From Candolleomyces eurysporus (lineage: Eukaryota > Basidiomycota > Agaricomycetes > Agaricales > Psathyrellaceae): 64,000 bases of DNA. Within the stretch, counting starts at the first letter, position 1. Every line of letters begins with the position of its first letter. The translations under genes and the position numbers were made by a program. Under the pieces are notes generated by a model. It searched no databases. It had not been told where the DNA came from and was given only the letters and a program-made list of their open reading frames with translations. The stretch lies in contig JANBPK010000748.1 in assembly GCA_027579435.1 (NCBI GenBank), positions 124,001-188,000 on the forward strand, given 5' to 3'. Positions 1-64,000 of this stretch are shown here, in pieces.

Positions 1-1376
1 ACGGAGTCTCCGACAACGCTGCTGACCCCAACGACATCTACAAGGTACCGCTAGTCTATCATACACCTCTCAGAGGCTACTATATCCTTGTATGGTGGGA
101 AAAAAAAGCTGTCTTAAACATTGTCACCCCCACATCTTCGATCCTATCCTAACCTCGCTGCTCCCATACGCATCCGAGCGCATTTTCCGGGAAATACACT
201 CGGATGCGTATGTCAGTGTCGACTAACCAGACCCGAGGAACGAGCAGTGAAGAGATTCTTTGACTGGAGCTGCGCTTTCTTGAGTACGTCTCTCTCTCTC
301 TGATTGACTCGTATCTTGGCCTAGAACAACTTGGTCAATTAGCCACGGCGGACTGGGCCGGGTGCGACTCGAGTAAATACAACGAGAACGTATGTTGTCC
401 ACCACTGTTGACATGTTCTTTAGCACCTTTCAAGCCGTCTTAACCGAAAGCCAGCTGGCTTGATATACTCTAGGAGACGAGAATGCGATATAAGGAATCC
501 GAAAAGTATGCCGCCTTAGCAAGCACTAGCGTTCTTGGCCAACAAGTCTTCCTCGAGCTCGGGGTCTTTGCTTGTTCCCATTGACAGTCTATCTCTATTA
601 CCTGGACGGCTTCTGCCAAGCGGGTCTCTTCCAAAATCAAAATCAAGGAATTTGGAGATGGCAGACTTCGTTCTGCTCCGTCGAGTCTGAAATCTGGATC
701 CGAAGCGGCGCAGCCTGGTATTTTCTTTTGTTTCAAATGACTCTGGCAATTTGTAGCCGCTGCGTGTCTCGGAGAAGAAACTATCCGCCGTTACTAATTG
801 GCGGCTTTAAACAGTTGCACTGGAGCTCCAGTGTCAAAGAGTAAGTGTTCAGGCTCTCTCCATTGCCGTCAAAAGCTAATCATTCCTCATCTCGGGTATG
901 AGTTTGCGACGCAGTGAAAGCATTCAAGCCGAAGGTAAATATTGAAGAGCTCTATTGCCCTTTATTCTGAGAAGTCAATTCCTTTCCCTCAAGCTCGTTT
1001 GCGGCCCCAACACTTCAATTTTTAGCGAACGGACCCGCGCTGAGGCGCGAAGACCTGAAGTACCAATGACTCACACTGATGAAGGTTAAGCCCTGAGTCA
1101 GAATATTCGTGAAATGAAAAAAANGGGGACTCATTTTCCTATCTCTCTTGAGTGGCATGGAGCTCGCCTTTCCCTTCGAAAATTGACGCGTCCGAGTCGC
1201 GCAGAGTCCATGCACGGACCACGTGAGTGTGACATCGTCATCACGCTTGTGTCACGCATCAAGGGTCCAGTTTGGCGCCAGCATAATCTCAACCGTGCAA
1301 GACCCATTCCTGCCAGTCAGTTCGCTCCTGTATCTGAAGAAAGTGCGACAGACGTGGAACATCTGGTTTTAGAAAG
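1..1376. other. Window edge and intergenic DNA, no supported gene
   Basis: The first 45 bases can be read as the end of an exon followed by a GT donor, but too little is present to name anything. The remainder has only short open frames without family features and one N after an A-run at 1124. The stretch before 1377 presumably holds the promoter of the bromo-BAH gene. I see no clear TATA box. Confidence 0.5.
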
Positions 1377-4264
1377 ATGGCGATTACCCCGCAGCAGAAG
1401 GCTGCATTGGAAGAAATCATACAAGCAATCCTTACCGCGACGCCTCCAAAACGTAGCCGGCATCTAGCTGAAATGTTCTTGGAGTTGGTTGACAGAACAG
1501 ACTGGGCTCATTACTATGAGGTGCGTACTCCATATCCCTCTTCTTCCCAAAACGTCTAATTTTTGAATAGGTTATCCCAGAACCGCGATGCTTGAACAAC
1601 ATCAAAGCTAGTGTCGAAAAAGGGCGATACAAAGACGTCAAGGATGCCTACACCGACCTTTCTCTCGTCTTTTGGAACGCTTTATTCTACAACGAACCCG
1701 GGAGCCAAATATCAAACGACGCGGAAACGCTCAAGGTGAGCTATACATTACTTTATGGAACTTCCTCCCTTTAAATCCGCGTGCTCAGACCCTGCTAGAA
1801 ACGGAGTGGAAGAAACGACCCATTCTAAACCCAGTACCTCGGTCGTCTCCGCCACCTTCGGCTCCGCAAAAGGTGCACAAAATGATCGAGGAAGAGAAAC
1901 CCAAACCACCAGCACCTAAACCCACCGCCAGACAACCCTCGACCAAACCCGCAACGCCTGCAGCGGCACCTTCACCTTTGCCTTCATCGTCCAATTTGGT
2001 GTCAAAAACACGAATGATTACCCCTGCGCCAGTGGCGAGCACCAGTAATACGGGCCAGCATCGTCAGTCAACACCGGAGGTTGATGTTGACGGAATGTCG
2101 CCAGATGCAGAGTCTTCAATGGAGGATGTGCCAATCATGGAGCGCGACCCGCTCAGCGAGGAGATTGCGAAGCAGTTGGAGCGTGGTTTGCCAAGGTGGC
2201 CTGGGTTTGGTGATAAGGGCTGGATGGAGTACGCGACACCAGTGAGTGCCAGCGTCAAGCAGGGTTTAGGCGTATGTTGACGCGTTCCACAGGACCGAAT
2301 GGCAGAAATCGTGCATATCGTCAAGACTCACAAAGATATTGTGTATGTTCCTTTCGTTTTGACGAGAACGACCACGTTGCTGACTTTGGGCGAAGTGGAA
2401 ACCGATTTGGGTCAGCCTTCGACAACGTACCTGAAGAAAGCGCCATTCCAAACCTCTCATCGACCGCACCTGTATCGTTCAGGCTGATTGAGGTGTGTCT
2501 CCTTCTCGCTACTATGACTTATCACACTCACCGCTATCTAGACTCGCATTCGTGAAAACGGGTACTCATCAGCCAAGGAATTCGATTTGGACATGGCCCG
2601 TCTATTCGAAAAGGGAAGACGATGGCACGAACCTCAATCAGAATCATACAGCCGCGTTCTCTTACTTCAGGTAAGTACACTACCCAGTCCGCCCGGTCTC
2701 CTATTCACAGTGGCTCTCACAGCGACTCTACCAAGCCCTCACTTCACCGAATCCCCCGCACGGTCCATACGTATCTACGACCCACTTCGCTGGACTGATT
2801 GCTGGACCTGGGAGCGTCAAACCAGTGCATGGGGCCGATAGTGAAGGTGTCCCGAACGTTACTATGCACAGGGTCCTCAACAAGGACAGGCAATTCGTGG
2901 ATGAGCTGCACTATAAAGGATGGACTGTGAAGCTGGCCGATTGGGTTCACCTGAGTAATCCGGATGACCCAAGTCGGCCCATTATTGGACAAATATTTAG
3001 GTGCTGGGTATCGGAGGAGCCGTAAGTGCTACTAGTTCCGCTCTGGTTTCATGGTTTGAAATTGCTGCTGTTAGCGCGAAAAAGGGGCAGCAAGGGGTAA
3101 CGGTTTCGTGGTACTACCGACCCGAACAAGTGAGGGTTTTGCTCTGACTGCACTGGTTTGCTGATGCTGACTACTTATCAGACATATCACCCCGCGAATC
3201 GGTCGTTCTGGGAAGGCGAAGTTTTCAAGACCAGTAAGTGCCTTCTCGCTATTTTCATGAACCTTGTTTGATCACCCATACAGGCCATTTTGCTGATCAC
3301 CCGATCGAAGACCTCATCGAGAAAATTGCATGCCAATTCACCGCTCGACACGTTCGCGGGCGGCCCCGTCCGCCCTTCTGGTACGTGGGCTGGCCCTTAT
3401 ACGTCTGCGACTCCCGGTACAACGACCGTGAACGCATCTTCGTCAAGATAAAAAACTGGAACAGCTGTGTCCCCGAGGAGGTTCGAAAGAGCCTGGAGTT
3501 CATGCCGATCTATCCGTTCGAAAGGATGGTGTATCCTGCTAGGCTGAGCAGCCCTTTCTTACTCATGAAGCAGCATGGATCTACGAACGTGAAGATGACA
3601 GGAGGTTTGCTCCCGAGTACGGAGGGTGTTCCGAACCCTGCGGATGGGGATAAGCGGGCGAGGAAGGATGTCGGCGCTGCGCGGGTTGCGTACCCCGTTA
3701 TTCCTACTGGTGCTCAGCAGCAGTATTATCCCGTCTATGCGCAGCAGAACCAGGCTGTTGCAGCGCAGCAATACCAGCAACAGTATCAGCAACAGCAAGT
3801 GCTGCAGGGACAACAGCAGGCGAGGGGGCCTGATAGGTCCATTGTTACGGCTGCTGGGGGATTGCATGCCATCGGGGGTACGGCTCAAGTAGTCAAGTTG
3901 CCCTCGGAGACTGGTGAGCTGTTTATTTCTCCCTTTGATCAGCTTTATGCTTACAGTACACACTATAGCTAAGCATTTCGACCGAGACCCAGAAACGAAC
4001 CAAGTTTTGTGGTTCGCATCAGCGCCTGTCGATACCGCCAGACCGAGGAAGCCGAAACACAGTCTCGAGTATCTCAATTTCGTGGCAAACAAAAAGCGGA
4101 AGCAGGAACAGCAAGCTGAGGAAGGTCAAGGCAGGCGGGATGGTATGGAAGTGGATGGAAATGCCGCTAAAACGACGACGAGAGTGCCGCCCACTGTGAC
4201 CGAGATGATGGAGAAACTCGCGAAGGAGATGTTTGGGAGTTCCCCAAGTGCGGCGACTATGTAG
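1377..4264 (+). CDS. RSC1/RSC2-like bromodomain-BAH chromatin remodelling subunit
   Basis: Multi-exon gene whose exons join into two bromodomain-like regions followed by a BAH domain, the order in fungal Rsc1/Rsc2 of the RSC (SWI/SNF-type) nucleosome remodelling complex. The first bromodomain spans exons 1377-1520 and 1571-1735 and shows the HYYE-VIPEP and WNALFYNEP signatures. A proline-rich linker follows (1789-2241). The second bromodomain is split by an intron near 2343-2394. The BAH region (about 2800-3480) has VKLADWVHL, the GQIFRCW core and the SWYYRPEQ strand. Near 3710-3830 there is a Gln-rich stretch. The last exon starts near 3970 after a TAG acceptor and ends in the TAG at 4262-4264. 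The start at 1377 is the first ATG in frame with the bromodomain. The protein would bind acetylated histones in the nucleus. The family is clear; the Rsc1/Rsc2 assignment rests on domain order. Confidence 0.85.
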
Positions 4265-5714
4265 AAGGTCGAATGTGGGCTGTCATTCTAGGTTTGCGAG
4301 AGTCTCGATGCTTTTTCGAGTTTTCTCCCAGACTCTGCTCGTTTGCCATTCCCAGCTGAGAACGTATATCCGTGGTGATGTATTTTCTTGCCAAGGAGTT
4401 ATTTTGTTGCGAGCTCGTCGCATCGCGACCTTTTGGTCAGGGCGAATGGGTAGGCCCCTCGGCGGTTTAGTTACGAAGGCATATGGTCATGGTGTTTGGT
4501 TCGTGATTGAGTATGATGAACATGAAATGTAGATAGGTGTGGTTGTGATTGTGGTGGCCCTTCTAGAATACTCGCGCTTAATATTTACTGTAATCCTCTC
4601 TGCGTCGTGTTGTTTGTATTCTAATCAATCTTCCAGCCCTCCTGGGCACTTTTCTCTCTTTCTTGCGTCATTCATGTTGAGAAATTGATAGGTATGCAAA
4701 TTCCTCCGAATAACCAGTGGACCGACCTGGAGGTGAGGCTTTGTCTCAGGTGCACGGAGCCTTCATCCAGGACGGGATTCGACTACATGAGAAGACTTCT
4801 TTTGCTTGGACATCGTGGATTTTGGACGGTCTATCATAACTTGACATCTCCTAATGTTCCTAACAAACAGAACTCAGCGAAGATCCCGACTTCCACTTCA
4901 CAAGCCACATGAACAACCTATTGCAGAAGTCATGTGCAAGTCCGCACAGCATTTCTTTCCGGTCCTTGATAATGATTTCGCACTGCATTTATTTCAAGGT
5001 TCACCGCGCGTCTGTCTGCATCCGTTCAGTTTAGTGATTATCGGCAGGGACGGGTATGCACCCCTCAGAAAGCATGTTTGACCGCTGAAACACTATGTTT
5101 TGAATGCCTCGGCGATAGCTCGCCGTTACTCATGGCATAACCTTCTCTTCTAGGGAAGTAGGCGCCTGCAGCCTCGTGGTTCGCGGTACACTGGGATCCG
5201 GTGACCAAGATGTGCAGACGGGAAACCTGTGTCTTTCAATGATTATGGGCGCTCTGGGTGAACTGAGCTTCTGCTTCCCTAGTTCTTTCATGTTCTCTCA
5301 GGCAGCGATTGCGCGCTGATTCCCCTTTTCAGACTAGTAGATACCACGATTGTCCAAGCCACTAGCTCGGTATTCTGACCCTCCGCAATTCCTGGAGTTC
5401 TTTTGGGAAAGGGAATGATGGACTATTGCATCGCACCACCTTGCCGGCATTGCCGTTCGTCCTCTGTCCCCGGCAAAGTATCGGACTCTGGAGATCTCGC
5501 TAAGGAGCTCCGATTGTCACGATTGTGTGGCCGCCCTGGAACGTTTCGTGACATAAGTAGAGTCGATGGTTCGGGTACGGCTCCCTTTTCGTTTGCCCCC
5601 TTCACCCATCTCTCTCTTCGTCAGCGCAAAGACCCTAGGGTCGGGTCTCCTCCTTCATCCTTACCAGGCCACTATCTTCTTCCGTGATACTCGTCAACCT
5701 CGGGGTTCCAGCTA
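4265..5714. other. Intergenic: 3' end of bromo-BAH gene and promoter of membrane-protein gene
   Basis: No coding features recognised. The short open frames have no family resemblance and lack convincing splice-linked continuations. The segment just before 5715 is pyrimidine-rich, as is common ahead of basidiomycete start codons. Confidence 0.5.
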
Positions 5715-7472
5715 ATGGGTTCGACATCTATGGTGGTTCAAGCGCTTCATATTCTCGCAGCTCTATCGGCGGCGGCTAGTGGGATGGCGATGAGGTTGGA
5801 GAATCTGGAGCGCCGGGCAGCACAGACGAACGCGGTGTGCGATCAGGACTATGCTTGGGCTGATACGCTGCAGGGGAAAAAATCGCCGTGTCAAGTGGCT
5901 GCTGAACTACTTGCGCCATGTAATGGTGGAAGTGCGTCACATTCTCTCTGTGGCTTCGGTTTATTTCCAACAGCTAATCTCTACTCGGAACGCTCCGGCA
6001 GGTTTTACTGTTCGTGCCCTTACTAGCGCTGATCAGATATACACCAATCCAAATGCCTCAACGGCTAACATGTGTACATGGTAAGCAAGTGTCACCCCCT
6101 TAGCTCTAGATCTCCTTTGACACGATGATTTACAGTTCTTGGGCTGTGTACAATCTCCTGAGCGCTTGCTCGGAGTGTCAAGGTCTGAAGCAAGCCATCC
6201 GGTTGTGAGTCGTCGACCACCTCATCCGCTCCCCTGCGACTAAGCGCTTCTCGTCTAGATGGCCAGATTACAAGACGGAGTGTCCAGGCCGTTTACTCGG
6301 AAACACGACGTGGGTGCCTTCTAATCCATTTTTTCTCGCTTATTTAAAACTTGATTGCAGGTATTATCCGCCTGAACTTCTCCAATCCCTCCCTCAAGAT
6401 GTGAGGATTCCGTTTTGGGCTACAACAGACCGTGAGCGCTCTGATCCGTATCAGTTTCCGCGGTTGAACTCACCTTGATTTGTTTAGCGACGAGATGGAT
6501 GAGCAGTCAGTACAACCTTGCAGAAGCAAAGCCAATTGCACAGCAAGGTACGGTTGACATTCGTATACCCGGAGTCCGTACATATTGTTGATAGCTTGGC
6601 AGGGCAACCTGATATTGAACCGAATACCTCTCGATCCAAGAAGACGCCTGCTGGGCCAATCGCGGGAGGAGTGGTTGGGGGGNTTGTTAGTACTAGCAGT
6701 GGCAGCAGGAGTTGCCTACTATCTCCTGCGGAGACACAAACAGCAAGGCAAACCCGCGACATCGACTATTGACAATGATCCAGACGCACCTGGCCATAAC
6801 CGCAACCTTTCGAACTCGACCATGACCTCGGTGGGATACACGACGCTAGCATCAAGTCCTGGACCAGCAAACACTATTCGAACGCACGTCACGAGTCAAC
6901 ATCCGTTTTCAGTTGTTGGATCTCCGACGTACACAACCCTTACAACCCCTTCGCCTCCGCCCATGCAATCGTTGGTGCACAGAAACCCGGAAGACGTCAT
7001 TGTTCCATTCAGCCTTCAGCATCAAAGAATGGAATCGCTATCGTCAAGGGATAGGAAGAGTCCAGGAGGACCAATCCCTCGCTATGATCATCCCAATGCA
7101 CCTCCGAACAGAGCTGACGACGTATTCCTCGCAACACCGGAACGAGCTCGCGTCAACCCGCCTGCGTACACAGCCACGGACAACAGCCCTTCTGCATCTA
7201 GCAGCGGTAGGCCGGTTCAAAGGAGGCAGCATACCGCCAATACCTCAGACGCGGATTTGTCGTACACTTCGTACAACAATTCTGGCTTGATGCATCAGCA
7301 TCCCATGGCAGGGTATAGTGGGGATAATAGCGCCTCGTCGATTATCACTACACCGATGGACGCAGTTTCGGGTATAGGTGGGCAGACGACGTATTCCCAA
7401 GCTCAGTCATCTTACCCAAGGGACGTGAAGAGGAGGCCGACAGAAACAGAAGAGAGTCTCAACATTGGTTAG
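5715..7472 (+). CDS. Secreted-ectodomain single-pass membrane protein, agaricomycete family (paralogue A)
   Basis: Seven exons: 5715-5931, 6002-6080, 6136-6204, 6259-6309, 6361-6431, 6488-6547 and 6603-7472, all with GT-AG introns. The N-terminus is a signal peptide (hydrophobic stretch ALHILAALSAAASG). A cysteine-containing ectodomain follows with NAVCDQDYAWADTL, PCQVAAELLAPCNGG, YTNPNAS, an SACSECQG motif and IPFWATTD. Next come PAGPIAGGVVGG, a transmembrane helix (LLVLAVAAGVAYYLL), a basic stop-transfer RRHK and a long Ser/Thr/Pro-rich cytoplasmic tail. The N at 6683 after six Gs breaks the frame; without it the membrane helix reads through cleanly. The paralogue at 24888-23480 has the same helix intact. 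No biochemical role is known to me for this family. The architecture suggests a cell-surface sensor or wall-associated protein. Confidence 0.75.
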
Positions 7473-8624
7473 ATGGTTGTGTAAACAAGGACTTTGAGGA
7501 TTGTGTATGACAAGTGAATCTTTACTTCTTACTCACTATATTTCGGCCATATTTATTAATTTCTATGCTGTATCGATAAAATCATTTGCAACTACACTAC
7601 GATGCAGACTACCACAGACCTATCTACGCCCTACTACGATAATCACGACATCGATCTCTTCGATTCTTCATGTAACACACCGTCAATGATAGCTTTCGGC
7701 AGCTGAAGGAAATAAAACACCATCTTGCTGGAGCGTCGTCCCGAGAGCATGATGAACTAAATACCACATGTCAAGTTCGCGTGATAAAATGCTCTGCTGC
7801 GCAGTCGGTTCCGAGTAAGAAGGAGGTTCTCATAAGATTGCCAGGGCAAGGCACATTAGTTCAAGAAGCACTGTCATTACTTATGGCAGAATTATGAAAA
7901 GTAACATACTGGCATGTGTGCAAGATGTATGTCTGTCCCATTTGGCATTTTCGCCAGGGGTGTCGGACATGAGGCTGGGCCGCTGTGGAGAAAGAACGGA
8001 GGATTAGAGCGATGACGGACGCCGGTGGGCTTAGGCTGGGGTCGTTTCCACAGTGCCTAGGCTGTGTATGAACGCCAGCGCCATCATATGCAAGCGTCAC
8101 TGGCAGTGTTGTCGATTCATCACAAACTACTTAGAAGACTCAAGTCGTGCTGTGTGCAAAGGGCCCGTTCGAGATCTAGCGAGCGACAAGTTACGAAGGT
8201 TTTGACCAATAATCCCTATGAGCACCGATTGGGTACCCTGAGGGGTAAGCCAAGTATGAAGCATTGCGAGGTTCAACCGAATTCTGACGCAAGGCGTTTG
8301 TGTGCAATTGTTTGCTGCTGCTTGCATCCGCCGGGTTGAGCAAATAGTCGGCCTTGTGTCCGGAATTCGTCCTCCATGGTCATTATTTGACGTTTTATGG
8401 CTGCCGTTACCCTCGATACGCAGATCTCTCTGTGGCTTCACGAAAAGATGTCAAGGCACCAGCAACCGACCCAGAGAATCATGATCATAGTATGCTACTA
8501 GTAACACCTTGCTGCACCGACCGATGCCCCGACCGATGCCGCTCCCAGGCAATTCTACTCTCTGGTTCTCAAGTTCGATGCTTTTTCGAAGAAGGCTGCT
8601 CATTTAAAATCTTGGAGCTTCGAT
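7473..8624. other. Intergenic, no supported gene
   Basis: I find no reading frame with a recognisable domain or signal peptide here, on either strand. The stretch lies between the membrane-protein gene and the promoter block of the first ISG12-like gene. Confidence 0.5.
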
Positions 8625-8750
8625 CTTAGCTTTGCGGCATCTCGGTCAGAAGCGCCTCATGGCAAAACGCAGAAAGCCTCATGCGACTGCGGTTGGGTGT
8701 CTCTCAGCTGTATAAACGCACTCTTGTTAACCCTCAGGAAGCATCATACC
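8625..8750 (+). promoter_or_regulatory. Conserved promoter block of ISG12-like copy A
   Basis: About 125 bases upstream of the ATG match the promoter of copy C (14939-15084). Shared pieces are TTAGCTTTGCGGCATCTCGG at 8626-8645, CTCATGCGACTGCGG near 8688, and a TATA box (TATAAA at 8711) about 40 bases before the start codon. Conservation of spacing and blocks in two genes suggests common transcriptional control, but it may also simply reflect recent duplication. Confidence 0.6.
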
Positions 8751-9526
8751 ATGGCTACTCCACCTGCAGCTGATCACCTCCCGCCTGACGCACTTAGGCA
8801 ACGTCTGTACGAGTGGACCTTGAACTCAAACATCTATCCGCTTTTTAGAGGCCGTTCCGAGCAGTTAGGAAGATGGTTTCTCATCGTGGAGCGGGCCTGC
8901 AGAGAGTCTGATATCCCGCCAACTCAGCGTACAGAGGCAGCCTTACTGCTAATTTCGGAGCAAGCTGAACTTGCCGAGGTCATGCGAGCGCGTGAACAAA
9001 CATATCGGCAAAGGACGAGAGAGGAGTATTGGGACTGGCAGGATTTCAAACAGGATATCCAAAAGGTTGTTGCTGAAGCGGAAAGATGTAATACGCCCTC
9101 CATCCCGTAGGCCTCTTTCCTTGTGTGCTGATGATACATTCGTTTTCAGGGTCGTACATCAAATCCTGGCTTGTGATATCAGCAGGAGTGGGGCTTATCG
9201 TCGGAGGATCCATTGTCTTTCTTCCTGCAGTTGGAACACTTCTTCTCAATGTAGTTGGTTTCACACCTGGAGGTGTTGCTGCAAGTGTGTTTTCTTATTT
9301 CTTTGTCCTGCTCCCCAAATCCGCTGATAAACGCGAAGGGTCTTTAGCAGCTCTGATTCAATCCGTTTTCTATGGCCCTGCCACAGGAGGTCTATTTTCG
9401 ATCCTGCAATCGCTGGGTGCGACCGCGGTGTTGCCTACAGTATGGGAGCTGATTCTTGGAGGGACGGCTTTGAGAGGAGGGCTGGAGATTTTGCGGCGAA
9501 TGATTAGGGATCGCCCTCCGGAGTAG
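8751..9526 (+). CDS. ISG12/IFI6-like membrane protein with N-terminal helical domain, copy A
   Basis: Exons 8751-9087, 9150-9284 and 9339-9526 give about 219 residues. Residues 1-112 are soluble and helical, with LGRWFLIVERACRES, PPTQRTEAALLLI, and a terminal YWDWQDFKQDI. This pattern vaguely resembles retrotransposon gag capsid domains (inference). The C-terminal half is hydrophobic and glycine-rich: GLIVGGSIVFLPAVG, GFTPGGVAA, SLAALIQS and GGLFSILQSLGAT. It follows the layout of the IFI6/IFI27 (ISG12, PF06140) family of mitochondrial membrane proteins linked to cell death in animals. The second intron (54 bases, no stop) could also be translated in frame. Retention of the first intron ends the protein after seven more residues. 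The start follows a TATA box by about 40 bases. Confidence 0.7.
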
Positions 9527-11081
9527 TTTAACTAATCACAAAATCTAGGTGATTGCCTCTGATCATAGTATTCTTAAGTTTTTCGAGCAATTTGTTGGGT
9601 GTTGAGCCATGTAACTCTTCAAGCCTCACGAGCTAAAGTCAATTGTGGAGAGAGCAAGATCATTTGCACAATTTGTCTCGGCTTGACGACAACGGCAAAC
9701 ATTCAGCTTTTTTTNCAACCATGTAAGTTCGTTCGAACCTGATCATACCACTGTGTAGAGGGCAACGTCCCTTGAGAGGTCAGGTCCACACAAGCTATCG
9801 GGTGACAGAAAACAATTGCGCATTGAACGGATACGGACCGGAGCCGCAGGACCAAGGTGATTCAGGGTAAATAAGGACAAGCAGAGGGCCGGAGGCACAA
9901 CGCGTCCAAGCCGAGCCAAACGTGATGAGTCTGTAACCCTTCTCAACCACAGGGACGAGTAGTCAGACTGTATTTGTACCCAATGATATCCCTAAATTTT
10001 CCGTCTCCAGCTTTGTCTTTTCGTCACTTGTTCATGTAGGACGCCTAAGCCTGCCTCGTACCCACTGTGGAACAGAACCTTCACCTAGCACCCTCCGTGG
10101 CCTCCGCCAATGCCCTCTTCCATCCGATACGGCAAGAATGGTGGCTGGCTGTAAGATTCTCGAACTCTCCCCGCACAGGGTGAGTGGAAGGAGCGTCAAG
10201 CCCCATGCAATTGAATACTGACGAGATTATAGACTATCATGATAGATCGGCTCTTAGGAGCAAATTACCACCATGATTGGGTTGAAGAAAGCGCCTCAAG
10301 ACCGATATCCTGAATGCAAAATCGGCACGGAGCCTCGCAGCAATATAGCATAGGCATGGGCAGCGATTGTCTTAACCGCACTGAACTCTTTATGGCCGCT
10401 TCCTCTCAGCTCCATCGTCCTGAATGACCTCGAAGTAACATATCAATGGCTCACCAAAAAATNCCCCTGCTATCGCATCTTTCGCCAATCGACTCAAAAA
10501 CGAACCGACCTTTTTGAATGTCGACATTCCAGAGGCTGGTGAATGGAGATGGTCCTCGGCGAGCCAGATGGCATTCACAGCGCAGGGTCTAACCAATATC
10601 CAAAAAGTCGCCCTGCCCTCGTACTCAGGACGTCGATGGTGAATTTAGAGGTAACGGAGGCGGCGTGGGGAGCCTGAACATCGTATAGTTTTTCAATGAG
10701 ACTTCCAACTCCATCGGCGATGCGATTGGGGGTGTTGGGAAGAAAGAAGAAGAGTGGCCATAACCGACCTCATCATCATCTTAGGAGGGGATGGTGGGGG
10801 CACGCGCTCCTGCACCAGGTCGGCCAAATCCCTCGAAGCAAGCAATGCGAACAGTTTTCAAAGCTGCAAGAGCGACAGAGTGTCGAGCTCGAACTTCGAA
10901 CTTCATTGTACTTCGAGAGCGGAATCGGCGCTCGGAATTGTCCCGATCCGCCGCTCTAGTTCCTCTTTGGGTAGGATCCGAGTCGGCGGCGGCCAGATTC
11001 ACACCCAACAACGAAGAGCTTGTGATAGAGCGCTTGATTGCATCGATCATACCAACTGTGGCTCTTCTGTGTATGACCACC
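9527..11081. other. Intergenic, no supported gene
   Basis: Two N characters after homopolymer runs (9715, and 10463 shortly after an A-run). Several open frames near 10.7-11.1 kb overlap on both strands, but none has a family signature. They lie immediately upstream of the NACHT gene and may include its leader. Confidence 0.45.
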
Positions 11082-13171
11082 ATGTCCAGTCCATCGTACT
11101 TCACAAACGCCAACAACTTCGCTGTCAACAAACTCACCTTCAACAACTACAGCTCGGAAAGCGATGGTCAGTTAATCATTGTAATTCAGTTCACGCAATA
11201 AAGTGATATGTTCGTTATCAATTAGCGTTCCAATATCTTCATAAACACTCTGCTACGAGTGCTATGCACGACTCAGAAGAGCGGTACCCCCCACCCTTGT
11301 GCCACCCAGGTACCCGCGAAGTCGTCGTAGCCCGGATCGAGGGGTGGTACGGTCTCGAAATTCCCCCAAAGAAGAAGATTATGTGGGTTCACGCTCCCGC
11401 AGGCTACGGCAAGACTGCTGTTGCGGGGACGGTTGCGAAGAATTTGGATAGCCGTACACGCGTGAACTTCAACCCCGTAGGAGCAACATTTTTCTTCTGG
11501 AGAACTTCCCCAGAGCGCAACAGTCCTACGCGCTTCATCATCACTTTGGCGTATCAACTCGCCATGTCAATACCCGAGATCGCCCCTCACATGGAGGCCG
11601 CGGTGAAGAGAAATCCCATGGTCCTGAATAAAGCACTCGAAGTACAAGCGGTGAAACTCCTGATCGAGCCGTTCAAATCCCTCGGCAAGTTAGACGAGAT
11701 ACCTCATCGTCTAGTTATAGTTGACGGACTCGACGAGTGCATCAACTCGGATCAGGAGTCGCTCGTCCAGAAGCAGTACGCGGAGGACCAAGAACGCGCA
11801 CAGGCTCGCATCCTCGATCTCATTTACACCCTTCAGTCCCACCACCTTCCACTATGCTTTCTCATCCTCAGCAGGCCGGAACCGTGGATCGAGCGGCACA
11901 TCAGATCCAGGCTGTTTCAAGTCGTGACGGAAACCTTGGACCTTTACCAGGTCGGTGACCATCTAAAGGACGCTGAAAAATTCGTCAGAGTTGAGCTCTC
12001 TCGAATCGCAGAGAAAGTGGACCACCAGAATGAAGAAGGCTCAGACGATGAGTGGCCCTGCGAAGGTATAGTCCACCGGCTCTTGTCGAGGGTAGAAGGA
12101 CACATGCTCTACGCCACTACTATTATCCGACATATCGACGACCCATACGATGATCCGCGTCAACGACTACAAGATATTCTTAACAGCGGGCTCAGTTCTA
12201 CTCCGAACCTCGCTCAATCGACTCCATTTTGCTCCCTTCACGAGCTCTATCGCCAAATCTTACGGTCGTCCCCGCTATCAAATCGGGCTACCATGGTTGA
12301 GGTACTCGAGGAAATACTGGCAGCTAGATACCATTTCCCGACGGGAACTGGGATTACCCTCGCCCTGAAGATCCTCGATCGTATATCCGGCCGTGCTCCC
12401 GGCCGTGGAATTATTGTCATTCGACCCCTCCACGCGGTGATTCGCCTAGCAGACAGCGACACCGCCGTCGACGGCAACTTCTTTTACCATTCTTCTTTTG
12501 CCGAATTCCTGGAGAACGAACCTCGACTCTTACCCGACGTTACTATCGATGTTCAGAAGGGGGTTGGAAGAGTGTTGGCAGGATGTTTGAATTCTATATC
12601 CTCCATCACCATGGATAGCCGGGTTGACGAAGACTATCTTCTGTTTGCGTTGTCGTGGGGCTACTTTTGGCGGGAATGGATGCCCTCCGATAAAGCGGAA
12701 TTTTCATCGCAGCTTAGGGTGCTGCTTGCAGTTGACCTGGCGGCTTCCTTTTCTCAAGAAATCGATCTCAGCGCAAACCATCGACGGCTGTATCGACGAA
12801 GTTCCTTTGTCTGCACCAATGATTTATTTCATCCCACTGCGAACCTCATTGTTGATGGCAAGTCAGTTTCCAACATTGACGCGCCTCTAGCCGAAGATGC
12901 TGTGTCGCACCTAAGATCTGCAGTCGAAGGAGCCTTTCTGCACGTCCTGGCGCCAGAATATTTCAGGCACCACTGTCACGACGACTTTCTCGATACCATT
13001 TCTGGGTCTCTGGCCCATTATTTGGAGGAAATAGACAAATATGGCCCACACGAACACTCCGATGTCTACTGCGCTTTGGAAACACTTCGATTGGAGGAAG
13101 AGGAGCTTTACCTGGAACTGGAATCCTGGTTGCTAGTGTATTGGTGGGAGAAAAGTGTTCAGCAGCCATAG
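11082..13171 (+). CDS. NACHT-domain NLR-like NTPase, no C-terminal repeats
   Basis: Two exons, 11082-11166 and 11226-13171, join in frame to about 676 residues; an ATG three codons earlier (11073) is also possible. The short first exon has the YFTNANNF motif typical of fungal NLR N-termini, linked to the conserved MHDSEERYPPPLCHPGTR segment. The NACHT core has Walker A (HAPAGYGKTAV, about 11393) and Walker B (LVIVDGLDEC, about 11712), then LSRPEPWI (sensor) and a helical region ending in FFYHSSFAEFL. No WD40, ankyrin or TPR repeats follow; the C-terminus is acidic and Trp-rich. Such proteins are signal-transducing STAND NTPases thought to control programmed cell death and non-self recognition in fungi. 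It sits between copies A and C of the ISG12-like family on the same strand. Domain identification is strong; its partner is unknown. Confidence 0.85.
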
Positions 13172-13781
13172 TATCGTAGAACAGGCGCTATATGTATGAT
13201 TATGTGTCCAAACAGTACTAACCCGATACACGAATACCCTACGTACACCGAGAACAACCAAAGGAAGAGGACTGATCATTCATTCGTTGGCATGAGTTTC
13301 GGCAATGAATCCTTACAGAAACGGCGCTGGAACCCTCCAGGCTCCAGATCCGCTTCTGTCGTGGTCACAAAACGATCGTGCACGTCTGTTCATGCGAATT
13401 ACACGATATTTCGTGACATTTATTTTTTNATTTGGACCAGGACAATCAAGTGCAATACGTCACACTCCAGAAAAACGTGAGATGTAGCCAAGGCAGTTTG
13501 ACACTTCTCTTCCAGACAAGGGAGGTGAAACTCTCCCTCATCGTGGTCAGGCCCGAGCTTTTTGGGATATGCTATAGCCAGGCGAAAATCTCAACGACGA
13601 GCTCCGTCGAAAGAATTTTGAACGGACGCACTGGCAGGTGGTTCGGGCAAACAGCGATTGGTCATTGTACGAGCTTGGTCATTGCGCTTAGATATAGGCG
13701 CCTGAAAATTATGGGTGGCTTTGACGTTGTCCCTTGTCCAAACTCATGTGCCACAACATTTGAATACTCGTTCCCTTAAGT
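13172..13781. other. Intergenic with remnant of a repeated block
   Basis: Contains the segment at about 13495-13565, which recurs at 16722-16795, and an N after a T-run at 13429. The region just before 13782 should hold the lost 5' half of pseudogene B. Confidence 0.5.
13495..13565. repeat. Diverged direct repeat, copy 1 (with 16722-16795)
   Basis: About 70 bases shared with 16722-16795, including a TGACACTTC-TTCCAGA segment and GGTCAGGCCCGAGCTT. On the minus strand both copies keep an open frame (LGPDH, EG, KCQT conserved), so this may be the relic of a coding exon. It was probably carried along in the local duplications that made the ISG12-like array. Confidence 0.55.
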
Positions 13782-14171
13782 TTTGGATCGCATCAGTAGC
13801 AGTGGGACTTCTCATGGCCGTCCTCCTCCCTCCTGTTGTATAATGAACGTGATCGGCTTTACGCCCGGTGTTGCCGTGGGTGCGCTTGTTTTCTCTTCTA
13901 TGCCACTCAATCCGCTGAAAAATGTATTGAAGAGTCACTGGCAGCTCTCATTCAATCCATATTCTACGGCGCTTTTATAGGAAGGATGTTTCCATTTTTG
14001 CAAATGCTGGGTGCAACTGCGGCGTTGCCTGCAGTATTAGAGTTGATTGTCGGAAGAACGGCTGTTGGAGCAGCAATGGCGCTGCGAAAACTCTTGACCG
14101 AAAGCGATCTGAGTCACAGAGTAGCTGAGGCTCTTGCTCGCCTCAGGCTGATCATACTTGACCACTTGTGA
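13782..14171 (+). pseudogene. ISG12-like pseudogene, copy B (C-terminal half only)
   Basis: Starts abruptly inside the hydrophobic domain (FWIASVAVGLL) with no N-terminal helical domain upstream. After LLPPVV the sequence lacks several bases relative to the 18.0-19.2 kb gene and runs into a TAA. Downstream it resumes as GFTPGVAVG, a GT-AG intron at the family position, then SLAALIQSIFYG, LQMLGATAALP and an ending ALARLRLI shared with the 18.0-19.2 kb gene. The 3' flank also matches that gene's. Loss of the first exon and the internal deletion make function unlikely. Confidence 0.7.
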
Positions 14172-14938
14172 TTAAATATTCGAAATTTCAATTTCATGGC
14201 TTCATCCGTTTTTCATTTCATCTCAGGCATGATACTCTCAGTAATTAAGAATCGTTATTATATAATCGGGGCTGCTAGCTATATAGTGTAGACCCATCGA
14301 CGATACGCAACCTTCGTCTGCTAATGATGCTCGTTGAATTATCCTATTACCTGTGGCGAGTGGGTGATGCTGCGCACGGCGCATTTTGCCGTCCCCAAGC
14401 CTGCCTCTCCATCTCAACTTACACTCGCGTCATTACTACTTCACTCGTCCCAGAATTGACAAGGTCCAAGACTTCTCGTTTCTGAAGCCTCTCCCTATCC
14501 CAGGCTGCAGCCCGTTTCTTCCTGAGCTTACATTCTTTGGAAAGACGTTGCGAAATTAGCGGCTCCGATTTCCGTGGCCTGTGCGAGGAGGATTCTGCTA
14601 AACGCCGGAAAGTCGATTAATTCGAGAATCTACACATGTACGCAGCAGGCCCAGTTTTAGAATAATTTGACAGCCCCATTGAGCGTAATAGCCGCAATAC
14701 AGTCTCCGGAAGATGACCGAGGATGAATCGATGACGATCAAGCGCCCGGCGCTGCCATTTTCCATTTTGGCGAGCTCTGCATATCGCGAGCTTTTCTACC
14801 GTGACCACACGTTCGAGTCAAACACATCTTGGAAGCCTATTTTCAGCCCATCTCCAGCTAGTCACATTCCTTTCTTTCTTTTATCGTCTGTGATTGATAA
14901 ATAGAAGTGAGTTGGGCTTTTGAAGCTTCGATTATGGC
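14172..14938. repeat. 3'-flank repeat shared with 19170-19810
   Basis: Downstream DNA of pseudogene B resembles downstream DNA of the 18.0-19.2 kb gene in the same order: ATTCGAAATTT blocks, an ATCTACACAT-ACGCAGCAG segment (14628 and 19589), AATAGCCGCAA, and a CTTGGAA-CCT-TTTTC-GCCCAT segment before CACATTCCTTTC. These define one duplication unit of gene plus about 700 bases of flank. A shorter, more decayed version lies at 16985-17065. Confidence 0.65.
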
Positions 14939-15084
14939 TTTAGCTTTGCGGCATCTCGGGGAGAAGCATCTCCACTGAAAAACGTGGAAGACCTCATCCG
15001 ATTGCGGATTAAGCACCTTTCATCTGTATAAAGACACTCTCATTAACCTTTAGGCCACCTCTATCTTCACTCGACCTCACTCCC
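14939..15084 (+). promoter_or_regulatory. Conserved promoter block of ISG12-like copy C
   Basis: Matches the copy A promoter: TTTAGCTTTGCGGCATCTCGG split over 14939-14959, CTCATCCGATTGCGG near 14993, and a TATA box (TATAAAG near 15027) about 57 bases before the ATG. A pyrimidine-rich leader precedes the start codon. Confidence 0.6.
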
Positions 15085-15847
15085 ATGGCTACCCCAGCTG
15101 ATCACTTCTCGCCTGAAGTCCTCAAGCAACGTCTCTATAATTGGTCTTTGTCGACGTCCCGCTATACCCTCTACAAGGGGTTACCTGAGAAGCTGGGAGG
15201 ATGGCTCATCATTGTAGAACGGGCTTGCAGAGAATCCGGTGTTCCACTCACGCAGCGCACAGAGGCTGCCTTACTGCTCATTGTCGGGGAACTTGCTGAT
15301 GTTATGCAAGTTCGCCAACAAACATACCTGGAAAAGACGGGGGAACCTTATTGGGGTTGGCAGGACTTCAAGCAGGATCTTCGTAAAGTCGTCGGAGAGG
15401 CGAAAAGAGGTGATGCGCCTCCCATCATTTAAGGCACACTTACCCAGGCTGATATCTTCTGTACTCATTGCCAGGGTCGTCCTTCAAGTACTGGCTCGCA
15501 TCAGCAGCAGTGGGACTCATTATCGCGGGATCCATCGTCCTCATTCCTGCGGTTGGGATCCTTATCCTCAACGCAGTAGGTTTCACGGCCGGAGGTGTTG
15601 CTGCGGGTGCGCTCTTTCACCCCACAAATCTCGTTTTGTGTCCGCTGAAAACTGTTCAGGCTCGCTGGCAGCTCTTATTCAGGCCGTTTTCTTCGGCGCC
15701 TCTACAGGAGGTATTTTCTCCATATTACAGATGCTGGGCGCAACCGTGGCATTACCTGCAGCGTTGGAATTAATTCTTGGAGGCGCGGCTACTGGAATAG
15801 GGCTGGCGATGTTGCGAAGATTAATTGGCCGCGATCCTGAGGAGTAG
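15085..15847 (+). CDS. ISG12/IFI6-like membrane protein with N-terminal helical domain, copy C
   Basis: Exons 15085-15409, 15475-15606 and 15660-15847 join to about 214 residues with both introns in phase 1. The N-terminal domain has LGGWLIIVERACRESG, TQRTEAALLLI and YWGWQDFKQDL. The second exon carries two hydrophobic stretches around LIIAGSIVLIPAVG and GFTAGGVAAG. The third gives SLAALIQAVFFG, GGIFSILQMLGAT and a short basic-acidic tail RRLIGRDPEE. The intron inside GVAAG-S makes this the cleanest match to the ISG12 signature (GFT, G, AAGS, AA, QS, GG, LQ, GA). Retaining the first intron adds seven residues and a stop. This is the best-preserved single-domain copy. Confidence 0.72.
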
Positions 15848-16035
15848 TAGCCTAGTCGTATTCACCAAATCAGGATGGCCACTTACGAATAGTGTATTAA
15901 GACAGTCCTCCGTAGCACGAACTATTCTCCCTTTCCTGATATAAATCGCCTGAGACACGCGCGCTTGCTTTCGCGTGAGCCACCGAGTTAAACGAGATTT
16001 CGCGATTCCCAAATTCAATGCAAATTCTATGATAT

Positions 16036-16284
16036 TCAGCACTTTGGTACAAAGAGAGGGAGGACGTCCACTGTGACCTCAATGTCGACGTCATCAGTGC
16101 CAAAGGTCACCGTCGCTGCATCAAACCTCGGACTGAAAGCCAAAGACTTAAATGGAACGACCTGCACTCCTCCATGAAATTCTCCCACCTGACCCATCGC
16201 CGTCCAGAGCCAAATATCGTGGAAGGCATTCCGAAAAGTAGTGGCCAAGTCACTGCCTTTGATTTGAACCGCGACATTCCGCAT
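16036..16284 (-). CDS. Possible small protein or terminal exon, unknown
   Basis: Minus-strand frame of 82 codons from an ATG at 16284. Protein-like composition: MRNVAVQIKGSDL, a Trp-containing HDIWLWTAMGQVGEFHGG segment and an alternating hydrophobic-acidic end. The open frame continues upstream of the ATG (IPPGYFRATFALAE) until a stop near 16340, so the ATG may be internal to an exon. I recognise no family. It may be chance. Confidence 0.25.
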   Translation of the reverse strand: MRNVAVQIKGSDLATTFRNAFHDIWLWTAMGQVGEFHGGVQVVPFKSLAFSPRFDAATVTFGTDDVDIEVTVDVLPLFVPKC

Positions 16285-16721
16285 CCCCGGGACTAATGTC
16301 TCAGCGAGCGCAAAAGTAGCTCGAAAGTAACCAGGAGGGATTCAGGAGAGTGTTGAAGGTTAGCTAGTTTTAATCTCTTCCCTTCGGAGAGTCTGAGGTC
16401 CCACGAGAAGTAAAGGTCCCTGTATATAACTTAACATAGTGTGCCGGCGGCCCTTTCAAGCGGAGAGCGACATAGCGAAGTATCATCTCCATCTTGACGA
16501 TCCTCTTAAATCTACCAGAGTTGGACAAGTAGTAGGGGTGGATTCAGAAGTATGTGATCGATAGTTATGACGGTCGAGATAGAGTTTTGAAAGCATAGCA
16601 AACTCTCCTTCGCGATTGCACATTTCGGGTTCCAAATAGACGCTATTTCAGAGTTTAAAACCGCTGGGTGCAATGTGTCGTCAACCAAGAGGAACCAGAG
16701 AAACATAATATATCTCCAAGA

Positions 16722-16795
16722 CAGTCTGACACTTCCCTTCCAGATAATGGAGGTAAAACTTGCCCTCATGGTGGTCAGGCCCGAGCTTCTTGGGA
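16722..16795. repeat. Diverged direct repeat, copy 2 (with 13495-13565)
   Basis: See 13495-13565. In this copy the minus-strand frame extends to a 90-codon open frame (16953-16681), which keeps the idea of a relic coding exon alive. No family is recognised. Confidence 0.5.
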
Positions 16796-17956
16796 TGCTC
16801 GACGGGGAAGCGAGAGAACGAGCTCCTATGGAAGTGCTTTGAAAGGACACGGGTGGATGCAGGAGGATGTACGATTTTTGGAATGGCCAAGTCTTCAGCT
16901 ACACACGAGCGCGGTAGCGACAGTCTTTGGGATAATTTGACAGCCTTGAACATAACACAGGACGGCCCAGCTAAATGTTGCCATTTTTGGAGAATTCGGC
17001 ATCGCGAGCTTTTTGAAACCTATTTGCAGTCCATCCCTCCAACTACTCGCATCCAGATCATGGGCTCTCACCGGCACCACTGGCACGTTCGTTAGGCGCC
17101 GGCCAAGCATTGAGGAAGTCAAAGATGCCTTCCTTTTAAACGCCTCTCTCGCTCCAAGGTGATGGCGTAAATGGGCATGGTGGGGAAAAATCTACCCAGG
17201 GTTCTCGAAAAAGTTCCATCCCGAGCCGGCCTCCCAGAGCGTTACGATATGTAAAAGCCTCGTGCTAGGAGATATACTGTGGCCAATCTAGGTTTAACTG
17301 CGGAGGTTTCTCGATATACCCCTTTCCTCATCTCTCGACTGTTGTACGAGCCATTCCGTTCAACAGGGAAAGCGACTACGCTCATCGATGGAGGTTGAGG
17401 ACGATCTACAGCCACCTATGGAACGTGTTCACGAGTCTGTTTCTTAAACGTAGTTCTGTCGATTGGCTTTATCCATTCAATCGGATGGGTCACTGGACCT
17501 TTATGCCGCACGACGAGCCGTACCATATGATAACAAGCTGGCTGCCTGACTGCACAAACACTGCTAGATTGTCGGCTAGCCGACACGAGCCCAATAACCA
17601 TCCCTCAATTGCGTAAAATACAGTTCAAAATGACATACAGTCTGCTCTCAATTAGGGCAAAATGTGCTCTGTGGGTCCCAAGTGGGTGCTCTACACATGG
17701 TGCAATGGGGCTTCGATCTTCCCCTATTGTGACGCATGGTCTGATCGTGGCGTGCGTGCTGACTCGGTGAAACTCGAATGGCCATTTAAACTCGAGGGCA
17801 ATAAGAATTTGCGCCTAGGGCACCACCCACACATCCCAGCCTCATTCACCATCCCCGAAATTCCATCGTTAAGCTGCTGCTTCCGATGGCGGGTATAGGT
17901 GAGTCGCGGATGTTTGGTTTGAACCATCTAGAGGCTAACATTCCCGGACTGGCCTG

Positions 17957-19169
17957 ATGGAAGAGAGACGACTGCATAGGGAGCTGTTGCTCTACGTTAA
18001 TGCCAACTCCATCGATCTGGCGCTGAATGAGCGGTCGCTCCAGGATTTGACTCAGTGGTTCTCTCGCATCGAGGGAGCGTGCCGGGCGTGTAATTTCCTG
18101 GACGGTCACTACGCGGAGGTAGCACTCCTTTTTATCGAATCGGAGGACCTGGCCGAGGCGATGCAAGAGAGGAGGCAGCAATACCTGGACCGCACAGCAC
18201 ACACATATTGGATTTGGGAAGACTTCAAAGAAGAAATTCGCAGAGCTACTCAAGAGACAGACAATCATCGTGAGTATTAGCGTATATGCGATCACTGACT
18301 TGTCTTGACATCTAACCATTACGATAGCACCCCCCAACACCACCGTAGCCACGGCTCCTCCATCTGATCACTTCTCGCCTGACGATCTCCAGCAACGTAT
18401 TTACAACTGGACCTTAAGGTCGGGCCTCTATCCGCTTTTTAAAGGGCGCTCCCAGGATTTAGGAAGATGGTTTCTCATTGTGGAGCGGGCCTGCAGAGAG
18501 TCTGGTATCCCACCTACTCAGCGTACAGAGGCGGCCTTACTCCTGATATTTGGGGAAATTGACCTTGCCGAGGCCATGCGAGCGCGTCAACAGGTATATT
18601 TGCAAAGGACGGGAGAGGCTTATTGGAGCTGGCAAGATTTCAAGCAGGACATTCGCGACGTTGTCGCTGAAGCAGAGCGAAGTAATGAGCTTCCCATCTT
18701 GTAGGAAAAAAAACCTTCTTACTGATTCTCTACTCGTTGCCTGCCAGGGGCGTCCCTCAATTTTTGGGTCGCATCGGCAGCAAAGGGGCTTCTCATCGCG
18801 GGAGCGATCGTCCTCATCCCTCCTGTTGGAACCCTTCTTCTCAACGCAGTCGGCTTCACACAGGCAGGTGTTACTATGGGTGCGCTTCTTTTCTCCCCCG
18901 TGTCACTCAATCCACTGAAATCCGTATTAAAGGGTCGCTGGCAGCTGCCATTCAATCCATTTTCTACGGCGGTTCTACGGGAGGGATTTTCTCCTTTTTT
19001 NCAAATGCTGGGTGCAACCGCGGTGTTGCCCGGAGCGTTGGAGTTGATTCTCGGAGGAACGGCTGTTGGATTAGGAGTGATGCTGCAAAGACTCTTGGCC
19101 AACGGAGATATAAGTCATACATTAGCTCAGAGTCTTGCCCGCCTCCGGCTGATAACTAACTCTGGGTGA
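17957..19169 (+). CDS. ISG12/IFI6-like membrane protein with two tandem N-terminal helical domains
   Basis: Exons 17957-18269, 18328-18681, 18748-18879 and 18933-19169 join to about 344 residues once the N at 19001 is dropped. The total is then divisible by three. Exon 1 encodes a diverged helical domain (LTQWFSRIEGACRACN, LAEAMQERRQQYLDRT, YWIWEDFKEEI). Exon 2 encodes a second, closer to copies A and C (LGRWFLIVERACRESG, YWSWQDFKQDI). Exons 3-4 encode the hydrophobic half: GLLIAGAIVLIPPVG, GFTQAGVTMG, SLAAAIQSIFYGGSTGG, LQMLGATAVLP, ending ALARLRL-like. The first intron (GTGAGT...ATAG) joins the domains in phase 1. Read separately, exons 1 and 2 look like two genes, but splicing phases agree. 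The start could lie upstream. It shares its 3' flank with pseudogene B. Confidence 0.62.
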
Positions 19170-19887
19170 CCGCTTGTGACTGCATATTCGAAATTTTAAT
19201 CTCATCATCGGCTTCATCTATTCCTCATTTCATCTTAGGCCCACTGACTATAGTCACTGAGCAACGTTAGCGATCCGGCGCATTGTTCGGCCAGCAGCCT
19301 CAAGAGCCACATTGTTCACGTCTTGCATCCCCGGGGGCCATACTTACCATGGTGACATTTCGGCTTATTTTTATGAGTTACCGACCGCAACTTAGAGTCA
19401 TTATGAAATCGTTGGAGCTGCCAGCTAACAATGCTCGCTGAATTGATGTGAAGTTATGACACGGAACGACCCTTAAGTTGGATTTCGACGAAGAATTCTT
19501 TGAGACTCAGCCGTGGTGCAAATTGTTGGATGAGATGTAAATAATGGATTGAGGAACGATTCTACTAAACACCAGGATGTTTCGAGGATCTACACATACG
19601 CAGCAGGGACAGTTGACAGCTCCATTGAGTATAATAGCCGCAAGACAGTGTCGGGACGATGACGATCTCGGTGATGCCAGCTCGGCATCTCGCGAACATG
19701 TCTTTTTCAGGCACGACGGGCGACCACACGTCAAACACCTCTTGGAAACCTCTTTTCGGCCCATTTCCAACTACTCACATTCCTTTCCTTCTTTTGTAGT
19801 CTGTGGTTGTGAATTAGAAGTAATTTTGGCCCCCTCTTTTTATTCCGCCAACACGCTGATTTGTTTCTTCTAGTTACGACCGCGTCA
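19170..19887. repeat. 3'-flank repeat shared with 14172-14938
   Basis: Companion of the repeat downstream of pseudogene B; homology fades near 19810. In the 14 kb copy the repeat is followed by the promoter of copy C. Here it is followed by unrelated DNA, so the array ends at this point. Confidence 0.6.
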
Positions 19888-21650
19888 ATGAATTCCGGGC
19901 AGAGCCCGCACTCGCCTTCCGTTAATCGTAGACACAAGGAAAGAGGGTGAGGCTACAATCCATTGTAACGCATTCTATCCAACCCTAACATTGCTCCTAC
20001 GTTGCAGACTATCTCGCCGGGCAGACGACTGTGAGCCCGCAGACCCCGCCAACACCGTCACCGACCGGCTGAACAATGCCCTCCGCAATGGCGGGGCTGG
20101 CTACACCCTGAGACTCTGTCCCAACCAACGATATTTCATCCAAGCACCCATATTGTTCACGCAGCCAAACCAAGAGATTAGCACGGTTGGGTACCCGAAG
20201 GGAGATGAGCGGGCAATGTTGGTCGTATCAGGGCCTGTCGCCGACGGAAAGGGGCACACTGTTGCTATCGACGGGACGTGCAACGACTGCGATGGTGTGA
20301 AGCTCAGGAATATCCAGGTGCGTGTGTATTTCGAAAAAAAACGCGAGTGTTCTGGTGCTCACCGGCGTTCCAGATTGACGGTACTCGAGGGGACGCCTCG
20401 CCGACCGACGGGGGCCGGGAACATCGAAATGGGCGGAGACAACTCTAACCAGCTCATCGAATACGTGCGGTCGTTCAACCCGCGCTCATGGACGTGCCTG
20501 CACATTGCCGAGGGTCCCCTAACGTGCAACAATGTAGTTGTGCAGAACAACGACCTTGGCCCGTGCGGTGTTGATACATTCCAGCAGTGGGCAGATGGGA
20601 TCAGCATCGCGTGCAGGAACAGTGTCGTGCGGGATAACATGATTGAGGGCGCGACGGACGGCGGGATTGTCGTGTTTGGCTCGCCCGGGACGCTCATCGA
20701 GAACAATACGATTTGGGTGCTCAACGTGCGTCTTTCTCCCTCCTCCCCCGTTTCCTTGTGACCTTGTTCTAAATTTATCTTTATCTTTCTATTCTTATCT
20801 CGTCCGGTACGGTGCCCTCGCCGGATAACAGCAAACCCTCTTGGGCGGTATCAACCTCGTCGACTACAACCCCTTCAGCGGCGACTACACCAACACCGTC
20901 GTCCGCAACAACGTCATTCTCGGCGGGTTCGCCAACGACGGGCAGACAGCCTCCGACACCCGCGGTTCCAACTATGAGAGCGCCATCATCAAGATCGGGA
21001 TTGCTATAGGCCCACGGACGTGGTTCGGCGACCGGTTTGGCCAGAACCGCAACCGCGGCGGTGTCGTGCAGAATAACCAGCTCGGCGGAGCGTTCAGCTA
21101 CGGTATCGCCGTCACCTCTGCTGATGATTTCACGATTACGGGCAACACTTTGGTGGCGAATACGACTTTTATTGGGGCGAAGGGACCGAATTGCTCTGAT
21201 ACTGACCACGTGCCGACGCCTGGTCCGTGGATTGTGGATTGGGCGACGGTGGGGACGGATATGAATGCGGGGAGCGGGAAGATGCAGGGTGATTTTGTGG
21301 GCATATCGGATGGGGATAGTTTGACTTGTGTGTTGCCACCGAATGGTGGGGATTTCTGGCCGTTTGGCTCGAACCCCTCGAACTCGAGCAGCAGCAGCGG
21401 CTCTGGCAGCGGTAGTGGGTCAAACAGTGGGAACAGCGGGGGTGGTGGTGGTGGTGGTGGTGGTGGTGGAGGTGGTAAAGGTGGGAATGCAGCGGGTATT
21501 GGCGTTGGCGTTGTCGTTGCTCTTTTGGCCGTTGGGGTCATTGGATTCTTTGGAAGACGGTGGTGGATGAAGAAGCAGGAGGATAAAGCGCATTATAATG
21601 CGGCGAGAGAGATGGCCCAGAGGTCGGGGTATACGCAGAGGCTTGAGTGA
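19888..21650 (+). CDS. Right-handed parallel beta-helix (pectin-lyase-fold) protein with C-terminal membrane anchor
   Basis: A proposed first exon 19888-19946 joins in frame to 20008-20317. Later exons are 20374-20725 and 20832-21650. The body has spaced strand repeats typical of a parallel beta-helix: IEYVRSFNPRSWTCLHIAEG, NNVVVQNNDLG, NSVVRDNMIEG, GTLIENNTIW, NTVVRNNVILGG and FTITGNTLVANT. The C-terminus has a Ser-rich linker, a poly-Gly run encoded by GGT repeats (about 21438-21476), one membrane helix (GVGVVVALLAVGVIGFF) and a basic tail RRWWMKK. No catalytic residues can be assigned. A +1 shift is needed at the G-run 20410-20414: after the 20318-20373 intron the expected IDGTRGDASPTDGG leads into NIEMGGD only if one base is dropped. 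No clear signal peptide is seen in the proposed first exon, so the true start is uncertain. Confidence 0.65.
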
Positions 21651-22391
21651 ACGATGATAGACTTTTGGACTGTACCACACTTTGCCTACTCACGATTGTT
21701 GGTCCCAGCAACCTACACTGTACGTCCCTCCCCCGTATTTATTTCGGGTGGAATGTCGAGACTGACCCTCATCTCCAGGTTGTTTTCTCGAACTCTGTTT
21801 CACTGGACTATTTTTTATTATCTGCTGTATATTCATCCATCCCATTTTGTAATTCTGTTAGTATTTAATCCAACTAGACGTGTAATGTCTTTCCCCAGTG
21901 CATAGACTTTTGGTGAGTCCTCTTGAACATACCTCAATCCGTCCGTGAATCTGACTGCGCGTCTAGATTAACTTTCTCCAAACATGGCTTGACAACATCA
22001 ATAAAGTGTACAGCGGCCTCATATGACCGGTATTGAAACGTTTTATCGGTTGTGGCGCAGTGGAGCTCAGCGTGCAGGGACTGCTCATGTCGCCATGCCC
22101 TGATATTCATCGTGCGCTTGACGAACTTGTGCAGGCTTGAGCTTGCCAAGGAGCTTCATTTGACAACAATCTCGACTCTGGCATTGCCTCGTTCATGCAT
22201 GCCTTTCTCTTGGGCTGGAGACTTGGTATGGAACCGAACGGTGGCATGGAAAGCTGGCTGCGGGGATGCCTCGAGCTCGTTACATCATCATGGCCCCAGT
22301 CGCGTGCCGGGTAGGTATATATATCTGACCGTATTCTGACCTTGCTGGCGCTTCCCCAGACCGTCGCTTCACAGCTTTGACTATCAGCATC
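21651..22391. other. Intergenic, promoter of secreted glycopeptide-like gene
   Basis: No coding features seen. The start codon of the next gene is about 70 bases downstream of a TA-rich stretch (GGTATATATATC near 22312). Confidence 0.5.
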
Positions 22392-23180
22392 ATGGTCAAG
22401 ACCGGCCCCTTCAACTTCCTGATAACCATCCTCTTCGCTTCTTTCCTTCACGTTTCGGCTCAGACCTATACGGTTACTAACAGATGTCCGAGTGCGATCG
22501 AGCTTTTCATAGGGCAAACCTCTGAAGGTAATCTTGCCACAAACCAGAGTATCATCAAGACGGGACTCGGCACGTCTGCGGGGTTCTTCTACACGAAGGC
22601 TAATGGAGGTGATGATGATGATGATGGAGACCTTGAGGCTGCTAGAGCCGGGTTTTACTTTGAGGTGAGCTCTCCTCAGGTTGGTGTAGAGCCTTGGTGC
22701 TGATAGTGACCGTTGCGTCATAGCCCGATTATTGGTATTACTACATCGTCAGAGACGATGGTGATCTGAATACGGGGATTAGTATTACGCCTGATCAGCC
22801 TGCTGTAAGCTCGCCAGTTTTTATAGCCCATTCATTCCCCTGTGTGTTGACTTGATGTTGGCGTCGACTTGCAGGATAATGGTTTCTGCGTCGTAGCGTC
22901 GTGCGAGACGGAGAACTGTACGACGGCGTTTTCTAGCCCGCCTGTATTCCATGGGCCGGTACCTCCGCCACCTGATGCACCTGCGCCTACTCCGCCTTTG
23001 TATCAGTGTAGAGTGCCGGGGACGAATTTCGAGATTACGTGCGTGTTTTTTCTTTCATTTATCATGGATGTGGGAGAGACTGACTGCTCTTCTGTTGGGT
23101 ATGGTAGGTTCTGTCCTTCAGGCGTGTGGCCTACTGACGACGACAACGACGACAACGACGACGACGACGATCGCGACTAA
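22392..23180 (+). CDS. Secreted glycopeptide / thaumatin-like-fold protein with acidic tail
   Basis: Exons 22392-22664, 22724-22804, 22875-23038 and 23108-23180. Signal peptide: FLITILFASFLHVSAQ, followed by TYTVTNRCPSAIELFI, the start of a beta-sandwich family common in basidiomycete secretomes and related to thaumatin-like proteins. Further signatures are SAGFFYTKANGG, AARAGFYFE, the Tyr-rich DYWYYYIV, NGFCVVASC with paired cysteines, a Pro-rich PPPDAPAPTPP, and FCPSGVWP. Two Asp runs are unusual: one within the mature domain (GATGAT repeats near 22612) and one at the C-terminus (GAC repeats 23140-23173). The third intron is a multiple of three without a stop, so its removal is inferred from family continuity of NFEIT and FCPSG. 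Substrate unknown; likely cell-wall associated. Confidence 0.75.
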
Positions 23181-23479
23181 AGTCTCGCTTTTTTGACTGA
23201 AGACTTTCGGGTGGAGGGAGTCTTCTATAAACTCTTTTCCTTCAGATGTAGACATTACGAACTTTATTGAGGCGCTCATAGCACGGACTTGGACATACCT
23301 TTTCTATACTTCACTTTACTATCAAGCTTTCATCAGAATACTATTTGAAACCAGTGTCTGTGATAATTTCGTACAGGCCAGCCCATTACCAGTAAGAAGC
23401 TGACAAGAATCCATCGTTCATCTATCATCAAGTCATTTAGAATCCGTGGAAAGTTCGTTGTCCCTCATCCTGTTAGAGA

Positions 23480-24888
23480 TCAATTCGTGTCATCAGGCTC
23501 GTCCTTCATATCCCTCGGGAAACCAGATTCCGTCATATTTCGATCCTTCACATCACCGCTGAAATCGTATGCCGGCGGGTTATAGTCGGGATGATTCAGT
23601 GGGTCCCGACTCTCTTGTTCAATTGGCGACGGTAGCAAAGATGGGGTCGAATATGTGGTGCGGATGGCAGGGGAACTGGACCTGACCAGCGAAAACGAGT
23701 GGGTACGTGTGATCGGCGGTGGACCGCCGCAGCCAGAGTCGGACCTTAGTGTAGTATAGCCTATTGGAGGTATAATCATAAGCTCCGGTCGGCCGCGACT
23801 CGTCATGTTCGGATCGCTGTTGGTTGTCTGGGTCGGTGCGGTTTCCACCTTTTTCTTGCGCTTCTGCAGCAGATGGTAGGCAACTCCTGCGCATGCGAGG
23901 AGTAGGACCAGTCCACCAACGACTCCCCCGGCGATTGCACCAACTGGAGTGTTGCGACGCTGGGGAGATGCTTTTACGTCTGCATGCCCTGTATGAGAGT
24001 TAGGTCCTGCACCCGTCTGTAGGCCGTTTTCACGTACTTTCTTCCGCAATCGGTCTTGCTTGTGCAGCATTGAACTGACTACTCAACCATTTCGACGCTG
24101 GAAAGACGAAGTCAGTATGTTCTAGATAGAGAATTGAGGAGATGCCACCCACGGTCAGTCGTTGCCCAGAAAGGAACTGTTGCTTCGTTTGGGAGGAACT
24201 CGATGGGATAATGACTGATGGGGCTTTGAGTTGGCCAGTAACAAAAGGGTGGTATGAGAATGGTACCGACGTTGTATTCCCAAGGTATGCGCCTGGACAC
24301 CCAGTCTTATAGTCCGACCATCTGCAAAACCGAGTAAGCAAGTCTGGATACATCTTCAAGTTCGTGAAAGCGCTTCGCGACTCACATTCGAATGGCTTGC
24401 TTCATGCCTTGGCAATCAGAGCAGGCGCTCAACAGGTTATAAACGGCCCAAGAGCTGTTAATGTTAAAGATGAGCGCATGGTTCTGCAGTAGGAGGTCGT
24501 AATATAGACACCTACCACGAACAAGGATTAGCAGTGGTAGCGTTTGGATTGGTGTACGCCTGGGCTGGGTCGTTCAACGCAGGAACGACCCAATCTAGAG
24601 ACCAGAGCAGACAATTAGGTTGAGCCAGAGACAAAAGCAGTTAAGATACGTACTTCCACCATTGCAAGGCGCTAATAGCTCAGCCGCAACTTGGCAAGGC
24701 GACTTGGCACCCTCGAGGGTATCGGCCCATGCATATTCTGCTGCGCATACAGCATTCGTTTGCGCCGCCCGTCTCTGGTGGGATGCTAGGCTCATCGACA
24801 TCCCCGAAGTAGCCGCCGAGAGCACTGCAGCCATTCGTAGGACCTGGACTGCGACCGAGCCCGTCTTGGAACGATGAAAGTGAGGCAT
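23480..24888 (-). CDS. Secreted-ectodomain single-pass membrane protein (paralogue B)
   Basis: Minus-strand paralogue of the gene at 5715-7472 with the same intron-rich layout. Shared pieces: a signal peptide ending in ALSAATSG-type residues, RRAAQTNAVC, YAWADTLEGAKSPCQVAAELLAPCNGG, YTNPNAT, a WSDYKTGCPG exon, IPF/VPFWATTD, GAIAGGVVGG and a membrane helix LVLLLACAGVAYHLL followed by QKRKKK. The cytoplasmic tail is shorter than in paralogue A but still has VGYTTL and PPAYD motifs. Stop is TGA at 23482-23480. The membrane helix here is free of N characters, which supports the repaired frame of paralogue A. Function unknown. Confidence 0.75.
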
Positions 24889-25457
24889 TGTAAGTTCCTA
24901 GACAGGAGACAGACGGCTGGGAGGGGTGCGCCGTGAGCCTTGCAGAGGGGAAAGAGGGCTCAGAGACAGAGTTTCAGCCTATTTGAGCTGGAACATGCCA
25001 CCTCGGGCGCGCCCATAACTTCTTGATTTGATCGTACAGGGTCGCGGGAAATATCATTGCCACAAAGGACAGATGAATCTGAATTAGAAAACGTAAGATA
25101 CATACGGAGAAGTCTCTTTTGTCAAATCGACATACTTTGCACAGACTCGTGTCTCTTTTTGTTGAGATTTCGTTCTAGGTGGGGGAAGTGTGGCCTTGCT
25201 GGTTCTACCCGGGCACAGGACCAGGAAGTGCATGTTTCATTTCGCCGTCATATCTACACAGCAAATCGCGCTATGAAAGTTCAAATTGATTCTTCTTGAA
25301 GTCATCATCGCGTTGGAGTGTGAGTTTGTGAGTTTGCCATCGCCGTCAAAGCGACACATTAGCAAGCAAACAGGAGAAGCGATGCCGAGCGCGGCATCGG
25401 CCCCCTCCCACTGCCAGCACAGCGATACTCGCAGTGGGTTTGTTTCGGACGTCTATC

Positions 25458-27399
25458 ATGAAGGTCTCCTCATTTCTGTTCGTTTTAAAGGCGTGCGTGC
25501 TCACCTGGGCATGGAGCGCAAGAGACAACGACTATGCGCTGGCGGGCCAACAAGCCGTAATGGGAGGTGTGTCCGGGTACTAATCGAGAAATTGACCGGA
25601 GGTTGACTCGGACGCGCAGCAGATTATGACTCTGGCCTATTCACACCATTAGAAGATCTGAGCATCCTCTCTGAGACTCAATATACCACATTGAAGCACC
25701 CAGCCTTCCCTCGACACGGTGTAAGGATCAAGAAGACCCAACTATGTAACGAAAGTGCCAAGTGAGTCGCCTTTTCAAGTTCTGGATTTTAGGTGGCTTG
25801 GAAGCTCAGTTAGGTAGCTCGTATACAGGTTACATTGATATTGAAGCCAGACATTTGTTCTTCTACTTCTTCGAGAGTAGGAACGACCCGGATAAGGACG
25901 ACGTTATCCTCTGGACGAACGGAGGTATGTTGTTTCATCTTTGCCTTTGGTCGTTTGCTTATATGTCGATTTGAATGTGTGATTCAGGTCCAGGATGCTC
26001 GTCGTCTCTCGGTCTCTTCATGGAGCTTGGACCGTGCCGAGTTCTGGACGAGAATGGTGCCAAGTTCCATCCTGAATCGTGGAACTCCCAAGCAAACGTC
26101 TTCTTCATCGACCAACCCATTGGCGTAGGTTTCTCCTATGCAGAGTATGGGGAGCATGTGGTAAGTCTGCCATATCCCTATATTTAATCGATGTATCTCT
26201 CAGTATCGTACCCCAGGGAACCACAGAAGAGGCGGCAAAGGACATTGCTGCCTTCGTTCACGTATTCTTCGAACACTTCACCAAGTTCAAGGGAAGGCCA
26301 TTCCACATGGCTGGGGAATCTTACGGTGGACGATACATTCCGGTATTCGCAGCATACGTGCACGACCAGAACCAGATGCTCGAGGAGGCCGGTTTGACGC
26401 CCATTAACCTGGCGTCTGTCATGATTGGAAATGGATTGACCGATTTCTATACCATGGCGACGTCTTACTATGATATGGCATGCACACCGGTGTCGGTCCC
26501 ACCAGTCTTGGACATTAAGACCTGTGTTCGGATGAAACAAGCCGTTGAGTTCATTCTCCCCGATTCACCTTCCTCTCGTATTTATGGTTGTGGTACCAGG
26601 TCCCCCGATGCAAGAAGGGCCTCAAGGAGTCGTGCGTCGACATCTTCGATGAGTTCAGCTGCCAAGCCGCGGTCTCGTTCTGCAGCAGTGAAATCTCCTA
26701 TCCCTTCATGTCTTCAGGTATGGTGGTAATACCTACATCGAAAGGCGACTCCATCTGACACGGTTTTCAGGCATGAACCCCTACGACATAAGCCGCGAGT
26801 GCGACGGTAAGATTAGCGAGACACTTTGTTATCCCGTCACGCAGTAAGCTATTTTCCCCAAATTGAACGCCGTACCGGGCGCTCATGGCTTTTGCAGACA
26901 CATCTCCGCGTACCTCGACCGCCCAGAGGTTCGCCAACAGATTGGAGTAGACCCGTCCATCACGTCAAACTTTTCTTCGTGCTCCTGGGAAGTCGGCGCG
27001 GAATTCGACCTCAACATGGACGAATACCGTCCTACGTACCTTTACATATCTGCTCTGCTCGAGCGTGGTGTCAGGGCACTCATCTATGTCGGCGTTAACG
27101 ATTGGATCTGCAACCACGTTGGGAATGAGCAATGGACGCTGGATTTGGAGTGGAGCGGGCAGCAGGATTTCAGCAGCGAGCCCTTGAGGGACTGGTATGT
27201 CGATGGAAAGAGGGCTGGGAAGACTCGCGGGTCTGGTGGTCTTACTTTTGCGACCATTGATGGCGCTGGGCATATGGTAAGGGAACTTGGTTCTTTTCTT
27301 AATATCGAGTCCTCATTGATTTCGTCTTAGGTTCCTTATGACAAGCCAGTGGAATCTCTGCACCTCGTCAATCGATGGTTGGAGGGTGTAGACCTGTGA
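25458..27399 (+). CDS. Serine carboxypeptidase, S10 (CPY-like), copy 1
   Basis: Nine exons: 25458-25566, 25623-25761, 25818-25924, 25988-26160, 26217-26543, 26600-26717, 26771-26843, 26898-27276 and 27331-27399, totalling 498 codons with consistent phases. A signal peptide ([21 protein letters not shown]) starts the protein. The fold signature is [20 protein letters not shown], then ILWTNGGPGCSS. The catalytic triad is Ser in GESYGGRY (about 26320), Asp in GVNDWICN (about 27097) and His in GAGHMVPYD, split by the last intron. A secreted or vacuolar peptidase that removes C-terminal residues. It is convergent with the ankyrin NLR, with 390 bases between stop codons. No defect seen. Confidence 0.9.
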
Positions 27400-27789
27400 C
27401 CGTTTGCGTTGCGACTGCAGAAACACGATATCCAATAATCTTGTGAGACCGAATTCGAAGTCTCATTGATACGACGCATGCTAGCAAGTTTCTAGTCACT
27501 GTATTGTGCTCTTGACTTTCTCGATAATTGCCTGACATGTTCCATTGGTATATGAAATGAGTTTCCAAGGATGGTAGCGAATCGTCCTATTGATGAAGAG
27601 AGCTGCGAAGCTTGCTACATATTCACCCTGCTTATTGGGGGTTGTCATCATGGTAGAAGAACTGTCTCAGCGAACCTGTTGTCGAAGCGGTTGGTTGGAT
27701 TGCGCCGGGGACACGTAGGATCTGGATTGGACGGTGATGGACATAGACACAAGCTGAAAGCGTGAAGACGATCACACACATTAAGTGAA
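27400..27789. other. Convergent intergenic gap between S10 copy 1 and NACHT-ankyrin 1
   Basis: No gene. The part near 27711-27789 is homologous to 36635-36728 and 39585-39639, the 3' flanks of the two other ankyrin ends. Confidence 0.6.
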
Positions 27790-30700
27790 CTAATATACAG
27801 GAGACTCGGAGAAATATCGATATTCATAAGTGTAATGACGTGCAATCATCTTGCCCTCGATCTTCAACCCCCTAACATCCACATCCTTCCTAGCCAAGAG
27901 GAGACGAAGAATCCTCTTATACCCATACCATACTGCCAACGACAGCGCCGTGTCTCCGTTCCCGTTTCTGGTATTTATATTGACGCCTGGGGAAGCTAAA
28001 ACTGTCCTGACCACTTCCTCGTGTCCTGAATTCACCGCGAGAGTCAACGCGCTATTCCCATCCTTGTCACGGTAATTCGAGTCGACGCTGGGATTGGAGA
28101 GGAGAAGTCGCACAATCGACTCCTGTCCATAAAATGAAGCCCAGAGGAGCGCCGTCCGGCCGAACTTGCAATCGACGATATTTGGGGAGACTTGCCAATT
28201 GGTGAGTTGGAAGAAGGAAAGGAAAGTCTCTTCATCCCCGCTTCTGGCTGCACAAATGAATAGGTTGCAGCCGCAATCAGCAGTGTCGTGGAAATCTAAG
28301 TTGCTGCGGAGGGGCGACGAAGTGATTTGGTTGACGGTGTCGAAGTACAATCGATGTGCGGCAGCGAGAAGTGCGGTACCATGGGTTGGGCAGCGAATCG
28401 TCAGGTCGGTGTCGGGTCGAGCAAGAATGCGATCGAGGATGTTATGCCGTCGCAGGAAGGACCCCACAATAAGCGCTGTACATCCGCAACGGGCCTGCGA
28501 GTTGATATTGATACCACGATGGGATAGAACCACTTCCGACATTCCAAGATTGCCGACCCTTACGCAGTAGACAAGGATGGGGTCTCCTTCTCCGAAGGCA
28601 AAGTCTCTTATGATGACTTTTCGGTAGGTGTCCTGTCGGGAGATAGGGCCATTCAAGAGACCGACATCGTAGTGGCCCGTTCGCCTTGGTGCGAGGCGAC
28701 CAAAACAGTTAGAATGATGGGGATCGGGAAGGGCTGGAATTGGTCCTGTTCCCATGTAAGGGCTCTCCTTTAGCCAGCAGTACCTTTCGCTAAACCTGCC
28801 ATATTTGCGACGAATGAAAGAGGAACCATGAAAGCACTCCTCCAATTCCCTACGGTTGTATGCATGTTGGTCAATATCAATATCGGCGCAACCCTCGATG
28901 AGCTGAGCTACACCACGTCCCCAACCAGCTTGAACAGCGACCATCAGCGGGTGATACTTGCCAGCATTGACGTTAATCCCTTTTGTCGAGAGGAGCCAGG
29001 AAACAATTTCCTCCTGACCGCGATAGCAGGCGGCTGCTAGCGCTGTGTATCCGTCGATGGCTGGAATATTGGGATCGATCCTGGGATGACTGAGGAGGTT
29101 CTTGACAACCACAGGAGATCCTCGAAGGCAGACAACAACCAGAGCAGGCTCCCCTGCGTTGGGGTTGATACCGGGTACATCAAGCAGGAGACGGACAACA
29201 TCAGCATACCCTGCGCGGGACGCTGCTGTGAGTGCAGGAGCATAATCCATCGTGCTGTCACAGTGCTCCAAAAGTGCTTTGACCACGTCGATGCTGCCTG
29301 CTTCTGCTGCCCGGCGGAGTAGATCTGGTTCTTTCCGAATTGCATCGGGTGATGCTAGGAAGATCGATGTCACCAACTTGAATACCCCTGGAAAGAGTGT
29401 GATCCTATGACCTTCCAACAACAGCGCCAGGGCAGATTCGCCTCTTTCGTTCAGCACGTTGGGGTCAAGGTCCTTCGTCTCCAGCAACAGCGGTAATATC
29501 TCCTGCCAGTTGTAAGCATGAGCAGCAACGTGCAAAGGAGTGCTGTGGATCTCGGGTGCAAGAGTGGGAGGGCACCAGAACATCTCCGAGGAGAGTTGGA
29601 ACCCGGGCATGAATAATTGAGGGTCCCAAGACTCATTCGAGGGGGGATACCGAAAAGTAAAAATTGCGTGACCGGCTTCAAGGGCAAGGGTTTGATGGCC
29701 TACATGAGCACTGCCTTGGCTGAGTCTACCGCTGACGCTGATATCTGGGTGGCATAGCAGTGCCTGGACAACCTCGGGTGGGCCACGTTGACATGCAAAA
29801 AAGAGGGCAGTTGGCCTGCAAGTTTGGCAGTGCCATCCGGGTCCGGCGTCCTGAATGTTGACGTTGGTGTGACGATGAGCCAACAGGATCTTGACAATTG
29901 CGACGTGACCTCTGCAGATTGCCACAATGAGTGGTGGATGCCTACCAAGGTTCACGTCAATGTCACCCCATGCAAGGAGAGTTTGGACTAGTGGCATGGA
30001 TCCACTGTATGACGCTGCCGAGAGTACCGTCCAACCCTCCTCGGTCACATTCGCATCTACCCCATACGTCGGCTGAAGAAGTATCCGGACAATCTCGTCG
30101 TGGCCACGAAACGCTGCCCGAATCAAGGGGGAAGCCTTTCCAGCACAGGGTTTGATTTCGGGATGGGCAAGTAGCATGTGGCAAATGCTTTGATGATTGT
30201 TCCATGCTGCGTGAGTGAGAGGTGTCCAGCCGCGCTCATCTTCCATATTCACATTGATATCTGGTTGTAAAAGGAGAGCCTGCACTGCTGCGCCCCTGCC
30301 ACCCCGACATGCTGCAAGTAATGTCACCGAATCCCCACAGGTGTGCTTGATCACGGGTAGGAGAGCGTTGACGATATCATGATGTCCTCTCTCTGTGGCC
30401 GACACAAGACTGCGCGGTGGCTGGGAGCCAAAAATCAACCCGGGGACTGGCGAATTGATGGCCCAAGGTTCGCGCAAAACTGAAGCTTTGTGGGAAAGGA
30501 GGAGCGAAACGATGTGTGTTTGACCTGCGTGCGCGGCACTATCGAGTGCTGTCCCCCAAAATCCATGATATGCATTGATGTCAACATATCGGAGAGCCAG
30601 CTCTACGATTGCTGAGTGCCCATGCATTGCCGCTCCGAGAAGAACTTCCAGCTGCATCCTTAACCTTTCAGGTTCAAGACCGCCGTGGACTAGTCTGGAG

Positions 30701-33457
30701 AAGGTTTCTTCAAGACCCAAACGTGCGGCGACTTCGAGGCAGAGATGGATATCATCAGCAGTAGCATTGGCGAGAATCTGTTGATGTGATAGGAGAAGTT
30801 TCGACAGGGTGTCATTCTTTGCAACAGACAGTGCTGTCCCTAAGTGCGTGCAGCGTGCATGAATGTTGATATCAGGGTTGGATAGAAGAAGTGCAACGAT
30901 ACTGAGTTGGCCGGTGGACGATGCGAGTAAAAGAGGGGTACAGCCACAGATGGGGCCTAAGTGGATATCAACCTCCTTGCGTGTAAGGAGGGCTTCAACG
31001 GCTTTGGGACGACCCAGACGAGATGCATAGCATAATGCAGTATATCCAGTGAAGGGGTGTTGCGCATTGACCTCGATTTCTGGGTTGGAGAGGAGTTGTC
31101 GAATGAGGGATAGATGTCCTTCGGCGGCGGCCCACGACAGTGGCGAACGTGTACATGTTTGAACATTCAGCTGGATGCCTGGGCATGATGCGAATAATTC
31201 GACTATCTTCGCGTGACCGCCGTTGAATGCGGAAGCCAGTGCAGTGCACCCGCACGCGGCTCTTGCGTTGAGTGTTTCAATGTCATCTGGGTCGATGGAC
31301 AACAGGAATTTGACCATTTCTCCATGATTGAATACTGAGGCCAACATGAGAGGGGTTCGACCATCAAGGCTGGTATCTCTGACGGACATTTCGGGCCATC
31401 TCTCCAGGACAATCTTAGCAGAATTGACATGCCCGCCAATCGCAGCAAGATGGAGGAGAGTGAATCGCTGCTTTGGAGTGACCCCACATTTGGGCGCCAT
31501 GCCCATCAAGAGATCGGTGAGGCCATACAATATGGCAAGCTGGTGAGGCCCAAGCTCATCGAAATAGTCGCCATACTTCCAGGGATAGGCCAGAGGTCTT
31601 GAAACAAATTGGGATACATGAGGCGACAGCCCCTTTTCTCCGTTGGAAAGTTGAGAGTGTGTGCCCCAGTGATGGTAAGCATAGCTGAGGAAGGGTCGCA
31701 AGGGATCATCCGTGACAAGCGAAGCATCGCTTCCGTTTATGTAATTGCGGTAACAGAGTTGGGAGGATAGGTAGATGACGCAGATGGACGACAGAAATGT
31801 ATGAGGCGCAGGGAACCACGGCAAGCATGCTTCCTTGAGAAAATCATGCGCGGTATAATCTAAACATAATTAATATTGAAATTGTCTAAACACAGAAATG
31901 GGCACTTACGAATAAGTCTGAGGCCTAGGGTTGCAGAAAGAGCGGCAGGGTCATAGGATCTGGAGACGAGGCCGCAGCAAACATCAAAAATGAATTCTCC
32001 GGGTACGATGTCATCTTCATCGAACGTTCCGAGGTCGGGATTGGTGGCTAAAGCATACTGCAGCTGGTTCATCGGCAATGGTACGAGGGCATAGACCAGC
32101 CACAGGATCGCTCTCTTCGCTAAAAGAACCTCTGCCTCGCTTTGAGCATCGATGCGCTTCAAGGTGTGCCTATAAAGATCATTGATGGTGGTCGGAAGAG
32201 TTTCAAGAGCATTCATCAAAGCCCGAGGGGTCATGCTGCCCTTCAATGCTTCGAGTTGCAGGCTTGCGACCAGGAACCTGGAAGTCGGGCACCACGCGTG
32301 AGTACGCCACGTACATAAAACGACAATTGTAATCACTTACATGCCGCCGGACTTTTCTTTGATAGCTTTACAAATGCGGTGCTTCTCACCATCCTTCCCA
32401 GCAAGCATTGTATGAAGTCGAGGCATTTGAGCGATCTTCTTCTCGACAAACAGCTCTATGTCTTCGTTTCGAGCCTCGATATTGATGTTGGCAGCATCAC
32501 GAACCAGATATTCGAACGTATTCAGAGGGCGCGACATAATTAATGTGCGTGTGTTGGATGGGAGAGTGTTGATTTCCTCGAGCAGCTGTATCTTGACATC
32601 TTCCTGCGCCTCGTCCAAGCCATCCAATACAATATAGACTTTCTCAAACCCGGTGCAGATGGCGGAGAGCAACTCGTACAGCTCTGCCTCCGATGGCGAA
32701 GTATCCTGCCTTTGATGGATAGCGAACATCTTGCTGACATATCGGAGGGTTGCTGGATCGTACTCCAAGAGCTGTCGAATCCACGCAGCAAGGAACTGGG
32801 AGGTGGGATATTTCTCCGTGTACCGACAGTAGGCGAATATTACAGGCACTCGCTTCTGAGAGGAAAATTCTTTTTCGAGATGGTCCACGATGATTGCCCT
32901 GAGTTTATAATGAGAGACGAGAGGCATCACAAAAGCATTCGAACCACGAACGAAAGGATTGTCTTGCCAGCGCCCGCTAGTAAACCACGGCAGATCAACG
33001 ACCATTCGGAGCATGACGGTATTGAAAGTAACTCACGCTTCCCGGTCCCCCATAAAACCTTGAGGTTGTTTCGCGTCCAAAGACGATATTCGTGGGTCTG
33101 CGTGAACCAAAGGCCTGTGCCCGGGGTCCTCTTTGCAAGCGCTTCCGAATGGATGTTCCGAAAGCTGGTTGTTGTCAACCAGTCAGTGACTCTTCGAAAT
33201 AATCCGTCATCTATTCAAAATAAGTGCACTCGTCAGATAAGCTTGAGGGGAGACCCGGCGAGCCTACCATTGTTCTCCGTATCAATGGCGCTGGCATTCA
33301 CAGAGATATTGCAGTTCTTGTATACATTCATGTTCTTCCCAGCGGTTCGAATGCTGACATTTTCGATCCCAAAGTTGCTCGCGCCCGCAAAAGCGGCACG
33401 GACAGAATCTAGAGAACTGTCGTGAGCGAAAGGGAAACATTGCAACGGGAGAATCAT
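27790..33457 (-). CDS. NACHT-ankyrin NLR 1
   Basis: Exons on the minus strand: 33457-33268, 33210-33037, 32976-32952 (a 25-base micro-exon), 32898-32341, 32277-31910 and 31859-27790, about 1794 residues. Exon 1 has FAGASNFGIENV, the fungal NLR N-terminal motif. Exon 2 gives TDWLTTTSFRNIHSEALAKR. Splicing then creates Walker A, LWGTGKPGAGKTIL, across exons 2-4. Walker B is VYIVLDGLDEAQ and the sensor LIMSRP. LIHYTAHDFLKEAC marks the winged-helix end. From residue about 550 ankyrin repeats (RTPLMLAS, TALCYASRLG and similar) run almost to the C-terminus, which ends HYTYEYRYFSESPVY. STAND proteins of this type are presumed intracellular recognition switches in fungi. The reading frame is intact. 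An overlapping upstream ATG at 33488 is conserved in the copies. Confidence 0.88.
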
Positions 33458-34045
33458 AATCACAATCGTATTCCGAAGGTTCCCCCATGAGAGAGCAAAG
33501 ACACTGAATGCGATAGCACAAAGCAGCGATGAGGCTCAGCGATCAAAGTAAGAAGAACGATTGCGACGACGGGTCGTCCTCCGTAACAGCATCGAAGTGG
33601 CTGTTCGTTTACAAAATGGGGTTTTCGAAACACTTCGGGCGTCCGGCGCGTGAAAACACAAGATTGAACGTTGCTGTACGAAAAAAANGATGTTGGGTTA
33701 GCTTCGTGTACCTCAGTCAAAGGAGAAATTCTCCACCAATCGTGAAATTTGAACAGTTGCTAATCGGCCGTCGGCCTCCTTACATTGCTTAAATTCAACT
33801 TTCAGACCAGTGTCTGAGATGCGCTTCCAATCATACGAGAAATTCTGACGTGCGATGGTGGCTATGACTCTAGAAGTAGAAGAGGGAAAAGAGGAAAAGA
33901 GAGCTTAATTTATTTTCGAAATTTCGGATATGGGCAACATAGCTGAGATGGTTGAACGTACGTAGTACGCAGCGAGAAAATTGGCGGGTCGCATCACGAC
34001 AATGGCATTGCCTTCAAAAGTATACAGCAGCAAATAAAACTGTGC

Positions 34046-36630
34046 ATGACAGGCTCACTGCTGGCCCAGACTGAGAAAAGTCGGCCCTTGCCTAGACTAT
34101 TTCAGAGACCTGCGATCGGAACCGTCCTGGCCCCTGTCTCGAGGATGGTTCCGAGTCAAACTTTCTTTAGTCTGGTGAAGACTTGCGGATATGAAAGTGC
34201 GGTAGAAGGAGTCGTCCACTCGGCGATTCAGATTTGTTTGCAGTCGAAGGTTATCACCCGATCAGTGGGAGCTCTTGTTTCGTTCCTCCATCCCAAAATC
34301 ATAGCTCTGGAGTTCGAGCGAACGCATACAGGTACAAAACTCAGCTTTTTCTGTATGGCGGGACTCATAATGCGACAACAATGCAGCCTTGGCCATGGGG
34401 CAATGGAACGCTAGTCCAATTATCACCTTCTGTCCACGCTTCAGCCGGTTATCCTCAAGGAAATTTTGGAACGCTGCGAAGGGATCTTCAGCATCTATAT
34501 TGCATGCCTTCAGCCTCCAGTACATTACACCCTATCCAAAGTCTGCCGCTCGTGGCACGAGACCGTTCAAGCTGCCCTTTGTTCTGGAGAAGGCTCGGCA
34601 CCAACCGTGACTTCCAATGAAGCCATGGCGGGCACAGAAGACGTCCCAATTCACACTCGATGACTCGAAGAGTGCCTGAGACTGTCAAGCGCTTTGGGCT
34701 TGATCCTTGAACTTCGGTACGATGCCAGGAAATCTACGAACAGCATCCCACCCTTCCTGGAAGTCCCAGCAAACAGGGGAGAACACTCGCATTGATGGGC
34801 CAAACTTGACTTCAGGCCGTCTGCACCGTTTTTCCTCTCAGCTTTCGGTGCCAAAGTTGTCAAGTGCATCCTTCGCCTGTATACCCAGTCCGTCGGAAGG
34901 TTGCCTGCCATGGTGCGATGCAGCAAAGCTCTCGCTAATGTTGACTGCGTTGGACGATGTCTGGCAACTCAACATGGCACAAGATGTTCTAGAATTCGTT
35001 CGCCGAACAGGATGAAAACTGAGGCCCTCGGCCTCCTGATGTTGAACATGGACGACGTCAAGACTCTTATTCTAGAGATCCCTCTGCCCATACGCCTCGA
35101 CATGGCCAATCCAACGATAATTACGGATGTTTGGAAAATGTCCCGCAGACATCTTAATACAGACGTTCACTTTGGAAGGGATGTACATTCTAGCGCCCAA
35201 TCTGCGAGAGTTCAGCCCCACTGTCTTGCGGCTGGAGAGTTTTCAGAGTCGGACCGGCTGAAACAGAAGGAAGGCATAGAGCGTCTGGGAGAGACCTTGG
35301 AGTACCGGGCAAAAGGCTCGCCTTTCTTACCTGTCTATGGTCATCCTCCCCTCTGTTGTGTCATGCTGAATGAGAGGTACGGATTTCGTGGACACCCAAT
35401 TCCCAAGCACTGTGTAGAGACCTATGAGCCTTGATGAATTTTGCCTGCAAGCGTCATCTTAAAACGTGTATAAATGTGCCAATAGATGCAAACCATGGAG
35501 TGTCACGAGGTCGACGGATTCACGGTTGATTCTGTCAAAGTAGACGGGTGTAAAGCTATGGACGACTTCACGCTATCGCTGTTGCATAGATTGAAGTTGG
35601 GTCGAATAGGTTCCTCCAGCTTGTGTGTAAATCGCCTGCCACTCTAGGGTAGCTGGTAGCAGCTCCGACTTGATTTCAAACAAGTTCGTTGACTCCCGAG
35701 TAAAATGATATTGTTTTTTGTCTGATTCTCAGAGACCAGTCCGAATTCCACGATAAGCGGGCAGCGTTTAGTGCGTATTTCTTGCCTCTCTACGAAATTG
35801 TTGACGTGCGTCGACGTTTACCTGGAACCAAGCCGCTCCAAATGGCCTCCTGTGCGATGCAGCAGATCCACATGTGACCAAATCTCGTACTTAGACTCAG
35901 TTTCCAAAAGCTTTGAGCCGAATACTTACCCATTTTTCCGTTCCACCACCTCAATACGCAGCTTTGTAAATTTGAATGCTTAAGGCACCAGGTCGGCTAC
36001 AAGAGACAAACTCGTCAATTTCGTTCATTTTTAGACATCCAGGAAAGCAACAGCACCGCAATTAGTACGACGTATAGCGCAGATACTGCTTTCATTGGGT
36101 GGTCGATTGATTACAGCCCGAGGTACGACGGTTGCTCTCTTGGCGTCTGGGTAGGCCGTCCAACCACCAGGCCTGCATATATTCAGCCGCTCCTAACCCT
36201 TTCTCGGGACGGCTGACAGAGACTCTCCCTCTTCAGATCGTTTTAGCACATCTAGAAACATTGGCGGTACGGTCGGAGGGGTGATTAGAAGAGAACCACC
36301 TGCGATAATCCTCTTCAAGTTCTCATTTGGAGAATTCTTCTTTTGGAGGCGACATAAAACGAGGCAAAGAGGAAGCTAGGGAGTGATGGAGATTACTCCC
36401 CAATTAGTTTCTTCTCTGCCCCAAAAAGACACCGACAGCCAGCGTCTACACTCAGACCCCATCCGAGCTTGTGTTAATGCCATTGACCGGTCTGTTCATA
36501 GTAACGATAACACCGTTTTTCCCGCAACAAACTTGGGAAAGCATCCCAGTCCTTTGCCGGTGAGTGGCAAGCTCGCTTGGTATGTGGTGGCTAACCCACC
36601 TCAAGCTCTTCCTCCTTGCGTGCAGACACA
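34046..36630. other. Inter-unit spacer, low coding content
   Basis: Sits between the two large duplication units. Apart from a doubtful F-box relic (34434-35434) I see nothing recognisable. Confidence 0.45.
34434..35434 (+). pseudogene. Possible F-box protein relic
   Basis: One frame reads LQPVILKEILERCEG, then YTLSKVCRSWHETVQ, resembling the start of basidiomycete F-box proteins (leucine-rich helix, then SKVCRSW). A stop follows soon after. A 177-codon frame at 34901-35434 in the same phase (LNMDDVKTLILEIPLPI) could be the downstream leucine-rich part. I cannot join the pieces with convincing splice sites, so a decayed gene is more likely than a working one. Confidence 0.3.
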
Positions 36631-37107
36631 CGTAGGGTCTGAATCAGATGGTGATGGATGGAGACACAGCTTGAAGGGGTCAAGATGATCATTGATCACC
36701 CACATAAAGCAAACTAAAACACAAGAGACTAAGATAAATATCGATATTCATAGGTATAATGACGTCCAATCCTCTTGCCCTCGATCTTCAACCCCCTAAC
36801 ATCAACATCCTTCCTAGCCAAAAGAAGACGGACAATCCTGTTATACCCATACGATACTGCCAAAGACAACGCCGTGTCCCCCTTCCCGTTCCTCGCATTT
36901 ACGTTGACGCCTGGGGAAGCCAAAAACATCCTCACCACTTTCTCGTGTCCTGAATTCACTGCGAGAATCAACGCGTTATTCCCATCCTTGTCCTGGTTAT
37001 TCGAGTCAACACTGGGGTTGGAGAGGAGAAGCTGCACAACAGACTCCTGTCCATAACATGAAGCCCAGAGGAGCGCCGTCCGGCCGAACTTGCAATCGAC
37101 GATATTT
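36631..37107 (-). pseudogene. Third NACHT-ankyrin copy, 3' fragment only
   Basis: The last roughly 125 codons of the ankyrin family (NIVDCKFGRTALLWAS through GRHYTYEYRYLS) with the family 3' flank. The 5' part is cut off near 37107, where the sequence passes directly into the DNA upstream of S10 copy 2. The frame is open, and a chance extension of about ten codons (MHFLVSYPSG) runs into that flank. This fragment marks the junction of the segmental duplication and implies at least three ankyrin genes once stood in tandem. Confidence 0.75.
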
Positions 37108-37346
37108 GGGCAGGTTCCACTTGGGTACGAGACCAGGAAGTGCATGTTTCATTTCGCCGTCAAATCTTCACAGCAAATCGCCGCTATGGAAGTTCAAATT
37201 GAAGTCATCGCGTTGGGAGTGTGAGTTTGCCATCGCCGTCAATGTGACACATTAGCAAGCAAACAGAAGCAATGCCGAGCGCGGCTCACCCCCCTCCCAC
37301 TGCCAGCACAGCGATACTCGCGGTGGGTTTGTTTTGGACGTCTATC

Positions 37347-39280
37347 ATGAAGGTCTCCTCATTTCTTTTCATTTTAAAGGCGTGCGTGCTCACCTGGGCA
37401 TGGAGCGCGAGAGTCAACGACCAATCGGTGATGGGAGGTGTGTGTCCGGGTACTAATCGAGAAATTGACCGGAGGTTGACTCGCTCGGACGCGCAGCAGA
37501 TTACGACTCTGGCCTATTCACACCGTTAGAGGATCTGAGCATCCTCTCTGAGACTCAATATACCACGTTGAGGCACCCAGCCTTCCCTCAACATGGTGTA
37601 AGGATCAAGAAGACCCAACTATGTAACGAAAGTGCCAAGTGAGTCGCTCCGGATTTTATGTGGCTTGGAAGCTCAGATAAGGCCAGCTCGTATACAGGTT
37701 ACATTGATATTGAAGCCAGGCATTTGTTCTTCTACTTCTTTGAGAGTAGGAACGACCCGGATAAGGACGACGTTATCCTCTGGACGAACGGAGGTATGTT
37801 GTTTCATCTTTGCCTTCATTCGTTGGCTTATATGTCGACTTGAATGTGTGATTCAGGTCCAGGATGCTCGTCGTCTCTCGGTCTCTTCATGGAGCTTGGA
37901 CCGTGCCGAGTTCTGGACGAGAACGGTGCCAAGTTTCACCCTGAATCATGGAACTCCCGAGCAAACGTCTTCTTCATCGACCAACCCATTGGCGTAGGTT
38001 TCTCCTACGCAGAGTACGGGGAGCATGTGGTAAGTCTGCCATTTCTCTATGTTTACTCGATGTATCTCTTAGCATTGTACCCCAGGGAACCACAGAAGAG
38101 GCGGCAAAGGACATTGCTGCCTTCGTTCACGTATTCTTCGAACACTTCACCAAGTTCAAGGGAAGGCCATTCCACATGGCTGGGGAATCTTACGGTGGAC
38201 GATACATTCCGGTATTCGCAGCATACGTGCACGACCAGAACCAGATGCTCGAGGAGGCCGGTTTGACGCCCATCAACCTGGCGTCTGTCATGATTGGAAA
38301 TGGATTGACCGATTTCTATACCATGGCGACGTCTTACTATGATATGGCATGCACACCGGTGTCGGTCCCACCAGTCTTGGACATTAAGACCTGTGTTCGG
38401 ATGAAACAAGCTGTTGAGTTTATCCTCCTCGATTCGCCTCACTGTCATATTTATGGTTATGGTACTATCAGGTCCCGCGATGCAAGAAGGGCCTCAAGGA
38501 GTCATGCGTCGAAATCTTCGATGAGTTCAGCTGCCAAGCCGCGATCGCGTTCTGCAACAGTGAAATTACCTACCCTTTCAGATCGTCGGGTATGGTGGTA
38601 CTACCTGCATAAAAAGGCGGCTCCATCTGACGAGGTTCTCAGGCCTGAATCCCTACGACATAAGCCGCGAGTGCGACGGTGAAATTAGCGAGACACTTTG
38701 TTATCCCGTAACGCAGTAAGCCATTTTCCTCAAAGTTAACGCCGTATCGGGCGGTCATGGCTTTTGCAGACACATCTCCACATACCTCGACCGGCCAGAG
38801 GTTCGCCAAAAGATTGGAGTCGACCCGTCCATCACGTCGAACTTTTCATCGTGCTCTTGGGAAGTCAACTTAGAATTCAGCCTCAACATGGACAGATTCC
38901 ATCCTACGTACCTCTACATATCTGCTCTGCTCGAGCGTGGTGTCAGGGCACTCATTTACGTCGGCGTTAACGACTGGATCTGCAATCATGTTGGAAATGA
39001 GCGATGGACGCTGGATTTGGAGTGGAGCGGGCAACAGAATTTCAGCAGCCAGTCCTTGAGGAACTGGTATGTTGATGGAAAGAGGGCTGGGAGGACTCGC
39101 AGATCTGGCGGTCTTACCTTTGCGACCATCGATGGTGCCGGGCATATGGTAAGGGAACCTGATTCTCTTTTTTTTTTNCTTGATATCGAGCGCTCATTGA
39201 TTTTGTACTAGGTCCCTTATGACAAACCGGTGGAATCTCTGCACCTCGTCAATCGATGGTTGGAGGGTGTAGACTTGTGA
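37347..39280 (+). CDS. Serine carboxypeptidase, S10 (CPY-like), copy 2
   Basis: Same nine-exon layout as copy 1, with the same splice positions. Signal peptide [21 protein letters not shown]. The propeptide start is a few residues shorter than in copy 1 (VNDQSVMG against [14 protein letters not shown]). The triad is complete: [16 protein letters not shown] and GAGHM plus VPYD after the final intron. Differences from copy 1 cluster in the exon around [17 protein letters not shown] and in the region [17 protein letters not shown]. The last intron contains an N at 39178 after a T-run, without coding effect. Probably functional, with room for specificity divergence. Confidence 0.88.
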
Positions 39281-39639
39281 CCGTTTGCGTTGCGAATGCA
39301 GAGAAACGATATCCGATAATTTGCGAAATCGAATTCAAATCCTCATTGATACGACGCACGACGAATTTATAGCTATTGTATAGTATTCTTGACTTTACCA
39401 ATAATCGCGTGAGACCTTCCAGTGGTATGCAAAACGAGATTCTGTGGACGGCAGCTGGGCTGCTTGCTAAATACTCACCCCCGACGGCCCACCCACCTGT
39501 TGCGGGTTGTCGTCACAGTAAATGAACGGCAAGCCCAGACCGATTTTTCATTTCAACAAACGTATTCTTGAAGCAGTTTGTCCGACGCAGCTGGGGACAC
39601 TGAATCGGATGGTAATGGACGGAGACACAACTAAACGAA
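39281..39639. other. Convergent intergenic gap between S10 copy 2 and NACHT-ankyrin 2
   Basis: Homologous to 27400-27789 with small deletions. No gene seen. Confidence 0.6.
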
Positions 39640-42600
39640 CTAATATACAGGAGACTCGGAGAAATATCGATATTCATAAGTGTAATGACGTCCAATCCTC
39701 TTGCCCTCGATCTTCAACCCCCTAACGTCCACATCCTTCCTAGCCAAAAGAAGGTGGACAATCCTATTATACCCATACCATACTGCCAACGACAACGCCG
39801 TGTCCCTGTTCCCGTTTCTGGCATTTATATTGATGCCTGGGGAAGCTAAAACTATTCTGACCACTTCCTCGTGTCCTGAATTCACCGCAAGAGTCAACGC
39901 GCTATTCCCATCCTTGTCGCGGTAATTCGAGTCGACGCTGGGATTGGAGAGGAGAAGTCGCACAATCGACTCCTGTCCATAAAATGAAGCCCAGAGGAGC
40001 GCCGTTCGGCCGAACTTGCAATCGACGATATTTGGAGAGTCTTGCCAATTGGTGAGTCGGAAGAAGGAAAGGAATGTTTCTTCATCCCCACTTCTGGCTG
40101 CACAAATGAACAGGTTGCAGCCGCAATCAGCGGTGTCGTGGAAATCTAATTTGCTGCGGAGGGGCGACGAGATGATTTGGTTGACGGTGTCGAAGTACAA
40201 TCGATGCGCGGCAGCGAGGAGTGCGGTACCATGGGTTGGGCAGCGAATCGTCGGGTCGGTGTCGGGTCGAGCAAGAATGCGCTCGAGGATGGTATGCCGT
40301 CGCAGGAAGGACCCCACAATAAGTGCTGTACATCCGCAACGGGCCTGCGAGCTGATATTGATATCACGATGGGATAGAACCACTTCTGACATTCCAACAT
40401 TACCAACCCTTATGCAGTAGACAAGGATGGGGTCCCCTTCTCCAAAGTTAGAGTTTCTTATCATGGAATCATTGACGTTCCATCGGGAGATTGGGCCATT
40501 CAAGAGACCGACAGCGTAGGGGCCCTTTGGCCTTGGTGCGAGGTGACCAAGACAGTTGAAAGGATGGGGATCGGGAAGAGCTCTGTATTGGATTATTCCC
40601 CAGTAAGCACTGTCCTTTAGCCAGCACTTCTTTGCGGAAAATTGGTTATAGGAAGGATGTGAAAGCGGATAGTAAAGGCACTCCTCCAATACTTCTTGGT
40701 TGTAGGCATATTGATCGACATCGATATCCGTGCAACTTTCGATCAGTTGTGTTACAACATGTTCCTGACCAGCTTGAGCAGCAACCATCAGCGGGTGATA
40801 CTTGCCAGCGTTCACGTTGATCCCTTCTGCCGAGAGGAGCCAGGAAATGATCTCTTCCTGACCGCGATAGCAGGCGGCTGCTAGTGCCGTGTATCCTTTG
40901 ATGGTCGGAGTATTGGGATCGATCTTGGGATGATTGAGGATGTGCTTGACAATCACAAGAGATCCTTGAAGGCAGGCAACAGCCAGGGCAGGCTCCCCAG
41001 CATTGGGGTTAATCCCAGGTACATCAAGCAGGAGGCTGACAACATTGGCATGCCCTGCACGGGACGCTGCTGTAAGTGCAGGAGTGTAATCCATTGTGCT
41101 GTCATAGTGCTCCAATAGTGCTTTGACTGCATCAATGTTGCCTCCCATTGCTGCCCAGTACAGTAGAGCTGGTTCTTTCCGAATTGCATTGGGTGATGCC
41201 AGGAAAATCGATGTCACCAATTTGAATACCCCTGGAAAGAGTGTGATTTCATGATGGTTAATGACAGTGTTTTGCAAAATCAGCAGCAGAGCAGATTCGC
41301 CTCTCTCGTTCAGCATGTTTGGGTCAATGTCCTTCACCTCCAGCAACAGTGGCAGTATTTCCTGCCAGTCCTCAGCATGGATAGCAACATGCAAAGGGGT
41401 GGTGTAGATCTTGGGATCGAAAATGGGAGGGGACTCTAAACACCAGAACCCCTCGAGGGATTGAAACGGATAGCAGCCACTGGTAATGGTGTCGATCTTG
41501 GGATCAAAAATGGGAGGGGACTCTGAACACCAGAAACTCTCGAGGGATTGAAATGGGTAGTAGCTACCGGCAGGGGTGGTGTCAATCTCGGGATCGAAAA
41601 TGGAAGGGGAGTCCAAAGAAATGAACCTCCCAAAGGATTGAGACAGACAGGAACTGCCGGTAGGGGCGGTGTAAATTTCGGCATCAGAAATGGAAAGGGA
41701 ATCGGTCGTGGAAAGGGAATTGGTCGAGGTAAGCTGCATTAAGAGTTGAGACACAAAAGTGTGGGTTGAGGTTATCTGCTTGAGGAGTTGAGACACACTA
41801 GTGTAGATCTCGGGATTGAGAATGGGAGGGTAAGCGGTCGAGCAGAACCTCTCGAGGGATTGAGACGGATGGTAACCACCGGTAGGATTGACTTGAGTTT
41901 GATGGCCTACATAAGCGCTTCCTTGGCTGAGTCTGACGCTGACGTTGATATCCGGGTGGCGTAGCAGTGCTTGAACAACCTCGATTGGCCCGCTTCGACA
42001 TGCAAAAAAGAGTGCAGTTGGCCCGCAAGGTTGGCGACAGTCCCGGATGTTGACGTTGGTAGACCCCTGAGCCAATAGAATCTTGACGATCGCAGTGTGA
42101 CCTTTGCAGACTGCCACAATGAGTGGTGGGTGACTACCAAGGTTCACGTCAACGTCGTCCCGCGCAAGGAGGGTTTCTACTAGTGGCATGGATCCACTGC
42201 ATGCCGCTGCTGAGAGTACCGTCCATCCCTCCTCGGTTGCATTTGCATCCATCCCATAAGTCGGCTGAAGAAGCGTCTGGGCAATTTCATGGTGGCCACG
42301 AAAAGCTGCCCGCATCAGGGGGGNAAGCCTTTCCAGCGTGTAGTTGAATCCTGGGATGAGCAAGCAACATATGGAAGATGCTTCGATGATTGTTCCATGC
42401 TGCGTGAGCGAGAGGTGTCCAACCGTGTTCATCTTCCACATTGACATTGATATCCATTTGTAAAAGGAGATCCCTGACCACCGCATCCCTTCCACTCCAA
42501 CATGCTGCAATTAGTGTTGCTGAACCTCCATGATTGCGCATCATTACAGAGAGGAGGGCATCGACGACATCATAGCATCTTCTCCGTGCAGCCAACGCAA

Positions 42601-45600
42601 GACTGAGTGGCGTCTGGCGTTCCAAAAGCAGCTCAAGGAAGTCACGAAGTTCCGGCGATTTTGGCAATTTAAAGGCCCGAGGCTTGTGGACAATTGAAGC
42701 TTTGTGAGAAAGGAGGAGCGAAACGGTATGTTCCTGACTTGCGTCTGCGGCCGCATCAAGTGCTGTCCATCCTACGTCATTCTCTGCATCAATTTCAACG
42801 AATCGGAGAGCGACCTCCACGATTGCTGTGTGCCCATGCCTTGCCGCTTCGACAAGAACTGTCGGCTGCATTTGTAACCTTGCAGGTTCAAGTCCGTCGT
42901 GAACCAGTCTGGAGAAGGTGTCTTCAAGACCCAAACGTGCAGCGAGGTTGAGGCAGAGGTGGATATCGTTGATAGTAGCGTTTGCGAGAATGCGGTTATG
43001 TGATAGGATAAGTTTCAACAAGGTATCATTTTTCGCGGCGGACAGTGCTGTCCCCGAATGCGTGCAGCGTGCGTGAATGTTGATATTAGGGTTGGATAGA
43101 AGAAGTGCAACGATAGTGAGTTGATTGGCGGCCGCAGCCAGTAGAAGAGGGGTACAGCCGCAGATGGGGCCTAAGTGGATATCAACCTCCTTGCGTGTAA
43201 GAAGGGCTTCAGCGGCTTCGGGACGACCTAGACGAGATGCGTAGCATAGAGCGGTATATCCGGTAAAGGGGTGTTGCGCATTGACCTCGATATCGGGGTC
43301 GGAGAGGAGTCGTCGAACAAAGGATGTATGGCCTTCGGCGGCGGCCCACGACAGTGGCGAACGCGTGCATGTTTGCACATTCAAACGGACACCTTGGTGT
43401 GATGCGAGCAGTTCGACTATCTTGGTGTGATGGCCGTTGATAGCGGAAGCCAGTGCAGTGCACCCACACGCAGCTCTTGCGTTGAGTGTTTCTACGTCTT
43501 CTGGATCGATGGACAGCAAGAATTTGACCATTTCTTTATGATTAAATGCTGAGGCCAACATGAGAGGAGTTCGACCATCAAGGCTGGTATCTCTGACGGA
43601 CATTTCGGGCCATCTCTCCAAGACGATCTTGGCAGAATCGACATGGCCACCGATCGCGGCGAGATGGAGGAGATTGAATCGATGCTTTGGAGTGACCCCG
43701 CAGCTGGGCGACATGTCCATCAAGAGACCGGCGAGGCCATATAATACGGCGAGCTGGTGAGAGCCAAGCTCATCAAAATGGTGGCCATACTTCCAGGGAT
43801 AGGTCGGAGGTCTTGAAACAAATTGGGAGACATGAGGCGACAGTCCCTTTTCTTGATAGGACAGTCGGGAGTATGTACCCCAGTTTTGGTAAGCGTGGCT
43901 GAGGAAGGGTCGCAAAGGATCATACATGATAACGATGTCTCCTTCGTTTGGGTAACTGTGGTAAAGGAGTTGGGCAGATAGGTAGACGACGCAGATGGAC
44001 GACAAAAATGTGTGAGGCGCGGGGAACCACGACAAGCATGCTTGCTTGAGGAAATCGTGCGCGGTATAATCTAAACATAGTTACTAATATTGAAGCTGTC
44101 TAAACACAGAAACGGGCACTCACGAATAAGTCTGAGGGTCGTTGAAGGAGAAGCAGAAACGTAGGATCTGGAGACCAGGCCGCAGCAAACATCGAAAATG
44201 AATTCTCCGCGTACGATGTCGTCTTCGTCGAAGATCCCGAGATCAAGATTGGTGGCTAAAGCATGCTGCAGCTGGTTCAGCGACAATGGTACGAGGGCAT
44301 GCACTAGCCACAGGATCGTTTTCTTCGCTAAAAGGACTTCTCCCTCGCTTTGAGCATTGATGCGCTTCAAGGTGTGCTTATAAAGATCGTTGATGGTGGT
44401 CGGAAGGGTTTCGAGAGCGTTCATCAAAGCCCGAGTGGTCATGCTACCCTTCAATGCTTCGAGCTGCAGGCTTGCAACCAGGAACCTAGAAATCATGCAC
44501 CCCGGGTGAGTAAGCCACGTATATAAACCGATAAATGTAACCACCTACATGCCACCGGACTTTTCCTTGATGGCTTTACAAATGCGGTGCTTCTCACCGT
44601 CCTTCCCTGCAAGCATCGTATGAAGTCGAGGCATTTGGGCGATTTTCTTTTCGACAAACAGCTCTATGTCTTCGTTTCGGGCTTCGATGTTGATGTCGGC
44701 AGCACCAGGAACCAGATATTCGAACGTTTTCAGGGGGCGCGACATGATCAATATGCGTGTGTTGGGTGGGAGAGTGTTGAGTTCCTCGAGCAGCTGTATC
44801 TTGACATCTTCCTGCGCCTCGTCCAAGCCATCCAGTATAATATAGACCTTCTCGAACCCGGTGCAGATGGCGGATAGCAACCGGTGCAGCTCCGCCTCCG
44901 ATGGCCGAGTATCTTGCCTTTGATGCATAGCGAACATTTCGCTGATATACCGGAGGGTTGCTGGATCGTGCTCCAAGAGCTGTCGAATCCACGCCGCAAG
45001 GAATTGGGAGGCAGGATATTTCTCTGTGTACTGACAGTAGGCGAATATGACAGGCACTCGCTTCTGAGAGGAAAACTCTTTTTGGAGATGGTCCACGATG
45101 ATTGCCCTGAGTTTATAGTGAGAGACGAGTGGGATCATAGAAGCATTAGAACCACAAACGAAAGGATCGTCTTGCCAGCGCCCGCTAGAAGACCAGAGTA
45201 GATCAACGACCATTCGGGGTATGATGCTATTGAGAGTAACTCACGCTTCCCTGTCCCCCATAAAATCTTGAGGTTGTTTCGCGTCCAAAGACGATATTCT
45301 TGGGTCTGCGTGAACCAAAGGCCTGTACCCGGAGTCCTCTTCGCAAGCGCGTCTGAGTGGATGTTCCGGAAGCTGGTCGTGGTCAACCAGTCGGCAACTC
45401 TTCGTAATAACCCGTTACCTATTCAAAATAAGTGCACTTGTTAGATACCCTTGAAGGGAGACCTGGCGAGCTTACCATTGTCTTCCATACCAATAGCACC
45501 GGCATTTCCAGAGAAATCGCAGTTCTTGTATACATTCATGTTATTCCCAGCGGTTCGGATACTGATACTCTCGGACGCAAAGTTGCTCGCACCCGCAAAA

Positions 45601-45653
45601 GGGGCGCCCACAGAATCTAGAGAACTGCCGTGAGCGAAATGGGGATATTGCAA
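39640..45653 (-). CDS. NACHT-ankyrin NLR 2 (split by an N; N-terminal frameshift)
   Basis: Same architecture as NLR 1: FAGASNF N-terminal motif, DWLTTTSFRNIHSDALAKR, LWGTGK plus spliced PGAGKT, Walker B VYIILDGLDEAQ, LIMSRP, then ankyrin repeats to HYTYEYRYFSESPVY. The N at 42324 after a G-run splits the large last exon into two apparent frames (44035-42287 and 42510-39640); removing it gives KASPLMRAAFRGHHE, as in NLR 1. Exon 1 lacks two bases after the family start ATG, so that ATG leads into another frame. The next in-frame ATG is in NNMNVYKNC, after the FAGASNF motif. An enlarged degenerate repeat (about 90 bases, 41404-41830) lies between ankyrin blocks. It may be functional from the later ATG, or a recent pseudogene. 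The start coordinate is the extent of the conserved frame, not a start codon. Confidence 0.75.
41404..41830. repeat. In-gene tandem repeat, about 90-base period
   Basis: Repeat starts at about 41404, 41491, 41581, 41671 and (after an insertion) 41802. Each encodes a unit like YPFQSLEGFWCLESPPIFDP on the minus strand. NLR 1 has a single diverged unit at the corresponding place (FWCPPTLAPEIHSTPLHVA). It lies in a linker between ankyrin blocks, so length variation need not break the fold. Confidence 0.75.
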
Positions 45654-46212
45654 AGAGAGTCATCATCACAGTCGTGCTCCAAAGGTTGGCCCATGAGAGT
45701 AAGGTCACTGAACGTGATAGCACAAAGTTGGAATGCGAAGAGGTTGTCCCCTTAACGGCATCGAAGTGGCTGTGCGTTTACAAAACGGGCTTCAAGTTTT
45801 GGAAACACTTCGCCGGGCGCCCTTGGGTGAAAACACAAGATTGCACTTTTCTCTACCAAAGGAAGACGTTGAGTTAGGTTTTTGCACCCCATTCAAAGGA
45901 GAAATTCTTTACCAATTATGAAATGTTGTCAATCGGGACCTTCCATACATTGATGAATGGTATCGAATTCAACTTGCTAAATTCTGACCGGTGTATAAGA
46001 TGCCCTTGCAGTCATACGAGAAATTCCAACGTGTGATGGCAGTTATGATTCCAGAAGCAACAGAGACGAAAGGAGAGCTTAATTAATATTCAGTAGCCAT
46101 ATAGACGAGATAGTTGAGGATGGTGCCCAGAAAAGAAAAAATGTCGGCGGGTCGCATCGCCCAAGTTTACCATGGCCTTCAACAGTACACACCAGCGAAT
46201 AAAGCGTACCAA

Positions 46213-46943
46213 TCCTCGACCGGTGACCACTCATTTCTTGACTCTATCGAGGCCCTTGTTACACCTGTAATCAAGCTTTCGGTTAAGCGCTGCAGCACCA
46301 CACGTACCCTCCCTGACAACTTGACCCGCCTAGCTATTTATCTCCCACAATATACGCCCAAATAGGTACCCATATCTTTGAAACGAAAACAACGACGGGA
46401 GCCCTCATGATAAGGAAGTTGGCAAACTTGTAGATTCGAAGTTCAAGCCATTCCTGGTTAGGTGGGATGCTCAAGCAAGACTAGTCGTATAGGCTCCATC
46501 GGCATGAGACCTCCGCTTAGAGGAAACCGGCGGTTGAGCTCGATTTTACTCGGTCCAGTTTTCCTACTCACATTGGGGTCACGTTTGTGGTACAGGTCTC
46601 CCTTACTGGAGACGTAGAGGTCATTTTTACATACCGTTATTACAGGAGTCAATTTAAAGCTCGAAAGTCATCAGCTAATTGGACGTTAGACTGGTCACCG
46701 AAGCTCAGTAATTGGGCGCGTTATCTTGTTTTGAAGGTACCAACTAGGACAGCCACGGACTTTGGTAGTGACGTTGCCTGGCAGATCGGAAAAGTGAAGG
46801 GGCAGCCGCAATCCTTATTCAATAAGCCGTCTATAAAGGAGAAGAGAGGTATTTGGTTTATTGTGTATTCGATAGCCTTACATGTACTGTTGGAGGGCGA
46901 CGTATGATTTGTCCGGAGTTGTGTCTAGGTGGCAATGTCGTAC
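46213..46943. other. Intergenic, no supported gene
   Basis: Beyond the end of duplication unit 2. An open frame at 46587-46907 has no recognised features and is probably chance. Confidence 0.5.
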
Positions 46944-49451
<2,508 letters not shown>

Positions 49452-52400
49452 ATGCAAAATCACAATGAAGAGGACGTCCCCTTCACTCTGCACCTGCCGC
49501 CCAGCGTTCTCCGAAGGCGCAGCATCGAGGACCCCTTGCGCGATACCCATACTCACCGCGCTCTACCAGTCTTGAAACGATCGGCGACGACGACGCCCAA
49601 TGGACGCTCAAGATCGTATCGCTTTCCAGAAGTAGAGAGCCTACAGCCTTTGACGTCGACAGGGCCGTCGCACTGGGCCTCTCCTTCTCCCAGCGTGTCG
49701 AGTGGACGGAGACCATCATGGGTGGACGCGCAAGAACGCTCGAGGATGCGACGCACGTTGGGGGNCCGATCCTGGGTCTCTGAGCTCCGAACCACGACTT
49801 GCTGATATCTCCGTCGTCGAGCCTGATTCTCCAGAGGATGGAACCAACTTTCAGCGCAGCTTGGAGATCAATATGAAGGATTTGGTCGGGGACGCTGTGG
49901 GCAATGTGAGTAACCAATATGTCGATGCTGAACGTCGCTAATGGTGCTCGTAGATGAGTATTAGTCCTTATTCAAGAGACATCGTTCTTGCTGCGTACGT
50001 CAACCTCGACACGAGTGCTAAGCCTTCACTAACACCCGGATAGACGGAAAGGCTTGTTCATTATCGACCTCGAGAATCCACTTGAAGTTCCTCGTTTCCT
50101 GCCTCAGGGAGGCACCTGGGATGTCGCAGACGTCCAATGGAACCCCCACTCGAACCGCTCCCAGTACATCGTCTCCACCTCCAGCGAAAAAATGTGAGCA
50201 TGTCGTCTCGCATTCGTCTATAATCTAATGTTCGCGCATAGGCTAATCTGGAACCTCAACATTACCGGGAAGACATCCATAGAGCACATCCTGAGGTCTC
50301 ACTACCGCGCCATCACGGATTTCAACTGGCACACGACCGAATGCGACATCGTAGCCAGCACCGGCATCGACTCGTGGATCTTTGTCTGGGACATGCGGAA
50401 CCCTCGCAAGCCAGCCTTCGGTTTATCCGCGTTCAAAAATTCGGGGACTCAGGTCAAGTGGAACCGGCAGGACGCTAACTTCCTCGCCTCTGCACATGGA
50501 AACGAGGTTTTAATTTGGGACCGTCGCAAAGGCTCTTTGCCTATGACTCGGATATCGGCTCACCATTCGAAGATATACGGAATCGACTGGTCGCATCACC
50601 TCCGGAACGAGATTGTAACGTGCTCATTGGACAAAACGATCAAGACATGGGATACCAACGACTGCAACGCCCCAAAATCCTGTATCGAGACGGACTACCC
50701 AGTATGGAGAGCGAGGAACCTGCCGTTCGGTCAAGGTGTCCTCAGTCTTCCACAGCGCGGAGAAACACGCTTGGAGATGTTTGCTCGAGGAGAGAGTCCC
50801 ATGCTAGTCGAAACATTCGATGGGCACTCGGATGTGGTCAAGGAATTCGTCTGGCGTAAAGGTGCCCCTGACGAATTCCAGCTGATCACTTGGTCCAAGG
50901 ACCGGACGCTGAGATTCTGGCCCGTCTCTCCCGAAGTGATGGAGGTAAGTCCTCTCATATCCTTTCTCAAGGGACAGCATGCTGATTTTATGCCAGAATG
51001 TGGGCCACTCTCCCGAAATCGTTCGAGGACGCTCACAGCTCCGGTTGGACCGCGAAACAACAATATCGTACCGCAACCCTCCCGAATCCAAAGGGTTCTT
51101 CCCTATGTTATCAGCACCCATCGGTAACCGCGGGATCCTGGCAGAAGTCAGGGCGGGCCCACCGCCCAGGAGCGCCAACCTTATCACACAACCTCATTTG
51201 GGCTCGTCCGCGCGGGGAACCGCGACTGAAAGCACCTCCCAACTCACGCCCACACTCAGCGAAACCAAGCCCATTGCGGTGACACGGACTCGTGGCGGGA
51301 CGATGAGTAGGGGTGCAGTAACTGGCAAGAGTGTGGCGCAAGTGGACGCTTTGGGGTGGATCAAGAACGTCAAAGTCGGGAATAAGAGAGGAGGGAGCTC
51401 GGGTGCTGGGAGTGCTGAGCCGGAGAGTAGTTCGTCGTCGAGGCTCAATTCGAGGTCGAGGCCTCCTTCGACGACGAGGGGCGAGAGTGAGAGTGTCAGA
51501 CACAGGAGCCCTAGTCGGAGTCGGGCTGCGGATGATAGGAGGGAGGGAGAGAACACACAATCGTTGCAGGACGAGTGAGATTTTTTTTCTCGTTGCATTT
51601 CGGGGGTTCCTGGTGCTGACGTCTTTTACTAGAATTACAACTGTCCTCAACAAACTTGGCAAAGTCACAGCCGAGAAGGTGAGAAGAACCAGCCTTGCTT
51701 TGACACTCATTTCTCGCTAACCTAGATGCTATAGATTGATCTGACCAAGAAGAGAACCTGCACTCTCGGCTTGGACGGACCATGGGGCGAGCGGTCGTCC
51801 GTGTTCGTGCGCGTGACGTTTACGTTCCCTCCGAAATACCCTCAAGCCGGGCATCCGGAAGGAACGCCTACCGTCGAGCTGGAAAGGACCCCTTTAATAT
51901 CTATCCAAGATCGTGACTACATCCTGAAACGCCTGCGAGCCATCCGTGAAAGCAAGCGGCCGTGCTTGGAAGCTTGTTTGCGGTTCCTGTTATTCGCTGA
52001 GGACCACGAGGGCCGTGCTCCTATCATTGACTCGGAATCTTCGGATGATGAGCAACATGATGATAAAGGGACTGGAAAAGAGCTTACTGTGTCGATTTTG
52101 AGGACCCATAAGAATTTGGCAGAGCCTCGGACGTCGCAGGGAACTTTTGGGCCTAATGGTGAGCTCAACACATTGGCGTCTTTTCACACTATATGACTGT
52201 TTCTTCATCTCTAGGCGAACTGATTTGTTTCTTCCGCGCTCCACCAAGGATCGTTCGAAACGTCCTCCGAGGACTGTCAGATGCCTCTCCGAAACCGAAT
52301 CTCGAAGAACAGCAGCCCAATGCTAACCCACAGCCACCTTCAGACCAACAACAGCCTCAACAATCACGACTCTTCCAATCGCCTGCACTCGTTTCTGATG

Positions 52401-54559
52401 CCATCCGTCGACTGAGTTTGGCTGCTAAGGATCGTATCGTCCAGCCCATCGACCCTCGGAAACCAGAAAACGATCTTAACATTCTAAGGACGATGACGAA
52501 TCTCCTTACGGTGTCTCAGCATAAGATACGCAGAGATTCGATTTCGAGTGGGATGCCGAAGAACTATTCGTTGCTTCCCACTAGGAGGAGTAACGTTTTC
52601 ATGATGGACACTACAAATGTTTCAGGCCCCGATAGGACTGTTGCGGTGGACTACGTGTTCCAGGCTGCCTCGCTGATTGAAGTGTGCGAGAAGAATGCTG
52701 GTGTTGCGAGGGAGAGCGGGAGGTTTGACCATGAGAGGGTGTTCAGGACTGTCCAGGCGCTATTCCAGGTCCCTGAGAAGCGCGAGGACGGGGTAGTTGA
52801 GAGTGTCGGGAACGTCTTTGCGTCAGAGATCTTGGCCGCTGGAGTTGTTTTGCAGTTGTACGTCTTGCTCAAACCTCACTTTATCTATCCCTGCCTCAGC
52901 GAACTCACCGCGATCATTATACAGGTACTCTGACCTATCGAAAACGAAGGACATCCAAATGCTAGCTATGCTCTCAGTCATCATCCTCCAAACACCCTAC
53001 GCATCCAGTGCACACCTCCGCATAGCTCCACCAATCATTCCAATCAAGACAGCACTCGACATACCCATCGGTGCACGTCTCCCACCTATCAAAACAGGGT
53101 TCGACTACTTCAGCCTCGCGCGTTCCATCAACAACGCTCCCAGCCCCATGTCGCCTGCCCAATGGCCCAGTTTCGGAGGGGGGGAATAGCGCGGGTGCGG
53201 GGACACCGTCGCCTATCGGCGCAGGACCACCAGCTGCCCCGCCCTCTGTTGCCTCTTCGAATAGTTCGAGGGGGTCGTGGTCGAGTTTGTTCAATCCGCA
53301 GCATGTGAGGCAGTTTGTGAGTGGTGTGCAGGATAGCATCAAGGACGGGTTGACGACGCCTAGTGAGGTCCCTGCGTCGGCTATCGAGGCTCAGATGATG
53401 GCTGCAGCGAAGTTGAACGAGAAGGCGTCGGTTGGAAGTGGGCTAGGGATTGGAACTGGAGCTGCAGGAGGTGGTGGGGGAGGGGGAGGGGGAGGACCGC
53501 CGCTGGGATCTGGGTTTACCAAACCCAACGCAACAGCGGCTGTGGGAGCTGCGTTTGCGGCGAGCATCGCTGGGAGCGTTTTAGCAGAGAAGAGGAATAA
53601 GAGGAGGGTGAGGAAGGACTCGTCGATACATTCTACTGCTACCGCCAATTCGGGTTCGACGGGGACGGCTCATTCGTTGAGCACGAATTATCCGTCGACG
53701 AGGAATTCAAGTGTGGTTTCGAGGTCGTGGAACGAGGGGCAGCAACATCCTTTGCAACCTCGGAGGTCGTTGTCGGGGTCGTTTTCGAGCAATGGGCCTC
53801 CACAGCGATATTATCAGCCCCAACTCTCGCATCAGAGGAACATGAGGTCGGTGGTTAAGCTCAGGGAGGCAGAGAAGGCGTTCCAGGAGAAGCAGAAAGT
53901 CATTTTCGAGCCAGCGATCGTCGAGGAAAGGTATGTCTATCCAGAGTCTCTCTTGAACACGGGCACTTCTGACATGTGCTTCATTTCTTAGTCCTCGGCC
54001 ACTTCTCAGTCATGAGGTTCTGCAACAAATGCGAAGACACGTTCTCATATACGCGGAGCTGCTATTCCGGTGGCAGCTCTATAACAAGCGGTTGGAACTG
54101 TTGAACGCTATCAATAGGCCAAAACCTGAACTTGAGAAGGAGGAAGAACAGCATAGGATTGGACTAATGAGGATGTGTCCGAGGCCAGATTGTCGGATGT
54201 TGCTCGATGCCAAGCACCGTTCCTGTTTGCAGTGCAATGCGTCTGCACCCTTGCCCAGGTGTACGATTTGTCGGCTTCCTGTCAAAGGTACGTTTACGTT
54301 TGCTTCGCCCATTCGACGTTGGCATTCAGTACTGACTGACTGCGGCTCGTAAATAGGCTTATCCCGCAGCTGTCTGCGGTGTTATCATGTCACCCATATT
54401 TCGTGTTGGAATAGCTTGGACGTCCCGATATGTCCTACGGGATGCGGGTGCTTCTGTTCTGGGTTTGATGGGATTTATACAAGGCCTTCGACAAGGCTGG
54501 GGTTGTCCCCTCCTTCGAATACGCTGCTTTTGTCTACAACGGTCCAGGCAGCTGTATGA
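49452..54559 (+). CDS. MTC5: WDR59/Mtc5 (Sea3)-like subunit of the SEA/GATOR2 complex
   Basis: Long multi-exon gene. After a polar N-terminus come WD40 repeats (RDIVLAARKGLFIIDL, SNRSQYIVSTSSEKMLIWNL, DIVASTGIDSWIFVWDMR, NFLASAHGNEVLIWDRR, NEIVTCSLDKTIKTWD, FQLITWSKDRTLRFWPV). Then an RWD domain (CTLGLDGPWGERSSVFVRVTF to CLEACLRFLLF), a long disordered middle, and a C-terminal zinc-binding region (MCPRPDCRMLL, CLQCN, RCTICRLPVKG, then CLRCYHVTHISCW). This order is that of WDR59/Mtc5, which regulates TORC1 at the vacuole. Two sequence problems: the N at 49765 and an extra G in the seven-G run 53178-53184; removing one base at each restores the frame. The stop is taken as TGA 54557-54559. The first ATG is chosen near the conserved start; 49167 is an alternative. 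Confidence 0.82.
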
Positions 54560-55421
54560 TCAGGATCCGTTTTGCGTTTGTTCTCTCATGTATCGTATGT
54601 CGTCCATCTTCCGTCAGGTGGCGCAAAACACTGACAATGTTGTTTGCAGGAATCACGCATGGCGGGGCTTTCGCCGTATTCATGGGACGACGTTGCTGAA
54701 CTCAGCTGACCTTCCCCAAGACTTTGCATGAGTCCTTCGTTCGTAAAGGGGCCGAGCCGCAGCCGAAGGGTACTCACTTGGGACGAGGACAGTCATACCA
54801 TCGGCATCCCTTTCAATAGCTCTATGACGGCAAGCAGCTACCCTGCTCAGCAGTTGCTTCCTTTGGACAGGAATATCCTTCCCCGTGTCGCTCAGGAGTC
54901 GAGGCGCTTCATTTGATGATTCTTGCTGTACATGTCATCATCTCGGGACTCGGCTCGGCATCTTTGGATCCTTGTTTCCAAAATCATCGCATGATATTTT
55001 TGAGCTCGTCGTGTGACACAGCGACGAAGCCGGTCCTCCTCGTACACCCCAACCACTTCATCCCCTTCGTTGTCCGTCAAACCTTGTAGTTATTTCATGT
55101 AATATGTAGCGTGGTGCTCGATAAAATTTGGACAGTGATCGTGGAAGAGGGATACGCCGCTTTTAGGATTAAAGCCCCACAGTAGCTCGAAATCGCGCCC
55201 CGAGTATTTCGTATTCTCCCTCTACCTCCCACCGCGAATCGAGCCTCGAAAAGGAATAATTAGGCTGAAGGGATGGTCCTTGGACGAGCGATATTCCGCC
55301 AGCAGCTGGCGCTGAGCTCACATGCCCGTGGAAGATCAATTTCAGGGACAACCTCGTGCGTTTTCAGTTCTCTCTTATCTGCCACCACTGCATGCCAGGT
55401 CTCTGACGCCAGCAAAAAACA
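54560..55421. other. Intergenic between WDR59/Mtc5 and PSD1 genes
   Basis: 3' region of the WDR59 gene and promoter of PSD1. No supported gene. A weak possibility is that the upstream gene has a further spliced exon near 54650-54910. Confidence 0.45.
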
Positions 55422-57325
55422 ATGCTCTTCTCCAGGAAAAATATCCTGACCAAGGGCAAGAAGCCTCTCTACGCAGCGTCGAGGGTCATCAACGCCTCCT
55501 GCGGGTCAGCATCGTCCGTGTTCGCAAGATGTTGGGTCCACAGCACGAACAAGACGTCGGCGCTGTTCAGGAAGGTCAGGGCAAGCAGCCTGAAGCGGGC
55601 CTATTCGACCAAGGGTGCAGCTGAGGGGGGGAATGGGTTGCCCTCGGGATCGGCGACTGGTTTACCACTGTACCGTGAGTTTTTGGTGACGACGCCCCCG
55701 GACCCCTCGAGGCTGGCGGGCCCAGTGACGACAATGAGCTGACATTTCGCATGCAGGCAAGCTCATGAACGCTTGGACGGAGACACCGACGAAGTGGTAC
55801 CCCTTACCGCTGGCGGTGGGTGCCCTTCTGCTGGTCGCCATCCAGTACAGGAAGAAAGTGAAGAAGGCCCGGACGGAGGCAGACTTGGATGAGAATGGCA
55901 TGGAGGTTATTAGGCTCAAGGGACCTTGGCACGTAAGTCGTGGCAGCTACATTCGCTCGTAGCCCAGCACTCAACGTGTATTTCGACCACCAGGTACATG
56001 TTATTGGCGCCCTCCCGCTGCGGAATATGTCCCGTCTATGGGGTTACGTTAATTCTCTGGAGCTGCCTGTCTGGTTCAGGCCCTACGGTTACCGGTTCTA
56101 CGCATACGCCTTTGGTTGCAACCTCGACGAAATCGAACCCGCAGACCTACGGTCATACCCCAGCTTAGGAGCATTCTTCTACCGGAAACTCAAAGACGGC
56201 GCACGACCAGTCGACCCTGCCATTCTCGTCAGCCCGGCAGATGGCACAATATTGCATTTCGGAACCGTACAGGGGATGCAGGTAGAACAAGTGAAGGGGA
56301 TCACCTACCATTNGGATGCGTTGCTGGGTGTAGAGAGGCCAGGCCACGCGCCATCACTCGCGGAACACAATAGGGACATGTCCATCGTGGACGACCAGGA
56401 ATTCGCCAACGTCAACGGAATCGAGTACAGTCTCGAGCAGCTCATCGGAACCTCGTCATCGTCACCCCAGTCATCGGGCTTCTCAACACCAGCACTATCG
56501 TCCCACGCACCCCCTGTCCGACCACCCACGGAAGCTGACGCCCTCCTCGCCCATCCACCACCCAAGAAGTACGGCGAGCGCATTGATGCGTCCGTGGTGG
56601 AGCCTGACCGTAACACCGTCGCTCACGACGCCTCTGTCGCACGGGAGATGGGTGTCCGGCCATCAATGGAACGTAAAGGCAGCCTCGGTGCACGAAACCT
56701 CCGCCCCGGCCATTCCCTCTTCTTCACCGTCATCTACCTCGCTCCTGGAGACTACCACCGATTCCACAGTCCCACTGCTTGGGTTGTGGAGAAGAGGAGG
56801 CACTTTGTGGGAGAGCTATTCTCAGTGTCGCCCTGGATGGCTAAGCGATTGGAGAACTTGTTTGTATTGAATGAGAGGGTTGCGTTACTTGGAAGATGGA
56901 GACATGGTTTCTTCGGAATGGTCCCCGTTGGTGCAACGAATGTGGGGAGCATCAAGGTTAATTTCGACCAGGTGAGATTTACATTTGACAGTCGACGTTA
57001 TCAATACAACTCTCTCTGACAATCAACCTTTTTTTAGACTCTTCGGACCAACGTTCGCGGGCGCCCACCTCCACCTGGAACTTTCTCTGAAGCCGTGTAC
57101 TCGAACGCTTCGCCTATCCTCCGTGGCCAGCCTTTGAACTACGCCGAGGAGATGGGAGGCTTCTGCCTTGGGAGTACCATTGTTCTCGTATTCGAAGCCC
57201 CGAGCGACTTTGAGTTTACGGTTCATGCTGGACAGAAGGTGAAGGTTGGGGAGCGGTTGGGTGATCTTGCAGACCAATTGGCCAAGTTGGATGGGTCTGC
57301 TTCTTCAGCGACCTCAAGCGACTAA
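55422..57325 (+). CDS. PSD1: Phosphatidylserine decarboxylase, mitochondrial (Psd1-type)
   Basis: Exons 55422-55674, 55757-55932, 55994-56971 and 57038-57325. The N-terminus is a basic, Ser/Ala-rich mitochondrial presequence ([36 protein letters not shown]). One membrane segment follows ([20 protein letters not shown]), then the catalytic body with [12 protein letters not shown] and VKGITYH. Later comes [10 protein letters not shown], and the C-terminal LGST (in [14 protein letters not shown], about 57165-57185), the self-cleavage site whose Ser becomes the pyruvoyl group. It decarboxylates phosphatidylserine to phosphatidylethanolamine in the inner membrane. An unusually long Ser/Pro insert lies between VEYSLEQL-like and [16 protein letters not shown] segments. 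The N at 56313 is a genuine unknown base: the frame needs it. The family is certain. Confidence 0.92.
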
Positions 57326-58480
57326 TCGCCTCTGATTAGTTGTGGCTGGCTCCCCACCTACGACTCCCAAGCGCAACCTAATGGATGGTCACGATTTCCT
57401 GGGTAGATGCCCTCAGTTCGGCAGGCTTGTGATACCATGCCATACCGTTCACCATATTCTTCCTTTCCCCCTTTTTTATCTAACGACTCCTTCAATGCTC
57501 TCATATTTCCATTTACGAATACCTCACGGCGCAATATTCCTAGTCATTTTTCCACTCCCCACCATCGAATTCACCTGGTTTCTTTCCTATTCCCCCGACT
57601 TCTGGCAGCTGGCAGCTGGCAATCAACCTGGCGCCGTCATCAACACTCAACTAGTTAGCGTCTAGCTACACACATTCATCCATCCAATGTCATACAGACG
57701 TACCTTCAGTCTTTTCTTCTTCGTTAACTCGCTTCTCACTTTCTCTTTTTTTNCTTTTTCTTCTCCCCCCCCAGCGTATTTACAAGTTCACCTTGTCATC
57801 TAGAGCTAATTATTTACTTCTTGGGTCAATGATGACGACGCAGCTCAACCTGCATTGTTACGTTCCTCTCCATGGCATTCTTGAGTTCCCCGTTGCCGTC
57901 TATCTAGTTTATGCTTGAGGCGAACTGGAAAATGTGTGCCTGCGTCGTACTGTGGACCGTGGAAGGTAGATTGTGCTCAGCTCTATATTCAACGTGCGTG
58001 TATTGGTATCGTTCATTTCTTATTACAGACTTATTATAGACGTACTACTCAAAGAATCTCAATCAATGACACATTTGAATCTATATGCGTTATTTTCAAT
58101 TGAAGTACTGACCGTCCTAGGTTCTTCAACGCAATGCTCAAATTCATCAGTTCTCTGCGCGTTCACCGTCGCCTGAAGCCTCGAAAGTTAAAGTAAATCT
58201 CTGGGTCGAATTTTGGCGTGCAAAGCTATCTATCTCCAGTGCTTCGAGTCTATGCTCGAATCACTCCGCCTAGCTTTGAATTCAAAAAGAGTTACTAATA
58301 GATACAGGAACCCCAGGCTTTTATTCGCTGTTGCATACCTTTGAAGGCGATGGTAAACCTAGGCTAAGTACCAAGCGATCCACCAATTTTGTTTCTATGC
58401 ACCATCTTCAGCCATCTAATCTCTACGAGTCATATGTGGACTATTGAATGCTCATTAAGTTTTCCTTTTTTCTCTTCTAC
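57326..58480. other. Intergenic, pyrimidine-rich 3' flank of PSD1
   Basis: No coding features seen. There is an N after a T-run at 57753 and a C-run soon after. Confidence 0.5.
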
Positions 58481-59259
58481 TTTTGGTGTCACAGCCACCA
58501 TCGCACGTCAGAGGTCTTCGTATGATTGGACCATTCAAGGGCATCTCGGACTGGGGTCTGAAAGTTGAATACAATACCATTTGAGCAATTCAAGGAGGGT
58601 CGACGACCGATTGGCAACCCGGGTTCATGATTGGTGAAGCCTTTTTTCTCTTCGTGGAGTCCACGAATTTAACCAACCGTCTTTTTTCGTGCAGCAAGGT
58701 TGCATGTATGTTACTGCCACACAAGCGCCGGGCTCCCAGCGAAGTGTTTCCAAAAGCCCGTTTTGTCAACGTACAGCCACTTCGATGCTGTTAAGCGGGA
58801 CGAGCCATCGTTGCGATTGTTCTTTCGACTTTGAGCGCTGAGCCCCATCTCTGTCTTCTGCTATCACGTTTAGTGTCTTTGCTTTCATGGGCGAACCTTC
58901 GGAGCACGACTGTGATGATGATCCTCTCGTTGCAATTTCTTAGTCTTGCTCACGACAGTCCTCCAGATTCTGTGGGTGCCGCTTTTGCAGGCGCGAGCAA
59001 CTTTGGGATCGAGAATGTCAGTATCCGAACTGCTGGGAATGTATACAAGAACTGCAATATCTCTGTGAACGCCGTTGCCGTCGATACCGAAGACAATGGT
59101 GGGTTCCCCAAGTCTCCATTCTAGCTTATCTCGAGCCCACTTTTTCCTGAATATATAATAGATGTCGAGCTATTTCGAAAAGTCGCTGACTGGTTGACAA
59201 CGACCAGCTTTCGAAACATTCATTCGGACGCGCTTGCGAAGGGAAGAACAACCAGATGA
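58480..59259 (+). pseudogene. Detached 5' end of the NACHT-ankyrin family (promoter + N-terminal exons)
   Basis: Homologous to the upstream regions and first exons of the two NACHT-ankyrin genes but on the opposite strand. Shared upstream blocks include CGCACGTCAGA and GTCTGAAAGTTGAAT. The exon 58918-59098 encodes MILSLQFLSLAHDS, FAGASNFGIENVSIRTAG and NVYKNCNISVNA. After a GT-AG intron, 59162-59259 encodes ELFRKVADWLTTTSFRNIHSDALAKG, then leaves the family and stops at TGA 59257-59259. The result is an open 92-residue protein with only the NLR N-terminal segment and no P-loop. It is most simply a truncated copy. Because promoter, splice sites and frame are all intact, it could still be expressed. 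Confidence 0.7.
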
Positions 59260-60031
59260 GTTACTCGGATGAGTCGCACATTCGTGGAAGCCTTCTTTCG
59301 AAGAAATATTAGTAGATGCATTGAGAATTAGTTACTTCGTGCATACAGACAGACAGACAGACTTAGCGTGTTCAATAAATCGTCGAGGCCTCAACCTCAA
59401 GTTCTTCTCAGGCTGTACTTTCCTTTCTTGGAGAGCAAGCAAGCTATGACGCTCAGATCCCCAGGATCGAAAATGTACCTACTTTGGATATCCCCGTGCT
59501 CAACTCTTGGACATCCGGTGACTGACGGTCCACCAGAGAAAATAGCGTCTGGCCGTGTAGTTCTGGAGCTCTCCCGACCACCAACCCATCGGTACCAGCA
59601 ACAGGATGGTGGAACATTGTACAATGTCTTGTTCCTGATAGTCCCTGTTCACTCCGGTGTAGAGCCTGCGTAATGGGCTCCTCTCCTAAGTGGACAAAAT
59701 ATCCCGAAAGTTGAAAGCGGGGAGTCTGGGCCATACTATCGTTTCGGAACAATGGTAGATGTGTCTACGTCCGTTCCGCACAGCGCACTTACATGGGGTT
59801 CAACTTTTTTCTATAGTTCTGGGTTTCGCCATCGCAATCCTTCAATGGACACTCGTGCAATCTCCTGCAACACATATATGTCTTGTCTAGGAGAACTTTT
59901 AGTCTGAATTGAAAGATAAAAGGGGCAGGTGAAAAGCTAATCCTTAAAATCGAGAGACTGGCCGAAACGAAATACCATTGCTTTCCCCTTAGATCACCCT
60001 CCTGCGCTTTACGCTTTTTCATCTGGTCTTC
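59260..60031. other. Intergenic with a short CAGA microsatellite
   Basis: A CAGA repeat lies at about 59346-59362. Open frames on both strands near 59.4-59.7 kb overlap each other and have no family features. Confidence 0.5.
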
Positions 60032-60745
60032 ATGTCTACCACCAACTCCCCACGCCGCGAACCCCTTTCTCTGCTAGAGTTGCAAGACTGTGCGAGAAGG
60101 ATCAACACCATCTTCGCCCAACGCGGCGTAGCATTTGCCCTCATGGGTGGCGCTGGATGCTGTCTCCTGCTGGACTACTACCAGGTTACGACAAACCGAG
60201 CCACCACAGACTTAGATATGCTCATGGTTCCCGACAAAGCTCAAACCCCGACACTTGATGCAGAGCGACTATCCAAGCTCCTCCAAAAGGAGCATCAGGA
60301 TCTCATTGTGACCAGTATACAAGAGATCACCCTTTACGAGACCCCTGCTCTCCAAGTCTACCGCGAGCCGGATCCACGGCCCATCATTGTCGACCTCGAG
60401 ATTTTTGACTCCCAAGCTTGGCCAGGACGTCCGCAGTATGACCTCACGGATCCGGACAACAACACAGTATCTATTCCTGTGGGGGATGGCGTCGAGGTAC
60501 TTGTCATGAGTCCCCGCTGGATCGTGCGAGAGAAGATCTTGACCGCTTATGGGCGCAAGGGCGGGATGAAGGAGCGGTCGGATTTAGAGGACGTTGAAGC
60601 CTTGCTTCCCTTACTCAACGACCATGCATTGGTGTTCGAAAAGCAAGATGACATCGACGCTCTGAAGTACGTTCTCAAGAAGGACCCGGAACTCGAACCG
60701 GATTTGAGAAAGAAGATCAAATGCCCCGCCGTCTTTGAAGCTTAG
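60032..60745 (+). CDS. Nucleotidyltransferase-fold protein
   Basis: Single exon of 237 codons. The segment ALMGGAGCCLLLDYY followed by TTDLDMLMV matches the G-G and Asp-x-Asp metal-binding motif of the polymerase-beta-type nucleotidyltransferase superfamily, as in minimal and AbiEii-like members. A third acidic residue may be in IIVDLEIFD. The C-terminal part (LVMSPRWIVREKILTAYGR, then ERSDLEDVEALL) is typical of the family in Agaricomycetes. The substrate cannot be read from sequence. It lacks introns, unlike almost all neighbours. Convergent with the conserved hypothetical gene at 61936-61164. A CT-rich stretch precedes the ATG. Confidence 0.75.
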   Translation: MSTTNSPRREPLSLLELQDCARRINTIFAQRGVAFALMGGAGCCLLLDYYQVTTNRATTDLDMLMVPDKAQTPTLDAERLSKLLQKEHQDLIVTSIQEITLYETPALQVYREPDPRPIIVDLEIFDSQAWPGRPQYDLTDPDNNTVSIPVGDGVEVLVMSPRWIVREKILTAYGRKGGMKERSDLEDVEALLPLLNDHALVFEKQDDIDALKYVLKKDPELEPDLRKKIKCPAVFEA

Positions 60746-61163
60746 GCCCCTCTTACAGTTTTCGTAAACACTATCTCAAATTGCCCATCTCCCTCAATTG
60801 CATCTGTGCCTGTTTCCTTGTACTTTAATAGATCATATCCTGCAGTGTCTTGTACTCGCCACTAAATTTGCTTCTTCGAGAAAAGTTGCTTCCTAATTTT
60901 AAATTCGCTCGGCGTACCGTGAATTCAAAACAGTGGGCAAAAATTTTTATGATACAGCTCGTGTCCAAGCCAGTCGAATTCGGCCCAAACTCGGACAGAC
61001 AGACAGCCTTCGCCAAGGCTGAGGTCGTGGAAAGGATACTAAATCAATGATATTGGAGGTATTTGCGCTCGGTTGATGGACGAATAATGGATGGATTAAC
61101 TATGACAAAAGGTCCTTTGCTACGCTCCGCAGTCCAAGACGGCTCAATTTCTGAGCTGCGACC
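60746..61163. other. Convergent intergenic gap
   Basis: 3' flanks of the nucleotidyltransferase-fold gene and of the convergent hypothetical gene. Nothing else seen. Confidence 0.55.
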
Positions 61164-61936
61164 CTAGATCCCACTATCCTGCGCCCGGTTCTCTATCCTT
61201 CCTCTGCGTTTGACAATATGTGCTGGCGTCCTGTCCAACCCGCCTTCATAGCGCCGAATCATCTTATTGAACCACGCCCTGACCCCTTCATCCTCCACTG
61301 AGTCCAAACAGTCATCCGACATCAGCAACTGACCGTACAAATAAGAAATAGCCCAGGTTTGCAGTTTGTTTCGCCAAAGCGTCCTCTTGTCCTTCAATAG
61401 CGTACTAATAACGCTCTGCAACATCAGCTCCCTATCCGGGTAAAACAGGTGACCGACTTGGGTAAACCGTTTTGCAGAGGCTTCGTCGGTGGGGGGNTGT
61501 GAGTCCGACGTATTTGCTACGTATCACAACTAAGAGGACGTGATGGTCGGGGGGNAGTGTCTAGGAGCTTGAACCGTAGGGAGTTATCGTCGATCAGCTG
61601 GTACTGCCCCTCGTAGCCCTCGCGATAGATTTTCTCTTTGACAGGGTCTGCTTTGAGTTTCTCGGGGTCTTTGATGGCATAGGACCAAGGGGCGGAGCGG
61701 AATCCCGAATCTAGAAGATGCTGAGCGAGTGCGTCGAAGTCGTCCTCTGAGGGTACGACCATGTAGCTCTGCAGACATGTCAGCCTGGCCATTGCTCCAG
61801 TACGCGGTATGTGTCTGTGGAGCTCTTGACTTACAGGGGTCATAGTCTTCACACCAACAAAGTCCAGAGCCGTCTCTCCCCAGACAACAACTTGGAAAGG
61901 TTTGAGTGCTGGAACGATAGATCTTTGGAAATACAT
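61164..61936 (-). CDS. Conserved fungal hypothetical protein
   Basis: Two exons, 61936-61835 and 61768-61164, joined by an intron with GTAAGT donor and TGCAG acceptor. Removing the two Ns at 61555 and 61497, both next to G-runs, fuses three apparent frames into 234 residues ending AQDSGI. The sequence reads VVWGETALDFVGVKTMTP, SYMVVPSEDDFDALAQHLL, SGFRSAPWSYAIKDPEK, LLVVIRSKYVGLTPPT, FYPDREL and ends in a charged helix region. It resembles hypothetical proteins common in Agaricomycetes, with a layout loosely like nucleotidyltransferase-related proteins, but no catalytic motif is visible. No function assigned. Confidence 0.65.
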
Positions 61937-62764
61937 GTCAAAGCGTGGTGGTAGTTGGGTTCCAAGTTGTTTGAATGTTTCGGCCCAAGTTCAAGCCACG
62001 CTCCGCACCTATCACATGCCCGTGCCGGACGCGGCATTCTTGCGGGGGCAGAAAACCGATGGACTGGGAGGCTGTTCGCGGTTTTGTGGTTCACGGTTCG
62101 TGCATCTGACAAGCAACGCATTGTTGTTCGACCACGCTAACGAGGTAACCACCATATCGCTGGTTGCCGCTTCATGGATCAACTTGAATAATCACAAGCC
62201 TTGCCTTGCTTCGCTACGGCATTGGGATCTCGGTGAGGCTCTGGATTGTTCCAATATTGACTGGCTTTGAATTTGACAAAATTCATTATCGTTCAGTTTG
62301 TGAGTTGCTTGAGGTAAGATGTTTACTGTGCTTATAGCTTAGCTTTGAACACAATGTCAGTCAGTGAATCTGCGAGCGTATTATTGTGGACCCCGGTTTG
62401 AGGGCATCAATGGCGTGTGCTAACGGTATCTGGCCATTGCGACGCCGAGATCACAGAGAAGGCGCCGAGAGGCTGGCTGAAGGCAACGCCGCTCTCTTGA
62501 ATTCCATTTATTGGCGTAGTTGGAAATACCTGAATTTTAATCGGTGTGCAGCTTTTGAGCTTACTTTTTTNAGCGATGCCTGATAATAGCAATTCCTTAT
62601 AATAGAAGATGAGAGTTTTGGCAGTTTGGTCTGAATCACGACGCATAGTAGGCCCTTCCTACAATACTGAGGTCAAAGCGGGAACAATTACCGGTATCAA
62701 AGGATGCAGAACGGGCGAAAGAGGTGGTCAAAGGCAGCTGCCAAGACATAAACAGAGGTAAACT
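61937..62764. other. Intergenic, no supported gene
   Basis: One open frame at 61902-62270 on the + strand overlaps the hypothetical gene and has no family features. There is an N after a T-run at 62571. Confidence 0.5.
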
Positions 62765-63917
62765 GATCGAGGGCCTATCTTTCAAGATACTTAGGGATAG
62801 TTTGGTTGGAGACAGCGACGAGGATTGCAAGTGGTAGGACGAACATAGCGGCAAAAAGCAATACCAGGGGCAGAGCCATACAGTACCACCACCATGGTAC
62901 TTCGGTTTAATTCCGCATGAGATGATAACGGACGTCCTGTTTGACCATTAGCGTTCTCTGAAACCGACTGGCTTTGTCCTTCCGGAACCAGCCTAGTGCC
63001 CCAGAAGTGAGGAGGGGTTCGGGACAAATGGGACTCCGGATTGATGCACGGAAAGTGTGAACGACGATGGCGGAGAACCGTAACCTGGAGAAAGCTAGTC
63101 TCTCGTAGCCAGACTGACGAATGTATGTCTTTGTTTTGCTTTCACTCCGTTCAAGGAAGACATACATATAGGAATAAGCAGATTCATACGACATGGCGGA
63201 CGAAATTGACAGAAATCGGGGAGAGTAGGCGGAATACTTGGCGTGATCGAAGATTGCATTCGCCAGGATATTTTGTACTTGGTATCTCTAACCGGTGTTG
63301 TCGAATAAATGGAATGATGTAATCGGGAAATGCGTTGAATGAAATGTGTTGGTGACTAGAAGAGACCATGATGAGTGTCCATTACTGCTCTGAAATCCAA
63401 AGAAAGACGCACGGTAAACCACGGGAATGATAAATCAGATGATTGAGGCTACTGGATTAGCGAGCGGACTTACTATGCAATTATTGACCGATCGAATGTC
63501 AAAATACCACGCCCTGTTTGAACACCGAACAACGCGTTGACAGTGGCATTCTCCGGAGATATAGACCCATTTTGACGTGTTGAGACCCGTGAAAAAGTAG
63601 ACGGGCACCCGGTACCATACGAAAGCCCCAGCAGCGACGAACAGGAAGAATTTCCCTCGGGGAGCTGCCCTTTCTCAGCCTCTGGCTTAATATGTTTTGT
63701 GTAGACCATCGTAGGGAACGAGCGCTGGTCATACGACATCACGAAGTAAGCCAGCTTGAGAGAAACCGAAGACCTGAGCCCTGAGGGCAAGTAGAATTTG
63801 GTGGGAGTAGGGAACTCGGATGCCATCGAACACCCTGGGGCATACCACAGTTTGCATTGCGTAGACGCCGTTGCATGCGAGATCTCCCATTATTATGACG
63901 CGCGCGTGCTCTTTCAT
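62765..63917 (-). pseudogene. Oligopeptide transporter (OPT family) pseudogene, partial
   Basis: Pieces of an OPT transporter occur in the right order on the minus strand but in different frames and with gaps. KEHARVIIMGDLACNGVYA to SHQILLALRAQVFGFSQAG (63910-63740) matches the KEH-start block. Then VNALFGVQTGRGILTFDRSIIA (63540-63475). After a possible intron comes LVTNTFHST-FPITS-LFDNT (63340-63280). YSAYSPRFLSISSAMSYESA (63230-63180) follows, then FSAIVVHTFRASI (63090-63050) and WWWYCMALPLVLLFAAMFVLP with VSNQTI (62900-62800). The last frame stops where the family should continue for about 150 residues. Several membrane segments are missing. The N-terminal part would lie beyond the window edge. 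A dead gene is the best explanation. Confidence 0.65.
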
Positions 63918-64000
63918 AGAAAGCTGACATAGGTTCAGCGTTCATTTGCGGCTCAACGTGCTGAATACGGTGCGGCAAGATTCAGGCAAGTGGTTACCCA

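What the first reader, a model, noticed from the sequence alone, without database searches (positions are those of the whole stretch)
8625..19810. Array of ISG12/IFI6-like membrane proteins with a fused soluble helical domain, around an NLR
Three genes (A 8751-9526, C 15085-15847, and 17957-19169) plus pseudogene B share an unusual fusion. An N-terminal WQDFKQD-containing helical domain is joined to a hydrophobic domain with the GFTxGGVAAGS / LQxLGAT signature of interferon-induced IFI6/IFI27 proteins. The animal relatives act on mitochondrial membranes in cell death. A NACHT NTPase sits inside the array on the same strand. I do not know of a described fungal NLR-ISG12 cell-death module. The functional link is inference from position and families.
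Basis: partly seen in the sequence, partly recalled or inferred. Interest (0 to 1): 0.85.

Follow-up and report, generated by a model that had tools for sequence, protein, structure and literature searches.

The report
Mushroom membrane proteins with capsid-like domain
A mushroom genome carries a small cluster of genes that join a soluble helical domain, which looks like a piece of a retrotransposon capsid protein, to an interferon-type (ISG12) membrane domain; the immune-receptor gene lying among them is probably a bystander.

The parts
8751..9087 (+). Copy A, exon 1: N-terminal helical (Gag-capsid-like) domain, 112 codons + 1 nt
   Evidence: splice model; no Pfam family; AF2 model pLDDT 86.9, five helices
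9150..9526 (+). Copy A, exons 2 (9150-9284) and 3 (9339-9526): ISG12/IFI6 membrane domain
   Evidence: PF06140 32.4 bits, cut-off 29.1
11073..13171 (+). NLR gene (exons 11073-11166, 11226-13171; 679 aa): NPHP3_N/NACHT from residue 78, no effector domain found
   Evidence: nearest paralogues on other contigs
13772..14172 (+). Pseudogene B: ISG12 half only, first part with stops, no N-domain found
15085..15409 (+). Copy C, exon 1: N-domain
   Evidence: same in the annotated protein P0001 of Candolleomyces eurysporus
15475..15847 (+). Copy C, exons 2 (15475-15606) and 3 (15660-15847): ISG12 domain
   Evidence: PF06140 23.0 bits, below cut-off
17886..17898 (+). Copy D, first exon (13 nt, MAGI); upstream copy F and the C988 gene have a like exon
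17964..18269 (+). Copy D, N-domain 1 (closest to that of F: dS 0.47)
18328..18681 (+). Copy D, N-domain 2 (closest to that of A: dS 0.45)
18748..19169 (+). Copy D, exons 18748-18879 and 18933-19169: ISG12 domain, one undetermined base at 19001
   Evidence: PF06140 22.9 bits for the part before 19001
13467..13568 (+). Segment repeated at 16695-16796 (83%): upstream edge of a tandemly duplicated unit
   Evidence: family D7
14667..14917 (+). Holds segments repeated at 19613-19663 (86%) and 19730-19830 (83%): other edge of the duplicated unit
   Evidence: families D8 and D10

Best explanation
This is an agaric multigene family of two-part proteins: one or two copies of a soluble ~100-residue five-helix domain resembling the N-lobe of a Ty3/Arc-type Gag capsid (probably a domesticated Gag piece), joined at a conserved phase-1 intron to a C-terminal ISG12/IFI6/IFI27 domain that inserts into a membrane. 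Likeliest mechanism: the capsid-like domain self-associates or binds a ligand, as capsid lobes and the Arc N-lobe do, and so clusters the membrane-inserted ISG12 domain to change that membrane (stress, death or defence signalling). The NLR among the copies belongs to a subfamily found elsewhere in the genome and most likely sits there by chance. Shown: fusion, ISG12 homology, tandem N-domains, conservation, purifying selection, homology of the N-domain to a domain of another host gene. Supported, not proven: the Gag-capsid fold and origin. Inferred only: oligomerisation, membrane and cellular role.
Confidence: 0.45

Rival explanations
1. Retroelement restriction: the capsid-like domain is a Gag bait that co-assembles with incoming Ty3-type Gag, and the ISG12 domain tethers or poisons the particles at a membrane or signals cell death (a fungal analogue of Drt2/p22 or Fv1, with a membrane effector attached; Fv1 recalled).
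For: Gag-like fold of the relative P0007; the genome carries many gag loci (25 PF03732, 19 PF19259 and 77 PF14223 matches); domesticated or self-encoded capsid domains restrict Ty1-family elements in yeast (PMC10951436 and PMC12530519, abstracts read); tandem N-domains and copy-number growth would fit an arms race.
Against: Similarity to this genome's gags is very distant, whereas Drt2 and p22 come from the elements they restrict (abstracts); dN/dS is low, not raised; the 93% identity of E and P0006 between two species argues against fast change.
Confidence: 0.15
2. NLR-controlled cell-death module: the NLR senses a threat and triggers the ISG12 fusions as membrane executioners.
For: The NLR lies between A and B on the same strand; ISG12 relatives are reported at mitochondria and in antiviral defence (search listing, and recall); fungal NLRs can control pore-forming partners through short motifs, N-terminal on the NLR side (PMC9815663, passages and section 29 read), and this NLR has a short N-terminus, whose motifs were not tested.
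Against: The 68 other listed stretches of its subfamily lie on contigs without ISG12 genes found here; near E/F and at four ISG12 loci no NLR-like match at E <= 1e-3; NLR-rich genome; no effector domain found in the NLR; the cited survey has no mention of ifi, interferon or ISG12 in its main text.
Confidence: 0.1
3. The N-domain is an ordinary basidiomycete helical adaptor with no Gag ancestry, and the proteins are housekeeping membrane-shaping factors; capsid resemblance is a common helical arrangement.
Confidence: 0.3

Closest known systems
ISG12 / IFI6 / IFI27 family (Pfam PF06140)
   Same: C-terminal hydrophobic Gly/Ala-rich domain with GFTxxGVAAGS and QSxGAT signatures; A and 7 of 10 relatives scanned pass the Pfam cut-off
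   Different: A ~100-aa soluble domain, single or doubled, is fused in front; fungal, no interferon system (recalled)
Domesticated Gag capsid proteins (Arc, dArc, PEG10, MOAP1; yeast Drt2) and Ty1 p22/p18
   Same: Predicted five-helix lobe of a relative superposes on them; host-encoded
   Different: Only a lobe-sized unit; attached to a membrane domain; sequence similarity to gag not significant by usual standards
Fungal NLR plus separate membrane effector pairs (HET-S/NWD2 type, recalled; BaMLKL in basidiomycetes, PMC9815663 passages)
   Same: Membrane-active candidate effector next to an NLR
   Different: No shared motif known (not tested), no recurrent linkage seen, ISG12 not mentioned in that survey

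Membership tests
ISG12/IFI6/IFI27 (PF06140) | Match above the Pfam gathering score | tested here: met
   A 32.4 bits (cut-off 29.1); but C 23.0 and D (part before 19001) 22.9 are below it; relatives: 7 of 10 above
ISG12/IFI6/IFI27 (PF06140) | Hydrophobic, membrane-inserting segment | tested here: inconclusive
   Hydropathy (19-residue window, >1.6): A one maximum (2.22 at 119), C five (up to 2.68 at 121), none in the N-domains of A and C; the model of this part is low confidence
ISG12/IFI6/IFI27 (PF06140) | Localisation to mitochondria or ER and effect on cell death or viruses | not testable with these tools
   needs experiments
Gag capsid (Retrotrans_gag and relatives) | Match to a gag Pfam family | tested here: not met
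   No gag family listed for N-domains or fusions at E up to 1 or 10
Gag capsid (Retrotrans_gag and relatives) | Capsid-lobe fold | tested here: inconclusive
Gag capsid (Retrotrans_gag and relatives) | Significant sequence-profile similarity to gag | tested here: inconclusive
   hhalign prob 13% at best; 0 of 150 shuffles reach the score for the Marasmius-type profile, 3 of 200 for all, 17 of 150 for the Candolleomyces type
Gag capsid (Retrotrans_gag and relatives) | Two-lobe capsid within a retroelement | tested here: not met
   The N-domain (one or two similar copies) runs into the ISG12 domain; tblastn with this genome's gag stretches finds nothing in the 88 kb around. Zinc knuckle and pol were not searched for
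NLR-effector module | NLR with an effector or recruitment domain | tested here: not met
   Pfam on the spliced N-terminal 285 residues finds the NTPase from residue 78 and no effector domain; short amyloid-type motifs were not tested
NLR-effector module | Recurrent linkage of NLR and effector genes | tested here: not met
   Found at 1 of 2 fused clusters; 0 of 68 other listed stretches of the NLR subfamily on a contig with ISG12; one genome, capped lists

The most novel reading that the evidence does not exclude
Mushrooms have domesticated a Gag capsid lobe as the sensing or clustering half of an ISG12-type membrane effector: the lobe recognises or co-assembles with retroelement (or viral) capsids, or builds capsid-like assemblies of its own, and thereby switches the ISG12 domain on a membrane; the family grows and reshuffles lobes (one or two per protein) by tandem duplication.
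Probability: 0.17. Interest if true: 0.87.

Novelty: new variant of a known kind. Interest (0 to 1): 0.55.

Why it matters
ISG12 proteins are best known as interferon-induced animal proteins of debated mechanism (recalled, and search listings). A fungal family that carries the same membrane domain with a fused, possibly capsid-derived, domain gives a form with a built-in second half whose job can be tested, in organisms without interferon. If the Gag origin holds, it adds a host use of a capsid lobe, tied to a membrane effector. Ten full-text searches of the open PMC library listed no paper on this fusion; only the listings were looked at, and for the broad searches they show a small part of the papers found.

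Tried and rejected
NLR module: looked for further NLRs near ISG12 genes. A first check with only this NLR as query suggested one NLR in 88 kb; that was wrong, because two ankyrin NLRs of another subfamily lie at about 27.8-33.0 and 39.6-45.2 kb, the nearer one 8.6 kb from the end of D. With pieces of all three as queries, contig 94-124 kb (around E and F) gave only weak matches (E 0.19 at 109958-110197; E 0.49-0.85 in 94-100 kb), and the stretches at the other four ISG12 loci one at E 0.68; ten frames from 94-120 kb scanned with Pfam held no NLR-type NTPase (one F-box-like, one uridine-kinase-like, one DUF7025). These four loci were seen to about 5 kb on either side only.

The N-domain as a known domain: no Pfam match, NCBIfam nothing useful; PDB sequence profiles gave weak, unrelated hits (TIAM, aBAK, T-complex and others). 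DUF6756, DUF3040 and the like at E near 0.1-1 judged chance. A protein search with only the N-part of P0014 found only itself.

Gag by sequence: comparison to gags of the own genome by group gave under 5% probability; restricted to the N-lobe it gave the mixed shuffle results told above (the sub-profile was chosen after seeing the first result, three profile comparisons in all). Folds absent from the VIA lists are not excluded.

Full report
What is there. The window is part of a 313 kb contig of a 65.9 Mb fungal genome; copy C is identical, except for a missing stretch of 17 residues, to an annotated protein of Candolleomyces eurysporus (P0001), so the organism is that agaric or a very close one (Agaricales, Psathyrellaceae). 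A, C and D are spliced genes with the same two introns in phase 1: one at the border of the two domains, one inside the second. The first domain (about 100 residues) is soluble by hydropathy in A and C; the second is hydrophobic. D starts further upstream than reported, with a 13-nt exon, and has two N-domains in tandem, an arrangement also present in C. aberdarensis P0002 (70% identity over 229 residues). B is an ISG12 half with stops, and no N-domain was found there. Direct repeats of 110-300 nt at 60-80% identity link the copies, and flanking repeats (13467/16695; 14667 and 14817/19613 and 19730) show tandem duplication of a larger unit.

Beyond the window. A search of the own genome with copy C gave 23 matches from 20 scored candidates; all N-domain matches among them lie on this contig. 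Upstream, E (contig 104511-105524, with a proline-rich tail) and F (108614-107631, minus strand) are fused genes too. ISG12 domains without a recognisable N-domain lie on C988 and twice on C1053; weaker PF06140 matches lie on C1224 and C1103. The C988 gene shares 5' sequence and a like first exon with D and F and reads as ISG12 only. Synonymous distances suggest that D is a mosaic: N1 nearest to F (dS 0.47), N2 nearest to A (0.45), ISG12 nearer to C (0.51) than to A (0.79).

ISG12 identity. PF06140 is the only convincing Pfam family: A 32.4 bits (cut-off 29.1), C 23.0, D up to the undetermined base 22.9. A profile of the family finds IFI27-like protein 1 (2loq) among PDB sequences over that part (E 0.0021).

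Spread and constraint. An alignment search gave 49 proteins at E <= 1; the best include fusions from C. aberdarensis, Laccaria bicolor, Marasmius tenuissimus and Marasmius sp., and unnamed metagenome proteins. The Laccaria protein also has two N-domains, 69% identical to each other, apparently a separate duplication. E and its C. aberdarensis counterpart are 93% identical. dN/dS between copies is 0.11-0.54 for N-domains (7 of 15 pairs; the other 8 have saturated dS) and 0.12-0.38 for ISG12 parts (5 of 6 pairs); several of the finite dS values exceed 1.5, so these are rough. Both halves are maintained.

The NLR. The gene at 11073-13171 codes for 679 aa; the NPHP3_N match starts at residue 78, and no effector domain is found before it. 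Its relatives at about 50-75% identity (68 other matched stretches listed; one short one at 34%) sit on other contigs, none with an ISG12 gene found here. The genome is full of NLRs: all 150 scored NPHP3_N candidates pass the cut-off, of 1340 first-look candidates, and all 86 listed NACHT matches, of 1132; both are lower bounds. The window alone has two more, with ankyrin repeats, on the minus strand. If between 300 and 1000 NLRs were spread at random, a stretch the size of the A-D array would hold one by chance in roughly 5 to 15% of cases (my arithmetic; the true number is not known). Linkage is thus weak evidence, and around the second fused cluster (contig 94-124 kb) no NLR was found: no match at E <= 1e-3, some weak ones, no NLR NTPase in ten frames scanned. 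PMC9815663, a survey of fungal NLR effectors, has no mention of ifi, interferon or ISG12 in its main text (passages and section 29 read).

Mechanism. Shown: a conserved two-part protein under constraint. Inferred: ISG12 inserts in a membrane, as its animal relatives do (recalled); the lobe-like domain, single or double, supplies binding or clustering. A retroelement-restriction role is an attractive variant given yeast Drt2 and Ty1 p22 (PMC10951436 and PMC12530519, abstracts read), but low dN/dS and the great distance to resident gags speak against a close arms race.

Verdict. New variant of a known kind, interest 0.55.

Noticed in passing
window 27790-33032 and 39640-45240 (minus strand): Two NLRs of another subfamily (NPHP3_N piece plus long ankyrin arrays), 87% identical in the NTPase piece, apparently a duplication.
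   Followed up: partly
C1042:44762-45139 and C547:7998-7619 (L068, L069): A host gene with two near-identical copies carries a domain homologous to the N-domain; no Pfam family for that domain.
   Followed up: partly
window intron 1 of A, C, D (9088-9149, 15410-15474, 18682-18747): Reading through intron 1 gives a stop after a few codons in each copy; the annotated C. aberdarensis protein P0002 ends that way, so a soluble N-domain-only product is possible, or it is an annotation error.
   Followed up: no
P0010 (C. eurysporus annotation of copy F): The public gene model lacks the N-domain exon of F (98% identical over the rest), so public annotation hides the fusion.
   Followed up: partly
window 59993-60745: Open frame with an AbiEii nucleotidyltransferase match (26.1 bits, cut-off 22.5), named for bacterial type IV toxin-antitoxin systems.
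   Followed up: no
window 19892-20761: Beta-helix-like open frame next to the array (24.4 bits, below the cut-off of 25.9).
   Followed up: no
P0048, P0029, P0044: ISG12 domains elsewhere carry other partners (SAM and RING by recalled meaning of the Pfam numbers; a Rhizophlyctis protein with an unnamed N-terminal half), so PF06140 is a modular membrane part.
   Followed up: no
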